Positions 1-64,000 of a stretch of 64,000 bases of DNA are shown piece by piece. How positions within the stretch are numbered: the stretch's first letter is position 1; each line of letters opens with the position of its first letter. The translations under genes were made by a program, and so were the position numbers. Location: the NCBI RefSeq assembly GCF_024868665.1, contig NW_026634485.1, positions 1 to 64,000 of the forward strand, given 5' to 3'. The notes under the pieces were generated by a model. The model saw only the letters and a program-made list of their open reading frames with translations. It did not search any database and had not been told where the DNA came from. The DNA is from Triplophysa rosa. Its lineage: Eukaryota > Chordata > Actinopteri > Cypriniformes > Nemacheilidae.

Positions 1-369
1 TTTATTCATGTATATATGTATTTATTCCTACATTTATTTATTTTTACATTTATTTATTTCTACATTTATTTATTTATGTATTTCTTTGTCTGTATGCTAA
101 TGAGTGGGGGCGTGTTTCACCTCAGACATTAGCAATCGATCTCAGAGCGGCGGTGCTGAAGCTTTGAGGCCACAGGGACACCTTGTGGTGTGACCAAACG
201 AAACGAGGTTGACGAAGTTGCATAGAGAAGGCAATCTAGTCATTTAATATCACCCTAACTGTATGTAGATAGGGTTACCACACATAGCCTACATACTCTT
301 TATTAGGGACATTGCCGTAAAACATTATTCGGTCGAGATTTCTAAAATGTCTTTGCACACATGAACAGA
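1..369. other. AT-rich low-complexity DNA, no gene
   Basis: Positions 1-90 are a degenerate tandem of an ATTTATTT-type unit. The rest to 369 shows no coding pattern or repeat end that I recognise. Confidence 0.6.
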
Positions 370-490
370 AACTGCCAAAACAGGTCTGCTAATGAGAACT
401 TGGAAGAATACACTTGGACATGGAAGCGCGTGAAATTATCCACTAGTGACACATTTATTGTAAATGCGCTGGATGGACTGATAAGCAGCA
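370..490. repeat. Direct repeat copy 1 (about 105 bp) beside gypsy element
   Basis: Positions 381-485 match 4939-5045 in the same orientation with few differences. The pair lies just outside the two ends of the minus-strand gypsy element. It is far too long to be a target-site duplication. It may be a tandem host repeat into which the element inserted, or part of a longer rearranged LTR. Confidence 0.75.
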
Positions 491-1032
491 GCGGTCCAAC
501 ACTAGACGGCTACAAATAAGTGAACAACACCACAAATATCCCCTTTTACTTAAATATGCTCCTGTAACCAATAAGTAACATGGAACAGAATCAACAGCAA
601 ATCTGCCATGCATCAACAATGTCACACATAATGAATTACATGAAGCAATACTGAAATGAATGCAGAAGAGTATTTAAAGTAATGAACCAACAACTTAATT
701 ACAATTCAGCACTTAACTTTCATATAAGTATATGATGGTGTGCAAGTCCATGTCAATTTCTGTGACTAGTAACATAGTCCTTTAGCCAACCTGGCTCACG
801 TCTTTGACGTTGTTCTCTGACCAGCCTCAGAAGACACTGAATTCCAGACAATGGAACATGAGAGGGCATCACGTTTCAGCATTGGCTGTCATTCCATATC
901 CAACTCTCTATTGTTCAAGGGTGCAAGACACGATGCATGCCACTTTTTTCCATCATCCAAGAGGTAAGTGTAAGGACCAACTTTTTCCTGACCTCAACTG
1001 GAGGAGTGAACTTGGATAAGCTTTTGTACCAG

Positions 1033-1827
1033 TCACAGACCCTTTTTAATGCGCACTTTATTCCCTGGTCGAAAAGAGAAATGTCGCACTCGATGCTTGT
1101 GGTCAAAGCGAGATTTCATGACATCCTGACGTGAGGAAACACGTTTCTGCAGTGGTGTCGGCTCATGACCAGAAGGTGAAGGTTTCAGGACATTGAGACG
1201 GGTACGCATTTTCCTTCCATGAATCAATTCGAATGGGGAAACACCTGTTACAGCATGAGGTGTAGAGCGGTAAATCTGCAGGAAGTCAGTCACTGTTGAT
1301 TTCCATGGTGCTGATTGTAGGATTGCTGATTGGATTGTACTCTTGAGAACCCTGTGAAAGCGTTCAATAGCACCATTTGCAGCAGGATGATACACTGAAG
1401 TACGAATGTGCTTAATATCTCTGTCTTTCAGGAACGCAGCAAACTCAGGGGAAGTGAACTGAGGCCCATTATCACTGACCAGAGTGGTCGGGTTGCCGTG
1501 TCTGCTGAAGACACAGGTAAGAAATGCAGTCACTTGTTTTGTTGCAACAGACGCAGTAAAGGCTACCTCAGGCCACTTACTATAATAGTCAGTGAGTGTC
1601 AGAGCATATCGACAGTCCCAGACAGCAATCTCGAACGGGCCCACAATGTCTATCGCCAGTTTTTCCCACGGTGCAGAAGGTAAAGGAACAGGCTGGAGTG
1701 GAACAGCAGAGGCTTTCGCAGTTTTGTCCAGAGAAAGACATAAATGACAAGCAGCAATTTTCTCCCTCACAAATGTGTCCATGTTTGGCCACCAATACAT
1801 CTCACGCAGGCGTTGCTTCGTTCTCAC
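1033..1827 (-). pseudogene. gypsy integrase remnant
   Basis: A minus-strand frame of 264 residues. It begins inside the HHCC zinc-binding region (the CHLC pair is visible) and covers the catalytic core, with D in LAIDIVGP, D in LVSDNGPQF and E in NGAIERFHR. The C-terminal region (VRIKKGL) follows. The core is unbroken, but the frame is cut off from RNase H by a frameshift and from its own start. Confidence 0.85.
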
Positions 1828-2591
1828 AATTCCCTGATGACCCTCATATGTGCAATACGGAACAATGACTCACGCACTTTTCCAGGCACAACCAGTCTAG
1901 ATCCTCTAAACACAAACTCAGCTTGCACCCTGAACTCATGTCGGAGCTTGTAGTATGGACGAATCACAGGATCCACAGCAGCAGAAGATGAAGGCCATTT
2001 ACTCGCAATTTGTGCGCGCAACGCAGAGAGTTCAGAACAGTGAGCAGAGGCAGTAGCAAATTCTTCCTGGGATATGGCAATCGGACCAGAAGACAGTAAA
2101 GCAACAAACTCGGGTTCTGTATCCGACTCAGCATCCAAAGGAAGAGGCAAAGGCAAGCGGGATAAACAACCTGCAGTGTAGTTCTCAGATCCATCACGAT
2201 ACTCAACTATGTAGTCGAAACAGAGCAACCGAGCAGCCCACCGAGCAATACGCATACCAGCTCTATCAGTCCCTTTTGTGGTCAGCAGTGTCGTTAACGC
2301 TTGATGGTCAGTCCGCAACGTAAATCTGCGACCCCACAAGTACGTTCTCCATTTTTCCACCGCCCAGACACACGCCAGAGCCTCCTTTTCAACAGTGGAG
2401 TATTTCTGTTCAGCTGAGGACAGTGTTCTGGATGTGAAAGCGACAGTATGTTCTTGACCATCAGTGCCAATTTGAGCGAAGACAGCACCTAGTCCATATG
2501 CAGACGCGTCAGTAGAAATGACCACCGGCATCTCCGGGTCAAACAGTATAAGCGCAGGACTGTGAACCAGCAGCTTCTTCACATCATCCAA
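1824..2591 (-). pseudogene. gypsy RNase H remnant
   Basis: A minus-strand frame continuing the RT across one stop codon. It contains the RNase H start ISTDASAYGLGAV, the EKEALACVWAVEKWR segment and the RTDHQAL motif, in the order seen in Ty3/gypsy RNase H. The later part leads to the integrase zinc-binding region, where a frameshift near 1825 breaks the frame. Confidence 0.85.
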
Positions 2592-2594
2592 GCT

Positions 2595-4039
2595 TTATTG
2601 AGCATCATCAGACCAGCGAAATCCACTCTCATCTCTCAAGCACTCACGCAGAGGCATCACCACGGAAGCGAAATTAGGAATTAATTTGTTGTACCAGGAG
2701 AGAAGACCCAGCAAAGAACGCAACTGAACAGCATCCGTTGGTGCAGGTGCATTGATTATTGCAGATAGATGTTCCTGATCCAACTGAATACCCTGCGACG
2801 TCACCATGTGGCCTAGAAACTTCAAGCTCTGTTTTCTGAATTGACATTTTGACTCATTCAACACCAACCCAGCATCTTTGAGATGTTGCATCACCTTCTC
2901 TAGCGCTTGATCATGTTCTTGCAGCGAGCGTCCCCACACAATGATGTCGTCCAGATAATTTGCAACGTTCTGGATTCCTTTTAGAATGATGTCCATCATC
3001 TTTTGGAATGCAGCTGGAGCAGACGCCAAGCCATAAGGTACCCTGCAGAATCTGAAGAGGCCCTCGTGTGTAAGAAAAGCAGTGAGGTCCCGGCAATCTT
3101 CATGAAGAGGTACCTGATGGTATGCACTTTCCAAGTCTATAGTTGAAAACACAGTCGCACCTTGCAGTAATGTCATCATCTCCTCCATGTGTGGCAATGG
3201 GTAACTGTCTACTATAACTGCCTTGTTGGGCCCTCGCAAGTCCACACACATGCGGATCCCCCCGTTTCCTTTTGGACCACATCAATCGGAGAAACCCATG
3301 GAGAAGAATCAATCCGTTCGATCACACCAGCCTGTAAGAGACGTTCCAGTTCTGCGGAAACAGCATCTCTCACGGAGAAAGGTAAGCGACGCAATTTGCA
3401 TTTGACAGGAGGTACAGAGTCAGAAATGTTCACCTTGTGCGTGAAGTTGTTCAAACAGCCTAATGCAGCACACTGTGATGGAGAAGTGGAGAGAGCACAG
3501 ACTGGAGCGGATTGTGCCGACGGCAGCACAGTGTGTCCAGTAATTTGCAGCTGAAGTCCCTTAATCAGATCCATGCCTAGCAAAGCAGTGCCAGTGTCAA
3601 CAATGAAGAAGTGTGCAGGACAGGTAATGCCATATTTAGTGACTGTAGCAGATAAACATCCTAGTACTGAAATCGGCTCTTGTAAGTAAGTAACTAAACG
3701 GGCAGCAGGGGCTTGCAACGGCACAGTGCGAAAATGCTGTTCATACAGTTGTTTCGGCAGGATGGACACAGACGAACCAGAGTCCACAGTAAGTTGAAGA
3801 GACACAGGGGTAGCAGCAGGTGAGGCATGTACGGTCACTTCACACATCAGACGGTCAGTCGCTCCAGGCAGATGGAGAATACAGACCTCTGGCAATTCAA
3901 CTGAATGCACTGAATGAGTAGGAGCAGAACGGCAGACTCGTGCAAAATGTCCAATCTTATTGCAATTCTTACATTTAGCAGATGCAGCGGGGCAGTTCTG
4001 TGCTTTGCAAGATGTCCAGCAGAGCCACAGCGAAAGCAT
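2595..4039 (-). pseudogene. gypsy protease and reverse transcriptase remnant
   Basis: Two overlapping minus-strand frames. The first (3212-4039) has the zinc knuckle and then an aspartic protease site reading VDSGSSVS, so DSG where DTG is usual. The second (2595-3251) is the RT palm, with LDLRGPN-type and STIDLESAYHQ motifs and the catalytic YLDD box. The two join by a frameshift near 3250. The second frame ends at one in-frame TAA before RNase H, so the polyprotein is broken. Confidence 0.85.
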
Positions 4040-4795
4040 GTTCGAGCTGACGGAGCAGAAGCAGGTGGTTTTGATGAGGTACGTGCTTTGAATTTGGCCT
4101 TAGGACGCTGTCGTCCAGAAGCAGGAGTGGCATGTACAACTTGAACTGGAGCGAAGTTACTCGTAGCCAGCGATTTCGCCTGAGCATCAGCGGTCTCTAG
4201 CTGTGTGGCAAGTTAATTGCAGTCTCCAGTGTCAATTTAGATTCCACTAATAATCTTTCACGAATGCGAGGGTTAGCAATATTTTCAACAAGTTGATCAC
4301 GCAACATATCGTCAAGATTGTCAGCAAATTCACAAGTAGTCCTAAATCTCTTAATGCAGCAATGTATTGTACTACGTTTCATCTATCCTCTTATGCGTTT
4401 CCTGAAAGCATGTCTTTCCACGACCACATTTCTTTTCGGAACGAAGTGTTGTTCCAAAGCCGTAATAGCATCAGCTAGATCGTCACCGGTATTGGGCAGT
4501 GTATAAAACAATCTCTGACCTTCGGTTCGAGGCAGTGAAGAAGCAAAGCACGTTTTCTGGCTTCTGAACATAAATCCCCAGTAGCATTGATGACTAGCAT
4601 GTAGTTCCGGAACATTTTCAGCCATGTGACTAGCGGTATAGCAGGCTCACCGGGACAAGGCAAAAAAGGATTGGGAAATGGAGCACTTACTGAAGCCATC
4701 CTCAAAAAATCTTGTAAAAAAAAAGTCCTCGTCGCCAATTTGTTATGTCTTAATGCAGACAAGAAGCTGGAGACCGTGATTCCTTTTAGTAACAT
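3975..4795 (-). pseudogene. gypsy Gag remnant
   Basis: Minus-strand fragments in several frames make up a Gag-like protein. The N-terminal part (4475-4795) begins close to the primer binding site and the middle parts are at 4383-4625 and 4197-4382. A CCHC zinc knuckle (C-x2-C-x4-H-x4-C, CKNCNKIGHFARVC) follows near 3960 at the start of the protease frame. The knuckle is typical of retroelement nucleocapsid. Broken by frameshifts. Confidence 0.7.
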
Positions 4796-4923
4796 TTATT
4801 ACCTAACACATACAGGATAACATGCAACATGCTCGTACTCTAACTTCTTCTCTCTCCTCTGCATCTCTATGCAACTCAAATAGAGGAGTGCCACTAGCGG
4901 TACATTAATGTGACAACACCACA
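4741..4923 (-). repeat. 5' LTR of the gypsy element (183 bp)
   Basis: Read on the minus strand it starts TGTGGTGTTG and ends GACATAACA. It is followed at once by AATTGGCGACGAGGAC (down to about 4725), where a Ty3/gypsy primer binding site is expected. The same TGTGGTGTTG start follows the purine tract at the other end (inner edge 534), but that copy is truncated. Confidence 0.7.
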
Positions 4924-4932
4924 CAAACTGCA

Positions 4933-5045
4933 CAACAACAGGTCTGCTATGAGACACTTGGAAGAATACACTTGGACATGGAAGCGCGTGAAATTATCCA
5001 CTAGTGATCACATTTATTGTAAATGCGCTGGATGGAGCTGATAAG
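4933..5045. repeat. Direct repeat copy 2 (about 107 bp) beside gypsy element
   Basis: Second copy of the repeat at 381-485, same orientation, abutting the outer edge of the LTR at 4741-4923. Confidence 0.75.
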
Positions 5046-6267
5046 AACTTGAGTTGTTTGTCGATGAGACTCGCACAAACCAGCTCAGAACGCCGAGAGA
5101 AACCAGCGCATTTCACTGAAGTCTACGCAAGCATTATGATCAATGCGTTTGAAACGCGTCTGCAAATACAGTTTACATTCGCGTTTCCTAACTTTGCAAT
5201 GCATAACACGTGGCATTTCGAATGCTTAAATTATAACGCATATTTCCATAGGCGTAATTTGCGGGTGGACGGGTGGGTCATGTCCCCACCACTTTTTGCC
5301 AAAGTCAATTTTGTTGACTTGAGTGTTAATTGCTAGAGGCAATTTCTAACAACTCCGCCCATCAGTTTCAGATTGGAATAGACAAAGTGTAGAAAGCACA
5401 CGAACATCAACTTCTCCAGTGGCGTAGAGCGTAAAGCTGTGTTACCTACTTCATGTCGTCGTGGGTTCGGGACTGCTGTCCGCTGAACTTTTTCCCTTCA
5501 CATATCAGATTGTAAAGGTATTTATTTGTAATAAACGATGAAAATATTTGAAAATGGCTGTTCAAGTCATACATGTACCAAACATTTTGCGCTTAATTGC
5601 ACTTTGATGCTATATATTCGTCCTTATTGTTCTCGACATGCCGTTGCTATCGTCTATTGCAAGATTAATTACATTTTGATACTTGATAGAAAACTCAAAT
5701 AAATGGAAAAAGTCACAACTTTGTAGTTTCATGAGTTCAAAACAAAATTTAGAAAGTTTGTTGTATATTTGTAGCCTATCTGGCAATGCCCGTATAATAA
5801 GTGAAAATAAGATTTTTTTAAAGATATTATTTTTCCATCTGTTTCCCCTGTATAACTTACTTGAATGTTTGTCCTTATTAGCAGGGGGTTCCCAAACGTC
5901 TCAATCCTTGACCCAGCAACAGGTAATCTGTGTCAAACACACATTTTTAACATGGGGAAAACACATTCGTTTCAGTAGTTTTTATTTTATCACAAATTAA
6001 TACATTTAATTACGCACGGCAACAGCCATCCTTACATATAATAAAGCACAACATGCTTTAAATGATCTATTAATGAAAACATGATATAGTTTAAAAACAA
6101 ATGGAAGCAGATCTGATATGTGGAAATTTAGAATAGTGAGTTTAGCGGATTCGTACGGTGGCGTATTGCTGCCACGTATTTTTCCACTCAATTATGTCGT
6201 TAAAATGAGATAATATGTCGTTTAAACGAAATAATATGTCGTTTTAAAATATATTTATTTTTAATAT
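5046..6267. other. Intergenic or intronic DNA, one SINE-like head
   Basis: No coding region is supported. The stretch holds a possible tRNA-derived SINE head near 5420 and, at 6186-6245, three close copies of an AATATGTCGTTT-type motif. Confidence 0.5.
5420..5550 (+). repeat. Possible tRNA-derived SINE head
   Basis: TGGCGTAGAGCG at 5420-5431 resembles an RNA polymerase III A box, and GGGTTCGGGACT at 5463-5474 resembles a B box, with spacing usual for tRNA-derived promoters. No cloverleaf or tail was established, so this is tentative. Confidence 0.3.
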
Positions 6268-6694
6268 TGTCACTTTTGGAATTCCATAAAAACCCTCTTG
6301 TATCCCTCGCTATTGATTGCTTATTAGTTCATGCCCCGCACCTGTTCCTTCTTGATTTGCTCCCCTTTAAAAAGCCCTCATGTCTATTGTCTTGTGCTCG
6401 TTCGTTGTGTATTCTTGCTGTGATCCATGGTGTGTATACCGGTCCTCTCATGTGCCTTCCTGTTCCTCATGCATGTGTCCTGTTGTGAATTCCTCCGTCT
6501 AGTCTTAGTAAGTGTTGAGTTTAGTTCATGTCTAGTGTTTGGTTAGTAGTGTTTAGTTAGTCTTGGTCTCTGTTTTATTGTTGTAATTGCTTTGCCCCCT
6601 CGTGGGTTCTTGTTTTGTGTTTTATTGTTAATAAACCCTTTTTGTTAACCCGAAACTGCTGCCTGCAATTGGGTTCTTCCCCGTGTTCATGACC
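6268..6694 (+). mobile_element. Solo LTR, TGTCAC family, copy 1
   Basis: Starts TGTCACTT and ends near TTCATGAC, with an internal AATAAA near 6631 and the conserved end segment GGGTTCTTCC. It belongs to the same family as 24704-25228, 59406-59977 and 62166-62639. Unlike those three it shows no matching 5-bp flanks. No internal retroelement genes are attached. Confidence 0.7.
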
Positions 6695-8022
6695 CGTTTA
6701 CATCGATTACAGCAATTGCAAGTTTTGCATTACATCATTTTAAATACTGAGATGCGCAAAACCTCTTCAAGAAGCTTATTTTACTGGCATGTTGATGAAC
6801 AGTAAACCGAAAACTGCTGTGAGCTGCCAGTGTAAATCTTTACATTTATTAAATACACCAGGAATTTGTACAAGTTGTTTTTTGCTTAAAGATAATAAAA
6901 TAAGTCAAGTAAAATAAAGAGAATTTCAGTAAACTAGTTTTTTTTTCTTCTTAAGTTTTTACTGTTCCTGTCACATAAGCACAAAACAATCAAAAAACAC
7001 TTTAATGCGCCGAATCCATCAGAACCGAACCGAAAACCGTGGGCCAAAACTTAGGTTCGTATTGAACCGTGGGTGAGCTGTATTGTTGCATCCGTACAAT
7101 CTATCGTGACATTCAACACAGAACATGAAAACACAGATGAACAATCAGACGTACAGATCACTGTTAGTTACTCACAATCAGTATAATAATCTAATTTTCT
7201 TGACATTCAACACAGAACATGAGAGCACTGATGGTGTTTAAATTCTCATGACTTTTACCCGAAGCAGTCGGCCCCAGGCTTTACGATTCCTACATCAGAT
7301 CCCGACTGCACCTAATCCTCTATCACCTACACAAACCCTCTCTTCACTGTCTCCGAAGGCATTTATCAGCCTTACCTCACACCTGGTGGCCACATGGGGC
7401 AGTTTTTTTTATCTCATCACCATAGCAAACACACTCTTTGCTCTCTGAGGCATAGCCTTCGCAGGTGCACTGAACCGTTTGCCAGGTGCGTTAGCGTGTA
7501 TCCGTGATAGACATTGCAGTGTTGTAAGGAACTGAACTCATGTAATTCGGCCTTACATCAAAACATGCCATTGACCGCGTTTACATGGACGTCAGTAATC
7601 AAATTATTTGCCTTATTCTGAGTAAACTAATATTATGATTAAGGTGTTTACATGAGTTGCTTTAAGAATATACCTTTCATGTTCCTGTTTTACATGTTAC
7701 ACTACATAGTTCGATTAATGGCATACGTCATTACGTCCCTAAGCGATGCCGTTCGACATCAATTTCATGTATCAACAAACAGTTCGTCTTCGCCATGGTA
7801 CCACAGTTTTTGGTGTTTCATTTATTTTCTAGAATTGTTGGCATCTTTCTTGTTTCCCGTTCGGACCAAAAATGTGCTTTCTTGCTTGAAGCCATGTTGT
7901 TTGCCGTGAAACGAAAAGGCTGTCCACTGCCGTGCGTGTGTGTAACATGTCGCAAAGTGCCGCAAAAGTTCCTATGCGCCGGTAATAGTGCGATTAACTG
8001 TGTACATGTCTATACCGAACTT
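6695..8022. other. Non-coding DNA with transposon scraps
   Basis: No gene seen. Positions 7572-7690 contain two GTTTACATG segments resembling teleost MITE ends. Positions 7080-7250 repeat GACATTCAACACAGAACATG twice about 100 bp apart. Confidence 0.45.
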
Positions 8023-8190
8023 CAGTGGTGTAAAGTATTGGAGTAAATGTACTTAGTTACTTTACTTAAGTATCTTTTTGGCTACTTTGTAGTTGTACTG
8101 AGTATTAAAGATATTAGCAACTTTTACTCTCTACTTAACTACATTTTTGAACAAGTATATGTACTCTTTACTCCACTACATTTGTAATGA
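8023..8190 (+). mobile_element. MITE fragment (GTGTAAAGTA type)
   Basis: CAGTGGTGTAAAGTATTGGA followed by ACTTAGTTACTTTACTTAAG is a motif widespread in teleost genomes as a short non-autonomous DNA transposon. Only one end is clear. Confidence 0.5.
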
Positions 8191-8811
8191 CTAATGCAAG
8201 TTACACATTACATTTTGCATGCACCTATCTTATAATTAATATTGCCATTTACAGGGTATGAAGGTACTACAATCTTGTGGATTTTGCTCTAACTTACAAA
8301 AACTTGTCAACATGGCTTCTTATATGAATATGAGTGCAGTATCAGGTAGATGTCAATCGCTGGCGGTTTACACACGGTTAGCCCTTACCGCTATTTCTAC
8401 AGTAATATATTGGCAACACTGTTGCCAGCTAGTTACTGTAGGTCACACATCTACAAAAGCTCTTATTTTTAAAACTAACTCTTCCTAAATGTGCTCTAAA
8501 CATGTTTGCTCAAAATTTGACCATGTGGTGGGACTATTGCCATGAAGTGATGTAAACCAGTAAAAAGAATGTATAGTATTTCAATTTTCAAAAGTGCTCT
8601 CACACTATATAGACAAAATATTAACCTATAGAATGAGTCGGACACAGAGAAATGAACAATCCACATATGAATCTCAACAATGGTGACAATCAACTGAACA
8701 GCTTCATGCTGCAATGCATGCTGGGTACATAGTACAAAACTCATTCATGATTGTTTGTCACCATTGATGAGGTTTGTATGTCAAGTGTCTAATTGTGTCT
8801 CAATTGCAAAG
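8191..8811. other. Non-coding DNA, nothing recognised
   Basis: No conserved frame, RNA gene or repeat end was recognised between the MITE and the assembly gap. Confidence 0.5.
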
Positions 8812-8850
8812 NNNNNNNNNNNNNNNNNNNNNNNNNNNNNNNNNNNNNNN
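8812..8850. other. Assembly gap (39 N)
   Basis: A run of 39 undefined bases sits directly against a tandem repeat, the usual reason for such a gap. True gap size is unknown. Confidence 0.99.
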
Positions 8851-9560
8851 TCTTGAAAATAGCATAAATATCTAGTCCATAATAAATGCTACTGGATCTT
8901 AAAACTAGATACAAATAGACTTTTTAGCTTTTTATAATAATTTAATAATAAACAAGTTAGTGAAAACTGCATTAAAACTAGAATATTTGAACTTAAATCT
9001 AGTCACAAAAATACTATTGAGTCTTATAAAAAGAAAATATTTATTTATTTTTAAGCATGTTTGTCTAGTTTTAAGCACTGAATGATAATAATTCTAGGAA
9101 AAATTGCATTAAAACTAGAATAATTAAACTTAAATCTAGTCACTAAAAATGCTACTGGGTCTTATAAAGAGAGAAAATTGTTTATTTATAAGCATTTTTG
9201 TCTAGTTTTAAGCACTGAATGATAATAATTCTAGGAAAAATTGCATTAAAACTAGAATAATTAAACTTAAATCTAGTCACTAAAAATATTATTGGGTCTT
9301 ATAAAAAGTTTTTTTTCAGCATGTTTGTCTAGTTTTAAGCACTGAATGATAATAATTCTAGGAAAAATTGCATTAAAACTAGAATAGTTCAACTTAAATC
9401 TAGTCAATAAAAATACTGCTGGGTCTTAAAACTAGACATACATGCTTAAAATTAAACAGTTTTCTCTTTTTATAAGCAATGAATAATAATATTTTTAGGA
9501 ACAAATTGCATCAAAACTAGAATATTTAACCTTAAATCCAGCTTATTTAGATTTTTTTTA
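8851..9560. repeat. Tandem repeat, unit about 137 bp, at least five copies
   Basis: The phrase ATTAAAACTAGAA recurs at 8971, 9108, 9245, 9372 and (one change) 9510, giving spacings of 137, 137, 127 and 138. Each unit also holds CTTAAATCTAGTCA and TGTCTAGTTTTAAGC. The array probably extends into the N gap. It lies downstream of the 3' end of gene A. Confidence 0.9.
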
Positions 9561-9661
9561 AGATCACAAAAACCTAAAATGAGATGAAAATTCTCAAAAT
9601 AAACATCCCCCTTACCCCCACTTTAAAATGAAGAAAAAAGAACACATAGCTTTGCTGAACA

Positions 9662-9667
9662 TTTATT
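9662..9667 (-). terminator. Possible poly(A) signal of gene A
   Basis: AATAAA on the minus strand about 1.1 kb beyond the original end of gene A. AATAAA is common by chance in AT-rich DNA, so this is only a candidate. Confidence 0.3.
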
Positions 9668-9898
9668 AAATACAATTCTCCAACGTTTGTCCTTTAAAAC
9701 AACTGGAGCATATAAAAGCAGGATAAACTGCTTTTATATGTAGTTTTTTTTTATGCTTTTAAGGCTAACTTACAATTTTACAAAAATAAAATACTTGGCA
9801 GATTTACAGCAAATCATGCGCAAAAATAATGTGCCTCATACACAACCTCAAACGACAGTCATTTAAACTTCAGACAGCAATGTACTGCATTAAAAAGA

Positions 9899-10197
9899 TA
9901 GTGATCCAAAAATGAAAATTCATACTCAAACCTTTATGTTCTTTCAATCCTTTGTTGAGTACAGAAGATGATATTTTGGCGAATATCTGTAGCCAGACAA
10001 TTGATGGAAGCCATCGACTTAAAGCATGAAACAAAAAATACTGTGAAAGTCAATGGCTACCATCAACTGTCTAGTTACCAACTTTCTCCAAAATATTTTC
10101 TTCTGTAGTCAACAGAACAAATAAACTCAAACAAGTTTGAAACAACATAAGGGTGAGTATGAGGACCATTTTCATTTTTTGGTCAACTATACCTTTA
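9899..10197. mobile_element. MITE with imperfect terminal inverted repeats
   Basis: The left end (GTGATCCAAAAATGAAAATT) and right end (AAAATGGTCCTCATACTCAC when complemented) form an imperfect inverted repeat around an internal foldback with CATCAA/TTGATGG segments. This is the teleost GATAGTT...AAAATGAAAATT family. It lies in the presumed 3' untranslated region of gene A. Confidence 0.65.
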
Positions 10198-10531
10198 ATG
10201 TATGGCAGTTTCACAAATTAACATTTTCCTCTTACACAACTGGGGTATAGCAAAATAGGATGAACAGTTTAAAACTAAGACTGACCAACTAAAACTTTTC
10301 TTTTAAAAAAATAAAAACACTGGCACAGAATGTCACTGTAACCTCAAACAGTAGTCCGAAGTTACAAACAGCAATTATTCAAATGTATTGCATTATAGTG
10401 TATGTCAGAGACATGAAACACTACCGAAAATGGGGGAAAAAAACTAACAGCACAAATCAAGTGCAAATGGAAGAAAACAAAAAACACTGCAGCTGTCTAA
10501 CAACCTCAGACATACAACAGGTTTGAAACAG

Positions 10532-10860
10532 TTATTAGTCAACAAACATTCTCCATTCTTGAATGACCTTTTTGTATGACGGGGTTGCATCCTGATCGTG
10601 GATGGCATCTCTCAGAACTTGTGTTTTTTTTTTTCCCCTGATTTTTTTAAATATTCTGTGTCTATCAGTTAAAATAAACCCACCATAAAATTATAGACCC
10701 TTCATTTGTTTGTAAGTAGGCAAACTTACAAAATCAGCAGGGGATCAAATACTTATTTCCCTCACTGTATTAGTCATTCAAACATTCTCCATTCTTGAAT
10801 GACCTTTTTGTATGACGGGGTTGCATCCTGATTGTGGATGGCATCTCTCAGAACTTGTGT
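10532..10860. repeat. Duplication of gene A's last coding end around a Tc1 fragment
   Basis: Positions 10545-10620 and 10785-10860 are nearly identical and both encode, on the minus strand, the C-terminal DQDATPSYKKVIQEWRMF-type segment of gene A. Between them is a Tc1-like transposon end. The outer copy (10545-10620) is surplus. Confidence 0.85.
10625..10769 (-). mobile_element. Tc1-like transposon end fragment
   Basis: On the minus strand it starts (from 10767) CAGTGAGGGAAATAAGTATT, a recognisable teleost Tc1-like terminal repeat, and runs through GATCCCCTGCTGATTTTG. A TA dinucleotide lies at the outer end. The element body and the other end are missing. Confidence 0.75.
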
Positions 10861-10887
10861 TTGCAACACAGACAACTTTGGATATGT
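10774..10887 (-). pseudogene. Displaced C-terminus of gene A
   Basis: Minus-strand codons for 37 residues (starting TYPKLSVLQTQ, ending EWRMFE, stop at 10774-10776). They would follow directly on HL at the end of exon 8 if the repeat at 10891-11125 and one 4-bp duplication were absent. With the insertion present this part is separated from the gene by an earlier stop codon. Confidence 0.85.
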
Positions 10888-10890
10888 GAG

Positions 10891-11125
10891 ATTTAGATTT
10901 AGATTCAACTTTATTGTCATTGCACATGTACAAGTACAAGGCAACGAAATGTGACCTCTGCATTTAACCCATCCAGAGAGTAGTGAACACACGCACAGCA
11001 AGTGGTGAACACACGTACCCCCGGAGCAGTGGGCAGCTATCACTGCAGTGCGCGGGGAGCAAGTAGGGGTAAGGTGCCTTGCTCAAGGGCACCTCAGTTG
11101 TTACCCGCCGGCCCTGGGAATCAAC
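10891..11125 (-). mobile_element. LINE/SINE-type insertion in gene A's last exon
   Basis: A 235-bp interspersed repeat with an AATAAAGTTGAATC tail and short ATTTAG repeats at its minus-strand 3' end, flanked on both sides by TGAG (10887-10890 and 11126-11129), a 4-bp target duplication. The body includes GCCTTGCTCAAGGGCAC and CAGTGGGCAGCTATCACTGC, segments common in teleost genomes. It is inserted in the sense direction of gene A and brings a stop codon (11121-11123) and an AATAAA (10910-10915). Confidence 0.85.
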
Positions 11126-14100
11126 TGAGGTGGAACACATAGTAATAGGCCAGGAGGTAGAGAGGCCCCTCGTGGAGCAAGTCTTTGTCAAATGTTAGAA
11201 CTGGGGTTGTACCTACAACCACCTTGCAGTTCTCCTCACCAACCAGCAAGACAGGAGTGGAAAATGAGCGCCTGTGGATGTAGGTATCTGGATCCTCTGA
11301 AGGCTAGAAAACCAAATAGAGAATTTAGATTACACACACAGCAGAAATTAAAACAAGATCACCATTCACTTTTATAGAATTTTATTCCTATATGGAAGTG
11401 AATGCTGACCCAGATCTGTTGGGCTATCAACATTGTTTAAAATATCTTACTTTTGTGTTCTGCAGAACAAAGAAAGGTATACAGGTTCAAAACAACTTGT
11501 GGGCAAGTAAATGATGACAGAATTTTATTTTTTCTGTTAACTATCCCTTTAAGTTATTTTTTATGTTGCATGGCCAATTTTACGTAGTGGAATTAGGATG
11601 GATTTAACCCTGTTAATTAGGATTAGGCACCTGTTAATAATTTATCATTACTGACGCAGGGCTCTAGACTAACTTTTTGCACTGGTTGCACTGGTGCGCC
11701 TAACTTTTTTTCTTGGGTGCACCAGCACAAAAGTTAGGTGCACCCAAATTTTCGACCGCATTGCATTTAACACCGCAGTTTTACAAGTTCACTTTTTTTT
11801 AAATCGCTGTCCATATAGGCAGTATTGACTTGTAAATGATTAACTAACAATCTGGTCAACATAAAGTTCTTTATTTGAAGCACAATTCTACAAGAAAGCA
11901 GGGCTCTAGACTAACACTTGAGAGAGGTGGCACTGGTGCTACCAAGTTATTCAGTTGGTGGCACCAGCCCTTAATTTGATAGCACCAGAGTCATGGGGTG
12001 AGGTAAGAAAAAAGAATCACTAAAACTTCATTAAAATGTGTTTAATACATTAATAAATCAATTAGAAATTAATACAAATCATTGTTTATGATTGATTGAT
12101 TTTTATTGTATATGTAAACTCTCTTTCAACACTTTACCATATTTAAAGCACATCTTTCTTAAAGCTACTTTCTTCCTTTATTTGTTGTGAACGACTCCTA
12201 TAAGAGAACACAATTCCTTTAATATCAGTGAGTGTTTTTGGGCCCGTCCGTTGTTGTTTGATGAACATTATAAACAGAGATCTTTATTATGCTGCTGCCC
12301 CTTTAAGAGCTCGCGCAATATACTGGAACACGTGTTTTGTTTTCCAACTGTTTGGTCACGAAACAAACTGAATACCTTTACAAGGTTTCTTGTTAATATG
12401 GGAATTTTTAGGTTATTTTGTGTTAATATGTCCGTTTCAGAGTAAGAATGTGTGAAAGAGAACTCTGTTTAGTATTTTGTGCTCTGACTCTCTGGGCGCG
12501 CGCATATCTCAAACAACCCGCGAGACCTGAAGGCTTTTAGTGATTATTCTTCATGAAAGCTGCATTGATACACGTTTGGCTTCTATCAATAGCGACTCAC
12601 AAATAAATAGTATTTAGCGTGATGTATAACGTTTTGTATGCTTTGCAGTATTGTTAGAGATCTTTATACAATAGTTCAGTGCTTAAAGTTTAAACACGTG
12701 TTTCCTGCATTAGCTTCACATGCATACAATACTTGCAACACATTTCGTTATCTTTGCTGTTTTGTACCTTAGCAGGGGAAATTCTTGTATTCTGCATATT
12801 TATTTAAGTTGCAAGATTGAGCGCTTCACTCGTCTGCTCTTTCGGTCCTTCGCCTCTTACCCGTAACCCACGAATTACGTCTTTGGGGGCGGGGCACTGA
12901 TAGATAAGTGAATGGTTGAAGGAGGGGAGACGAAAATGAGTGACTGAATGCGCAGCTTGCGCAATATAACATTTCTGCGCATTAAATTTATAATACGCAA
13001 AAATTATATATTGATCAGTTTGACAGTCGCACCGGTGCGACCATTAAGAAAAACTTGTCGCACTGGCAGGAAAATTTGTCGCAAAATGAGACCATTTAGT
13101 CGCAGTCTAGCGTGTCAGAGCATTGGTTATGATTTTCGGACGGATCAGGCCTTAACTTAACATTCTTAACGAAAAAGTTGTCAATCGTTCTTTTCATCTT
13201 CTCTCATCATCCGCGGCTACATCCACTCTGTTTATCTGACGGGCCTAGGCTACTCACCTCTCTGTCCGACTGCAGCACAGCATTTTCAAACGTACACACA
13301 CGTACAGGAATATCTGGACCACGGCCAATCAGAGGGGGGTCCGCCCTTCACTATCTCTGATTGGTTTAGACCACGATATGGGCCTAATGTGTCTGTTGTT
13401 GAACCACAGGGAGACTTTTGCAGAGACTTTTTTTCCCTCAAACGGCTGGTCGCACTGGTGCGACCTCAGATTTGTTTTAGTCGCACCATTGAGAAATTAG
13501 GTCGCACTCTAGAGCCCTGTGACGTAAAACTCACCATCAGAACGTGGAAAAGAGCCTCACTGATTGGGACCTGTTTCTTCGGTGCTGTAGAACCAGATGG
13601 GAAGAGCAGCGGCAGGGCAGTAAAAACAGCAATGGCATGTCCAACTAGTTAAGGGAAGAAAAAAAAAGATTTATATCAATATCAGATAGTAGGTCTGTAT
13701 CTATACCACTGGTTTCTGATCCTGGAGGTCCACTGCTCTGGAAATTTGTAAGTCTCCCTTATTTAACAGACCTAATTCAGATCATAAGTTCATTAGAAAA
13801 GAGCTCCATGAACTGAATTAAGGGGCTGTTTACACAACTTTGTTTTCAACTGAAAAACCTTTTTTGAATTGAAAACTACTGATCATAACAAAGTTTCTCA
13901 ACTCTGGCCCTTGAGAGCTGAGTTTAGCTCCAACCTTGATCAAACTCACCAGCCTGTAGATTTCTAGTAGGACCTGAAAACACTGATTAGCTTGTTCAGC
14001 TGAACTGGAGCTTGAGGGCCAGAGTTGAGAAAACTAGAATTAAATAAAGCTTTACCTCCATTTAATGTCCTTGGAGGCTTCATGACTTTCTTCATCACTC

Positions 14101-16221
14101 CATAAAACTGAACCTTGGAGTATAAGGTCTCCCACCTGCCCTTCACCTCAGAAATGTATTGGCAATTGTCTGGTTCAATGATTCTCCGCAGTTCATCCAT
14201 TGCCTGAAAGAATTATTCATTTAATATTAAAAAATTGTCTGCAGTTAGGCAGGGGATATGGGATATTTGTCAGTACATAATAAATCTGCCTGAAGTACTG
14301 TATGCTTCTGTGTACCCACATGGTCAAGTTCTTTGAAGCAGGGGTATGCTTGCAAAATTTTGGTTGGTTTGTCTTGCTCCTTCAAAGCATACAAGTCAAT
14401 GAAATTTCTTCTGGACTGGAACTCTAGGTCTAATAGATGGGTTACAGCAGCTTTGTTTGGCTTCTTTGCTTTGTACATTTCTTGCAGAGTCCTGTAATGT
14501 CTTGCCTGGGTTTTCTGGCTGTCAAAGCTGTTGTCTGCATCAGCTACAATTTAGCCATACAATTTAATTACTGAACAACATGCACAAAATTAACACTCCG
14601 AGAATGTATTTGACATAAAAATAAAGAAGAATTACACTTACTTATATTACTAAACATTGTGTTATTTACTAAATAATAAATTTTGAAGTAAGGTGGCCAG
14701 ACGTGCCACTTCCTGAGGACATGTTGTGCACAGGATTTCTAAATTACCTACAATAACCAGGTTATATATATGTCCTCAGGAAGTGGCACACCTTGTAACC
14801 TTATTTTAAAGTAAATTTGAATGTACTTACATGCTTCATCGATGCTGTCATTTTCTGGCCGTGGGGTGCTTGATCTTGAAGGTGGTGACAGATTGACTGT
14901 TGATGCACAGGAATCAGCGTCATAGTCACTTGCCACTGCAGCAGAAGGTTCCCTGTCTTGACGTGCTGTTTTGGAAGGAGGCCTTTTGGCCTTCACGGGA
15001 CTTCGGATATTTGAAAACCGCTTCAGGAGATTTTTGGCAACGGTGTCCTGTACAACAGAACAAATGCATCAATTAATCATTTTGAAGCAATGTTAGCGTT
15101 TTTTTTAATAATTAATTTAATTATGTCACTCACCCACTCATGCCTAGATCCAGTTGACTTATCTTTTATCATAGGGTAGTATTCCACTAACCGTTTTGCC
15201 ATGGCAATAACTTCATGTTTAGTGGGATATTTGTAGTCATCTGAAGATGCTCTTGCAATAGATATCATGTTTGTCATGGTATTTCGGATGAGCCGGCAGA
15301 ACAGCTCCTTTGATAAAGTGACGTCACCCTCTTTTCCAAGACGCTGCTGCTCAAAGTATGTGCGTCTCATGTGTTGTAGTTCACTGTCAGTGAAGAGAAC
15401 ATATTCTGGGCTGGGTAACTTTAAAAACTTTGAAGTGCTGGGGTCATCTTGTTTTGAACTGCGAGTATGTTCGTCGTCTGATGAACCTTGGACTTCAACA
15501 GGAATGGTGTGACCCTAAAATACATACACATTAATCAAATCAGATAAAGTAACAAATATCCAAAATACGTATATTTGAAGTTAATTACCTGCTCTTCCTT
15601 ATGAGTCAAAAGCCAAATGGTTTTGCGCCGCAGGAAGTGCTCAGGACCAGGAAAGAGATCTCGGATATCCTCGCGTGAGAGAGTTGGTAAAATGTCTTCC
15701 CCAATGTTAGCATCTTAGAGCACATGCAAATTCATTAGTCAATGTAACTCAGGTATACTTTGTGCGCATAAGTATTCAGATATCGAAGAAATATATATTC
15801 ATGTCAATATAGCTAATTAAAATAGTTTATCCAAATATATATATATATATATACAGTATATATATATTTCGTAACATTGACCTAAATGGGCAGAAATATT
15901 AAAATGATAACACTTAAGAAATAGTTTTATACTTGTAAAAGGGGACATTGGATGCTAAATTAACTTTTACATGGCGTTTAAACTTAAATTTGTCTTAGTA
16001 TGTATACACAACCACCCTAAGCATAAAAATGTATAAGCGTAATATGTTCAGTTAACTTAATTTCATTTGATACATGAACGTGTTTTTTTCCAGTAGGAAG
16101 CATTGCATATTCGATTACAATTCCATTTCAAATACAAGAATTACCATAACAAACAATTAAGTGATTTTAGAAACTACTAACCTTTAAGAGTGGAAATCTC
16201 AACCTCGTCGAGTCCATCCAT
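11121..16221 (-). CDS. Gene A: SAMD3-like multicopy teleost protein, 8 coding exons
   Basis: Minus-strand exons: 16182-16221 (start ATG 16221), 15589-15713, 15134-15514, 14831-15047, 14320-14543, 14056-14203, 13535-13644 and 11121-11303. All introns are GT-AG and phases agree. The sum is 1428 nt, giving 475 residues plus stop with no internal stop. Visible parts: an N-terminal SAM-like segment (about residues 20-50, with LSREDIRDLFPGPEHF), an acidic and serine-rich stretch, a helical block with YPTKHEVIAMAKRLVEYYP, a basic serine/proline linker in exon 4, and a conserved C-terminal block (FTALPLLFPS, LLHEGPLYLLAYYY). From memory this is a family present in many copies in fish, often labelled sterile alpha motif domain-containing 3-like. 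Function unknown. The last 37 residues are cut off by an inserted repeat, leaving HLS-stop. Gene B starts head-to-head 302 bp away. Confidence 0.8.
11395..11552. mobile_element. MITE end in intron 7 of gene A
   Basis: The right half of the same MITE family as 9899-10197: GGCAAGTAAATGATGACAGA followed by TAACTATCCCTTTAA. The left end is degraded. Confidence 0.5.
11657..13519. mobile_element. hAT-like element in intron 7 of gene A, nested copies
   Basis: The left end CAGGGCTCTAGACTAACTTT (11657) and right end, complemented, CAGGGCTCTAGAGTGCGACC (13519) form terminal inverted repeats. A second CAGGGCTCTAGACTAAC at about 11900 and an internal GTCGCA-rich end near 13030-13115 suggest one element inside another. 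Subterminal GTCGCACC/GGTGCGAC motifs repeat at both ends. The outer right end lies 15 bp from the exon 7 splice donor (13534). No transposase frame was recognised. Confidence 0.7.
13893..14033. mobile_element. Short foldback MITE in intron 6 of gene A
   Basis: TTTCTCAACTCTGGCCCT at the left and its complement near 14017-14033 bound a 140-bp foldback, a common teleost MITE pattern. Confidence 0.65.
15830..15870. repeat. AT dinucleotide microsatellite
   Basis: A run of AT repeats with one ACAGT interruption, in intron 1 of gene A. Confidence 0.9.
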
Positions 16222-16522
16222 GGTGAAAAACTGGCGGGAGGAGGAAGTGCCTTCGTCTCCTAAGTGAACTTTGGCGGGATGATTGCGTATGCGTCTTAAC
16301 ATTAATGCTTCATAGGGGTCAATGCACGGTTACTCATTGCGCATGCTCAACGCGCGTTTTCTAATTTCCTGTGTTTTTGTACGTGTTTGGTTTGGCGTGT
16401 AATAATAGTAGTTTTCCTGATGTAACTGAAAGCCGCGGTTAAAAGAGACATTTGTCGTCGATTTTAAACTCAATATTTCTATTGTTTAGCTGCGAAATCT
16501 TTATTTTATTTCAAGGAGAAAA
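16222..16522. promoter_or_regulatory. Shared upstream region of divergent genes A and B
   Basis: 301 bp between the two start codons. It holds TTTGGCGGGAT (16270-16280) and a second GGCGGGAGG nearby, which match the E2F core, and TTGCGCATGCTC near 16337, resembling an NRF1 site. No TATA box in either direction. A CpG-richer region than its surroundings. Bidirectional promoter use is inferred. Confidence 0.5.
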
Positions 16523-18207
16523 ATGATTTGGCGCTGCGTTATTTGTTATGTATTTGTTGCTCTTACTCTTAAATCTTTGTTGAGTCACATTAATTTTGCA
16601 CACAGTCGTAGTCCAGATTTCCGCCTGGTTTGTGGAATAGATGGATGCACTAAGGAGTACCGAGTATACAACTCTTTTTGGTATCACGTCAGGCGAACAC
16701 ATTTACAGTATCTATACAGCGTAAACAGGAGCAGAACACTTCGCAGAGAGAGATCTGTACACGAGGCATCCAGCAATAATGTGTAGGCAGATAGTGGGCC
16801 AACATTGGTGGCTCAGGAAGAAGGGAACTCTAGAAACAGTCTGGATAATGGAATGACACTGGTAAACACTGTGGATCTACAACCCTCTCTTCCTGTGGAA
16901 CATTTTGGTGATTTTGACACTGGCGAAACAGTGTTTTCTGGCATAAACAGTAACTCCGTTTTGCCATTGCCTCAGAACCTGGAAATAACGTTGCAACAGG
17001 ATGCACTGAATGAAACTTCAGATTCGAATCCCACTCTACTCATTCCAAACAGGCCTTCGGATGACTCATGTTCTTCAAGCCTCCCCAAAGAAAACACGGT
17101 AAATGACTAACTATTATGTTATATTGTTACTATCATTTCACAGTCTTTTTTTATAATGCAATTATTATACAGTTAAGAAATGTTTTTCTCGTATGTAGAA
17201 TGATGATGATGTGCTGTCCAGACATGCCACTGCTGTTGTGATGACTGCTAGAGAGAAACATCATATCTCACAGGTTAGTATCAATAAATACAAATCTTAC
17301 AAAATGTTCTGTTAATGTTGTTTATGTATGAATGCACACACACACACACAGTGCTTGAATTTATTAGACAACCACCTAATGTAAGGTTTGTGCCAAAGAT
17401 GCCCTAGACTAACATTATTTGTGATTACCAAAATAAATTGTTTCTGCAATGGCTAATCCACCAGTATGTGAGCGCTTTATTCACAGTAGTATGTCTAATG
17501 CTAACATTTAATTGTTGTCATCCATGAATTTTTTATTTACTGTTTATTACAAGAAAGGCAGAAAAATAGTAAAGCACATTATTACAGTATTATTTTTATT
17601 TGTTTGTTTTATTCAGATGGCCAATTACATAAAAGTATACAATCAATGCCATCAAGGATGTAAGTTGTTATCAAGGCCAAAGGAGGTCATACAAAATATA
17701 ATGTTTTTTGGTTGTGTGTGAAAGAATATTTCAGTTGTTTCAGCTTGTTGTTTGTATATTTTCTTGACAGATTCCTATATATTCTTTTTGTCTTTATGAC
17801 AGGTGGTTAAACAAATATCTACAAACACACACACAAAATGACACATAATGATTTGTTCCTATGTAATTATGTAATTTTTAGTGTATTTCCCTGCTAATTA
17901 TTTTTTTCTCCACCCCCCTCCCTTAAGAGCGGAGTGAATGACGTTGTGGCAGTGGTTCAGGAGTATCAAGCTCAGTTATTGAACAGTTTGAGGAGTCAGC
18001 TACAAACAGTGTTCAACAGACATTCAGAAAGGAAGATTCAACAAGAAGCTTTGAGAATCTTTGACAGCTTTAAAGATCCATTTGCGGCCGTTTCAACAAC
18101 ATACATGTGTCATAAAAGAAAAATTCAGTTTTGTGGAAGCAGAAGAAGTTCCAGTTGGATTAGCAGTATGCTGTCAAAAAAGAGAAAAAACATGAGACCT
18201 CTGCATA
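16523..18207 (+). pseudogene. Gene B: C2H2-finger protein of TNP2-like transposase family, 5' part
   Basis: Exons on the + strand: 16523-17098, 17199-17273 and from 17928, with GT-AG introns in phase 0. Exon 1 encodes two finger-like segments (CVICYVFVALTLKSLLSHINFAH, in pieces; CGIDGCTKEYRVYNSFWYHVRRTH likewise described here only by its C-x4-C and H-x4-H pairs). An in-frame TAG at 16784-16786 interrupts exon 1, though the same frame stays open to 17098. Exon 3 encodes GVNDVVAVVQEYQAQLL and a helical region, then loses frame near 18108; in the next frame EKFSFVEAEEVPVG continues. At about 18207 a DIRS element cuts the exon. Related multicopy fish proteins continue into a TNP2-like transposase domain, which this copy lacks apart from the short fragment at 23431-23538. 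Confidence 0.7.
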
Positions 18208-18212
18208 AAAAA

Positions 18213-18420
18213 CGTCTCGGTTACGGATGTAACCTCGGTTCCCTGATGGAGGGAACGAGACGTGTCGAACCGACAGATGGGGTTCGTCCCTGAAAACCAA
18301 TCGCTTCCGACTTCTTAGAAAAGGCCAATGAAAATTGGTGAATGAAATTTGGATGCCGGACTCCGCCCCCGGATATCCGGGTATAAAAGGGAGACGCATG
18401 CCTCATTCATTCACCTTAGT
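18213..18420. repeat. Left inverted terminal repeat of DIRS
   Basis: Starts CGTCTCGGTTACGGATGTAA. Positions from about 18262 are the inverse of the right repeat, including AACCGACAGATGGGGTTCGT and the CCGGATATCCGGG palindrome. Confidence 0.85.
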
Positions 18421-18490
18421 TCTGAGGAGCCTGAGACCTCTCACGACTGCTGCAGTGGACAGCACGTGTTGTGGCAAGGAGGACACAACA

Positions 18491-18590
18491 TCTCGTTCCC
18501 TCCATCAGGGAACCGAGGTTACATCCGTAACCGAGACGTTCCCTTTCTGTCGGTCTCTCGACGTTGTGTCAAACCGACAGATGGGGTTCC
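18491..18590. repeat. DIRS internal complementary region (ICR)
   Basis: 18491-18538 is the exact complement of the left outer end (18213-18260), and 18539-18590 is the near-exact complement of the right outer end (to 23430). The junction GAGACG|TTCCCTTT fixes both element ends. Confidence 0.9.
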
Positions 18591-19115
18591 TATGGAAAAC
18601 GCCATAACACTGTGCCCTGTCACAATCTCTAGCGAAGCGACGGTGACTGGCCTGGGCGTGTCAGCCGTGAGCGCTACCGCGAAATTGTAACCTACCAGTG
18701 GGTAGGTAGGGGGTCCCAGAGCTTTCTTGAAAGGTGGGAAGGCCCCCACCTTCGGCCTCACAGGCGGCGGCCTTGTTTCTCTAACAGCGAGAAGCCGCCC
18801 GGAACCATAAGGCCACTGGGTAAGTGCTACTTCCTCAAGTGGGGGATGCGCTACAGAGACCACTTCCTACCGCAGGGAGGAGTCTAGTGGAGATACCAAC
18901 ATGGTCTCACCGATAGGGGAGAGCTCATGGGAAGAAAGTGCGGATTGAAGGAGTTAACCGCGAGGTGGAGTTCCACCTAAGGAGGTCATGGGTTACCAAG
19001 GTGGGAACCAGCATGAGGATACATCAGACGGAACCGCCCTACTGGGGGGTTGCAACGTCTGGTAGCACTAGGTCCGGTTAGAGCTATGTTGCGAATAACT
19101 CCGGAGATACCCGGC

Positions 19116-20467
19116 CTAAGGGGCAGGGCTGCTCTGCCCAGCCTGCCGGCAGGAGGTGCTTGCTAGTGATGGATGGAGTGCCTGTTCTTCACCCAGTGGG
19201 GGAAGAAGGGAGGCTAGTAGTACGCTGACTCCCTTAGGAGAAAGGGGGGAAGGTACTGTTATAGGCGTACACCCTACCGGCCGCCGGTCTTGCCTGATGC
19301 CTGCAAGACTCGAGCCGATACCGGTTTTACGCGGAGGCTGTAGGACCTCGCGAAGGTGATGGGTGTAGCCCAACCCGCAGCTCTGCAGATGTCTGCCAGA
19401 GAGGTGCCTCGAGCCAGTGCCCACGAGGAGGCTGTACTCCGTGTGGAGAGAGCTCTCACCCAGTGGGCGTAGGCGATCTTAGGACAGGTACGCCATAGTG
19501 ACGGCGTCCATGATCCAGTGCGCCAATCTCTGTTTGAGACAGCCCTCCCTGCTGATCTCCAAAACAGACAAAGAGCTGCTCAGAGCTCCTGTGGCTCTGC
19601 GTGCGGTCCAAGCAGAGGCGCAATGCGCGTACTGGACACAACACAGATGGGGTTGGGTCTTCCTCCCCGGTGGGGAGCGCCTGTAAGTTCACCACCTGGT
19701 GTCTCGGGGGAGTGGTGGGAACTTTGGGCACGTAGCCGGGCCGGGGTCTCAGGATAGCGTGAGAATGACCGGGCCCGAGTTCTAGGCAATCTGTGGACAC
19801 GGAGAATGCTTGTAGGTCCGCTACCCTCTTGAGCGTCCTCCCGAGAGCCGTCTTCATCGTGAAGTGAGAAAGAGCGGCATCTCCGAGGGGCTCCAGGACC
19901 GCATCAAGGTCGTAAGAGGGTACGGAGCGTGGGTGAGGTGGTAGCCTTCCCGCGCCCCTTAGGAACCAAATGATCAGGTTGTGCTGTCCTAGAGACTACC
20001 AGCAACTGGGTCGTGATGAGCGGCAACAGCGGCTACATACACGTTCAGTGTGGAAGGGGAGAGATTATTCTCGAGTCTCTGGGAGGACCGCACCCACTTG
20101 ATCAAGCAACTCCGCGGGTCTTCTCTTCGAGAAGAGCACCAGGATGAGAAGAGGCACCACTATAGGCGTATAGTCGCCTAGTGGCCAGGGCCCTAGCCTG
20201 AGTAGTGGTCTTAACCGCCGCAGGGGTTAGGCCACTCAGGATCTCCTCGTTCCGTCCAGGGGCCAGACATGGAGGTTCCAGAGGTCTAGCCCGTGATGCC
20301 ATAACGTGCCCTTCCCCTGGGAAAGCAGGTCCTTCGTCAGGGGAATCGGCCAGGAGGGAGCTGTCGTCAAGAGCATTAGCTCCGAGAACCAAGTCCGGTT
20401 GGGCCAGTATGGCGCAACTAGTACACTTGATGCTCCTCTCCCTGACCTTGCCACAGGGTCTGTGCAA
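19116..20467 (-). pseudogene. DIRS tyrosine recombinase remnant
   Basis: Minus-strand fragments: an N-terminal core-binding part near 20102-20467 (TRRLYAYSG-type), a middle part at 19456-19857 (LFVCFGDQQGG, a DIRS recombinase feature) and the catalytic C-terminus at 19274-19459 (SSWALARGTSLADICRAAGW, followed by TFARSYSLRV). This domain is a lambda-type recombinase that integrates the circular DNA copy. Several frameshifts, so not functional. Confidence 0.8.
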
Positions 20468-20810
20468 TGAGGCTAACCGGGGGAAAGATGTACTTCCACT
20501 TGTCCCACGGCCAGCTGTGCGCTAGAGCATCCGTGCCGAGGCAGGGAGTACCTTAGCGGGAAATGGGTGGTGTCCAGGGAGGCGAAGGGGTCTACCTGAG
20601 CCCGCCCGGACTGTACCCAATGAGCTGGCTGCGCAGGGGTGGAGTTGCCACTCTCTGCGAGGCGTCAACTGACGAGAGAGGACATCGGCTGTCTGGTTCA
20701 GGTCGCCTGGGATATGTGTGGCTCGCAGGGATCTGCTCACCTGCGGACTCCACAGGAGGAGGCGTCGGGCGAGTCGTGTTAGCTGCCGTAAGCGAACGCC
20801 ACCCTGGTGG

Positions 20811-21900
20811 TTAAAATGCTACGGCAGTTGTGCTGTCCGACCGGACCAGCACGTGCTTGTTCTGCACGAGAGGTTGTAACCCCTTCAGTGCGGGTAGCAC
20901 ATCCAACAACTCTAGGCAATTTGATATGCCTGCGCAGGCAGGGGCCCGTCCATCGCCCCGACACTGCATGCCCGTTGCACACGGCACCCCAACCCTGCAG
21001 AGAGGCGTCTGCGACCCTGACGCGTCTCGACCTGCCCGAGAGGGACCCCCGTTCGTAGAAAGGTTATTGAAGACCAAGGGGTTAGGGTGCGTCGGCAGAA
21101 AAGCGTAATCACCATTCGCCTGCTGCCGGTGTGCCACGCTCTCCAGGGAACTCGACTCTGTAGCCAGTGTTGGAGCGGTCTCATGTACATCAACCTGAGG
21201 GGTATCACCACCGTCGAGGATGCCATGTGCCCAGGAGCCTCTTCCCGCTGACTGCTTGAACCCAAGCAGTTCAACACTGACTGAGAGCAGTCGCGCTGTA
21301 AAGGAGACAGAGTTGAGTTCCATACCAAAAAAGAGGTGCTCCGCACAGAGGAGAGCTTGCTCTTTTTCGGTTGACCTGTGGTCCCAGTCGATCTAGGTGC
21401 CGAAGCACTAGGTCCCTGTGTGTACGTAACAGATCTCACGAGTGTGTCAAATGAGCCAGTCGTCGAGATAGTTTAGTACCCGCACACCTCTCTCCCTGAG
21501 GGGAGTGAGGGCGGCTTCCACGATCTTCGTGAAGACTCGTGGGGACAGGGACAGACTGAATGGGATGACTCTGTACTAATATGCCTGACCCTCGAAAGCG
21601 AACCGTAGGAACGGGCGATGACGAGGGAGAAGAGACATGAGAGTAAGCGTCCTTCAGGTCGATTGCCATGAATCCATCTTGACATCTGATAGTTGCCAGG
21701 ATGTGCTTCTGCGTGAGCATCCTGAACGGTAGCTTGAGTAGGTGCCTGTTCAGGGTACGCAGATCTAGCGACCCCCTCTCTTTTGGGGACGATGAAGTAC
21801 GGGCTGTAAAACCCGTTGAACATCTCGGCTAGAGGGACGAGCACGATCGCTTCCTCACCAGAGGGGTGGCGACTTCGGCCCGAAGCACGGGGCATCCCTG
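20811..21900 (-). pseudogene. DIRS reverse transcriptase and RNase H remnant
   Basis: RT pieces at 21436-21895 show LVPLAEMFNGFYSPYFIVPK and the FMAIDLKDAYSHVS catalytic motif. The RNase H part at 20811-21323 has ELNSVSFTARLL and VLVRSDSTTAVAF. Frames change several times, and the usual YLDD box is split. Confidence 0.8.
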
Positions 21901-22379
21901 CCTCTGCTGAGGTTAAGAGGATGCCCCGAAACTTGGGCGGGCGTCCGGGGAGTTGGATCGCATAGCCGAGACGGACCGTATCCCGTAGTCACCGTGACGG
22001 TTTGGGAAGCTCTTGTCAGGCTCCCAGGGACCGACAGGGAGGCTAGGGGTACGTTCTGCTTCATTGACCTCCCGGGGGTGGTTCGATGGCTGGCAGTGCG
22101 GATCCCTCGCCATGGGGGGGACCCCCGGAGAGGAGATCGGCTCTGCAGTTTTACCTGCCTGGCGATGATGTCTGATGATTATCCTCGACATTGGGTCTTG
22201 CCGCAACGTTGAGTTGCCGAACACCGTCGTGTAGAGGGTGAGAGCGGCTGTGATAATACCCAGACGATGATGTGGCACAAAGCACCGTCGATTGAGAGTG
22301 CTTAGGCTGCTGATTATCCTCGACATTGGGTCTCGCCGTGACGCAACGTCGAGTTGCCGAACACCGTCGTGTAGAGGGT

Positions 22380-23076
22380 GAGAGCGGCTGTGATAAACGC
22401 CCAGAGAGGGAGAAAACTTTTAGAAAGGTATTCTCGAACTCCCTGGGGTCTTCCCATGAGGGCCGCATTGGCTTTCGCCGCGGCTGCTGATGGGGTGGTG
22501 GTCTCCTCTTCGATGTCTCGAAGGGGACCAGGGCTGCTGGGAAGCAGACGGTGCACGGGATCTCGGCGGCCAGAGGGCGGTCGAGTCGCGGCTGGGGAGG
22601 ACATACTTGATATCCTCTGTCTGCTCCCTAACTGTCGAACTTGACAGTATCACCAAACAGCCCCCCTTGCGAGATGGGTGCATCGAGAAAGCGGACTTTC
22701 TCAGTATTACTCACCTGTGCAAGGTTCAGCCAGAGGTGTCTCTCCTGGACCACAAGTGTGGACATCGCCCGACCCAGGGCCCACGCGATCACCTTGTTCG
22801 CCCGAGAGCGAGGTCGGTGAAGCCGCGGAGTTCCTGCATAAGCGCTGGGTAGGTCTTACCCTCGTGGTAGTCCTGCCGTCACGGAACGGGAAGCAGACGT
22901 GGTGGTGGCTCAGTCCCGTGGGAACTCAGCCACCCGTGACGCAATGTCTGAATCGTCAACCGCCCGCAGTGCAGGCAGGACGTATCCACAACATCTGCCC
23001 CAGCGTACTGGAAGCAGACATCGTGTCCGTCCCCCTCCTCGATGAGTGTGTTGCACCCACGAGAACAGCGGGACAT
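22380..23076 (-). pseudogene. DIRS gag-like ORF1 remnant
   Basis: The minus-strand start at 23076 reads MSRCSRGCNTLIEEGDGHDV and has a CLHCG pair, the cysteine-rich N-terminus of DIRS ORF1. Downstream pieces at 22314-22800 are in mixed frames. Confidence 0.65.
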
Positions 23077-23234
23077 GCCACGCTGGAGAAATTTGCTCTT
23101 TTAGAGAAAAAATTTGAACACTTCTGGAACTGCCGAGACGCCCAGGGGAAGTCGCTGCAGGAAGGGACAGTCCGCTGCACCACGTCGTAGAGCAGGCAGT
23201 CTTGTAGCGAAGTCTGTTGATCATGAGTGAAGGC

Positions 23235-23430
23235 TCCGAAGAACAAAAGGTGAATGAATGAGGCACGCCGTCTCCCATTTATACCCGGATATCCGGGGGC
23301 GGAGTCCGGCATGCAAATTTCATTTGCCAATTTTCATTGGCCTTTTCTAAGATGTTGGAAGCGATTGGTTCTCAGGGACGAACCCCATCTGTCGGTTCGA
23401 CACAACGTCGAGAGACCGACAGAAAGGGAA
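23235..23430. repeat. Right inverted terminal repeat of DIRS
   Basis: Inverse of the left repeat; ends ACCGACAGAAAGGGAA at 23430, beyond which gene B resumes. Confidence 0.85.
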
Positions 23431-23538
23431 CAAATGTTTCCATTATATACCTCTGATAAAGAGTTTAGAACAATTACTGTCTCATCCAAAAATCTTTGCA
23501 ATGATAAATGGAGGACCTCAGAAGTGCAGCAGTGTTAA
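23431..23538 (+). pseudogene. Gene B fragment beyond the DIRS insertion
   Basis: Directly after the DIRS end, the + strand encodes YIPLIKSLEQLLSHPKIFAM and then GGPQKCSS, the segment expected next in gene B. Homology stops near 23538; the transposase part does not follow. Confidence 0.65.
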
Positions 23539-24252
23539 TATGCATAACTCAAACACCTTGACTTATGCAATCCAAAATGAGCAAGAAGAGACTGATCTCA
23601 GAACTGGCATTAGCACAGTTACTGCTCACTAGTAACATAACACATGTTACATGCGAAATGTAGCTTCGCAGAGACTAGGCACATGCACCACTCTTCTAAA
23701 CAATGGTAACCGCAAAACTGAAAAATATGTCAAACTCTTCTAAATATCTAAGAGAAGTGAACATTAAACACTAACAAGTCTTTAACTTTACTAAAAACAT
23801 ATACAATAATCATATTTTTTTAAATTTACTCTCCTAATGCAGTCTGACTAGGGATGGGCACGAGTGCTCGATTACTCAAGTACTCGAACGCGACAGCGAC
23901 GATCGATAGTGAAAACGATGATCGATTGGGGGTTTAAATACAGTTTTTAATTATTTTCTTTCTTTCTGATTGGTTATGCTGGCATTTCGGGTTGTGCCCA
24001 GAAATTTGATTGTTGCGTTGCGAGAGTTTGCGGTCCAGAGTCAAGTCCGGAGCACAGAAGGGCATATTGAAAGCGCACAGCGATGCTTGGTTTCACTTTG
24101 AAAAACCTGACGAAAATACAGTCTAGTGCAAAATGTACGGCGCCAAGCAGCATACAAAACATACAAATCTACTACAAGTTTGATCCGTTATCATCTTACA
24201 CTCTGTCTAACGTTACACCGCACGCGAGCGGCGCGATGCAACATGGCGAAAT
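23539..24252. other. Non-coding DNA, hAT-like end scrap
   Basis: No gene seen. GGGATGGGCACGAGTGCTCG at about 23852 resembles a hAT-type transposon end; its partner was not found. Confidence 0.4.
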
Positions 24253-25570
24253 GTTCTTGAAATTGAATTTTTAGGTGTGGTATCAGTCTTAAAATTAGCA
24301 AAACAATCTAACTGAACATGCACCATATTTGGGCTTTATAGCTATCACTTGTTTCTAGTAAAATCTTACTCAAAATGAGTTAACATTTACTTGCCTTGAC
24401 CGAAGAAGATACATTTTCTTAAATTAAGATTTATAGTCTAATATGCAATGTATTTTAAGACTATTTATCTTTAATGGCAAAAAACAAGACACATTTTCTA
24501 GAAATACGCTTTTTAAAACTTTCTTAGATTTCAGTTTTTGCTTGTTTCTAGTAAAATCTTGCTCATTTTGAGCAAGATTTTACTAGAAACAAGTTATAGC
24601 TATAAAGCCCACGTGCATGTTCAGTTAGATTGTTGTGTTAATTTTAAGACTGATACCACACCTAAAAATTCAATTTCAAGAACCTTGAGAAATGCATGCA
24701 GACTGTCATGGGCGTGCGAAGACAGAACCCAAATGCAGGCAGCAGTACGGGTAACACAAAAGATTTTAATAAATGTAAACACAACAAAAAACCCACGATG
24801 GGGAAAACTGTACAAAACACAAAAACAAACTAAAATACTTCCCGAACGGGGATAAAGTACTCACGAAGAATAAATCCAAATAATAAGTCCAACAAGAAAA
24901 TAGCCCAGGGGAAACACGTAATCCACATGACACGAACACAATAGAACAATATGAACCGACAAAAACTAGAGACTGAGGGGAACATTAAATAGGGAAAAAC
25001 TCACAGAGGATAATTACAGAGACGAGGGACAGGTGACGAGGATAAAACAATCATGGAAAGAATCAGGGAAACAAGAGAGCGGGGCTATGAGACAAGACCG
25101 GAGGACACGTGGCAAAAAGTAAACAAAAGCAATGCGTCTCCACACAAAACACCCGCAGGACATGGTTCTATCACGACCCTGTCCATAGAGTTAAAGAACT
25201 CGAAAACAGGAAGGACAGAGTCCTGACACAGACTCAATCATAAAAAAACAAAACAAAAAAACAATCGTTTCTCAAGGTTCTTGAAATTAGAATTTTTAGG
25301 GGTGGTATCAGTCTTAAAATTAGCACAACAATCTAACTAAACATGCACCATATTTGGGCTTTATAGCTATAACTTGTTTCTAGTAAAATCTTACTCAAAA
25401 TGAGTTAACATTTACTTGCCTAGACCGAAGAAGATACATTTTCTTAAATTAAGATGTATAGTCTAATATGCAATGTATTTTATAAGACTATTTATCTTTA
25501 ATGGCAAGAAACAAGACACATTTTCTAGAAATAAGCTTTTTCAAACTTTCTTAGATTTCAGTTTTTGCAG
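24253..25570. repeat. Foldback repeat in three modules, split by a solo LTR
   Basis: Module 1 (24253-24540) is followed by a partial inverted copy (24569-24692) and, after the solo LTR, by a second forward copy (25268-25570). All share GGTGGTATCAGTCTTAAAAT or its inverse. A perfect 25-bp inverted repeat with a 3-base loop lies at 24541-24593, and CAAGAACCTTGAGAAA at 24677-24692 faces its inverse at 25268-25283 across the LTR. Probably a foldback DNA transposon. Confidence 0.85.
24704..25228 (-). mobile_element. Solo LTR, TGTCAC family, copy 2
   Basis: Ends TGTCATGG...CTGACA with the 5-bp duplication CAGAC on both sides (24699-24703 and 25229-25233). The minus strand is the LTR sense: complement of GAACCCAAATGCAGG near the start and AATAAA late. 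It sits in the loop between inverted foldback modules. Confidence 0.88.
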
Positions 25571-25787
25571 TGTAGATATAAAATTACACATTCATACTAG
25601 ACATACACACACAAACCTACATCTGGACAGGCTTACAAACAAAAACAACAACAACTGAAACATCAGAAGTCTTTTCAATACACTGAACTTATTAACGATG
25701 ATGAAATGTATGTCTAGTGTGTGTTTGAATGAATGTCTCAGAATCAGGGCACAAACTGGTGTTACTGAAGTCAAAAGGTTTAAAACT

Positions 25788-27444
25788 TTAATCCCTCAAT
25801 CGCAATGCCAATGTCAGTGTTAAACCAGTAATGGGATGGAAATGTGTTAGTGATGCACGCAAGACACACTCTCCCTTCACTCCATAGCGACTGTTAACCG
25901 AGTCGTTTTGCACACTTTGCACAAGAATGTCATGCTCAGCTTTAGTTCTCTGGACAAATGTACCATCACTCACTGCATTTACTTGCACTTCCTCAACTGT
26001 AGCCATACAAAACCTGCAAATATTTCCGGCTCTGAAGGACTCAACAAAGCCAGCTAGCCCATGAGCAGCCAAATTGTCTGCAGAAACACAGAACACTGTT
26101 CCTCTGATATTTCTACCGAGTGAATCAATAAAGACACCATCCTCTTCAAGAGCTTGGATATCACGCAAAAGCGGTGCAAGTACTGCAGAGTAGCCATACA
26201 TCTGTATGTCTGTTACTTTACAAAGCATAGCTAACTGAATAACATGTAATGATGATCGATATTTAGGATGCAGATTGGCTAGGGTCCAATACACTGCACA
26301 CAGTTTATGAATTTTGCGAGACGTCCCTAGAGGATTAGCAATTTCCAAATCATCAATATACAGCTGCAGCGACAGTGTTAGTTCTTCGGCAGACAGTATG
26401 GTAGTAGTTTTCATGGTAGTAAGTTCCATCAGTGTGAGAACTGTAGCACCCAGCTTCTGAATTTTCTGCAGTAATCTTTGTGAGAATGTCAGAATTTCGA
26501 AACAAAGACTGAATCATTCTTAGAACGGGAACATACAAACTGAAGTGTCCAGATTGTGGCAAGCTATACTGCTGTGGCATTACAAGTGGGTAGTTGTGCT
26601 CAATAAATGTTTTTCTGCGTTTAAATGAGGACAACTCTGCACCTTCAGAGGTTTCACTGAACAGAACATTACAATTCATTACAGCACTGACTAACTCATC
26701 CAATGCAACTTCATTGACATTGTAGCCATATTTCTGCAAAACATCACAAACTGTTTCCCTGATCAACGGCTGTGACAATGAGAATATGTCATTTAGTTGT
26801 TCAATGATTTCGTTTGTGGCAGTGTTAGATATGTGAAGTATTGCCTGCATCTTCAGAAATAAAGATGCAACATTATGTTTCAGCTGATTTCTCAGTGCAT
26901 CATTATCATCTCTGTCTTGCATTTCTCTACTTTCATTATCCCCATTACCTGCAAGTTCATCTGAAACATTTGCATCAGAAGTAGAGGGGAAGGGCTCAGG
27001 TTCTGGATAAGCATCACCCTCTTGGAGATCTGACAGATTACCATCGTGTACCCTACTCTTGTGTGCGTTGAATGATGAATACACATTTGTGCTGTAACTG
27101 CAGTTCTTATATGGGCAAACAACAGTCTCGTAGCTCTTAAGATGCGCTCTGAGGTGACTATATAGTGCGTCTTCAGAAACGGATTGTTCAAATTCACACA
27201 GAGTACATTTAAATGAAATGTGTGTCTGACTTTGATGGGTACTACAGCTCATATCTGTCACATGGTATCTACACATGTGAGTTTTGAATGCACTGAATGT
27301 GTGAAATGTGCAGGGGCAATCAGGATACATACATGGCAGTGGACTTATTTTAGAGCAGTGACTGTGTTTCACTCTGTAATGTCTGAGCAGGTGGACTCGG
27401 GAACGATGAATCTTTCCACAAACCCTGCACTTCCAGTCCATCAT
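25788..27444 (-). pseudogene. C2H2-finger plus TNP2-like transposase-type protein, copy 2
   Basis: Minus strand. The start is taken at MDWKC or the Met before it (27444), since TTTGCTTTTCAG just upstream looks like a splice acceptor. Four C2H2-type fingers occupy about the first 135 residues (CRVCGKIHRSRVHLLRHYRVKH pattern: C-x2-C, H-x4-H). An acidic linker and a helical region (LFLKMQAILHISNTATNEI) follow, then PQQYSLPQSGHFSLYVPVL. A one-base frameshift near 26410 moves the frame to 25788-26429, which has LYIDDLEIANPLGTSRKIHK, DNLAAHGLAGF and CRFCMA. These match the core of TNP2-type (CACTA/Plavaka-like) transposases as I recall them. The frame ends at a stop after PITGLTLTLAL, possibly at a splice donor. 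Same family as gene B, better preserved in this half. Confidence 0.75.
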
Positions 27445-27471
27445 CTTATTTGAAATCTGAAAAGCAAACAT

Positions 27472-28408
27472 TTACACCGTTAAACTTTATGATTCAAACA
27501 GCAATAGCAAGCAGGACATAAGAATAAAGTATGCACTGACAGGTACACACCATGCAAAATGATGCTCAAATTAAACAATTTACATTTTATGAAAAGTGCA
27601 CAATTAGTGCCCTGAGAATGTCACTGTAATGTTTAAACCGTTTCTGTTTACGAATTAAACAGTAACAGCAAATTGGATGTAAGAAAGTTAAATGTATGCA
27701 TGACACACTTCGTGCAAAAAGAATGCATTAATTGATTGAACACTGTGCAAAGCACAGAAAGTGCCTTGAAATTGACATTTCATTATAATACGAATATGAT
27801 TCATGTAATTTCGTCCGTCGCAAAAAATAACACGTTCCAAAAACATAACAACTGTAGTGTTAATCATAACGTAGTCAAATAAAACACTACCAAAATACGT
27901 ACTGAAAAAAAAATTCTATATCCATTTTAAGTGAATTTACCTCTTAACTATAGGGCATAGAGACTACAGTTCTGGTGTGACGATTTTTTTATTTAAAGGG
28001 GTCATTTTACGCGGCTAAAACGAATATTATTACGATGTGTATACCTGATTTAAGCTTAAAAAACGCTGTATTTTCCACATACCGTGCATGTTTGTATCTC
28101 CTCTTAGCCCCGCCTCTCTGAAACGCGAGGATATTTTACAAAGCTCATTGCTCTGAAAAGCGAGGTATGCTATGATTGGCCAGTTCACTATGGCGTATTG
28201 GTGAAATACTGCAATTGTGTGACGGAAATGCAACGCCTCTTACCATATTCGGAACATCAGGTTTCAAAGCAATTGTGCTGACAGGTACGCCCACATTACT
28301 TGCGTGTAGATTTGGACGGTTAGTCAAATCACTCCACGACCTGACGTCAAGTTGTGGGGGTGTGGTTACACGAGGCGTTTCAGGCAGGTCTGGGTGAGCA
28401 TTCGCTTC
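27472..28408. other. Non-coding DNA with a GGGGTCAT-type transposon scrap
   Basis: 27472-27950 is AT-rich with nothing recognised; notably no divergent SAMD3-like partner exists here. TTTAAAGGGGTCATTTTACG at 27994 resembles a common teleost DNA-transposon end. Confidence 0.45.
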
Positions 28409-28680
28409 TACAAACCCGATTCCAAAAAAGTTGGGACACTGTACAAATTGTGAATAAAAACAGAATGCAATGATGTGGAAGTTTCAAATTTCAATATTTT
28501 ATTCAGAATAGAACATAGATGACATATCAAATGTTTAAACTGAGAGAATGTATCATTTTAAGGGAAAAATAAGTTGATTTTAAATTTCATGGCATCAACA
28601 CATCTCAAAAAATATGGGACAAGGCCATGTTTACCACTGTGTGGCATCCCCTCTTCTTTTTATGACAGTCTGCAAACGTA
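28409..28680. mobile_element. DNA-transposon end (AAAGTTGGGACACT type)
   Basis: ACAAACCCGATTCCAAAAAA and AAGTTGGGACACTGTACAAA begin a sequence that recurs widely in cyprinid genomes. It continues after an interruption to 29200. Superfamily not assigned. Confidence 0.55.
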
Positions 28681-28689
28681 ATTTGTAAC

Positions 28690-28945
28690 AGCATGCTCAC
28701 ACTTGGCCCGGTTGCTCTCAACTGTGCCAAAGCGCGATTGTCATTTTTTATAGTGACAGCTGAACTTCAGGGAGGAATATAAACAGTGGCATAATTTACA
28801 ACATGGTTTACGCTCACACTACCCCTTTCCGAAACCAAACTGCGCTCGAGCCCACCTCTTCCAACCAGACCAGGGCACAGTAAGAGAACTGTTCCGGAGC
28901 GCGGTTGTGAGTGCTCACACTAGTGACTAGTCAATCGAACCAGGC
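28690..28945. mobile_element. MITE nested in the previous element
   Basis: GCTCACACTTGGCCCGGTTG at the left and, inverted, AGTGTGAGCACTCACAACCG near the right bound a 250-bp segment interrupting the 28409-29200 element. Confidence 0.5.
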
Positions 28946-29199
28946 TTTAGATTTCAAAATGTGCCCAGGCGCCCTTTATCTGGATGTGACTTCCTTTGTA
29001 CAGCAATATACCTGCAACCAACATTCAGTCTTCAGACTTTGAAGAATTGTAGCCCATCTGTCCAAAAAACATTTTTGGACCACATTGTCCACATGATCTT
29101 TAGGCGGATAGCAATGTTCTGTTTGGAGAGCAGTACCTGTCTCCTTGCAACTCCATGAACACCGTGGTTGTTCAATCTTTCCCTGAAGGTGCACTCATA

Positions 29200-30469
29200 A
29201 ACATGATAGAGGTGTTAAGTGAGGGGCGTCGACTGACTATGGCAGGGTGGCTGTCATAGTGAGAATCTGCCCAGTACCTCTCAAGTTCTGCACTCTAAGA
29301 AATCCTCTGAGTATAACAAAAGTGGAGACACAATGTAAATAAAAGATTTGTTGTGCAGTTTTGACAGTTTAATTAGTTTAAACATGAGTTTTCACACTTA
29401 GTGAGTGTGTTGAACTGACTGACAGCTTCAGTTATTAAAAATAATATAAAAATAACTTTTTTGTAAAATGGGGAGGTCCCAAATTAATTTTAAAAGATTA
29501 TTCATGGAAACATATTTTTCATTTATGTAGTGTGTGTATTTCTCCTTTCAGAACCCATATAGATTACCTATGTGGGTGCTACCTTGAGGCCATGTGGGCA
29601 GCCTATATGGGACTGATTGTGTTTGCTCATGTGCGATCCATATGGGTTGGCCATTAGGGTCCAATATGTATTTTCCCAATGAGAACTCATATAGACATCA
29701 CCTATGTGAGTCCTAACTTGAAAAATTTTCATGACCACTAAAATATTTTGTGATTTGTGCTCTTAATGTGCCTGTAGGCTAATTAATCATGTAGATGTTA
29801 AAACACTGGACATCATTTAAACCAAATAAATCTATTTATTTAGTTATTTATTCCTGTAATCGAATTTGCAAACATGAATTTTGCACCAAATTATTACTGG
29901 AAAATAGTAACAATAACAGATTAACAGAACAGAAAAACAATATAACAATTTCTCGTTATCCTAGTACTACTTCTCTAGCTTTAAAAAAAAACAAAGTGGA
30001 CAAAATTATTACTCAAGAACAAAGATTTTAAAACTGCTTTTCAGTTTTTGTTCAGTGTTATGTTTAGACAAAATAATAGAACAAATTAACATGTTTCCCT
30101 TTCATTACACTTTTTTAAGTGAATTTATAAACAAAGTGCACACAATTGAGAAACAAAGGAAATAAAGTGCTTAAATAATAAAGTACTTTCAATCTTTGGC
30201 TTTTTATCCCCAAAGGCCCATTGCCATACAACGCAGTTCGCAGTGTTTTTATTCACCGAGGTGATAAAACTCCGCACGATGCTCCTCTCCTTTTCGCTGG
30301 CTGCAGCAGCCAGCTGCGCTTGGCGCTGCTGAGTCACGTGATAGCGGACTACAAAACACAGCAGGGCAGGGAGGAGCAACGTGTGCAAAACTAGGTGTAT
30401 GGGAAATAGTTTTTCTTCATTATACAATTATTAGCTACATTAGTAAATAAATAAAATCAGTAGTAAGAA
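29200..30469. other. Non-coding DNA, repeat fragments
   Basis: No gene supported. 29555-29720 has repeated CATATAG and CCTATGTG segments facing each other. 30125-30427 has an open minus-strand frame without recognised domains, probably part of a hAT-like repeat ending at 30586. Confidence 0.4.
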
Positions 30470-30586
30470 CTAAAAACACATTAGTATCGATATTTTTATG
30501 TTAGGATCGATCCTTTTCGATACAACCTCAGTATTGAAAGTATCCATACTTCAGGATCGATCTGCCCACCACTACTCTGGAGGACG
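30470..30586 (-). mobile_element. hAT-type transposon end
   Basis: On the minus strand AGTGGTGGGCAGATCGATCC starts a palindromic end with repeated GATCGATCC/TATCGATA motifs, as in vertebrate hAT ends. Confidence 0.45.
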
Positions 30587-31599
30587 CATGCAGCCTTCGA
30601 AGACGCAGCTACTTTCCAAGCTTCTCAAAGTACATAAAATGCTGTAACGATTGAGGTTTGAAGTTTTAAGACCGCATTTCCGCTTCTTTTGTCTATTTTT
30701 CTTTAGAGCCTGTTTTTTTATTAACCCCAGTAATAATAAAGGTGTTCATAGTGCATTTCATCTTTTGTGCGTTTATTTTGAATGTTGCACTATGGCAGCT
30801 ATATGTTCACGGAAATAAACGACACGTCCCGATGCCAAACTTACTTGCCGACCCCTGCTCTATAGTATAGTAGAAAGAAAGAAAAACACTGAACTTGAAA
30901 AATTGTAACACATTTAGGTCATCTAAAAATGTTATGTCCCTAATTTATCTGTATGTAACATTAATGTCATTTGTCAGTTACCTGCCTATTCATGTGATGA
31001 ACTACAACTGTTTGGCTTGTGCTACAAAACTTTAAACCTCTGTAGCGCCAGTGGTATGTGCGAACAAAGTTAACGTACAGCCCTGACACTAATAATAATT
31101 GCTGCTTGCCTTTGTTCTATAGCAATCATGGAGAGTATTAACAAATTTAGTTTGCCGCAGTGGACACTGGGTAAAACGCTTATAAGGAAACTTGACCAAT
31201 CAGGATTCAAAACAATTATATTGAAACTTAAATTAAATATAATGTTTTATCTTCGGACAAGTAATATTTGTACTGAATGACAAATTTACAAGTTTGTCCG
31301 AAGGACAACCACATGACAATGCTTAATGTCAAGCTCTGCTGTATGATGTCAATATAGTTCGTATTTTCACATTTGGAATGAAAACGAAGTTTTCGAATAT
31401 CACTGTTCTCTCTTTGCTTTGTGTAATGTTATAAAAGAACATGCATGAGCTGGTCAGAAGATACAGCGCGTGTCCCCATTCCCTTAACTATGCACGTGCC
31501 ATTGAATAGATAAAGCATGTTCTTGTGGTGAGTTTCGTGTTTTTCTAATATTTGAAGTAAACATAAGATGTATAAGACTTACGCAGCACTGCACTGTCC
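30587..31599. other. Non-coding DNA, nothing recognised
   Basis: No coding or RNA gene pattern found in this part of the presumed ldlrad3 intron. Confidence 0.45.
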
Positions 31600-31842
31600 A
31601 TGTGCACAAGGTATTTAAAAATCCGATTGGAAATACTCTGATTCAAGCTTTTACATGCATAATTTTTTCTTCCTGATCAGATTGATTTCAGTCTACACCA
31701 TCCCTTTCAATCCGATCAAAATTTCAATCGGATGAATCTCAATCAGATTGATTAAGGTGTTTACATGTAGGCTTTCAAGTCCGATTGAGCCATCAATCTA
31801 ATCACAAGTGGATTATTTGGTTTCATGTAAATATGGCCACAG
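31600..31842. mobile_element. MITE-like foldback with CAATCCGAT motifs
   Basis: The ends pair imperfectly (GTCCATGTGCACAAGG and TTTCATGTAAATATGGCC), and CCGATTGG/CAATCCGATC motifs recur at least five times on both strands. Confidence 0.45.
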
Positions 31843-32070
31843 ATAAAAATATAAAATAATTTTCACAGAATTTCTGCTCATAGCTAGATATTTGTTTCTT
31901 TCCTTAAGAGTTTAAGAGTCAGAAACTATAAATTCTAAAGACCTCAAATTTGGTGGGATGGTCCCAGATTCCACCCACTACTCATTGCATTGCTATTCAT
32001 TGTGACTCATTGTAATAGTGAACAATGTAAACAAACAAATCATTTTTCCCTTTCTTTCCCCTCCACACAG

Positions 32071-32196
32071 CGAAGGTGAAGTCAAAGTGTGCACCCACAT
32101 TTTTTGCTTGTGCAAATGGGCTCCACTGCATTATTGGCCGTTTTCGGTGCAATGGCTTTAGAGACTGCCCTGATGGCAGTGATGAAGACAACTGCA
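32071..32196 (+). CDS. ldlrad3: ldlrad3 exon: second LDL-receptor class A repeat
   Basis: A 126-nt exon with acceptor ...CCTCCACACAG and donor GTGAGT. It starts and ends in phase 1, as LDL-receptor class A exons do. It encodes [19 protein letters not shown], then [13 protein letters not shown] and the calcium-binding [11 protein letters not shown] motif, with all six cysteines. The KSKCxPTFFxCAxGxHCIIGRF pattern is specific to the second class A repeat of LDLRAD3, a single-pass membrane receptor. The exon is followed only 258 bp later by a DIRS element. Next coding exon at 56060. Confidence 0.92.
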
Positions 32197-32453
32197 GTGA
32201 GTATCCAGTTGTTGTGTCATCAACATATTTAAAATGTTTCGACAGCCAGATAAATTCCTTTCCCTCACACAGCTATCAAGACAAGAAGTTTGTTTGCCCA
32301 GGGGTCTAATGGTCTTGGATATGGAATGAAAAAGCAATGTTGTTGCAAGGTTAAAGATTACAGAAATACATGGCGAATACAGAGATACAGATTGCTGCTG
32401 CATACATGGAGCACTCACTACTTCCTGATTCACGTGAACACCAGAAATCACAG

Positions 32454-32978
32454 TTTCCTTTCTGTCGGTCTCTTGACGTTGTGTCGAACTGACAGAATGG
32501 GCTATGATCTTGAGAACCTGTCATCTCTGATTGTACTTTTTAAAGGCAAATGAAGTTGGGGAATGGCGTGGCATGCCAGTCTCCGCCCCGTACATATGGG
32601 TATAAAAAGGAAGATGGCGTGCCGATTCATTCACCTTTTTGTTCTTCGGAACTTGCTGAGCTTATGCTTATGGCATCTTCTCTGATTGAAGTAAAATAAA
32701 CTACTGGATTCAGCGGATTCGTCCTGGTCTGTGCGATTTCCCCTGGGCGTTTCGGTAGCGAGCCGAGGGTGTCTACTAGAGCAAATTTCCTTAAAAGAGC
32801 AAATTTCTCACAGCGTGCACTTGCTGCCAGGCATGTCTCGCCGCTGTAATCTCGAATGTGGCCGGCTCGTCCTCGAGCCTGACAAGCACGATACCTGCAT
32901 CACATATCTGGGTCTCCAACATGCTGAGGTAGCGTTCGTGGATACGGCATGCCCGCACTGCGTGCATATGCCGATCAA
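32454..32978 (+). mobile_element. DIRS element 2, left part
   Basis: Starts TTCCTTTCTGTCGGTCTCTT, the outer end of the DIRS family at 18213-23430, and includes a TATAAAAA box at 32602. From 32833 it reads MSRRCNLECGRLVLEPDKHD with CPHC, the start of DIRS ORF1. The frame stops being DIRS at 32978 and resumes at about 45896, so a large element has inserted into gag. Confidence 0.85.
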
Positions 32979-33752
32979 GGGGGGGAGGACAGGGCTGTTC
33001 ACCAAAGTGACAAAAACCATGTCGCCCACAAGCTGAGAGCCTCGGTTTATTCCAAAAGAATCTCTCTTTCTCTCTATTTAGCAACAAAAGACTGGTTTGA
33101 AGTGCATATCCGTATACCCCCACGTTGTATGTTTGTCTCCCCGTTATTCACCTTCAATATGTATCCTCCAATGCATGTGTGCGTCGTGGTATTTCTGTTT
33201 ATACTTACATTCTTGTACAAACTACAGGTCAATGTGATTGTAACCCTTTCATGGGTCATATCAAAATGTTCCTCTTTTCATTTCTTAGAATATGGTGTAT
33301 AGCACAGTAATGTATTTTTATACCATGTTCACTTTATTTTATTCTAAGACTATCTACTGCTCCAAACTCCCAGGTGACCATTAATGCAAATGAGCTGGCG
33401 TGCCGGACAATGAAACATGTTTTCGCGCCCAAAACTATCTCATCACATTGGATCGCCCACCTCGGAGGGGTGTGACGCCCTCGGGGTTAAAACATCTGTC
33501 TGCTCGCTTGTGTTCGCTTGCTCGTGTTCTTTCAACCTCTCGAGACCTGTCTCTCCTCGGAGACAGCTTCTTCTGGCAGTTTGCTTCAGATAAATCCGAC
33601 GGACTCACGGCTTGCCCTGAACACACCAGGACCCTTTGATACGCGTGCCAGCACGTGTCCCGAGAAACAAAGAAGCCAATGCAAGTATTTGAACTATTGC
33701 TAACTAGTTGCGTATAAACTTTGCCCCTTTTAAATGACGAGATTGTCCTCGA
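32979..33752 (+). repeat. LTR-like direct repeat, 5' copy (774 bp)
   Basis: Nearly identical to 44626-45422 in the same orientation. Both begin at a run of G followed by AGGACAGGGCTGTTCA and end at GAGATTGTCCTCGA. The 3' copy has an extra ~20 bp of TCGCTCGT-type repeats. Flanking a gag-pol-env-like interior, they are best read as LTRs, though they lack a clear TG...CA boundary. Confidence 0.75.
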
Positions 33753-35985
33753 AACCTTGTTTTGTGAGCAGAACTCAGTGACTATTCATGTGTGTTTCTA
33801 TGGTTGTTATAGAAACCGAATACTTTCTTAAATGGCACTTTATGTATGAATGAAGGTGTGGACCCACCCACCTATCCTTGGCAGACTTTTGAGCTTCTCG
33901 CAGAGAAAACCTCAGCCTCTGTCAAAGATTTAGTGACGATATAAAGAGGAAGAAATTTCTTCATAGCGCACTATGCTATTATTTAACCGCCCTAAATTGA
34001 GCGAAGAAATCCTCTTTTAGCGCGAAGAAGGTAGAGCGAGACTCGCTCCCTTAAGTTACTGCGCCGAAACAAGCCTCTGTGACCTATTTAGGAAAAGCCC
34101 AAGGTACTGTTAATGATGGTTAAGTTAACTTCATTTTAATGTGACCCTATAAAACAAAGAAATCTTTTATAGAGAGTCCCGATATCGTTTGACCGCCCTA
34201 ATCTTAGCGAAGACATCCTTTTGTAGTGCGAAGGAAATAATGGAGCGAATTTCCTCTCTAGTTCGTGTACGGCCGAATTATGTGTAACTTTGAGGCATTG
34301 CGTGTTCCAATGTCTTTCAGCTCTCACACACCACTTCCCGAAGTTTAACCATTTAGACTAGCTAACTAATGCGTGCTTTCTTGTTTCCTCTTTTCGAGTA
34401 GACGAGGCGGAAGGATACTGTTTACTGTATATTGTATAGTTAAATAGTAGATGACGACCGTTTAAAGGGGAATGTGATAAAAATCTTGATCAAGTTAATT
34501 GTACGACGGCGAAGAAATCCCATTGTGTTTGTTTGTTTGTTCGTTACTGTGGGTTTTAACTCAGTGTTTGGGCAGCGAAGAAATTCTGCCGCGCGTCAGG
34601 TCATATAGCGAACTGACACCGAACTCGGATCCGCCGAGATCAAACGTCACCATCCGTGACGCTTCCCCAGCGGGCAATTGGATTTGAATTTATATCAATT
34701 TGATGTCAAATGTTGCAACAGCCTTTTCTTGTAGACCCAGTTTGAATTTCATTATTTAATCTGTGTTTTACGTTATTTTTGATGTAAATTCTTGTCAACA
34801 GCAAGTGCCGCTGGAGTGTTTAAAGTGATTGTTGAAGTCTTTGTTTAAAACGAGAGTTAGACGTAAGACGTAATAACGTTGAAGTCTAGGGTAGGGTGTT
34901 ACATCTCACTAACACCAGAGGGCAGTGTGTCGTAAGTGGCTAACACTTTCCTAACTCCACCCCTTCCTCCCTGACTTCCCTTTGGCGTGGCTCGACCACG
35001 CCACCTTGTGGGTCCTCTCAGTCAGTCTTTTCCCTTTTTAACTTCTCTCATTTCCGTTTTGGATGTTTTGATTTCTCAGTTTATTTTGTTCATTTGCTTT
35101 TTATTTTTATTTTCAGTTTAATTAATTATTATTATAAGAATAATTAGTTTTCGGGTTTACGTGGTTTTAATTTTGTTTTCAGTTATTTCAATATTGTATG
35201 TTTCTTTTTTGTTTCATTTCTCATTATTCCCCATACTGCTCCCTACCTAGGAACATAATTAATTAAATTTGATTTTAAGTAATTCACTGGGCTCGCAAAT
35301 CTTAAAGTTTTGACCTTTTATTTTGCTCTTCTGGTTTATTTCCAGCTATGCCATTAACCCTAATTCAGCCTTTGTGTTTCCCTATAGGTAGCACTTTCTC
35401 TAAGGCACCTGGGTAGTGAAGTGACGTCTCTCTCCTCAGTGGTGTCTGGTGGGCGGATTTGGCTGTCCTGGCATGCCGGCACTGGTGGCGGATAGCCTCG
35501 GATACCTCAGTCCCCGCACTCTAGGTGACGGCACGCAGGGAGACTTCAGCCACTGGCACTCCGGTGCGAGTGGGGACCAATAGTGCTGACTGGTGCACTG
35601 CAGCAATTTTGGGGTATATAACGCCGGGAAGTGCCACTTAGCGGGAAGAAAAACCTATGGGCTATGTCTGTTGCGAGTGGCACCCCCAGATAAAATCCCA
35701 ATTTTCTTTGTGCCCGTCAGTCGGTTACTCACTAGGTACTGCCAGGTTGGCTGAGAGTTGTGACTGTTTGTGTGGTCGCCCTGAGTGGCGTGTAGGGCAA
35801 GGGATCTGAGGGGTCTGCCGCTGTGTGTCCAGAAAGGCCGGAAAGTTGGACCTGCTTTACGAGGACCCACCTGGAGGCCCTCACTTCACGCCCAGGTCTA
35901 TTAAATGAGGTACAGCGCCTACTGAGTTGCTATAGGCGGAAAGAGAAGTAGAAACACTCCTTGTGCTTTTCTCTCTCGCCCCCCA
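33753..35985 (+). other. 2.2 kb leader of the env-bearing retroelement
   Basis: Between the 5' repeat and gag. It is non-coding, with an internal direct repeat (ACCGCCCTAA then AGCGAAGA at 33985 and 34192, 207 bp apart) and a GTATATAA box near 35615 just before gag. The primer binding site was not identified. Very long for a leader; it may include an older LTR or a separate insertion. Confidence 0.5.
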
Positions 35986-37500
35986 GTGCGCCAGCAGCAT
36001 GTCCAGATCATCCAGTCCTGCCACCCACTGGGACCAGCTAGGGCCTGGCTGAGCGCAATGACGGAGGCCCTCCTGCCCGAGGCGACCAGGGACCTACTGG
36101 ACTGGACCCGTGAGCAGCTGGATGACGACTTGAACCGGCTGATGGCCTACGATCCAGTACAGAGCTACACCCACAAGGAGCTGGTCAAGATCATCGGGGC
36201 CCTTGCCCACAACCTCATCGCCCAGGTGAAGCTGAGCGACGGAAACGTTACCCTCCTGGAGCAAGACACAGTAGCACTAAAGCTTCAGGCTGAGGAGGCT
36301 CTTAGGAACCAGGCAGACGCCCAGAATCGCCTAGATCAACTGACCCTGGAGGCCCAGAAGCCAGCAACGGAGGAGTGGCACGTAGAGCTAAAGGAGGAGG
36401 TGGAAAGGCTACAGGAAACTTTGACCGACCTCCGTACAGACACCGAGCGCAGAGAACGATTGGAAAAACAGGCCCGCGAGGACCTGGAATGCAAGCTCCA
36501 AGAAGCAGAGACTCTTTTAAAACGAGCTGAAACCGAACTGAAAGAGAGAGAGAGAGGCAAAAGCCAAAGCTTCCGAAAGACACTTTCAAGCAGCCCGAGC
36601 TGAAGTCCAAGCCTTGGCTCAGCAACAAGACCAGCTCAAAGCTGAATTTGATACAGTGCAAAGAGAACTGAAGTACGCCTATCACTTCCAGGCTGAACAA
36701 AGGGGGGGAAAGACACCACTGAATCTCCCCCGACAAGTTGGAACAGACTTCCCAGCCAAGCAAGGTCCAAGAAAGAAGAAGCTGGTAACCCGCTGTTTAA
36801 AGCATCACCCGCCAGTGTCCTAGAGCCTCTAACCGCCATTGAGGGATGGGAGCGTCTCCACAGAACCCCTACAACGACCCACGGCATGGCTCCCAAGGAC
36901 CTTGACAAGCTGGCCAGAAATATCCCCATGTTTACCCCAAACCCTGCAGGAGGACACGATGTACATGCCTACCTGCAGGATATTGACTTTCATTTGGAAA
37001 CCATGGTAAATGTTTCCACCAGAGACAGACTGTATTTGCTCAGGATTAACTAACGCCGCGAGGTGCGCAGCTTCCTGGACCGGCAGTCAGACACTGTAAA
37101 AAGGGATTACAAGCAACTGCAGCAGGTTCTAATAAAGGAGTTTTCATACCCAGAGTCTGAGCAGGGACTGGTTGCTGCCATGGACCTCAAACAGGGCCAT
37201 TTCGAAACCCCACTGGCTTATTATAATAGACTGAGACAAACCTACTTTGGGGCCAGAAACGAGCCAGAAATGGAGGAGGATTTTAACTTTAGAACTCTTT
37301 TCCTGCGTAACTTGCATCCTAGTGTGAGTCATCACTTAGGAGTTATGGCATGCCCCCGCACCATGACCACTCAACAGCTGCCGGACATGGCCCATAAGGC
37401 CTATGTTAAGCACAAGACTACCTCTGAAAAGACTGTTAAAAATCCTGTTATTTTCCCTGTCTCTGAACACTACCCAGCGCTGACTCTAGAGGGCGCCAAA
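35986..37500 (+). pseudogene. Gag of the env-bearing retroelement
   Basis: The first frame (35986-36603) encodes a helical, coiled-coil-rich protein with heptads of L and E. After a frame change, the capsid-like part resumes (36800 on) with MAPKDLDKLARNIPMFTP, is broken by TAA at 37051-37053 and continues in the same frame with REVRSFLDRQSDTVKRDY and HLGVMACPRTMT. No zinc knuckle was seen; a basic arginine-rich region follows instead. Old, disabled copy. Confidence 0.7.
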
Positions 37501-39444
37501 CCGCATCACAATGCTAGGCCTGGCAACAGAGAGACAAGGGACTTTACTGCCACTGAATGGTATGACTACTCGGGTGCTCGAGCCAAGCATCCGACAGGGC
37601 ACCCCGAGAGGCCCAGGGGCAGACCCCGCTGGTCAGACGACCCAAGGGACAGTGCTGCATGGGAAACTAATCGCCGACCTAGGCGTCACCGACCCACGCC
37701 AGCAGGCACAACCAGCCCAAACAGTCATCGGAGGAATGCACCTCAACGCCCCCGTGACAAGTCCAAGTCTCACCTGACCTCAGAGTCGGCAGAGATCCTG
37801 AAGATATTAAAGGAGTTGATTCAAAAAGGGCCTAACAAGCCATACGAAAAGGATATGTCAGACTCCTCACGACTACGAGTGGCGGAAATCAACAAACCTT
37901 CAGAATGCCCTCCTCCTAAAGACAATCCCCAGACCTCTGCCAACGCCCCCATAAACTCTGAGCCAACCTCCCGGACACCAAAGTATTCGGGAGTCCAAAA
38001 TGCACCCCAGCTGACGGCTGATCACCCAGAACAAACCAAAACACTCCAGCCCATCATCGATCAAGAGCCCAAGGTACCCGAAAGTGCTGTGCTAGTTGTC
38101 TGTCTCCGAACCGAACAACCGGAAATCAGCCCTAACTGCTTGTCAGTCACCACACAGGCCCCCGTACCAAGTCTCCTGGGAAACCTGATCGAGAAAGGAG
38201 TGGCCAGGAAACTTTATCTAGCCATCACCTTGGAACATGAGGTGAGATTAGAGGCCCTTGTTGACACCGGAGCTGACCTCACGCTGATGTCATCCCAGTT
38301 GTTTCACAGACTCTCGGAAGAAGCTAAGAGACAGAATCGGACTCTCAAGCCACAGAGATGTGTATTGAACATGCAGTCATACAGCCAAACTGAGGTCCGA
38401 CTAGAACAAATAACCCCCATACACCTGACCATCGGTCCCATGAGTCTGGTACACCCTGTGTACATCTCACCAATGGTCACCTATCCTCTCCTCATTGGCA
38501 AAGATTTGCTAGATCGCTTTGAGCTCCTGATGGACTTTAAACAGCTAAAAATCTGGGCTCAAGTGCGAGAACCACTGCCTTCCCAATCAACCAACCCAGT
38601 TGAAGTGCGCTGCCAGGTCACAGAGGTCAGCGACCAACCCCCAGCCGGTCACAAGAACACAGACTCAAGGCCGGCCCCAAGTTCAGGGACACCACTCTGC
38701 ACCTTGCAACCAGCCAAGGACCCAGACAGCTACTGCCCTCGGGTCAAGGAAGCCATACACCTGAACAACATGGCAATAACAGACACTGTTTTGGCACTAT
38801 GGGTAGACAATTCAGCCATCAGCCCCACACTGTTCTATGCTCTCACTACGAACACACCGGACATTCCTTTTGTTGTAAAGAGCACACGATTCTCATTGGG
38901 CTCCTACCTGTCAACCATGGTAACGGCCATAGGCGTCTGCGCTTTGAACTTGAAATGGAATGGCCGGTCCTTAACCCACTACTTTCTGGTTCTTCAGGAC
39001 TCACCACATGACATCTACATTGGGGCAGACATCCTAGTTCATCTCCAAGTTCACATAGATACTATCAATGATGTGGTGTGGGCCCCATTGACTGCACAAC
39101 CCCCTGTGGACCTCGTCAACCACATACACCTGGCATCAGGTCAGACCATCCCAGAAGTCTGTATCCTGGTGAATGAAGTTGAAACTGCAGTACCTGCTTA
39201 CACCAAAGGGGTCACTGTGCGGCTCAACATGTGGCGTGGCCAAACCCTCAACCACACCCTAGCCTACTTCCAGCCATCAGTGGAATGTGTGGAGCTTGGC
39301 CTCACCCCGGAAGCCACACCCCTAACTGAAGTTACATCCCGTGCAGTTCACATCCTGTTCAACAACTGCACAGCTACACCTATTAAGCTTCCTAAGGGCT
39401 ACCGTGTGGGATGGTTAATGAGCCAAGATTTCCATGACCTTTAA
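37063..39444 (+). pseudogene. Gag-capsid end plus aspartic protease frame (793 residues)
   Basis: A long uninterrupted frame in three parts. The capsid C-terminus is followed by a low-complexity proline/arginine region (residues about 150-330). A retroviral-type protease follows, with LVDTGADLTLM near residue 410 and LLIGKDLLDRF near 475. The distal 300 residues contain a second protease-like segment with IYIGADILV. It ends at a single TAA (39442-39444), after which the same frame stays open into RT. Confidence 0.75.
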
Positions 39445-40725
39445 CTCACCATACCAGTCATAGGTCCCATCCCACCACCACTGATTCCAGAGGGGAGTCT
39501 GGATAACACAGCTCTCACAGCACCTTTCCAGATGGTCTCCATCACCTCGGTCATGCCAATGGCCAAAGAACAGGTCTGCAGGACCGAATGGACCAAACAC
39601 TGTCTTTCTGTGTACATTGTCTGTAGCCAACCCATCTGTGAAGCCAATGAAATCACCACCCCTGTAACTGTCAACAAGACAGATGACGCAACGATGGAGG
39701 AGCCTTACCCTGGATTTGAAGCACAAGTCCAACAAATCCTGAAGGATGCAGATGCCATACAGGACGGAGCAGACCTCCAGAAACTTCGACAGGTACTGTA
39801 CAAGTACAAGGCGTCATTCGCAAAAGACTCTTTAGACTGTGGCCTCACTAACCTTCATATGGTACGAATTCCCTCGCACCCAAATGCTCCCCCCACATTC
39901 GTCAGGCAGTACAAAATCCCCATTGCTTCACATGAGCCAGTACAAGAGATCATCGAATCTATGCTGGAAAAGGGTGTCATCCGTCCCTGCAACAGCACCT
40001 ACTCAGCACCCATCTGGCCTGTCCTTAAACCCAACGGCATGTGGCGACCAACAATTGATTACAGAAAACTGAATCAGCAGGTACCCCTGTCACGATGACT
40101 CAGCTGGAACAGGAGATCCCCAGGATAAGGGGGGCTACCATCTTCTCCACACTTGATGTAGCCTCAGGATTCTGGACTATACCGGTGCACCCCGAAGATC
40201 AACACAAGCTGGCCTTCACCTTTGGCAACCGACAATACACCTTCGCACGGTGCCCCTTTGGATATGCCAACTCACCAGCCGAATTCAACATCTTCCTCAA
40301 CAAAGCATGCCCGGATGCGCAGAGTGAGAGGCAACCTCGTCTACGTAGATGACGTCCTCATGAAAAGCAAGAGTGTAGGCTACCACCTAAGGGAGATAGA
40401 TCACGTCCTAGACCAACTGACAACAGCCGGTGCTAAGATTGCTCTCCACAAGGGACAATGGTGTAAAACCAAGGTGAACTATGTCGGACTACTCATAGGA
40501 CCACACGGCATTGAACCCCAGTCCAGCCGCATACAAGCCATACAGAGCATAAAAACTCCTGCAAACATCTCAGAACTGCGAAGTTTCCTTGGAGTGTGCA
40601 ATTACTCACGACAGCTCATCGAGGACTACTCCGACATTGCACGACCTTTAACTTCCCTTCTAAAGAAGAACTGCCCATTTCTGTGGACTGAAGCTCAGGA
40701 CAACGCTGTGACTGAGCTCAAATGA
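39445..40725 (+). pseudogene. Reverse transcriptase of the env-bearing retroelement
   Basis: The frame after the TAA contains SAPIWPVLKPNGMWRPTIDY and RKLNQQVPL, followed by STLDVASGFWTIPV, CPFGYANSPAEFN and the catalytic YVDDVLM. The frame changes near 40098 and again near 40315. The RT palm is otherwise complete. The thumb-like region includes ELRSFLGVCNYSRQLI. Confidence 0.8.
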
Positions 40726-41438
40726 CATCTGTGCTCAGCTCCATGTCTGATCCTCAGAAAGAATTCTACCTCGAAACTGGATTCTCTAACCACTGCCTCA
40801 GCACTGGTTTGTACCAACGACACGATCAGGACAAGAGAGTGGTCGCGTATGCCAGCAAAACACTGCTCCCGCCCGAGCTTAAGTATTCAGACTGTGAAAA
40901 AGCCCTGCTCTGCACTGTATGGGCAATTCAGCGATGCTCCAATTATATTGGAGCACAGAAGGTGATCATAGAAACCTGCCACCAGCATGTCACGTTCCTC
41001 AATAGTCAACGCATCAGAGATGGCATCGTCACCAACGCACGCATAGCCATGTGGTTGATGGCCCTCCAAGGACACAACATTGAGGCACGGTATGCTCAAA
41101 ATCACAGGTCTGCACTAGGCAATGGACTTGCTGCATGTCAAAGCTGCTCTGATGACACACCAACCACAACGTTGAAGACAGAGGAAACCCAGCTGCAAGA
41201 ATGCACCTGTCACGGGTACTTGGAAGAAAATGTATGCCAAGGCATGCCAACGGCCTATGTCGATGGATGCTCATACAATCACCAGGGTACCCTAAAGGCT
41301 GGAGCAGGTGTATTGTGGGTAAACAACAAACCTTGCCCACCCAAACACTTCAACCTGGGACCACAGTCATCACAGTGGGCGGAAGTGGCAGCCATCCTGA
41401 TCACCCTCCAGATTGCATCGGCGCACAGCATCAAATAA
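40722..41438 (+). pseudogene. Two RNase H modules
   Basis: First a degenerate tether-like RNase H (KRVVAYASKTLLPPELKYSD, EKALLCTVWAIQRC), then a second domain with AYVDGCSYNHQGTLKAGAGV and SQWAEVAAILITL. A second, retrovirus-type RNase H after a degraded first one is known in retroviruses and some Ty3/gypsy lineages. The frame ends at a stop before the domain is complete. Confidence 0.7.
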
Positions 41439-41694
41439 CTCCTTATCTGCACGGACACGAACTACGCCAGACTAAGCTTCACATGTCATCTCCCGGGTTG
41501 GACACAGAATTGGTTCAGAACTGCTAACAATAAGCCAGTCAAGCATCAACACCTGTTCCAAGCATGCAACGTCATCACAATGGTACACGATATGCTTGTC
41601 TACTGGAAAAAGGTAAAAGGACACTCAAAACAACCTGGCCAAGACAAAGACCTCAATGACCAGACAGATGCCCTTGCATAAGTAGGCGCACTCC

Positions 41695-43155
41695 ATGGTG
41701 ACCCGTGGTCACCGCCAAACCACCCCATCTGTGGCAGCGGTAACACGCAGCCACCGCCCGGCGCACGCTGTTGCACCTGCATCACAAACCCTAGCACTCA
41801 CTCCACAGATTTCAAACGACGACATAGCTTCGCTCCAAGCCTCTGACAACACCACACAAGCAATGTTAAACCACCTCACAAACCCCTCCACCTACCCCAT
41901 CACATCTTCTGACCTCGCTAATGTCCCAGGCCTCAAGCGGCTAAATGACATCAAGCACATGCTGCGTGTGACAGACAACATCATCTGGTATGTCCCTGAT
42001 GACCTCACAACACCAAAACTTGTGGTTCCCCAGTGCCAAAGGGGGGTCATGCTGATGTATGCCCACGACGCACCATGTGCTGGACACCACGGTATTTGAG
42101 CCACCTACTAGACACTAAAACAGGTGGCATACTGGCCCGGAATGCAGCAAGATGTAACAGAGTATGTCAGAGGATGTCTGGTTTGCTGCCAGTTCCAGCC
42201 TACAAACCCAAACCACAGAGCTCCACTGCAACGCAGAGGAATAACATTCCCATGGTCAGACCTACAGATCGACTGGGTCGGACCCTTACCCAGGTCGACG
42301 AGGGGCAACAAATATTTCTTGACGGTTGTGTGCCAGTTCACCAAGTGGGTAGAGTACCTCCCAGCGCCCAACAACACGGCCCAAACAACAGCATATCTCT
42401 TGATTAACCACGTCTTCGCGAGGTTCGGGCTTCCCTTGGGAGTTAACTCAGACAGGGGGACACACTTATGGCTGAGATTATGCAAGAGACTTGGAAACTG
42501 CTGGGTGTACAAGCCCAGCTCCACATCAGTCATCATCCCATCTCATTCGGTCAAGTGGAACACGAACCAACAGAGGACAGTGGTTGGTATGTTGAAAAAG
42601 TTTGTGGCAGCGAACCAGAAGGACTGGGACGTGAAACTCCCCCTGGTGCTTATGGCCATTACAGCAACCCCGAGTCAGTCAACTGGCGTGACTCCCTTCG
42701 AGCTGATGACGGGACGACGGATGACTCTGCCGCTACACCTGTTATACCAGCCCGGAGACTCAAACCTGGTCACAGCTTACACCACTCACCAGTACCTAGA
42801 GGAGCTGCACAGGCATCTGAGAACTGTGTTTGCTTTCGCCCAACAACAACTCCAGAAGAGTGCGGAAGGTCGGAAAGCATACTACGATCAGAAAGCATCA
42901 CGAGAAGAACTGGATGTGAGTGACCGGGTCTGGTACTACAGCTTCGCCCGGCCACTGCAGACAGCCTCACATCGGCTATCCAAGAAGTTTTTGCCACACT
43001 GGGCTGGACCCTATGAGATTGTCGACAAACTTTCCCCTGTTGCCTACAGGATCAGGATTAGCAGGGGACAAACAGAACCGATCCTCAAGTGGGTCCATCA
43101 CAATCAGATTAAAAGACACGTAGCCCCTGGGCGAGAAAGGAAAGGGGGGGGCTAA
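41695..43155 (+). pseudogene. Integrase of the env-bearing retroelement
   Basis: The N-terminal zinc-binding region (HDAPCAGHHG, then CLVCCQFQ) is broken by stops near 42100. From 42124 a 343-residue frame carries the catalytic core: D in [10 protein letters not shown] and D in VNSDRGTHL. The position expected for E reads [17 protein letters not shown], so the glutamate motif is altered. The C-terminal part ([30 protein letters not shown]) is intact. Confidence 0.8.
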
Positions 43156-43290
43156 CACTAACTAGATTGAGCTCCCTCCTTACTGAATCAACGCCGAAGA
43201 ACTCACCATTAGGGAAAGCTACGAACAAAAGACTGACCAGCTAAAGAACTTCACCACTTATCCACTGCTTTCTCTCCCTTTGTCACCAGG

Positions 43291-44400
43291 ATGTTGCTGT
43301 GGCTCACCACCCTGAGTCTTTGCCTGGCTGGAGGGCTGCTCCAACCAGATGTTGTGTCGCCAGGCCCTACATCGGGCATCGTCTTGAGGGAACAACCGGG
43401 CCTCCTGGTCACTAACTGCCGGACACACACCCAGAAAGTGTACGTCCGACTCAATCCCCATGACGTCTACAGAGCACACTACCCCATCGCAGCACCACAA
43501 GTTGGATGGGCTGGCGGACGATGGACACAGACTGCCCTGGACCATGCAGAGGCCGACATCAGCCACATGCTCACCCAATTTCAGAAGGTGACCGTCACAC
43601 AAGCTGACCTGAATGGGCAAAATCGGCGCACCAAACCTGCGCATGTGCACCCTGACTAAAGACATCCATTACCTTTGCCCCAGTAAGCCTTTCCTCCGAG
43701 ACAACACCGAGGGAATCTGTGGGATGCACCCCATGAGGAGTGACACCCGCTGTCCAGCGGATGCCAAACCCCGGGTCCAAGTCACCTACACTCAGGCTGA
43801 GATTGTAGGAGACCGCTGGCTAGTCAACACCCCAGCCCGAGTAGCAACTTTAACCTACGACCAGCATGATACCGCCACCCGCATCAGCCTGCTCAACCAA
43901 ACTATGTGGATTCAAGTCCCAAAGGACGCAATCCTGCACATAGATGACCTGGCACTATACCATTTACCCAGTGAGGAATAAAATGCCGAGCTGGAGATCT
44001 CAACCTTCTTCAGGACCTATAACTTCACTCTTGGTCCTGAACTAGAAATGAGGATTGCCGAGGAGGGCCCCAGCTGATCGATATCACCCCCATCGACCAG
44101 GCCTTACAGACTCTGGGTCAGATGTCTGCTCTCGCCAACTCCCCTGTGGTCCGGTCCTGGACCGCCGCGGACACTGCACTGTGCCTCACCACTACATTAG
44201 GGTATGCCCTTGTTCTTGGTTTGTCCTTCATCCTTTACAGACGGGTCAACGGAATGCAGGAGTCAGTGGACAAGTGTACGGCGGCGTTTCCTCGGGCATT
44301 CAAATGGAGCCGCGAGAAGAGAGGCACGCAAGCTGAGCCCGAACCTAACCTCCTCGAGATGGACCCACCGCCAGGGCACCACAGCACCGAGGACCAGTAA
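43291..44400 (+). pseudogene. Envelope-like gene remnant
   Basis: Lies directly after integrase. A first frame (43291-43659) opens with a hydrophobic signal peptide (MLLWLTTLSLCLAGG). A second, overlapping frame (43613-43981) holds several cysteines and ends in TAA. A short further part has NFTLGPELEM, and a final frame (44122-44400) encodes a membrane span (about 44188-44245) followed by a basic cytoplasmic tail. Signal peptide, cysteine-rich ectodomain, single span and short tail is the plan of a type I envelope glycoprotein. No furin site or fusion peptide is certain. At least two frameshifts and one stop. I do not recognise the family. Confidence 0.55.
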
Positions 44401-44625
44401 GACCCACCGGTCACCTCGACCATTACGATCCAGACAACCATCGACCGTCTAAGCTTCTACAAACCCCGTCGTCCGAAAGGGGTGGATGTAGGGTATGGTC
44501 GGATCAAAGATTACCATCTGTGATCGTAAAACACAGTAAGCTATCAGCAGGACTTCGAGCAGGCACCGATGAGTCTGGGCAAATGGGCCTGTCTAAACAC
44601 CCCCCCTGGACTTCAAAGGAGGTTC

Positions 44626-45422
44626 GGGGGGGGAGGACAGGGCTGTTCAACAAAGTGACAAAAACCATGTCGCCCACAAGCTGAGAGCCTCGGTTTATTC
44701 CAAAAGAATCTCTCTTTCTCTCTATTTAACAACAAAAGACTGGTTTAAAGTGCATACACGTATACCCCCACGTTGTATGTTTGTCTCCCCGTTATTCACC
44801 TTCAATATATATCCTCCAATGCATGTGTGCGTCGTGGTATTTCTGTTTATATTTACATTCTTGTACAAACTACAGGTCAATGTGATTGTAACCCTTTCAT
44901 GGATCATATCAAAATGTTCCTCTTTTCATTTCTTAGAATATGGTGTATAGCACAGTAATGTATTTTTATACCATGTTCACTTTATTTTATTCTAAGACTA
45001 TCTACTGCTCCAAACTCCCAGGCGACCATAAATGCAAATGCGTGCCGGACAAAGAAACATGTTTTTGCGCCCAAAACTATCTCATCACGTTGGATCGCCC
45101 ACCTCGAAGGGGCGTGACGCCCTCGGGGTTAAAACATCTGTCCGCTCACTTGTGTTCGCTCGCTCGTATTCGCACGCTCGTGTTCTTTCACTCATGTTCT
45201 TTCAACCTCTCGAGACCTGTCTCTCCTCGGAGACAGCTTCTTCCGGCAGTTTGCTTCAGCTAAATCCGATGGACTCACGGCTTGCCCTGAACACACCAGG
45301 ACCCTTTGATACGCACGCCAGCACGTGTCCCGAGAAACAAAGAAGCCAATGCAAGTATCTGAACTATTGCTAACTAGTTGCGTATAAGCTTTGCCCCTTT
45401 TAAATAACGAGATTGTCCTCGA
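44626..45422 (+). repeat. LTR-like direct repeat, 3' copy (797 bp)
   Basis: Partner of 32979-33752. A purine-rich stretch (AAAGGAGG and the G run) precedes it, as expected of a polypurine tract before a 3' LTR. Confidence 0.75.
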
Positions 45423-45895
45423 TGGTTCATGCAGATGTGAATAGCTGATTTAATACTGCCATTTTCTTTGCTTTATCTATTTCTTTCATTCTCTACTGTT
45501 TTACGTGTTTATGTTTGTTTGTTAATGTTTGATTTGTGTTAGCTAGTTGATTTTAGTTCCCCCGTAGTGTAGATAAATAAACCACATGTGTATCCACGCT
45601 CAAATTGTTTCTGTGTTTATTTATCACATATCAACGTCACTTAAACTGCTTGATTTCGTTAAGATTTCTGAAGTGGTACTGTACTACAGTAAGAATATTG
45701 TTTTTCCAGGCCAGGGGAGTAATATTTCTTAGAGTTAATATACGATCTGCTGATCACTCGCTGGACGAGTGTATTTAGTTTGTCGCTGTTATTGGCTCTG
45801 CTGCATCAGGTAAAGTGTATAAAATAATTAATGGTTAATCACCATTAATTATTTGTAGGTTACTGTGTTTAAACTCACAGTTTCCCCGAAATACA
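45423..45895. other. Extra DNA between the 3' repeat and the resumed DIRS gag
   Basis: Not present after the 5' repeat. It contains AGATAAATAAACC near 45573 and a near-perfect short palindrome, TTAATGGT...ACCATTAA, at 45830-45846. It is either an LTR end lost from the 5' copy or a further insertion. Confidence 0.4.
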
Positions 45896-48250
45896 CTACA
45901 GCGGTCACGGTTGGCTGTGTTCTTTTTGGACCCAGCCACAACATTGTCTGCTTCCCAGACCATCCATGCCCCGTCACGCTCGCCTACCTTGTCTCCGATG
46001 GGCGGCAGTCGACTGTCCCATAGCAGATCTACGCAACAGCGTACAGAGAACGAGGTGTCAGTCACGGCATTGGATGGTGACTTCCTGGCATCAGACGCTG
46101 AGGATTCCCTGGACCACCCGGCTACGGCCGGTCGAGCCAAGGAGAAGTCTGACGTGGATATGACAGGCATGCTTTCCCGAGCCGTCGCGAACCACGGGTT
46201 GCAGTGCACCTTACTGCCTTCCCCGCAACGCTCACGGCTGGATTCTTGGTACCTGGATACCGCCCCGATACCTTTTTTCCCGGAAGTGCATGAAGAGTTC
46301 ACAAAGACCTGGCACACCCCCTTTTCGCCGCGTACACATCAGACGAGCTCAGTCGCCCTGACTTCCCTCGACGGTACACCTGTGCCCGCAGATGGCCGCC
46401 ACCTGGAGGGACCGACCAAGGCTCCCTTCCAAAGCATGTAAGTTTTCATCATCACTGGTGTCGAAAGCTTACACTGCCGCAGGTCAAGTTGCCTCTGCGC
46501 TTAATGCCATGGCCATCCTGCAGGTCCACCAGGCTAAGGCATTGAAGAAACTGGACAAGGGAAGGCACGACTCAGCGGTTATGCAGGAACTGCGCACCGC
46601 CACTGACCTCACTCTACGGGCAACCAAGGTGATTGCAGGCGTGCTGGTTTGAACGATGGCCTCTCTGGTGGTCCAGGAGAGACACCTTTGGCTAAACCTT
46701 GCGCAGATGCGAGGCGCTGAGAAAGTCCGCTTTCTCGATGCGCCCATTGCGCAGGGTGGGCTGTTTGGTGACACGGTCAAGGACTTCTCCCAACAGTTTT
46801 CAATGGTGAAGAAGCAGACGGAGGCCATCAAGCACATCCTACCCCACTGCGACCTGGTCCCCAGCAGGGCATCTGCTTCACAGCAGCCCTGCTCATCTGT
46901 TCCTCCTGCCCCGGCTCCAGCGCCCCCTTCTCAGGCGGCCTCCCGCGGGCGGAGGACTTCATGGAGGAAAACATCTACTCCCCATCAGCAGCCAAACAAG
47001 AAGAAGCGGCCCTGACGGGGACAGCCCAGGGAGGACCAGGACATCAGGCGCAGCTCCAGCCACACCACCGCTGTCGAGCCACACTGGGACGATCCCTGCC
47101 TCATCCCACCTCAAGACGCCCACATTCTCACAAAGAGAGCTTCCTTCCTCCCTGGGCATTTCCAGCATGCAGCAGCATCTACCCGACGTTGCGCAATGCC
47201 AGTGCCGCAGCCTTCAGCACTCTCCACTCGACAGTGCGTGGCCCCGCCCCTGTCGAGACAGCCATGCTGCCAGCCACAGAACCTTCCCCCACGGGGACGA
47301 TGTTGCAGATCTCCCCACTAGTTCCTCTGTCACGGTATTTGGGGGCCGGGTTACAGGCTACGCGATCCAGTTCGCCAGGCGCCCGCCCAAGTTTTAGGGC
47401 ATTCTGTTCACCTCAGTGCGAGGCCAGAATGCTCCCATACTTCGGGCGGAGGTCGCCACCCTTCTGGTGAAGGGGGCAATCGAGCCCGTCCCTCTGGCCG
47501 AGATGTCTTTGGGGTTTTACAGCCCCTACTTCATCGTCCCCAAGAAAGGTGGGGGGCTGCGCCCAATCCTGGATCTGCGCACTCTGAACAAGACCCTTCA
47601 CAGGGTCCCGTTCAGAATGTTTACGCAGAAGCGTATCCTGACATCTATCCGACATCAGGATTGGTTTGTGGCAATCGACCTGAAGGACGCATACTTTCAT
47701 GTCTCTATTCTCTGATGGCACAGACCGTTTCTTCGGTTTGCCTTAGAGGGTCGAGCATACCAGTACAAGGTCCTGCCGTGTCTGGCCATGTCTCCCTGTG
47801 CCTTTACAAAGGTCGCGGAGGCTGCTCTTGCTCCCCTCAGGGAGTAGGGCATGCGTATCCTCAACTATCTCGACGACTGGCTTATCTTGGCTCACTCACG
47901 AGATCTGTTGTGTACGCACAGGGACCTTGTGCTCCGGCACCTGGCTGCTTGGCTTGCGTTGAAGAGGTTCTCAGAGCTGACGCTTCAGATGACAACTCCC
48001 CCCCTGGCCGATTTCCCTGATGAAAGACCTTCTTTTCAGGGCAAGGGCACGGTCTGGCACCCGAGACCAGACCTCTGGAATCTCCACATCTGGCTTCTGG
48101 ACGAGATGAGGAGATCCTGAGTGACCTGCCTCCTGCAGTCATGTGTATGATCACTCAGGTAAAAGCCCCAGCCACTAGGCGACTGTACGCCTACAAGTGG
48201 CGCCTCTTCTCGTCTTGGTGTTCTTCCTGCAGGGAAGACCCACAGAGCTG
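45896..48250 (+). pseudogene. DIRS element 2, right part (gag, RT, recombinase start)
   Basis: Resumes DIRS ORF1 with SRLAVFFLDPATTLSASQ and continues in gag-like frames (45911-47000). RT follows at 47416-47880 (VPLAEMSLGFYSPYFIVPKK, LRPILDLRTLNK, FVAIDLKDAYFHVSIL, then ILNYLDDWLILA). Most of RNase H is deleted near 47980. The N-terminal part of the tyrosine recombinase is at 48141-48250 (TRRLYAYKWRLFSSWC), where homology ends. The catalytic recombinase and right inverted repeat are absent. Confidence 0.85.
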
Positions 48251-48842
48251 TGCGATCAGTGTCGTGCTGTCCTTCCTCCCAGAAGTCCCAAACTTTTGCA
48301 AGCAGTCCCACGACTCCACCGGGCTAACAGGGTCGTGGAAAGGGGCGCGTGGTCGCTGCGCGGCAAAGACCCCAGATTTTTCGGGGTAGTGTGCCCGAAG
48401 CTGCCCGAGGGCGAAAGCTCGCCCCTGCGCTCAAGGGGGTCCGGACGGGAGGCGCACCAAGCGAAGAGCCCCCCAGCTGCGCTTAGGCATTCGGCCACAG
48501 TGTGGCGCAGAGCCCGTCCAGGGCCAGCTTAAAGCCAATGGGGCTTTTTACATTCGCGTAGTCCCAGGGTGGGCCTTTGGTGCTTCCCCCTGGAGACCAC
48601 GAACACGATATTCCTCCCACTACCCCACTACCTGTGGCCGGTGATCGCGGGACCCCAACGCCTCGCACGGATTGGTCCCTCTGCTGCCGGGCGACGCCCC
48701 CTGTACCACCAAAGCACTATCGGTCCACTAACCAACTATGTTTGCCAAAATGGTTACATGACCCCCGGGGATCGGCCCCCCCGTACCACCAAAGCACTAT
48801 TTGACCACTTACCAACTACTTTTTTAAGATTGTAACTTTAAC
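48251..48842. other. GC-rich non-coding DNA with a short direct repeat
   Basis: No gene. GTACCACCAAAGCACTAT occurs at about 48702 and 48783, 81 bp apart, each followed by a CCACT..ACCAACTA segment. Confidence 0.5.
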
Positions 48843-49400
48843 ATCGTTTATATGCATTAACGACCCCGTCAGTCAATTAGTACACCTTATTAGACATGCA
48901 TATGTTAGCAGTGACTCACAGAACAGTCTATTGTGCCTAAAAAATTAAATTTCCACCAACTGACTACATTTTTCCCATTCCTATAAACCTCAGGTGGACC
49001 CGTCCACCTGCAGTTTACAGGAATAGTCCACACGTATAAAGTTGGTGGACACACTTTAAAATCGTTTATATGCATTAACGACCCTGTTAGTCAATTAGTA
49101 CACCTTATTAGACATACATATGTTAGCAGCAACTCACAGAACTGTCAATTATGCCTAAAAAATAGAATTTCCACCAACTTACTACGTTTCTCCCATTCCT
49201 ATAAACCTCAGGTGGATCCGTCCACCTGCAGTTTACAGGAATAGGCCACACGTATGAAGTTGGTGGACACACTTTAAAATCGTTTATATGCATTAACGAC
49301 CCTGTTAGTCAGTTAGTACACCTTATTAGACATACTGTACATATGTTAGCAGCAACTCACAGAATGCTCAATTATGCCTAAAACATGTATGACCAACTTC
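48843..49400. repeat. Tandem array, 218-bp unit
   Basis: ATCGTTTATATGCATTAACG begins at 48843, 49061 and 49279, an exact 218-bp period. Within each unit TCCACCAACT...AACTTNNTGGTGGA and CCTCAGGTGGA/TCCACCTGCAG are inverted relative to each other. Confidence 0.9.
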
Positions 49401-50386
49401 ATACGTATGGCCTATTCCTGTAAACTGCATGTGGAATTTTTCTCCATTTTTTTGGTCGTAATTTGACCTTTGAGGACAAACTGAGCATTCTACCAGTTGT
49501 TGCTAACATATGTGTGTCTAATGTAACTGAATAATGTGGTAGTATGAATGAATATAAAGGCACAGTTTTGCTAATAAGCTGGTTGTCCACCAACTTAATA
49601 CACGTGGCCCATACGTATAAACTGCTTTCCCGCAAGGTCGCCAGAGGGTCCTACAGGAAAACCAAAACCTCATGGGCACTTGTGTCGCGGTCCCCCGAGC
49701 GACATACCGAAAGGGCAAAATCCTGGGTCCACAAAAAGTATTTTAGAAACATTTATAACACTTAGAAACGAGGCCTGATTTTAGCTGTGTACTCATCCAC
49801 TTTTAAACCCTTTAGGATGGAGCCACGGTCCCCACACTGCAGGGTCTGATATGGGGGTCCGTGACGGTGGTCACTGCAAAGGCTCGATGCCCTCTGACCT
49901 TAAGAACCTTGTTTTCTGGGCCTTTGTTTACACCCTTACCTTAAACAAATAAGATGCCAGATTTTAGGCCAAAATGAACATGTAACGAGCTGTGGCTGAC
50001 ATATGTGCGTCTAAAAGAGTGTTTAGACTTAATCGTGTTGTTTTTGATACTTAGAAATGATCATATATATGTAAAACATTGTAATATCATTATTTCCCGA
50101 TCCATTTTCTAGTCTGTTTGCATTGCCCGTCCACCTGAGGTTTATAGGTATGTGCCACGTGTATTAAGTTGGTGGACAACCAATTGTAGGGCATAATTGA
50201 GCATTCTGTGAGTTGTTGCTAACATATGTATGTCTATTAAGCTGTACTTTATGAATAACGTGGTTGTTGTAACGTGGTTGTAGCAAATAAATGAATATAA
50301 AGGCACAGTTTTGCTAATAAGTGGGTTTCCACCAACTTAATACACGATGGCCGTTCCTATAAGCCTAAGGTGGTCGAAAAAACAAA

Positions 50387-50469
50387 AAAACTACAAGGGA
50401 CTACAAATATGGCACACGACCGGAAATAACTTCCGGTTTTGTGCCGTGTTTGTAGTCCTTTGTAGTTTT
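50387..50469. repeat. 83-bp hairpin, copy 1
   Basis: AAAACTACAAGGGACTACAA at the left pairs with TTGTAGTCCTTTGTAGTTTT at the right; the central CCGGAAATAACTTCCGG also pairs. The same hairpin recurs at 52478-52560. Confidence 0.9.
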
Positions 50470-51010
50470 CTTGTTTATGTGATTCCCCAGGCGCTTATAA
50501 TCAATTATATGAATCAACAATAGCGTGATTCCCTTAGTAAACTTTATTAGACACACATATGTTAGCAACAACTCACAAAAGGCACGATAATGCCCTTAAA
50601 GTGGGTTTCCACCAACTTAATACACGTGCCCATTCCTATAAACTATATGTGGTCATTCCACCCGCAGTTTACACGTATTAATTTGGTGGACACATTGCTC
50701 ATTCACAAACTATACATTTAAATGAAATTATATGATTCAACAACCTCGTTAATCTCTTAGTACACTTTATTAGACATACATATGTTAACAGCAACTCACA
50801 GAATTCGCAATTATGCCTAAAAAATGTATTTCCACCAACATACTACACGTGGCTACTTCCTGTATGACTTAGTGAAAAACGGAGAAAAATTCCACATGCA
50901 GTTTACAGGAATAGGCCACACGTATGTAGTTGGTGGACACACTTTAAAATCATTTATATGCATTAACGACCCTGATAATCAATTAGTAAACTTTATTAGA
51001 CATACATATA

Positions 51011-51445
51011 TGTGACCCTGGACGACAAAACCAGTCTTAAGGGTCAATTTTTCGAAATTGAGATTTTTACATCATCTGAAAGATGAAGAAATAAGCTTTC
51101 TATTGATATATGGTTTGTTAGGATAGGACACTATCTGGCGAAACAACAACTATTTACAAAGCTGGAATCTGAGGGTGCAAAAAAATCAAAATATTGAGAA
51201 AATCGCCTTTGAAGTTGTTCATCTGAGGCAATGTATCAGGCCATCCACTCACAAAAATAAAAAAATTTCTACATATACAGTAGGAAATTTATCAAATATC
51301 TTCATGGAACATGATCTTTACTTAATATGCTAATGATTTTTGGCAAAAAGAAAAATCGTAAATTTTTACCCATACCATGTATTTTTGCCGATTACTAAAA
51401 ATGTTCCCATGCTACTTAAGAACGGTTTTGTTGTCCAGGGTCACA
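51011..51445. mobile_element. MITE with TGTGACCCTGGAC inverted ends, copy 1
   Basis: The left end TGTGACCCTGGACGACAAAA and right end TTTTGTTGTCCAGGGTCACA pair over about 20 bp. It interrupts the array segment ACATACATATG/TTAGCAGC, so it arrived after the array formed. 435 bp, no coding frame. Confidence 0.88.
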
Positions 51446-52146
51446 TATTAGCAGCAACTCACAGAATGCTCAATTATGCCCTAAAAGTGGTTGACCACCA
51501 ACTTAATACAAGTGGCCGATTGCTATAAACTGCATGTGGTCTCTTCCTGTGTGCCATGTTTGTAGTCCTTTGTAGTTTTTCTTGTTCATTGGTCTCCCCA
51601 CGAGTTTCTTTTTTCCTTTGTCAGCCCAGTTTATTCATGTATCCGATTCAACAACAACCTTATTCAATTAATAAAGTTTATTCCACATACATATGTTACC
51701 AACAACTCACAGAAGGCTGAATTGTGCCTTAAAAGTATTGTCCATCAACTTAATACACGTGGTCCATTTCTATAAACTGCAGGTGGTCACTTCCTGTATG
51801 ACTTAGAGAAAAACTGAGAAAAATTCCACCTGCAGATTACAGGAATAGGCCAAACGTATGTAGTTGGTGGACACACTTTAAAATCGTTTATATGCATTAA
51901 CGACCCTGTTAGTCAATTAGTACACTTTATTAGACATACATACTGTATGTTAGCAGCAACTCACAGAAGGCTGAATTATGCCCTAAAAGTGGTTGTCCGC
52001 CAACTTAATACACGTTGGCCTTTCCTATAAGCCTAAGGTAGAATTTTAAAGTTTTACTTAATTAATATTGCATATAGGAATTTATAGTCTGTTATATTTG
52101 ACCTGTGCTTCTCTCTCCTTTATCTTAAATGTGTGCTCCCACTGAG

Positions 52147-52297
52147 CGTGTGTGTGCGTGCGTGCGTGCATGTCTGTGTGTGTGTGCATACTTGTTTGTG
52201 TACTTGTGTGTGTGTGTGTGTGCACGTCCGTGTGTGTGTGTCTATGTCTATGTGTGTTAGTACGTGTGCATATTGTGTGTGTGGAGTGTTTTGTATG
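52147..52297. repeat. TG-rich microsatellite
   Basis: Imperfect (TG)n with CG and CA variants over 150 bp. The cysteine/valine-rich frames across it are artefacts. Confidence 0.9.
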
Positions 52298-52384
52298 TGG
52301 GTATGTCTGTCTTCTGTGTTTTCAACTTTTTCTTGTTTTTGCAGATACAACTTTAATTGTTTTGCTTATATTCAATATGTCTTA

Positions 52385-52455
52385 TGTACAGCTGCTTTGT
52401 AACAATGAAAATTGTAAAAAGCGCTATATAAATAAAGTTGAGTTGAGTTGAGAGT
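52385..52455 (+). mobile_element. LINE 3' tail
   Basis: AAAAAGCGCTATATAAATAA followed by AGTTGAGTTGAGTTGAG is a recognisable teleost LINE (L2/CR1-type) 3' end with a short tandem tail. The same AATAAAGTTGA tail type ends the insertion in gene A. Confidence 0.7.
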
Positions 52456-52477
52456 TAAGGTGGTCGAAAAAACAAAA

Positions 52478-52560
52478 AAAACTACAAGGGACTACAAATA
52501 TGGCACACGACTGGAAATAACTTACAGTTTTGTGCCATGTTTGTAGTCCTTTGTAGTTTT
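52478..52560. repeat. 83-bp hairpin, copy 2
   Basis: Second copy of the hairpin at 50387-50469, embedded in the same flanking sequence (AAGGTGGTCGAAAAAACAAA before, GATTCCCCAGGCG after), so the duplicated block is larger, about 150-250 bp. Confidence 0.9.
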
Positions 52561-53083
52561 CTTGTTTATTCGATTCCCCAGGCGTTTATAATCAATTATA
52601 TTAATCATCAACAACGTGATTCCCATATGGGGCATATGTCAGCAACAACTCACAAATCACGATAATGCCCTTAAAGTGGGTTTCCACCAACTTAATACTC
52701 GTTCCCATTCCTATAAACCTCAGGTGGACGGGCAATGCAAACAGACTAGAAAATGGATTTGGTCCATTTTCTAGTCTGTTTACATTGCCTGTCCACCTGA
52801 GGTTTATAGTAATGGCCACGTGTATTAAGTTGGTGGACATAATACTTATTAACAATGTTTAACTAAAAAATATTAATTTGTATGTTTCAAAAAACACATT
52901 ATTCAATGAGTACACTATATTGTACGCATATATGTTGGTATTAACTCATTCAATGCTCATTTTGACTATTAAGCTAGCATTTTATATGGTCAAGGCCTCA
53001 TTTTCAATCGTCATCCATTGAAATGAATGGGTTGCAAAGTGATACATAAAAAATGATATAAAATACTTTTTGGGCACCCACAC

Positions 53084-53385
53084 GTCTTGTCCACGACACC
53101 CATATGGAAGAACCATTCACATAAACTGCACCAGGAATTTTCCAGAAAGGTCCGAGGGGCCCCATATTCTAGATTCTGGCACGTCGGGTGGCTCCCGACG
53201 ACATACCGAGAGCACTTCGCTCTAGAGGAACAGGGAATGTTTTTTTGCACCCAATCACAAGATTAATCAAACAGCCTTCTCTCTCATATACCCCTCAACA
53301 GCATTATGAAGGTTTAGTGTTGGGGGAGATAGATTTTTCAGGAAAGGTCTAAGAACTTTGGACATTTGGGGGATAAATCGGGGGC
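53084..53385. repeat. 300-bp direct duplication, copy 1
   Basis: CTTGTCCACGACACCCATAT starts a 300-bp segment repeated 538 bp downstream at 53622-53913 with few changes. Includes GCCCCATATTCTAGATTCTG. Confidence 0.9.
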
Positions 53386-53621
53386 TTCTAGACAAAAATA
53401 ATCTAGAATATCGAGACCCTTCGGCCTATCGTTTCCCTATGGAAGGGCTTCCACCTACCATCTATGCCAATGCGTTTTCATTAAACTATTCGTGAACGGC
53501 TCTCCCTAATTTGACCTTTTGACCCCTAAACAAAGCCGTAAAGTTACCCGACTTTTCCGCACGACTAGTGGGCAATAGACGATCGCGTGCGTCCCGGTTT
53601 CGGGGCGGTCGGCCCAGCGGG

Positions 53622-53913
53622 GGTCTTGTCCACGACACCCATATGGAAGAACCATTCACATAAACTGCACAAGGAATTTTCTAGAAAGGTCCGAGGGGCC
53701 CCATATTCTAGATTCTGGCCCGTCGGGTGGCCCCCGACAACATACCGAGAGCACATTGCTCTAGAGGAAAAGGGAATGTTTTTTTGCACCCAATCACAAG
53801 ATTAATCACACAGCCTTCTCTCTCATATACCCCTCAACAGCATCGTGAAGGTTTAGTGTTGGGGGATGGGGGATTTTTCAGGAAAGGTCTAACAACTTTG
53901 GACATTTGGGGGC
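53622..53913. repeat. 300-bp direct duplication, copy 2
   Basis: Second copy of 53084-53385. The intervening DNA shares ACCTTTTGACCCCTAAACAA with 54229-54250. Confidence 0.9.
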
Positions 53914-53929
53914 TTTATGCGTGATGCAT

Positions 53930-54200
53930 TCTGTGAGGCATGCACGCGTTGTTATTACAGAGCGTGCATGCGTCACGGTCTGCTCTATGCATGGTGCATG
54001 CGCGTGCGCGTGCGCGCGTTGTTATTACAGAGCGTGCATGCGTCACGGTCTGCTCTATGCATGATGCATTCAGTGACGCATGCATGTACTGTTATTTTGG
54101 CGCTTGCATGCGTCACGGTCTGCTCTATGCATGGTCTGCTTTATGCATGATGCATTCAGTGACGCATACACGTGCTGTAATAACAGCGCATGCATGCATT
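53930..54200. repeat. 70-bp minisatellite, GC- and CpG-rich
   Basis: GCATGCGTCACGGTCTGCTC begins at 53966, 54036 and 54106, an exact 70-bp period. Many GCATGC palindromes and alternating purine-pyrimidine GCGCGTGCGCGTGCGCGC at 54000-54018. Confidence 0.92.
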
Positions 54201-54647
54201 CTGTTTCATGGAACGCCTTCTCACATTGAACCTTTTGACCCCTAAACAACGACGCCTTCTTGTGCAGTCTTGTGCAGTTTACTTTCTCCTTTCCGCATTC
54301 ATTAATAATAATAATGATAATACTGTCACATTCGCTCTCACTTATTGGCTGATAGACAGTGTTTACTGCTCTCGCATTTGGTTAGGGTTAGTTTTGTGAC
54401 CTACAATCAGTTGTTTAATCCAATTGCTGTTACATTAGACAATATCATTATAATAATATTTTGTCTAGCTAATGAACGATAAATCATACTGTCAGACAGT
54501 TTCTGGCAGATAATGTTTGACTATTGATGATCGCAACGCAGGTTTTATGTATATAGGATATATTTTGTGATCATCCTCAAATTAAATAACTTTGTTAAAC
54601 TTGTGACCATGAGACCACATATTTTTTTTGTTGTTATGGTACATATA

Positions 54648-55868
54648 CACTCACCTAAAGGATTATTAGGAACACCTGTTCAATTTCTCATTAATGCAAT
54701 TATCTAATCAACCAATCACATGGCAGTTGCTTCAATGCATTTAGGGGTGTGGTCCTGGTCAAGACAATCTCCTGAACTCCAAACTGAATGTCAGAATGGG
54801 AAAGAAAGGTGATTTAAGCAATTTTGAGCGTGGCATGGTTGTTGGTGCCAGACGGGCCGGTCTGAGTATTTCACAATCTGCTCAGTTACTGGGATTTTCA
54901 CGCACAACCATTTCTAGGGTTTACAAAGAATGGTGTGAAAAGGGAAAAACATCCAGTATGCGGCAGTCCTGTGGGCGAAAATGCCTTGTTGATGCTAGAG
55001 GTCAGAGGAGAATGGGCCGACTGATTCAAGCTGATAGAAGAGCAACTTTGACTGAAATAACCACTCGTTACAACCGAGGTATGCAGCAAAGCATTTGTGA
55101 AGCCACAACACGCACAACCTTGAGGCAGATGGGCTACAACAGCAGAAGACCCCACCGGGTACCACTCATCTCCACTACAAATAGGAAAAAGAGGCTACAA
55201 TTTGCACGAGCTCACCAAAATTGGACAGTTGAAGACTGGAAAAATGTTGCCTGGTCTGATGAGTCTCGATTTCTGTTGAGACATTCAAATGGTAGAGTCA
55301 GAATTTGGCGTAAACAGAATGAGAACATGGATCCATCATGCCTTGTTACCACTGTGCAGGCTGGTGGTGGTGGTGTAATGGTGTGGGGGATGTTTTCTTG
55401 GCACACTTTAGGCCCCTTAGTGCCAATTGGGCATCGTTTAAATGCCACGGCCTACCTGAGCATTGTTTCTGACCATGTCCATCCCTTTATGACCACCATG
55501 TACCCATCCTCTAATGGCTACTTCCAGCAGGATAATGCACCATGTCACAAAGCTCGAATCATTTCAAATTGGTTTCTTGAACATGACAATGAGTTCACTG
55601 TACTAGAATGGCCCCCACAGTCACCAGATCTCAACCCGATAGAACATCTTTGGGATGTGGTGGAACGGGAGCTTCGTGCCCTGGATGTGCATCCCACAAA
55701 TCTCCATCAACTGCAAGATGCTATCCTATCAATATGGGCCAACATTTCTAAAGAATGCTTTCAGCACCTTGTTGAATCAATGCCACGTAGAATTAAGGCA
55801 GTTCTGAAGGCGAAAGGGGGTCAAACACCGTATTAGTATGGTGTTCCTAATAATCCTTTAGGTGAGTG
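54648..55868 (+). mobile_element. Intact-looking Tc1/mariner (DD36E) transposon
   Basis: 1221 bp bounded by perfect 29-bp terminal inverted repeats (54648-54676 and 55840-55868, starting CACTCACCTAAAGGATTATT) and by TA on both sides (54646-54647 and 55869-55870). It contains one unbroken transposase gene. It sits in the ldlrad3 intron, ending 191 bp before the exon at 56060. Confidence 0.95.
54796..55836 (+). CDS. Tc1/mariner transposase, 346 residues, uninterrupted
   Basis: Cut-and-paste transposase acting on the flanking terminal repeats. The N-terminus holds a helix-turn-helix pair (about residues 5-115, with SISQSAQLLGFSRTTISRVY as the first recognition helix region). The catalytic triad is visible: D155 in AWSDES, D246 in FQQDNAPC and E283 in NPIEHLW. 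Counting gives 36 residues between the second D and the E, where classic Tc1 has 34. DD36E elements have been described as a separate Tc1/mariner branch. The glycine-rich loop (GGGGVMVWG) and the SPDLNPIEHLW end are conserved. Length is normal. The start at 54796 gives MGKKGDLSNFERG, typical of the family. No stop or frameshift, so the protein could be active. Confidence 0.95.
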   Translation: MGKKGDLSNFERGMVVGARRAGLSISQSAQLLGFSRTTISRVYKEWCEKGKTSSMRQSCGRKCLVDARGQRRMGRLIQADRRATLTEITTRYNRGMQQSICEATTRTTLRQMGYNSRRPHRVPLISTTNRKKRLQFARAHQNWTVEDWKNVAWSDESRFLLRHSNGRVRIWRKQNENMDPSCLVTTVQAGGGGVMVWGMFSWHTLGPLVPIGHRLNATAYLSIVSDHVHPFMTTMYPSSNGYFQQDNAPCHKARIISNWFLEHDNEFTVLEWPPQSPDLNPIEHLWDVVERELRALDVHPTNLHQLQDAILSIWANISKECFQHLVESMPRRIKAVLKAKGGQTPY

Positions 55869-56059
55869 TATACTGTAATATGTAGTTTATGTAACATTTG
55901 GACAATAAAGTCCAAATGACTTACTTTAGAAGATGCCATCATTTTGTCTGTATATAAAAAGGTTAAGGGGCTGCAAACATTTTAGTTTGGGTCTCTCATG
56001 ATTTGGGGTAAAAGTGTTTAATCAACTCTGTCTCTCTCTCTTCCTCTTTTCCTCTGTAG

Positions 56060-56194
56060 CCTCTAATCCTTTGCTGTGTTCATCTGCTCGGTTCCATTGT
56101 CATAATGGGCGATGTTTAGACCGCAGTTTTTTGTGCAATGGACAGGATAACTGTCAAGATAACAGTGATGAAGAGAACTGTCTTACAACAGCAG
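56060..56194 (+). CDS. ldlrad3: ldlrad3 exon: third LDL-receptor class A repeat
   Basis: A 135-nt exon with acceptor TTCCTCTGTAG and donor GTAACG, phase 1 at both ends, so it joins the 32071-32196 exon in frame. It encodes [31 protein letters not shown] and QDNSDEENC: six cysteines and the acidic calcium site of a class A repeat. The [28 protein letters not shown] pattern is that of LDLRAD3's third repeat. The following exon (membrane span) was not found before 64000. Confidence 0.92.
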
Positions 56195-56922
56195 GTAACG
56201 AGTATTTTCATATTGTTCTGGTCCTGTGTAAAATCAAAAGTCACCTATACATGTGATTGTTTTAGTGTCTGTAACATGAATAAACACATGAGCTCTCATT
56301 CATGAATCATGCATAAATATATGAGTTAATATATGAGTGATTTGAGCGTAAATCAGATCTTTCCAAAAACTCTCTTCCAGATTCACAAATACTTCATAAA
56401 CATCAGATTTGATAGTTAAATGTGTATATTAATGAATTCCAATAATTTGTAAACAGGGTGCACGTGCACGCTCATTCACATTTACCACTATCCCTATTCA
56501 TAGTCTATGAATTACAGCTACCACCAAAGCATTTTTAACCAGCTGAAATGTTTTTTTATCCAGCGTCTGCCAAATGAATAAATGTAAATGTAAATGTGAA
56601 ATAATGCTTGGTGCACTTCTTGGTGCTTTGGACGCTTTGGTTATCTGCAATATTCACAACAGTTTCTCATTTCTAACAATATTACTGAATATAAAAATGC
56701 AGTAACCAGCTATACTAACTCTTGAACTGCTGGGTAGGGGTGTAACGATACACTCAGCTCACAATTCGTGCATATTTCGATGCTGGGCTCACGATACGGT
56801 TCACATAATGAAATTTTAAACAAAATAAAAAATGAAACTGAAATTCAAATAACATTTTTTTTTTTTAAATGAACAACTACAGTAACTTTTTTTGTTGCAC
56901 ATATAACTTAATAACTGTTTAA
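56195..56922. other. Intron DNA with a SINE/LINE tail
   Basis: CAGCGTCTGCCAAATGAATA followed by AATGTAAATGTAAATG at about 56562-56600 is a teleost SINE/LINE 3' tail. GGTAGGGGTGTAACGATACA at 56735 resembles a hAT end. Nothing else recognised. Confidence 0.5.
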
Positions 56923-57885
56923 CCCTTTTACTGTCACTGTTCCAATATTGGAACACCTAGGTTTACTTCAATTTTCACAACTAAATCTTATCTAATCATG
57001 ACAAACTATATATCATTGGAAAGGTCTAAGACTCTAGAATACATATTTGACCAGTGTTTTACAAAAATAAATTATGTAGGAGTAGTAATTTATTCATTTA
57101 TAACAAGAGTGAGCATAAAAACTATTAAATGCTGCTAAATGTCACCGTTTCAGTGGAACACTGAAGTTATACAATATAATTCCATTTTAATCCTGACAAA
57201 CTATATATCATTGGAAAGCTCTAAGAATGTAGATTTTATATTTCAGAATTGTTTAGCAATAGAAATCACTTAGTAAAAGCTTGAGTAAAAAAAATTCTCA
57301 AATGTGACTGGGCCCATTGGGTACCATTATAAAAATTACATATTCATAATCATATTTTATTGTAAATTAAAAAATAAATCTAAAAAACTTCTATTTCATT
57401 GGAAAGCTCCAAGAATGTCCTTCTTATAAATAATGATGAAATTTATTAATTTGTAATTTGTATGCAGTAAACCATTGGAGCCTATATGCCACCTAGTGGC
57501 AGTTGTTGGTGTTATGATTCAAATTATCACAGAAACCACATTTTTTGTGATATCAGCTTGAAATTTGAAACAAAACTTGATTAGAAGTATGTCTTTAATT
57601 TTCTGGCGTTTTTTGATGATGATTTTTTTTAAGATGTTTTAGTAAAACAAAACAATGTTTATTTATTTTTTTATTATTTTTAATACACAATTCAACTGCT
57701 ATAATTATTATTTTTCTATTTCATTTTTCAACTTCAGACACTTTTACAATAAAGTGGAGAATCTTTTCTTTAAAACAAGCCCAAGATTAGGTCTCTAGAC
57801 TAAAGCATTCCAGAGTTACACTAATTTAAAAGTTGGAATCACTTTTAAGCTCCACCCTCAAAAAAGTGGGTTGACAGTTAAAGGG
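56923..57885. mobile_element. Possible piggyBac-like non-autonomous element
   Basis: CCCTTTTACTGTC at the left faces GACAGTTAAAGGG at the right. TTAA precedes the left end but not the right. Inside, TCATTGGAAAG recurs at 57013, 57208 and 57396 within three related units of about 190 bp. Confidence 0.4.
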
Positions 57886-58504
57886 AACTTTACTGAACCT
57901 TCTGTACTGCAGGTTTAACTTATCATTTTAGTTTTTGTCTAGTTTTAGTTGATGAAATCTACATTATATTTAGTCTACTAAAATCTAACTGGTTTAACTA
58001 ATTTAATTGGTGTAATGAAATGTTCCATACAAAGATTTAATTGTTTTGACATAATTGACTTTACCTTAGAATTCAATTAATCCAGGTCATTACCTTTACA
58101 TTTCAGAAAAGTTGAGTAACTACTGGATGTGTGCATTGTTGCAACACAGAGGACATTAGACCATAAACGACATGTAGCAGTTCAATCAGTCTCATTTTGA
58201 CTCAACTGACTCAACTGACTGTTCGTTCAGTGAAGGACATATTCATTCAGTACATTCAACCAATGAAACGCTCTGACAGAGCTCACACTCAAAACCTATT
58301 GGCTCATGTCTCTCTGAAGCTGCACTGTCTTTGCTTGAGACAGTAATGCATGAGAAATATCTTTCAAAAAGACATAAACTGTATTACATTTCTTCTATCA
58401 TGCAAATTACATACTTGGTTCGATCTTTAACATGTCATTCAATCTTTTAATGTACAGTACGACTCTCTTCATCACTTCTCTAATCGGAACCGCACTGGTT
58501 TAAA
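57886..58504. other. Non-coding DNA, nothing recognised
   Basis: No coding, RNA or repeat-end pattern supported. Confidence 0.45.
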
Positions 58505-58560
58505 TTACATTTACATTTATTCATTTGGCAGACGCTTTTATCCAAAGCAACTTACAAGTA
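58505..58560 (-). mobile_element. SINE/LINE 3' tail, minus strand
   Basis: ACATTTACATTTATTCATTT followed by GGCAGACGCTTTTATCCAAA is the complement of the tail type seen at 56562-56600. Confidence 0.65.
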
Positions 58561-58830
58561 GGAGAGCACATAAACAGTTTATTTTGGCTTACTTTATGTT
58601 GCATTTCACGTTATGCAACAGCTCACGTTATCGGATAAATTAACATTGGCATATAAAAATGTTTGTGCTTGCCTTTGTAATGACTTTCGGGGTTACTCGC
58701 CAGCAGTCACGCTTCAAGTTTGCTGTGTTTTACCGGCGGCTGTGAAGAAAAATAAGACGCAAACTGTAAACTTCGTGGAGACACAGCTTATGTGTGCTTC
58801 CTTCTCCCAGAGACTTCTCTCTACCACATA

Positions 58831-59236
58831 TGTGACCCTGGACGACAAAACCAGTCTTAAGGGTCAATTTTTCAAAATTGAGATTTTTACATCATCTGAA
58901 AGCTGAAGAAATAAGCTTTCTATTGATATATGGTTTGTTAGGATAGGACACTATCTGGAATCTGAGGGTGCAAAAAATCGAAATATTGAGAAAATCGCCT
59001 TTGAAGTTGTTAATCTGAGGCACTGTAGCAGGCCATCCACTCACAAAAATAAAGTTTTTATACATATACAGTAGGAAATTTATAAAATATCTTCATGGAA
59101 CATGATCTTTGCTTAATATCCTAATGATTTTTGGCAAAAAGAAAAATCGTTAATTTTTACCCATACCATGTATTTTTGCTGATTACTAAAAATGTTCCCG
59201 TGCTACTTAAGACTGGTTTTGTTGTCCAGGGTGACA
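58831..59236. mobile_element. MITE with TGTGACCCTGGAC inverted ends, copy 2
   Basis: Same family and orientation as 51011-51445, 406 bp, lacking an internal block of about 30 bp (the CGAAACAACAACTATTT segment). Confidence 0.88.
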
Positions 59237-59405
59237 TATGTGAGATAAGCACACGTGACGCGCTGGTGCAGAGTAGGTAGCGTCTTGACTGCTCAACGAA
59301 TAGAATTAAAAGAACATCGTATCGTAAAATATCCCCATCTCTCTACGATGCACATAATAACATTTTTGCACAGTACACACTACACAGTATCGTTGGGAGT
59401 AATGC

Positions 59406-59977
59406 TGTCACGGTCCTGCCTTCTTGGTTCTGTATTTCTAGTCGGGTGGCAGGATCGGGACGGAGCCCTTAGGTTTTATGCGAGAAAGCCATGAGTTGTT
59501 TACGTTTTACATCTCATGTGCTTTCTCGTGTCTTGTCATTGGCCCCGCCCCTCTCGTTTCATGTATTGCTTCCCTGCTGTGTTTCATTACCCTCACCTGC
59601 CCTGTATTATTATCCCTCGTTTGTGTCCCCTATTTAATGCCCTCATGTTTCTTTGTCCTGTGCTCGTGGATTGTGTATTGTATTCCTGTACGTGTCCCGT
59701 GTGCCTTGTAGCTTGTACCTTGTGAGTATTTACCTTGTCTTGTTGGCTTTTGGTTTTCCTTTCCCTGCCCCTAGACGTTGTGTCGTGTTTTGTTTAGTTT
59801 TGTTTTGCCCCACCGAGGGAAGTGTTTTGTTTCTAGTTTTGTATTTTAGTTCGTTCCTGTTGTTGACACCCCCTCATGGATTTTTCCTTTGTTTGTTTAT
59901 TGTAAAAAATAAAATATTCTGTTAACCCCTTCACCACCACCTCCCTGCACTTGGGTTCTTCCACGCCGATCGTGACG
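59406..59977 (+). mobile_element. Solo LTR, TGTCAC family, copy 3
   Basis: TGTCACGGTCCTGCC...GATCGTGACG with the 5-bp duplication AATGC on both sides (59401-59405 and 59978-59982). It contains a CCCTATTTAATGCCC promoter-like box near 59627 and AATAAAA near 59908, as expected of an LTR. Confidence 0.9.
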
Positions 59978-59982
59978 AATGC

Positions 59983-60594
59983 ATTGCAAAAGTAATGCAT
60001 TACAGTAACATATTAATGTTGCTGTAACGCAGTAGTGTAAGGCATTACTAATCAATTTTCAGTAATATTTCACTCGGTACATGTTCAGTAATGCTTGCGT
60101 TACAACAAACGTTTCGCCCGAGAGATATTAACAAATCAAAAATCCCGCAAGTTCTATTTCCTGTTCGTGAATAGACGCGTGTGGTGTCATTCATCTCCCT
60201 CTGGCTGGTGGAACTATTTTGTATTGTAACGCGGCATGTCTCTGAGCTAAAGGTCCGAGGCTATTGGCCCCGCCCGGTTTGCTGTAAGCCCTAGTGCCAG
60301 TGTTGCCAGGGTCGTGGTTTTCCCGCACAATTGGGCTATTTTGAAAAATTATGGAGCCGCGGGTTTTTGGGCTACTTTCATAATGTACTGCTGCCGCCAA
60401 AATGTTTATTTATATTCTAAGGGTAAATGTTAATTGATGATTCTTAATGTGTATTCATACTGAGATGAATACCTGGCAACTCCAGGACCGGCCTGTTCTC
60501 AAAAGTGTGGGGAATGAGTGTCTGACAGGCAGGCTACAGTACAGGTCAATGCATCCGAATTATGCTTTTACCAATGTTTCGTACTAAGGTGCAT
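59983..60594. other. Non-coding DNA with a TAATGCATTAC foldback
   Basis: GTAATGCATTACAGTAA and AAGGCATTACTAAT near 59990-60050 look like a hAT-type MITE end. Nothing else recognised. Confidence 0.4.
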
Positions 60595-61540
60595 CCCAGC
60601 TAACACAGTTACGTTGTGACGACGTACCTGGACCGGACCATATTCGTTGCCATGACGTACCATAATAACGTTCCAGCGACGTAACTTTGTGATTCCATAT
60701 TTGTCCTGACGACGTAACATTGGACATACCTGGAACGTACCATATTCGTCGCAGCAACGTACCAAATAACGTTTCTGGGACGTGATGAGCACGCCCTAAC
60801 GACCAAACAGTCACGTTAAAATCTTTTTTATTTTTTAATTAATTGAAACAATTATCATCCCTCACATGGAGGATTAAATTAATTTGTGATTTAATCGGTG
60901 CGTTAAAGGTTAAAATTTATACATAATTGGAGTAATTTTCTATTCAAATATTTATAAAGCACAGTATAACGATTATAAAACTCAACACAGCACTGTACAT
61001 CACAATCAGATATTTTATTGATACTGTAGTACATGACATAAATAATCAAAGACTTCAACACAATATAGAGGATTTAAAGCAGATATTTATTGACAGAGAT
61101 GAATAAACATTATGTTTAGGCTTAACGTTATATTCTTGTCTTTAATATTCTTTCTTTACTTTATACCTTACAGATGTGAGAGTAAACACATATTTTAGTG
61201 ATTTTCGATCGATTTGGCGCGTTTAAATGAACGGACCCTGATGTTTCAGAGCGTGACTAAAGAAGCTTTTGATTGTTGTTTCTAAAAACGGATAACCTGC
61301 TAAATTTATGTGGTAATCATGAATTAATCCCATGGAGAACGTTGTAGCGACATGATGTACTGGTCTTCAGATAACCTGGACACTGGACATTTTTGCTTAC
61401 GTTCCAGAAACATCTGAGCCACGTCCTCAAATAACGTTGTGAATTGATCCCGTTGAGAATGTTGTAGCGACGTGATATACTCGTCTTCAGATGACATTTG
61501 ATTAATGAATCTGGTCATTTCTGTTTATTATGTTATTCTT
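60595..61540. repeat. ACGT-rich repeat with direct repeats at the right end
   Basis: 60600-60790 is built from degenerate ACGTTCC/GACGTAC units. At the right, GTTGTAGCGACATGATGTAC-type units lie near 61340 and 61460, 118 bp apart. Related motifs at both ends suggest one mobile element. Confidence 0.45.
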
Positions 61541-62165
61541 CTGACAGCTATTAAACTGGAGTTTAATTCGATACCACAATTACAACTATTTTTTTGTGCG
61601 CGTGCTTCTGATATGTGCGTGGCGTCTCCACCACTTTGTTCTTCAAAGAGCCGTGCGCTCTCATCATTTAAACGTTAACGGTCATTTATTTTTATCTCAC
61701 TGCCTGATTTAACTTTAGCGGTTTATTAATAAAAATATAACACTGCTATGAATAACCAGCCAGTGCTAAGAATAAGAATAGGTGCATTAGACAGAGCTGC
61801 GTGTTTGTGTGAATTGTGTTTGTCATGGTTGTGCATGTTTGTGTGTGACAGTAATCAATGGTGCAGCGCACAGGCATGTGATCAGCCAAGGACAAAAAAG
61901 AAGGAAGACTGCACGCACCCTCGCCCAACCCCCCAAAAATAGCTTTAATGTTACTAATTAAAATTTACATGATTAAAAACGGGCAACTATTTGCCAAATA
62001 TATATTTTTGACTTAGCAACACAAAAACAAACACATTTTGGGAAATCAAGTTACTTGTCTGGTCGGGTAAGTAAAATTCTCTCTCACTTGCCCATACAAA
62101 ACATTCACTTGTCCCGGACAAACGGACAAGCGTTAAAGTCCCAGTGAAATAAAAAATTGACAATG
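61541..62165. other. Non-coding DNA, nothing recognised
   Basis: No gene or clear repeat end seen. Confidence 0.45.
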
Positions 62166-62639
62166 TGTCACGGATGTGGCAGGAAAGAACCCAAATGCAG
62201 GACAGCGATGATGAAGGGGTTAACAGAGATTTTATTTAACACAAAACAAAACACCCACAATGGGGGAAAACAGAACTAAGAAATATATATAAAACAAAAG
62301 ACTTCCCATGAGGGGGCAAAATGAAAACAAGAACAGTAAAACTAAACTAAAGGACACGACCAAACGTCTTAAATCAAACATGACACGACAGGGTAGAACA
62401 CAAAACAGGGGCAAGGCTGGGAACAGGACCACTGGACGAGGAGCATAGCAAAACACAGTACAACGTACAATCCACGAGCACAGGACAAAGAAACATGAGG
62501 GTATATATAGGCAACACAAACGAGGGATACCGACACAGGGAAAGATAACAAGGAAACGAGAGGGGCGGGGCCAATGACGAGACACTGGAGAGAACGTATT
62601 TTATTGTCAAAAGGACAAGCATGAAGCAGAGCCATGACA
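62166..62639 (-). mobile_element. Solo LTR, TGTCAC family, copy 4
   Basis: TGTCACGGATG...GCCATGACA with the 5-bp duplication CAATG on both sides (62161-62165 and 62640-62644). On the minus strand it has the LTR order of copy 3. Confidence 0.9.
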
Positions 62640-62928
62640 CAATGCCTATTTTTTCATGAAATATTGCAGCGTTTTTTGTAAATAGTTTATCAATGTGGGT
62701 CATTCTCTTTTTAAAAATCGTGTGCCCTCATAATCTTTAGTTAAAATCTGAAAATGCACTTCCGTCCTGTAATGACTATCCATCTTAGATGACATATGTT
62801 AGATAACTTGGGCGGAGCATCCGTTAACCCCTCTCCTTCAACTGTCAGTAAATGTTGAGCCCTGCCCCGCACTCAGAATTAGCTAATCTCAAATATCCCT
62901 TTTAAAATACAAAAGTAAATTCTCAAGC

Positions 62929-63000
62929 CAACTCTCATCTGATCGCAGTGCCATCTCTCTTCTAGTCCTACTGGACCTTAGTGCAGCTATTGACAGTAGA
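62929..63000 (+). pseudogene. LINE reverse transcriptase fragment
   Basis: The + strand reads SDRSAISLLVLLDLSAAIDS, the RT motif A block of L2/Rex-type LINEs (usually LDLSAAFD). About 24 codons survive. Confidence 0.65.
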
Positions 63001-63345
63001 TCAGGGGTGTCAACCATTTTAGTATATTCTCTTGTCTAGGACATCATTCATAAGTCATCACCCTCAGATATAAAACAATGTAAAACTTGAGTATTTGACT
63101 CAGGTGTGTTACATGTCACAGTCAGTAAAGTTTCATTAACAAACAGTTCAATTACACTGACATGTTTAGGCAGGCTTTTATGTAATTCTGATGTCTATTT
63201 GTTGCTTAGACTGCACTGGCCTTTACTGTTTAATGTTTGTTGTTTCATTGGCTTTAGTAATGTGTCTTTAAAAGGTCTTTAGAAACATTTGTTTCTATAT
63301 GGCGTGTTATAGAATAGTTTGTGCATCAATAAGCTGGTGTGTTAT
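63001..63345. other. Non-coding DNA
   Basis: Nothing recognised between two LINE remnants. Confidence 0.4.
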
Positions 63346-64000
63346 GTTGCGAGCCCAGTGTTGTGGGACGATGGTACACTGCAGACCTTAAAGAGTCAAA
63401 ACAGGTGGAACAACTCAGGCAAGAGACAGTCAGTCGACTCGAAAGAATCAACACTTCCTGGAAAGTTGAAGCTGTGGTGCTTCCAAATTGGTTTGTTGCC
63501 AAGTCTTATGTGGCCAATTTCCATATATGAGCTCATTATATCTCACGCAAAGCACCTAGAGAGATTGGTGAATACACAAGTAAGGTAATGGATTGGGCTA
63601 CCAAGATTTCTTAGCGACATAGGGTTGTACGGCATTGGAGCTCTCTCTCTCTCTCTTCCTATTTCGAGCCTTTTGGAGGAGTATAAATTCGGCAAAACAA
63701 GGCTGGAGATGGTGCTTAAAGAGTAACGTGATCCCTGTGTAGGAGATGCTGCTCCAACATTGGAGACAGGGAGGAAATGGAACCTAGCAGCAGCTGTTGC
63801 TGATGCAAAGGCAGCCCTCAGGCACCGAGATATTTTGGCTAGTCCAATATGGCAGAGGGGTCTTGGTTTGTAAATAACAAAACCTACATGGCAAAAGCCT
63901 ACACCAAAGGAACAAATACATCTAGTAGTGGAAGAGGTATGCCGTCAGGAGGAAGCATCTAGATGTCCTAGAGCAGTCTCCAAAGCTCAACAAGGCCTCT
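63346..64000 (+). pseudogene. LINE ORF2 C-terminal remnant
   Basis: Mixed frames encode RWYTADLKESKQVEQLRQE, KLKLWCFQIGLLPSLMWPIS, a WIGLPRFLSDIGLYGIGAL segment, LEEYKFGKTRLEMVL and DAKAALRHRDILASP. This is the region after the RT palm in a restriction-like-endonuclease type LINE family found in fish. The exact clade is uncertain. Broken by stops and frameshifts and runs out of the window. Confidence 0.65.

Follow-up and report, generated by a model that had tools for sequence, protein, structure and literature searches.

The divergent genes described here, gene A and gene B, almost certainly belong to a DNA transposon of the CACTA/EnSpm-like (CMC) type, one that moves by cut-and-paste and carries two genes. 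Taking both parts of the statement jointly, the pair is likely a decayed copy of such a transposon, with A acting as an accessory transposition protein. The pair lies within what we call the window, the whole stretch of 64,000 nucleotides of Triplophysa rosa DNA that was analysed, which is part of a contig of 179,729 bp (C542) in a searched genome of 684.8 Mb.

Two whole elements, of 9,654 and 9,842 bp, are present on contigs C973 and C316. Both have the layout TIR-B-spacer-A-TIR, the two genes being transcribed outward and A lying between the termini. CACTGCAAA termini are found at all four ends, both copies show TA target duplications, and there is subterminal homology on the matching sides. 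The flanks of each element, joined with a single TA, are also found uninterrupted elsewhere in the genome, and these empty sites indicate that each B–A pair was inserted as one block. A previous model-made reading of the letters alone (the sequence-only reading) had proposed that the pair may travel together, and had looked to shared ends and target duplications as signs of it; the ends, the TA duplications and the empty sites at C973 and C316 bear the proposal out. The repeat at the C316 insertion site is presumably a LINE; two of its peptides gave no Pfam match.

The A family comprises five loci on five contigs (the window, C973, C316, C7 and C14; all 42 candidates scored), ~50% identical to one another, so that its description as a family of very many copies does not hold for this genome. 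The search for the B family, in which 52 of 257 candidates were scored, gives a lower bound; matches of at least 50% identity are listed at C973, C316 and C14, together with one fragment at C461, which lacks A. B-family sequence is present within ~20 kb of all five A loci and is divergent from A at four of them (the window, C973, C316 and C14). At C973 the two genes occupy opposite strands, B upstream of A, with their starts 2,427 bp apart, and C316 shows the same arrangement, with ~2.1 kb between the B start and A exon 2 (A exon 1 is unplaced). At C14, B survives as two decayed pieces of 56% and 38% identity, the second with many stops, 13-18 kb from divergent A pieces, one A exon being inverted, and C7 holds only short B pieces, 1-4 kb upstream of A and on its strand. 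By our own arithmetic (six B places, 685 Mb), the chance of one A locus falling within 20 kb of B is ~3.5 in 10,000. The expected adjacency of A and B, checked in the window's own genome, is thus general. Nor do the pairs lie in one syntenic place, as had been supposed for a pair that does not move, since they occupy five contigs and the whole elements at C973 and C316 sit within different repeats.

At the window, gene A (10780..16221, minus strand) is a SAM-like candidate accessory gene delimited by splicing and by alignment to relatives. The splice reading joins eight exons (16221-16182, 15713-15589, 15514-15134, 15047-14831, 14543-14320, 14203-14056, 13644-13535 and 11303-11121) into 475 codons plus a stop, with AG/GT borders and consistent phases. 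Exons, phases and codon count had been read correctly from the letters alone, but the stop codon belongs to an insert of ~240 bp, which we take to be SINE-like, that splits exon 8 (10890..11127, borders approximate, from alignment to relatives); the C-terminus of the family resumes past it, at 10896-10780, as placed by relatives. Alignment to relatives also reveals a second partial copy of the last exon at 10538..10696 (minus strand), and an 84-bp direct repeat (10543-10626 / 10779-10862, 99%) lies in the same region. A DNA search with exons 2-3 returned 58 matches, 57 of them to one AT-rich intron stretch and the remaining one to the window itself; no close DNA copy of these exons was found in the genome (40 of 66 candidates scored).

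Between the start codons of the two genes lies a region at 16222..16522, and the 302 bp from the A start (16221, minus strand) to the B ATG (16523, plus strand) agree with the earlier reading. The first three exons of gene B (16523..18210, plus strand), with a C2H2-like start, were placed by reading and alignment to relatives, and share 88% identity with a 305-aa Onychostoma protein across 91% of the query. An in-frame TAG interrupts them at 16784-16786, the frame shifts near 18100, and a 5.2-kb insert with inverted terminal arms follows (18211..23431), presumably DIRS-like, two of whose ORFs had no Pfam match. A gene B-like reading returns on the plus strand at 23432..23538 and is then lost; nothing B-like follows ~23538, and the 3' part of the gene is absent at the window. 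Gene B is here a pseudogene. Both gene readings align with fish proteins, and so are not products of chance.

The window copy is old, dead and no longer mobile. A possible A-side subterminal region at 9471..9602 aligns with the A-side end of C316, a match reached by none of 200 block shuffles; this stretch adjoins tandem repeats and an assembly gap. At 25560..25574 (minus strand), a 15-bp exact match to the B-side terminus of C973 may be the B-side end of the window copy or the end of a related short element. A search of the window recognised no A-side (left) terminus. TACACTGCAAA, allowing up to one mismatch, occurs there four times, which is no more than chance (shuffle mean 2.5; 19 of 100 shuffles with at least 4).

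Gene A aligns over its entire length with fish proteins, including a 517-aa Danio protein (89% identity), and a T. rosa protein, LOC130550915 (372 aa), is identical to it across 78% of the query. The family counts 240 related proteins from many fishes, 120 of them listed. Gene A may be related to SAMD3; the likeness to SAMD3-like proteins lies in the UniRef titles of two relatives, P0014 and P0075 ("Sterile alpha motif domain-conta..."), and in a putative SAM-like N-terminal fold. The Pfam scan of A found no domain, there was no SAM match in 44 members, and no DNA-binding domain was recognised in A. The structure predicted for the Danio relative (mean pLDDT 76) has a SAM-like N-terminal start, and five of its 47 Foldseek matches are SAM chains (TM by target 0.40-0.62), all five with E > 1 and none of the 47 with E < 0.001. 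These weak matches leave the SAM-like assignment of the modelled N-terminus inconclusive.

The B family has 26 relatives, the longer ones including P0156 (878 aa) and P0159 (925 aa). DUF4218 (PF13960) appears in 12 of 17 aligned members at E <= 1, with a best E of 9.1e-8, and exceeds the Pfam cut-off in two of eight proteins scanned singly. Transposase_21 (PF02992) is weak, being found in two of the 17 at E <= 1 (best E 0.0077) and in none of the eight single scans at E <= 0.1. Acidic motifs, among them GDTLAQH and DEIEICNPLG, occur in B of C973 and C316, and their reading as catalytic DDE/D residues is our own assignment from the sequence and is inconclusive; the B structure model (mean pLDDT 42.5) is too poor to judge the fold. 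We infer that B is a CACTA/EnSpm-like transposase of the DDE type with an N-terminal C2H2-like finger.

Among known systems, the A-B element resembles CACTA/En-Spm (CMC) elements in its termini beginning with CACTG, in the DUF4218 and weak Transposase_21 of its transposase, and in having a second gene. En/Spm carries TnpA and TnpD. A second En/Spm protein that supports excision and transposition, and a 3-bp target duplication for CACTA, are described in PMC4158355. Here, in contrast, the partner has a putative SAM-like N-terminus and is not the plant TnpA, the genes are divergent, and the duplication is TA instead of 3 bp. TRC elements are animal Transposase_21 elements with 2-bp duplications and reported Danio relatives; they differ in their termini (CCCTAGT... 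and CCCAGTCAAC) and in their two tandem ORFs within one spliced clone, and a SAM-like partner is not mentioned for them in the accessible part of PMC1636069. Zebrafish EnSpm-N (PMC3485254) is a non-autonomous element named EnSpm with no coding capacity, and short elements of this type may end like window positions 25560-25574. A consensus of the A-B element may be held in Repbase or Dfam.

A second lineage, with transposase B' and partner A', offers a further comparison. It shares with the A-B element a C2H2-like start, a related transposase, the TA duplication and a second gene, and differs in having the partner downstream of the transposase on the same strand and in the recency of its copies. 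One B' fragment lies in the window itself (25822-27940, minus strand; 98.6% identity to a C22 copy); it was at first taken as a member of the gene B family and was separated by tblastn. Across 4,689 bp, three loci that each lie on a different chromosome share 99.66-99.72% identity, and the lineage (C6, C13, C23 and others) is recently active. Two copies traced to their ends, of 8,700 and 8,316 bp, have CACTGTAAA termini and TA duplications, the latter seen at C6 and C13. The copies carry an 899-codon transposase frame followed in tandem by A', which we assume to be PB1-like and SAMD3-like and which had no Pfam match. The start of an A'-type gene lies after the transposase at 16 of 30 loci (none in the flank examined for the other 14), and the 1.5-kb flanks of all 30 B' loci (L009-L038) contain no A exon. 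Comparison of A with A' by hhalign (E 0.0018 for the pair, probability 15, one side being a single sequence) is no more than suggestive of a relationship.

In the mechanism that we propose, B would be the DDE-type transposase that cuts and joins DNA; the insertion as one block at a TA, which is duplicated, is what the elements at C973 and C316 show. A is probably an accessory transposition protein, which would work like TnpA of En/Spm. By analogy with the support that the second protein of En/Spm gives to excision and transposition, it may help through binding and bridging of the ends, its SAM-like domain perhaps connecting molecules that sit on either end of the element. The lack of a recognised DNA-binding domain in A, whose function is assigned by analogy, would suit a passenger gene caught in the element without a part in transposition. 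This we hold to be unlikely, since A stays with B at loci that have diverged to ~50% identity, and a perhaps related gene, the relation being only suggestive, follows the transposase in over half of the second-lineage loci examined.

That A and B are host genes sharing a bidirectional promoter, their proximity reflecting old synteny instead of mobility, would agree with the 302 bp between their starts and with a gene A open for 475 codons and so close to its Danio relative. Such an arrangement is most improbable given five loci on five contigs with common termini and TA duplications; the empty sites of both whole elements contradict it, and the 2,427 bp between the starts at C973 and the decay of B at the window further oppose it. 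Hardly more credible is a window gene A tamed as a host gene while the adjoining B decayed. The reading of A indeed stays open through its first seven exons and the greater part of exon 8, which is not true of B, and the cyprinid proteins of its clade are 82-89% identical to it, but the insert in exon 8 cuts off the conserved C-terminus, and the Clarias and Danio proteins cluster with the loach protein (SH-aLRT 100), which departs from the species tree. Against the transposon reading itself we counted the weak Transposase_21, the failed B fold model, the missing DNA-binding domain and left terminus, the same-strand B at C7, the B without A at C461, the small number of A loci, and the E values of the SAM-like matches.

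Autonomous sources and second proteins of the EnSpm repeats of fishes are poorly described, and the A-B transposon would represent a defined two-component vertebrate CACTA-like system for probing the role of the second protein. An A-type gene moving inside a transposon would also explain fish gene models named "uncharacterized" or "SAMD3-like", and would warn against their use as host genes. It is possible rather than probable that many of these models are CACTA/EnSpm-like accessory genes, that the divergent and tandem lineages, with their versions of a single SAM- or PB1-type partner, point to a bridging or polymerising partner as a general part of the vertebrate machinery, and that vertebrate SAMD3 is perhaps a tamed copy. 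Literature searches covering few subscription journals found no work joining a sterile alpha motif with CACTA transposons or a SAM domain with an EnSpm transposase, and the records retrieved for SAMD3 with transposase concern, in the parts available, cancer, immune cells or beta cells.

In the A tree (55 rows), fishes that are not close relatives fall together, as do Paramormyrops and Archocentrus, or Simochromis and Brachyhypopomus, at SH-aLRT 100 in both cases; this grouping suggests horizontal movement, or alternatively mislabelled assemblies. Scans of viral contigs with one A relative and one B' relative gave no match. Linkage in other fishes was judged by record names and contig sizes, among cluster representatives only and with the A list covered by half. 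Against linkage, contigs of unequal size carry the A and B records of Onychostoma, Siganus, Epinephelus coioides, Simochromis, Myxocyprinus, Nerophis, Oreochromis and Pampus punctatissimus. A correlation of A with B identities over 14 loosely matched species pairs (r 0.33) was dropped, because it is not known which A partners which B. Astyanax, Menidia, Leuciscus and Sarotherodon each have one A and one B on equal-sized contigs, as does Serrasalmus (SRHO_G00069210 for A, SRHO_G00069200 for B), and these, like Gasterosteus (LOC120827894 for A, LOC120827889 for B), were counted in favour of linkage.

The second CACTA-like lineage of the T. rosa genome, in which the partner gene follows the transposase in tandem, is recently active, with copies on three other contigs (C6:23843741-23845711, C23:9467994-9470072, and C13:6241179-6243155) that share at least 99.6% identity over 4.7 kb; those on C6 and C13 have CACTGTAAA termini and TA duplications. 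Within the window, this lineage is represented by a minus-strand fragment (25822-27940), 98.6% identical to C22:964566, which changes frame near 26405 and is truncated on the 3' side.

Regarding the two-gene element, the site of one of the two whole copies, C316, contains a 2,054-bp tandem duplication (C316:1043-3097), a second instance of the terminus beyond gene A plus its flank, which would be either genuine or an artefact of assembly. In the decayed window copy, the probable transposase relic (gene B) harbours a 5.2-kb insert (18211-23431) with complex inverted termini, which is probably DIRS-like; a Pfam scan of two of its ORFs gave no match. The 137-bp tandem repeats adjoining an assembly gap (8963-9538, 4.3 copies) are possibly subterminal repeats of this copy.

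The tree of fish relatives of gene A groups distant fishes with full support, namely Paramormyrops with Archocentrus, Simochromis with Brachyhypopomus, and Clarias inside the Danio-loach group, hinting at either horizontal transfer or mislabelled assemblies.

Elsewhere in the window, long open frames at 1033-4099 (minus strand) and 37054-43155 (plus strand) resemble LTR retroelement genes, the single ORF scanned among them (39445-40098) having no Pfam match. The 363-codon plus-strand frame at 54745-55836, with Tc3-type HTH and DDE_3 domains, encodes a Tc1/mariner-like transposase.
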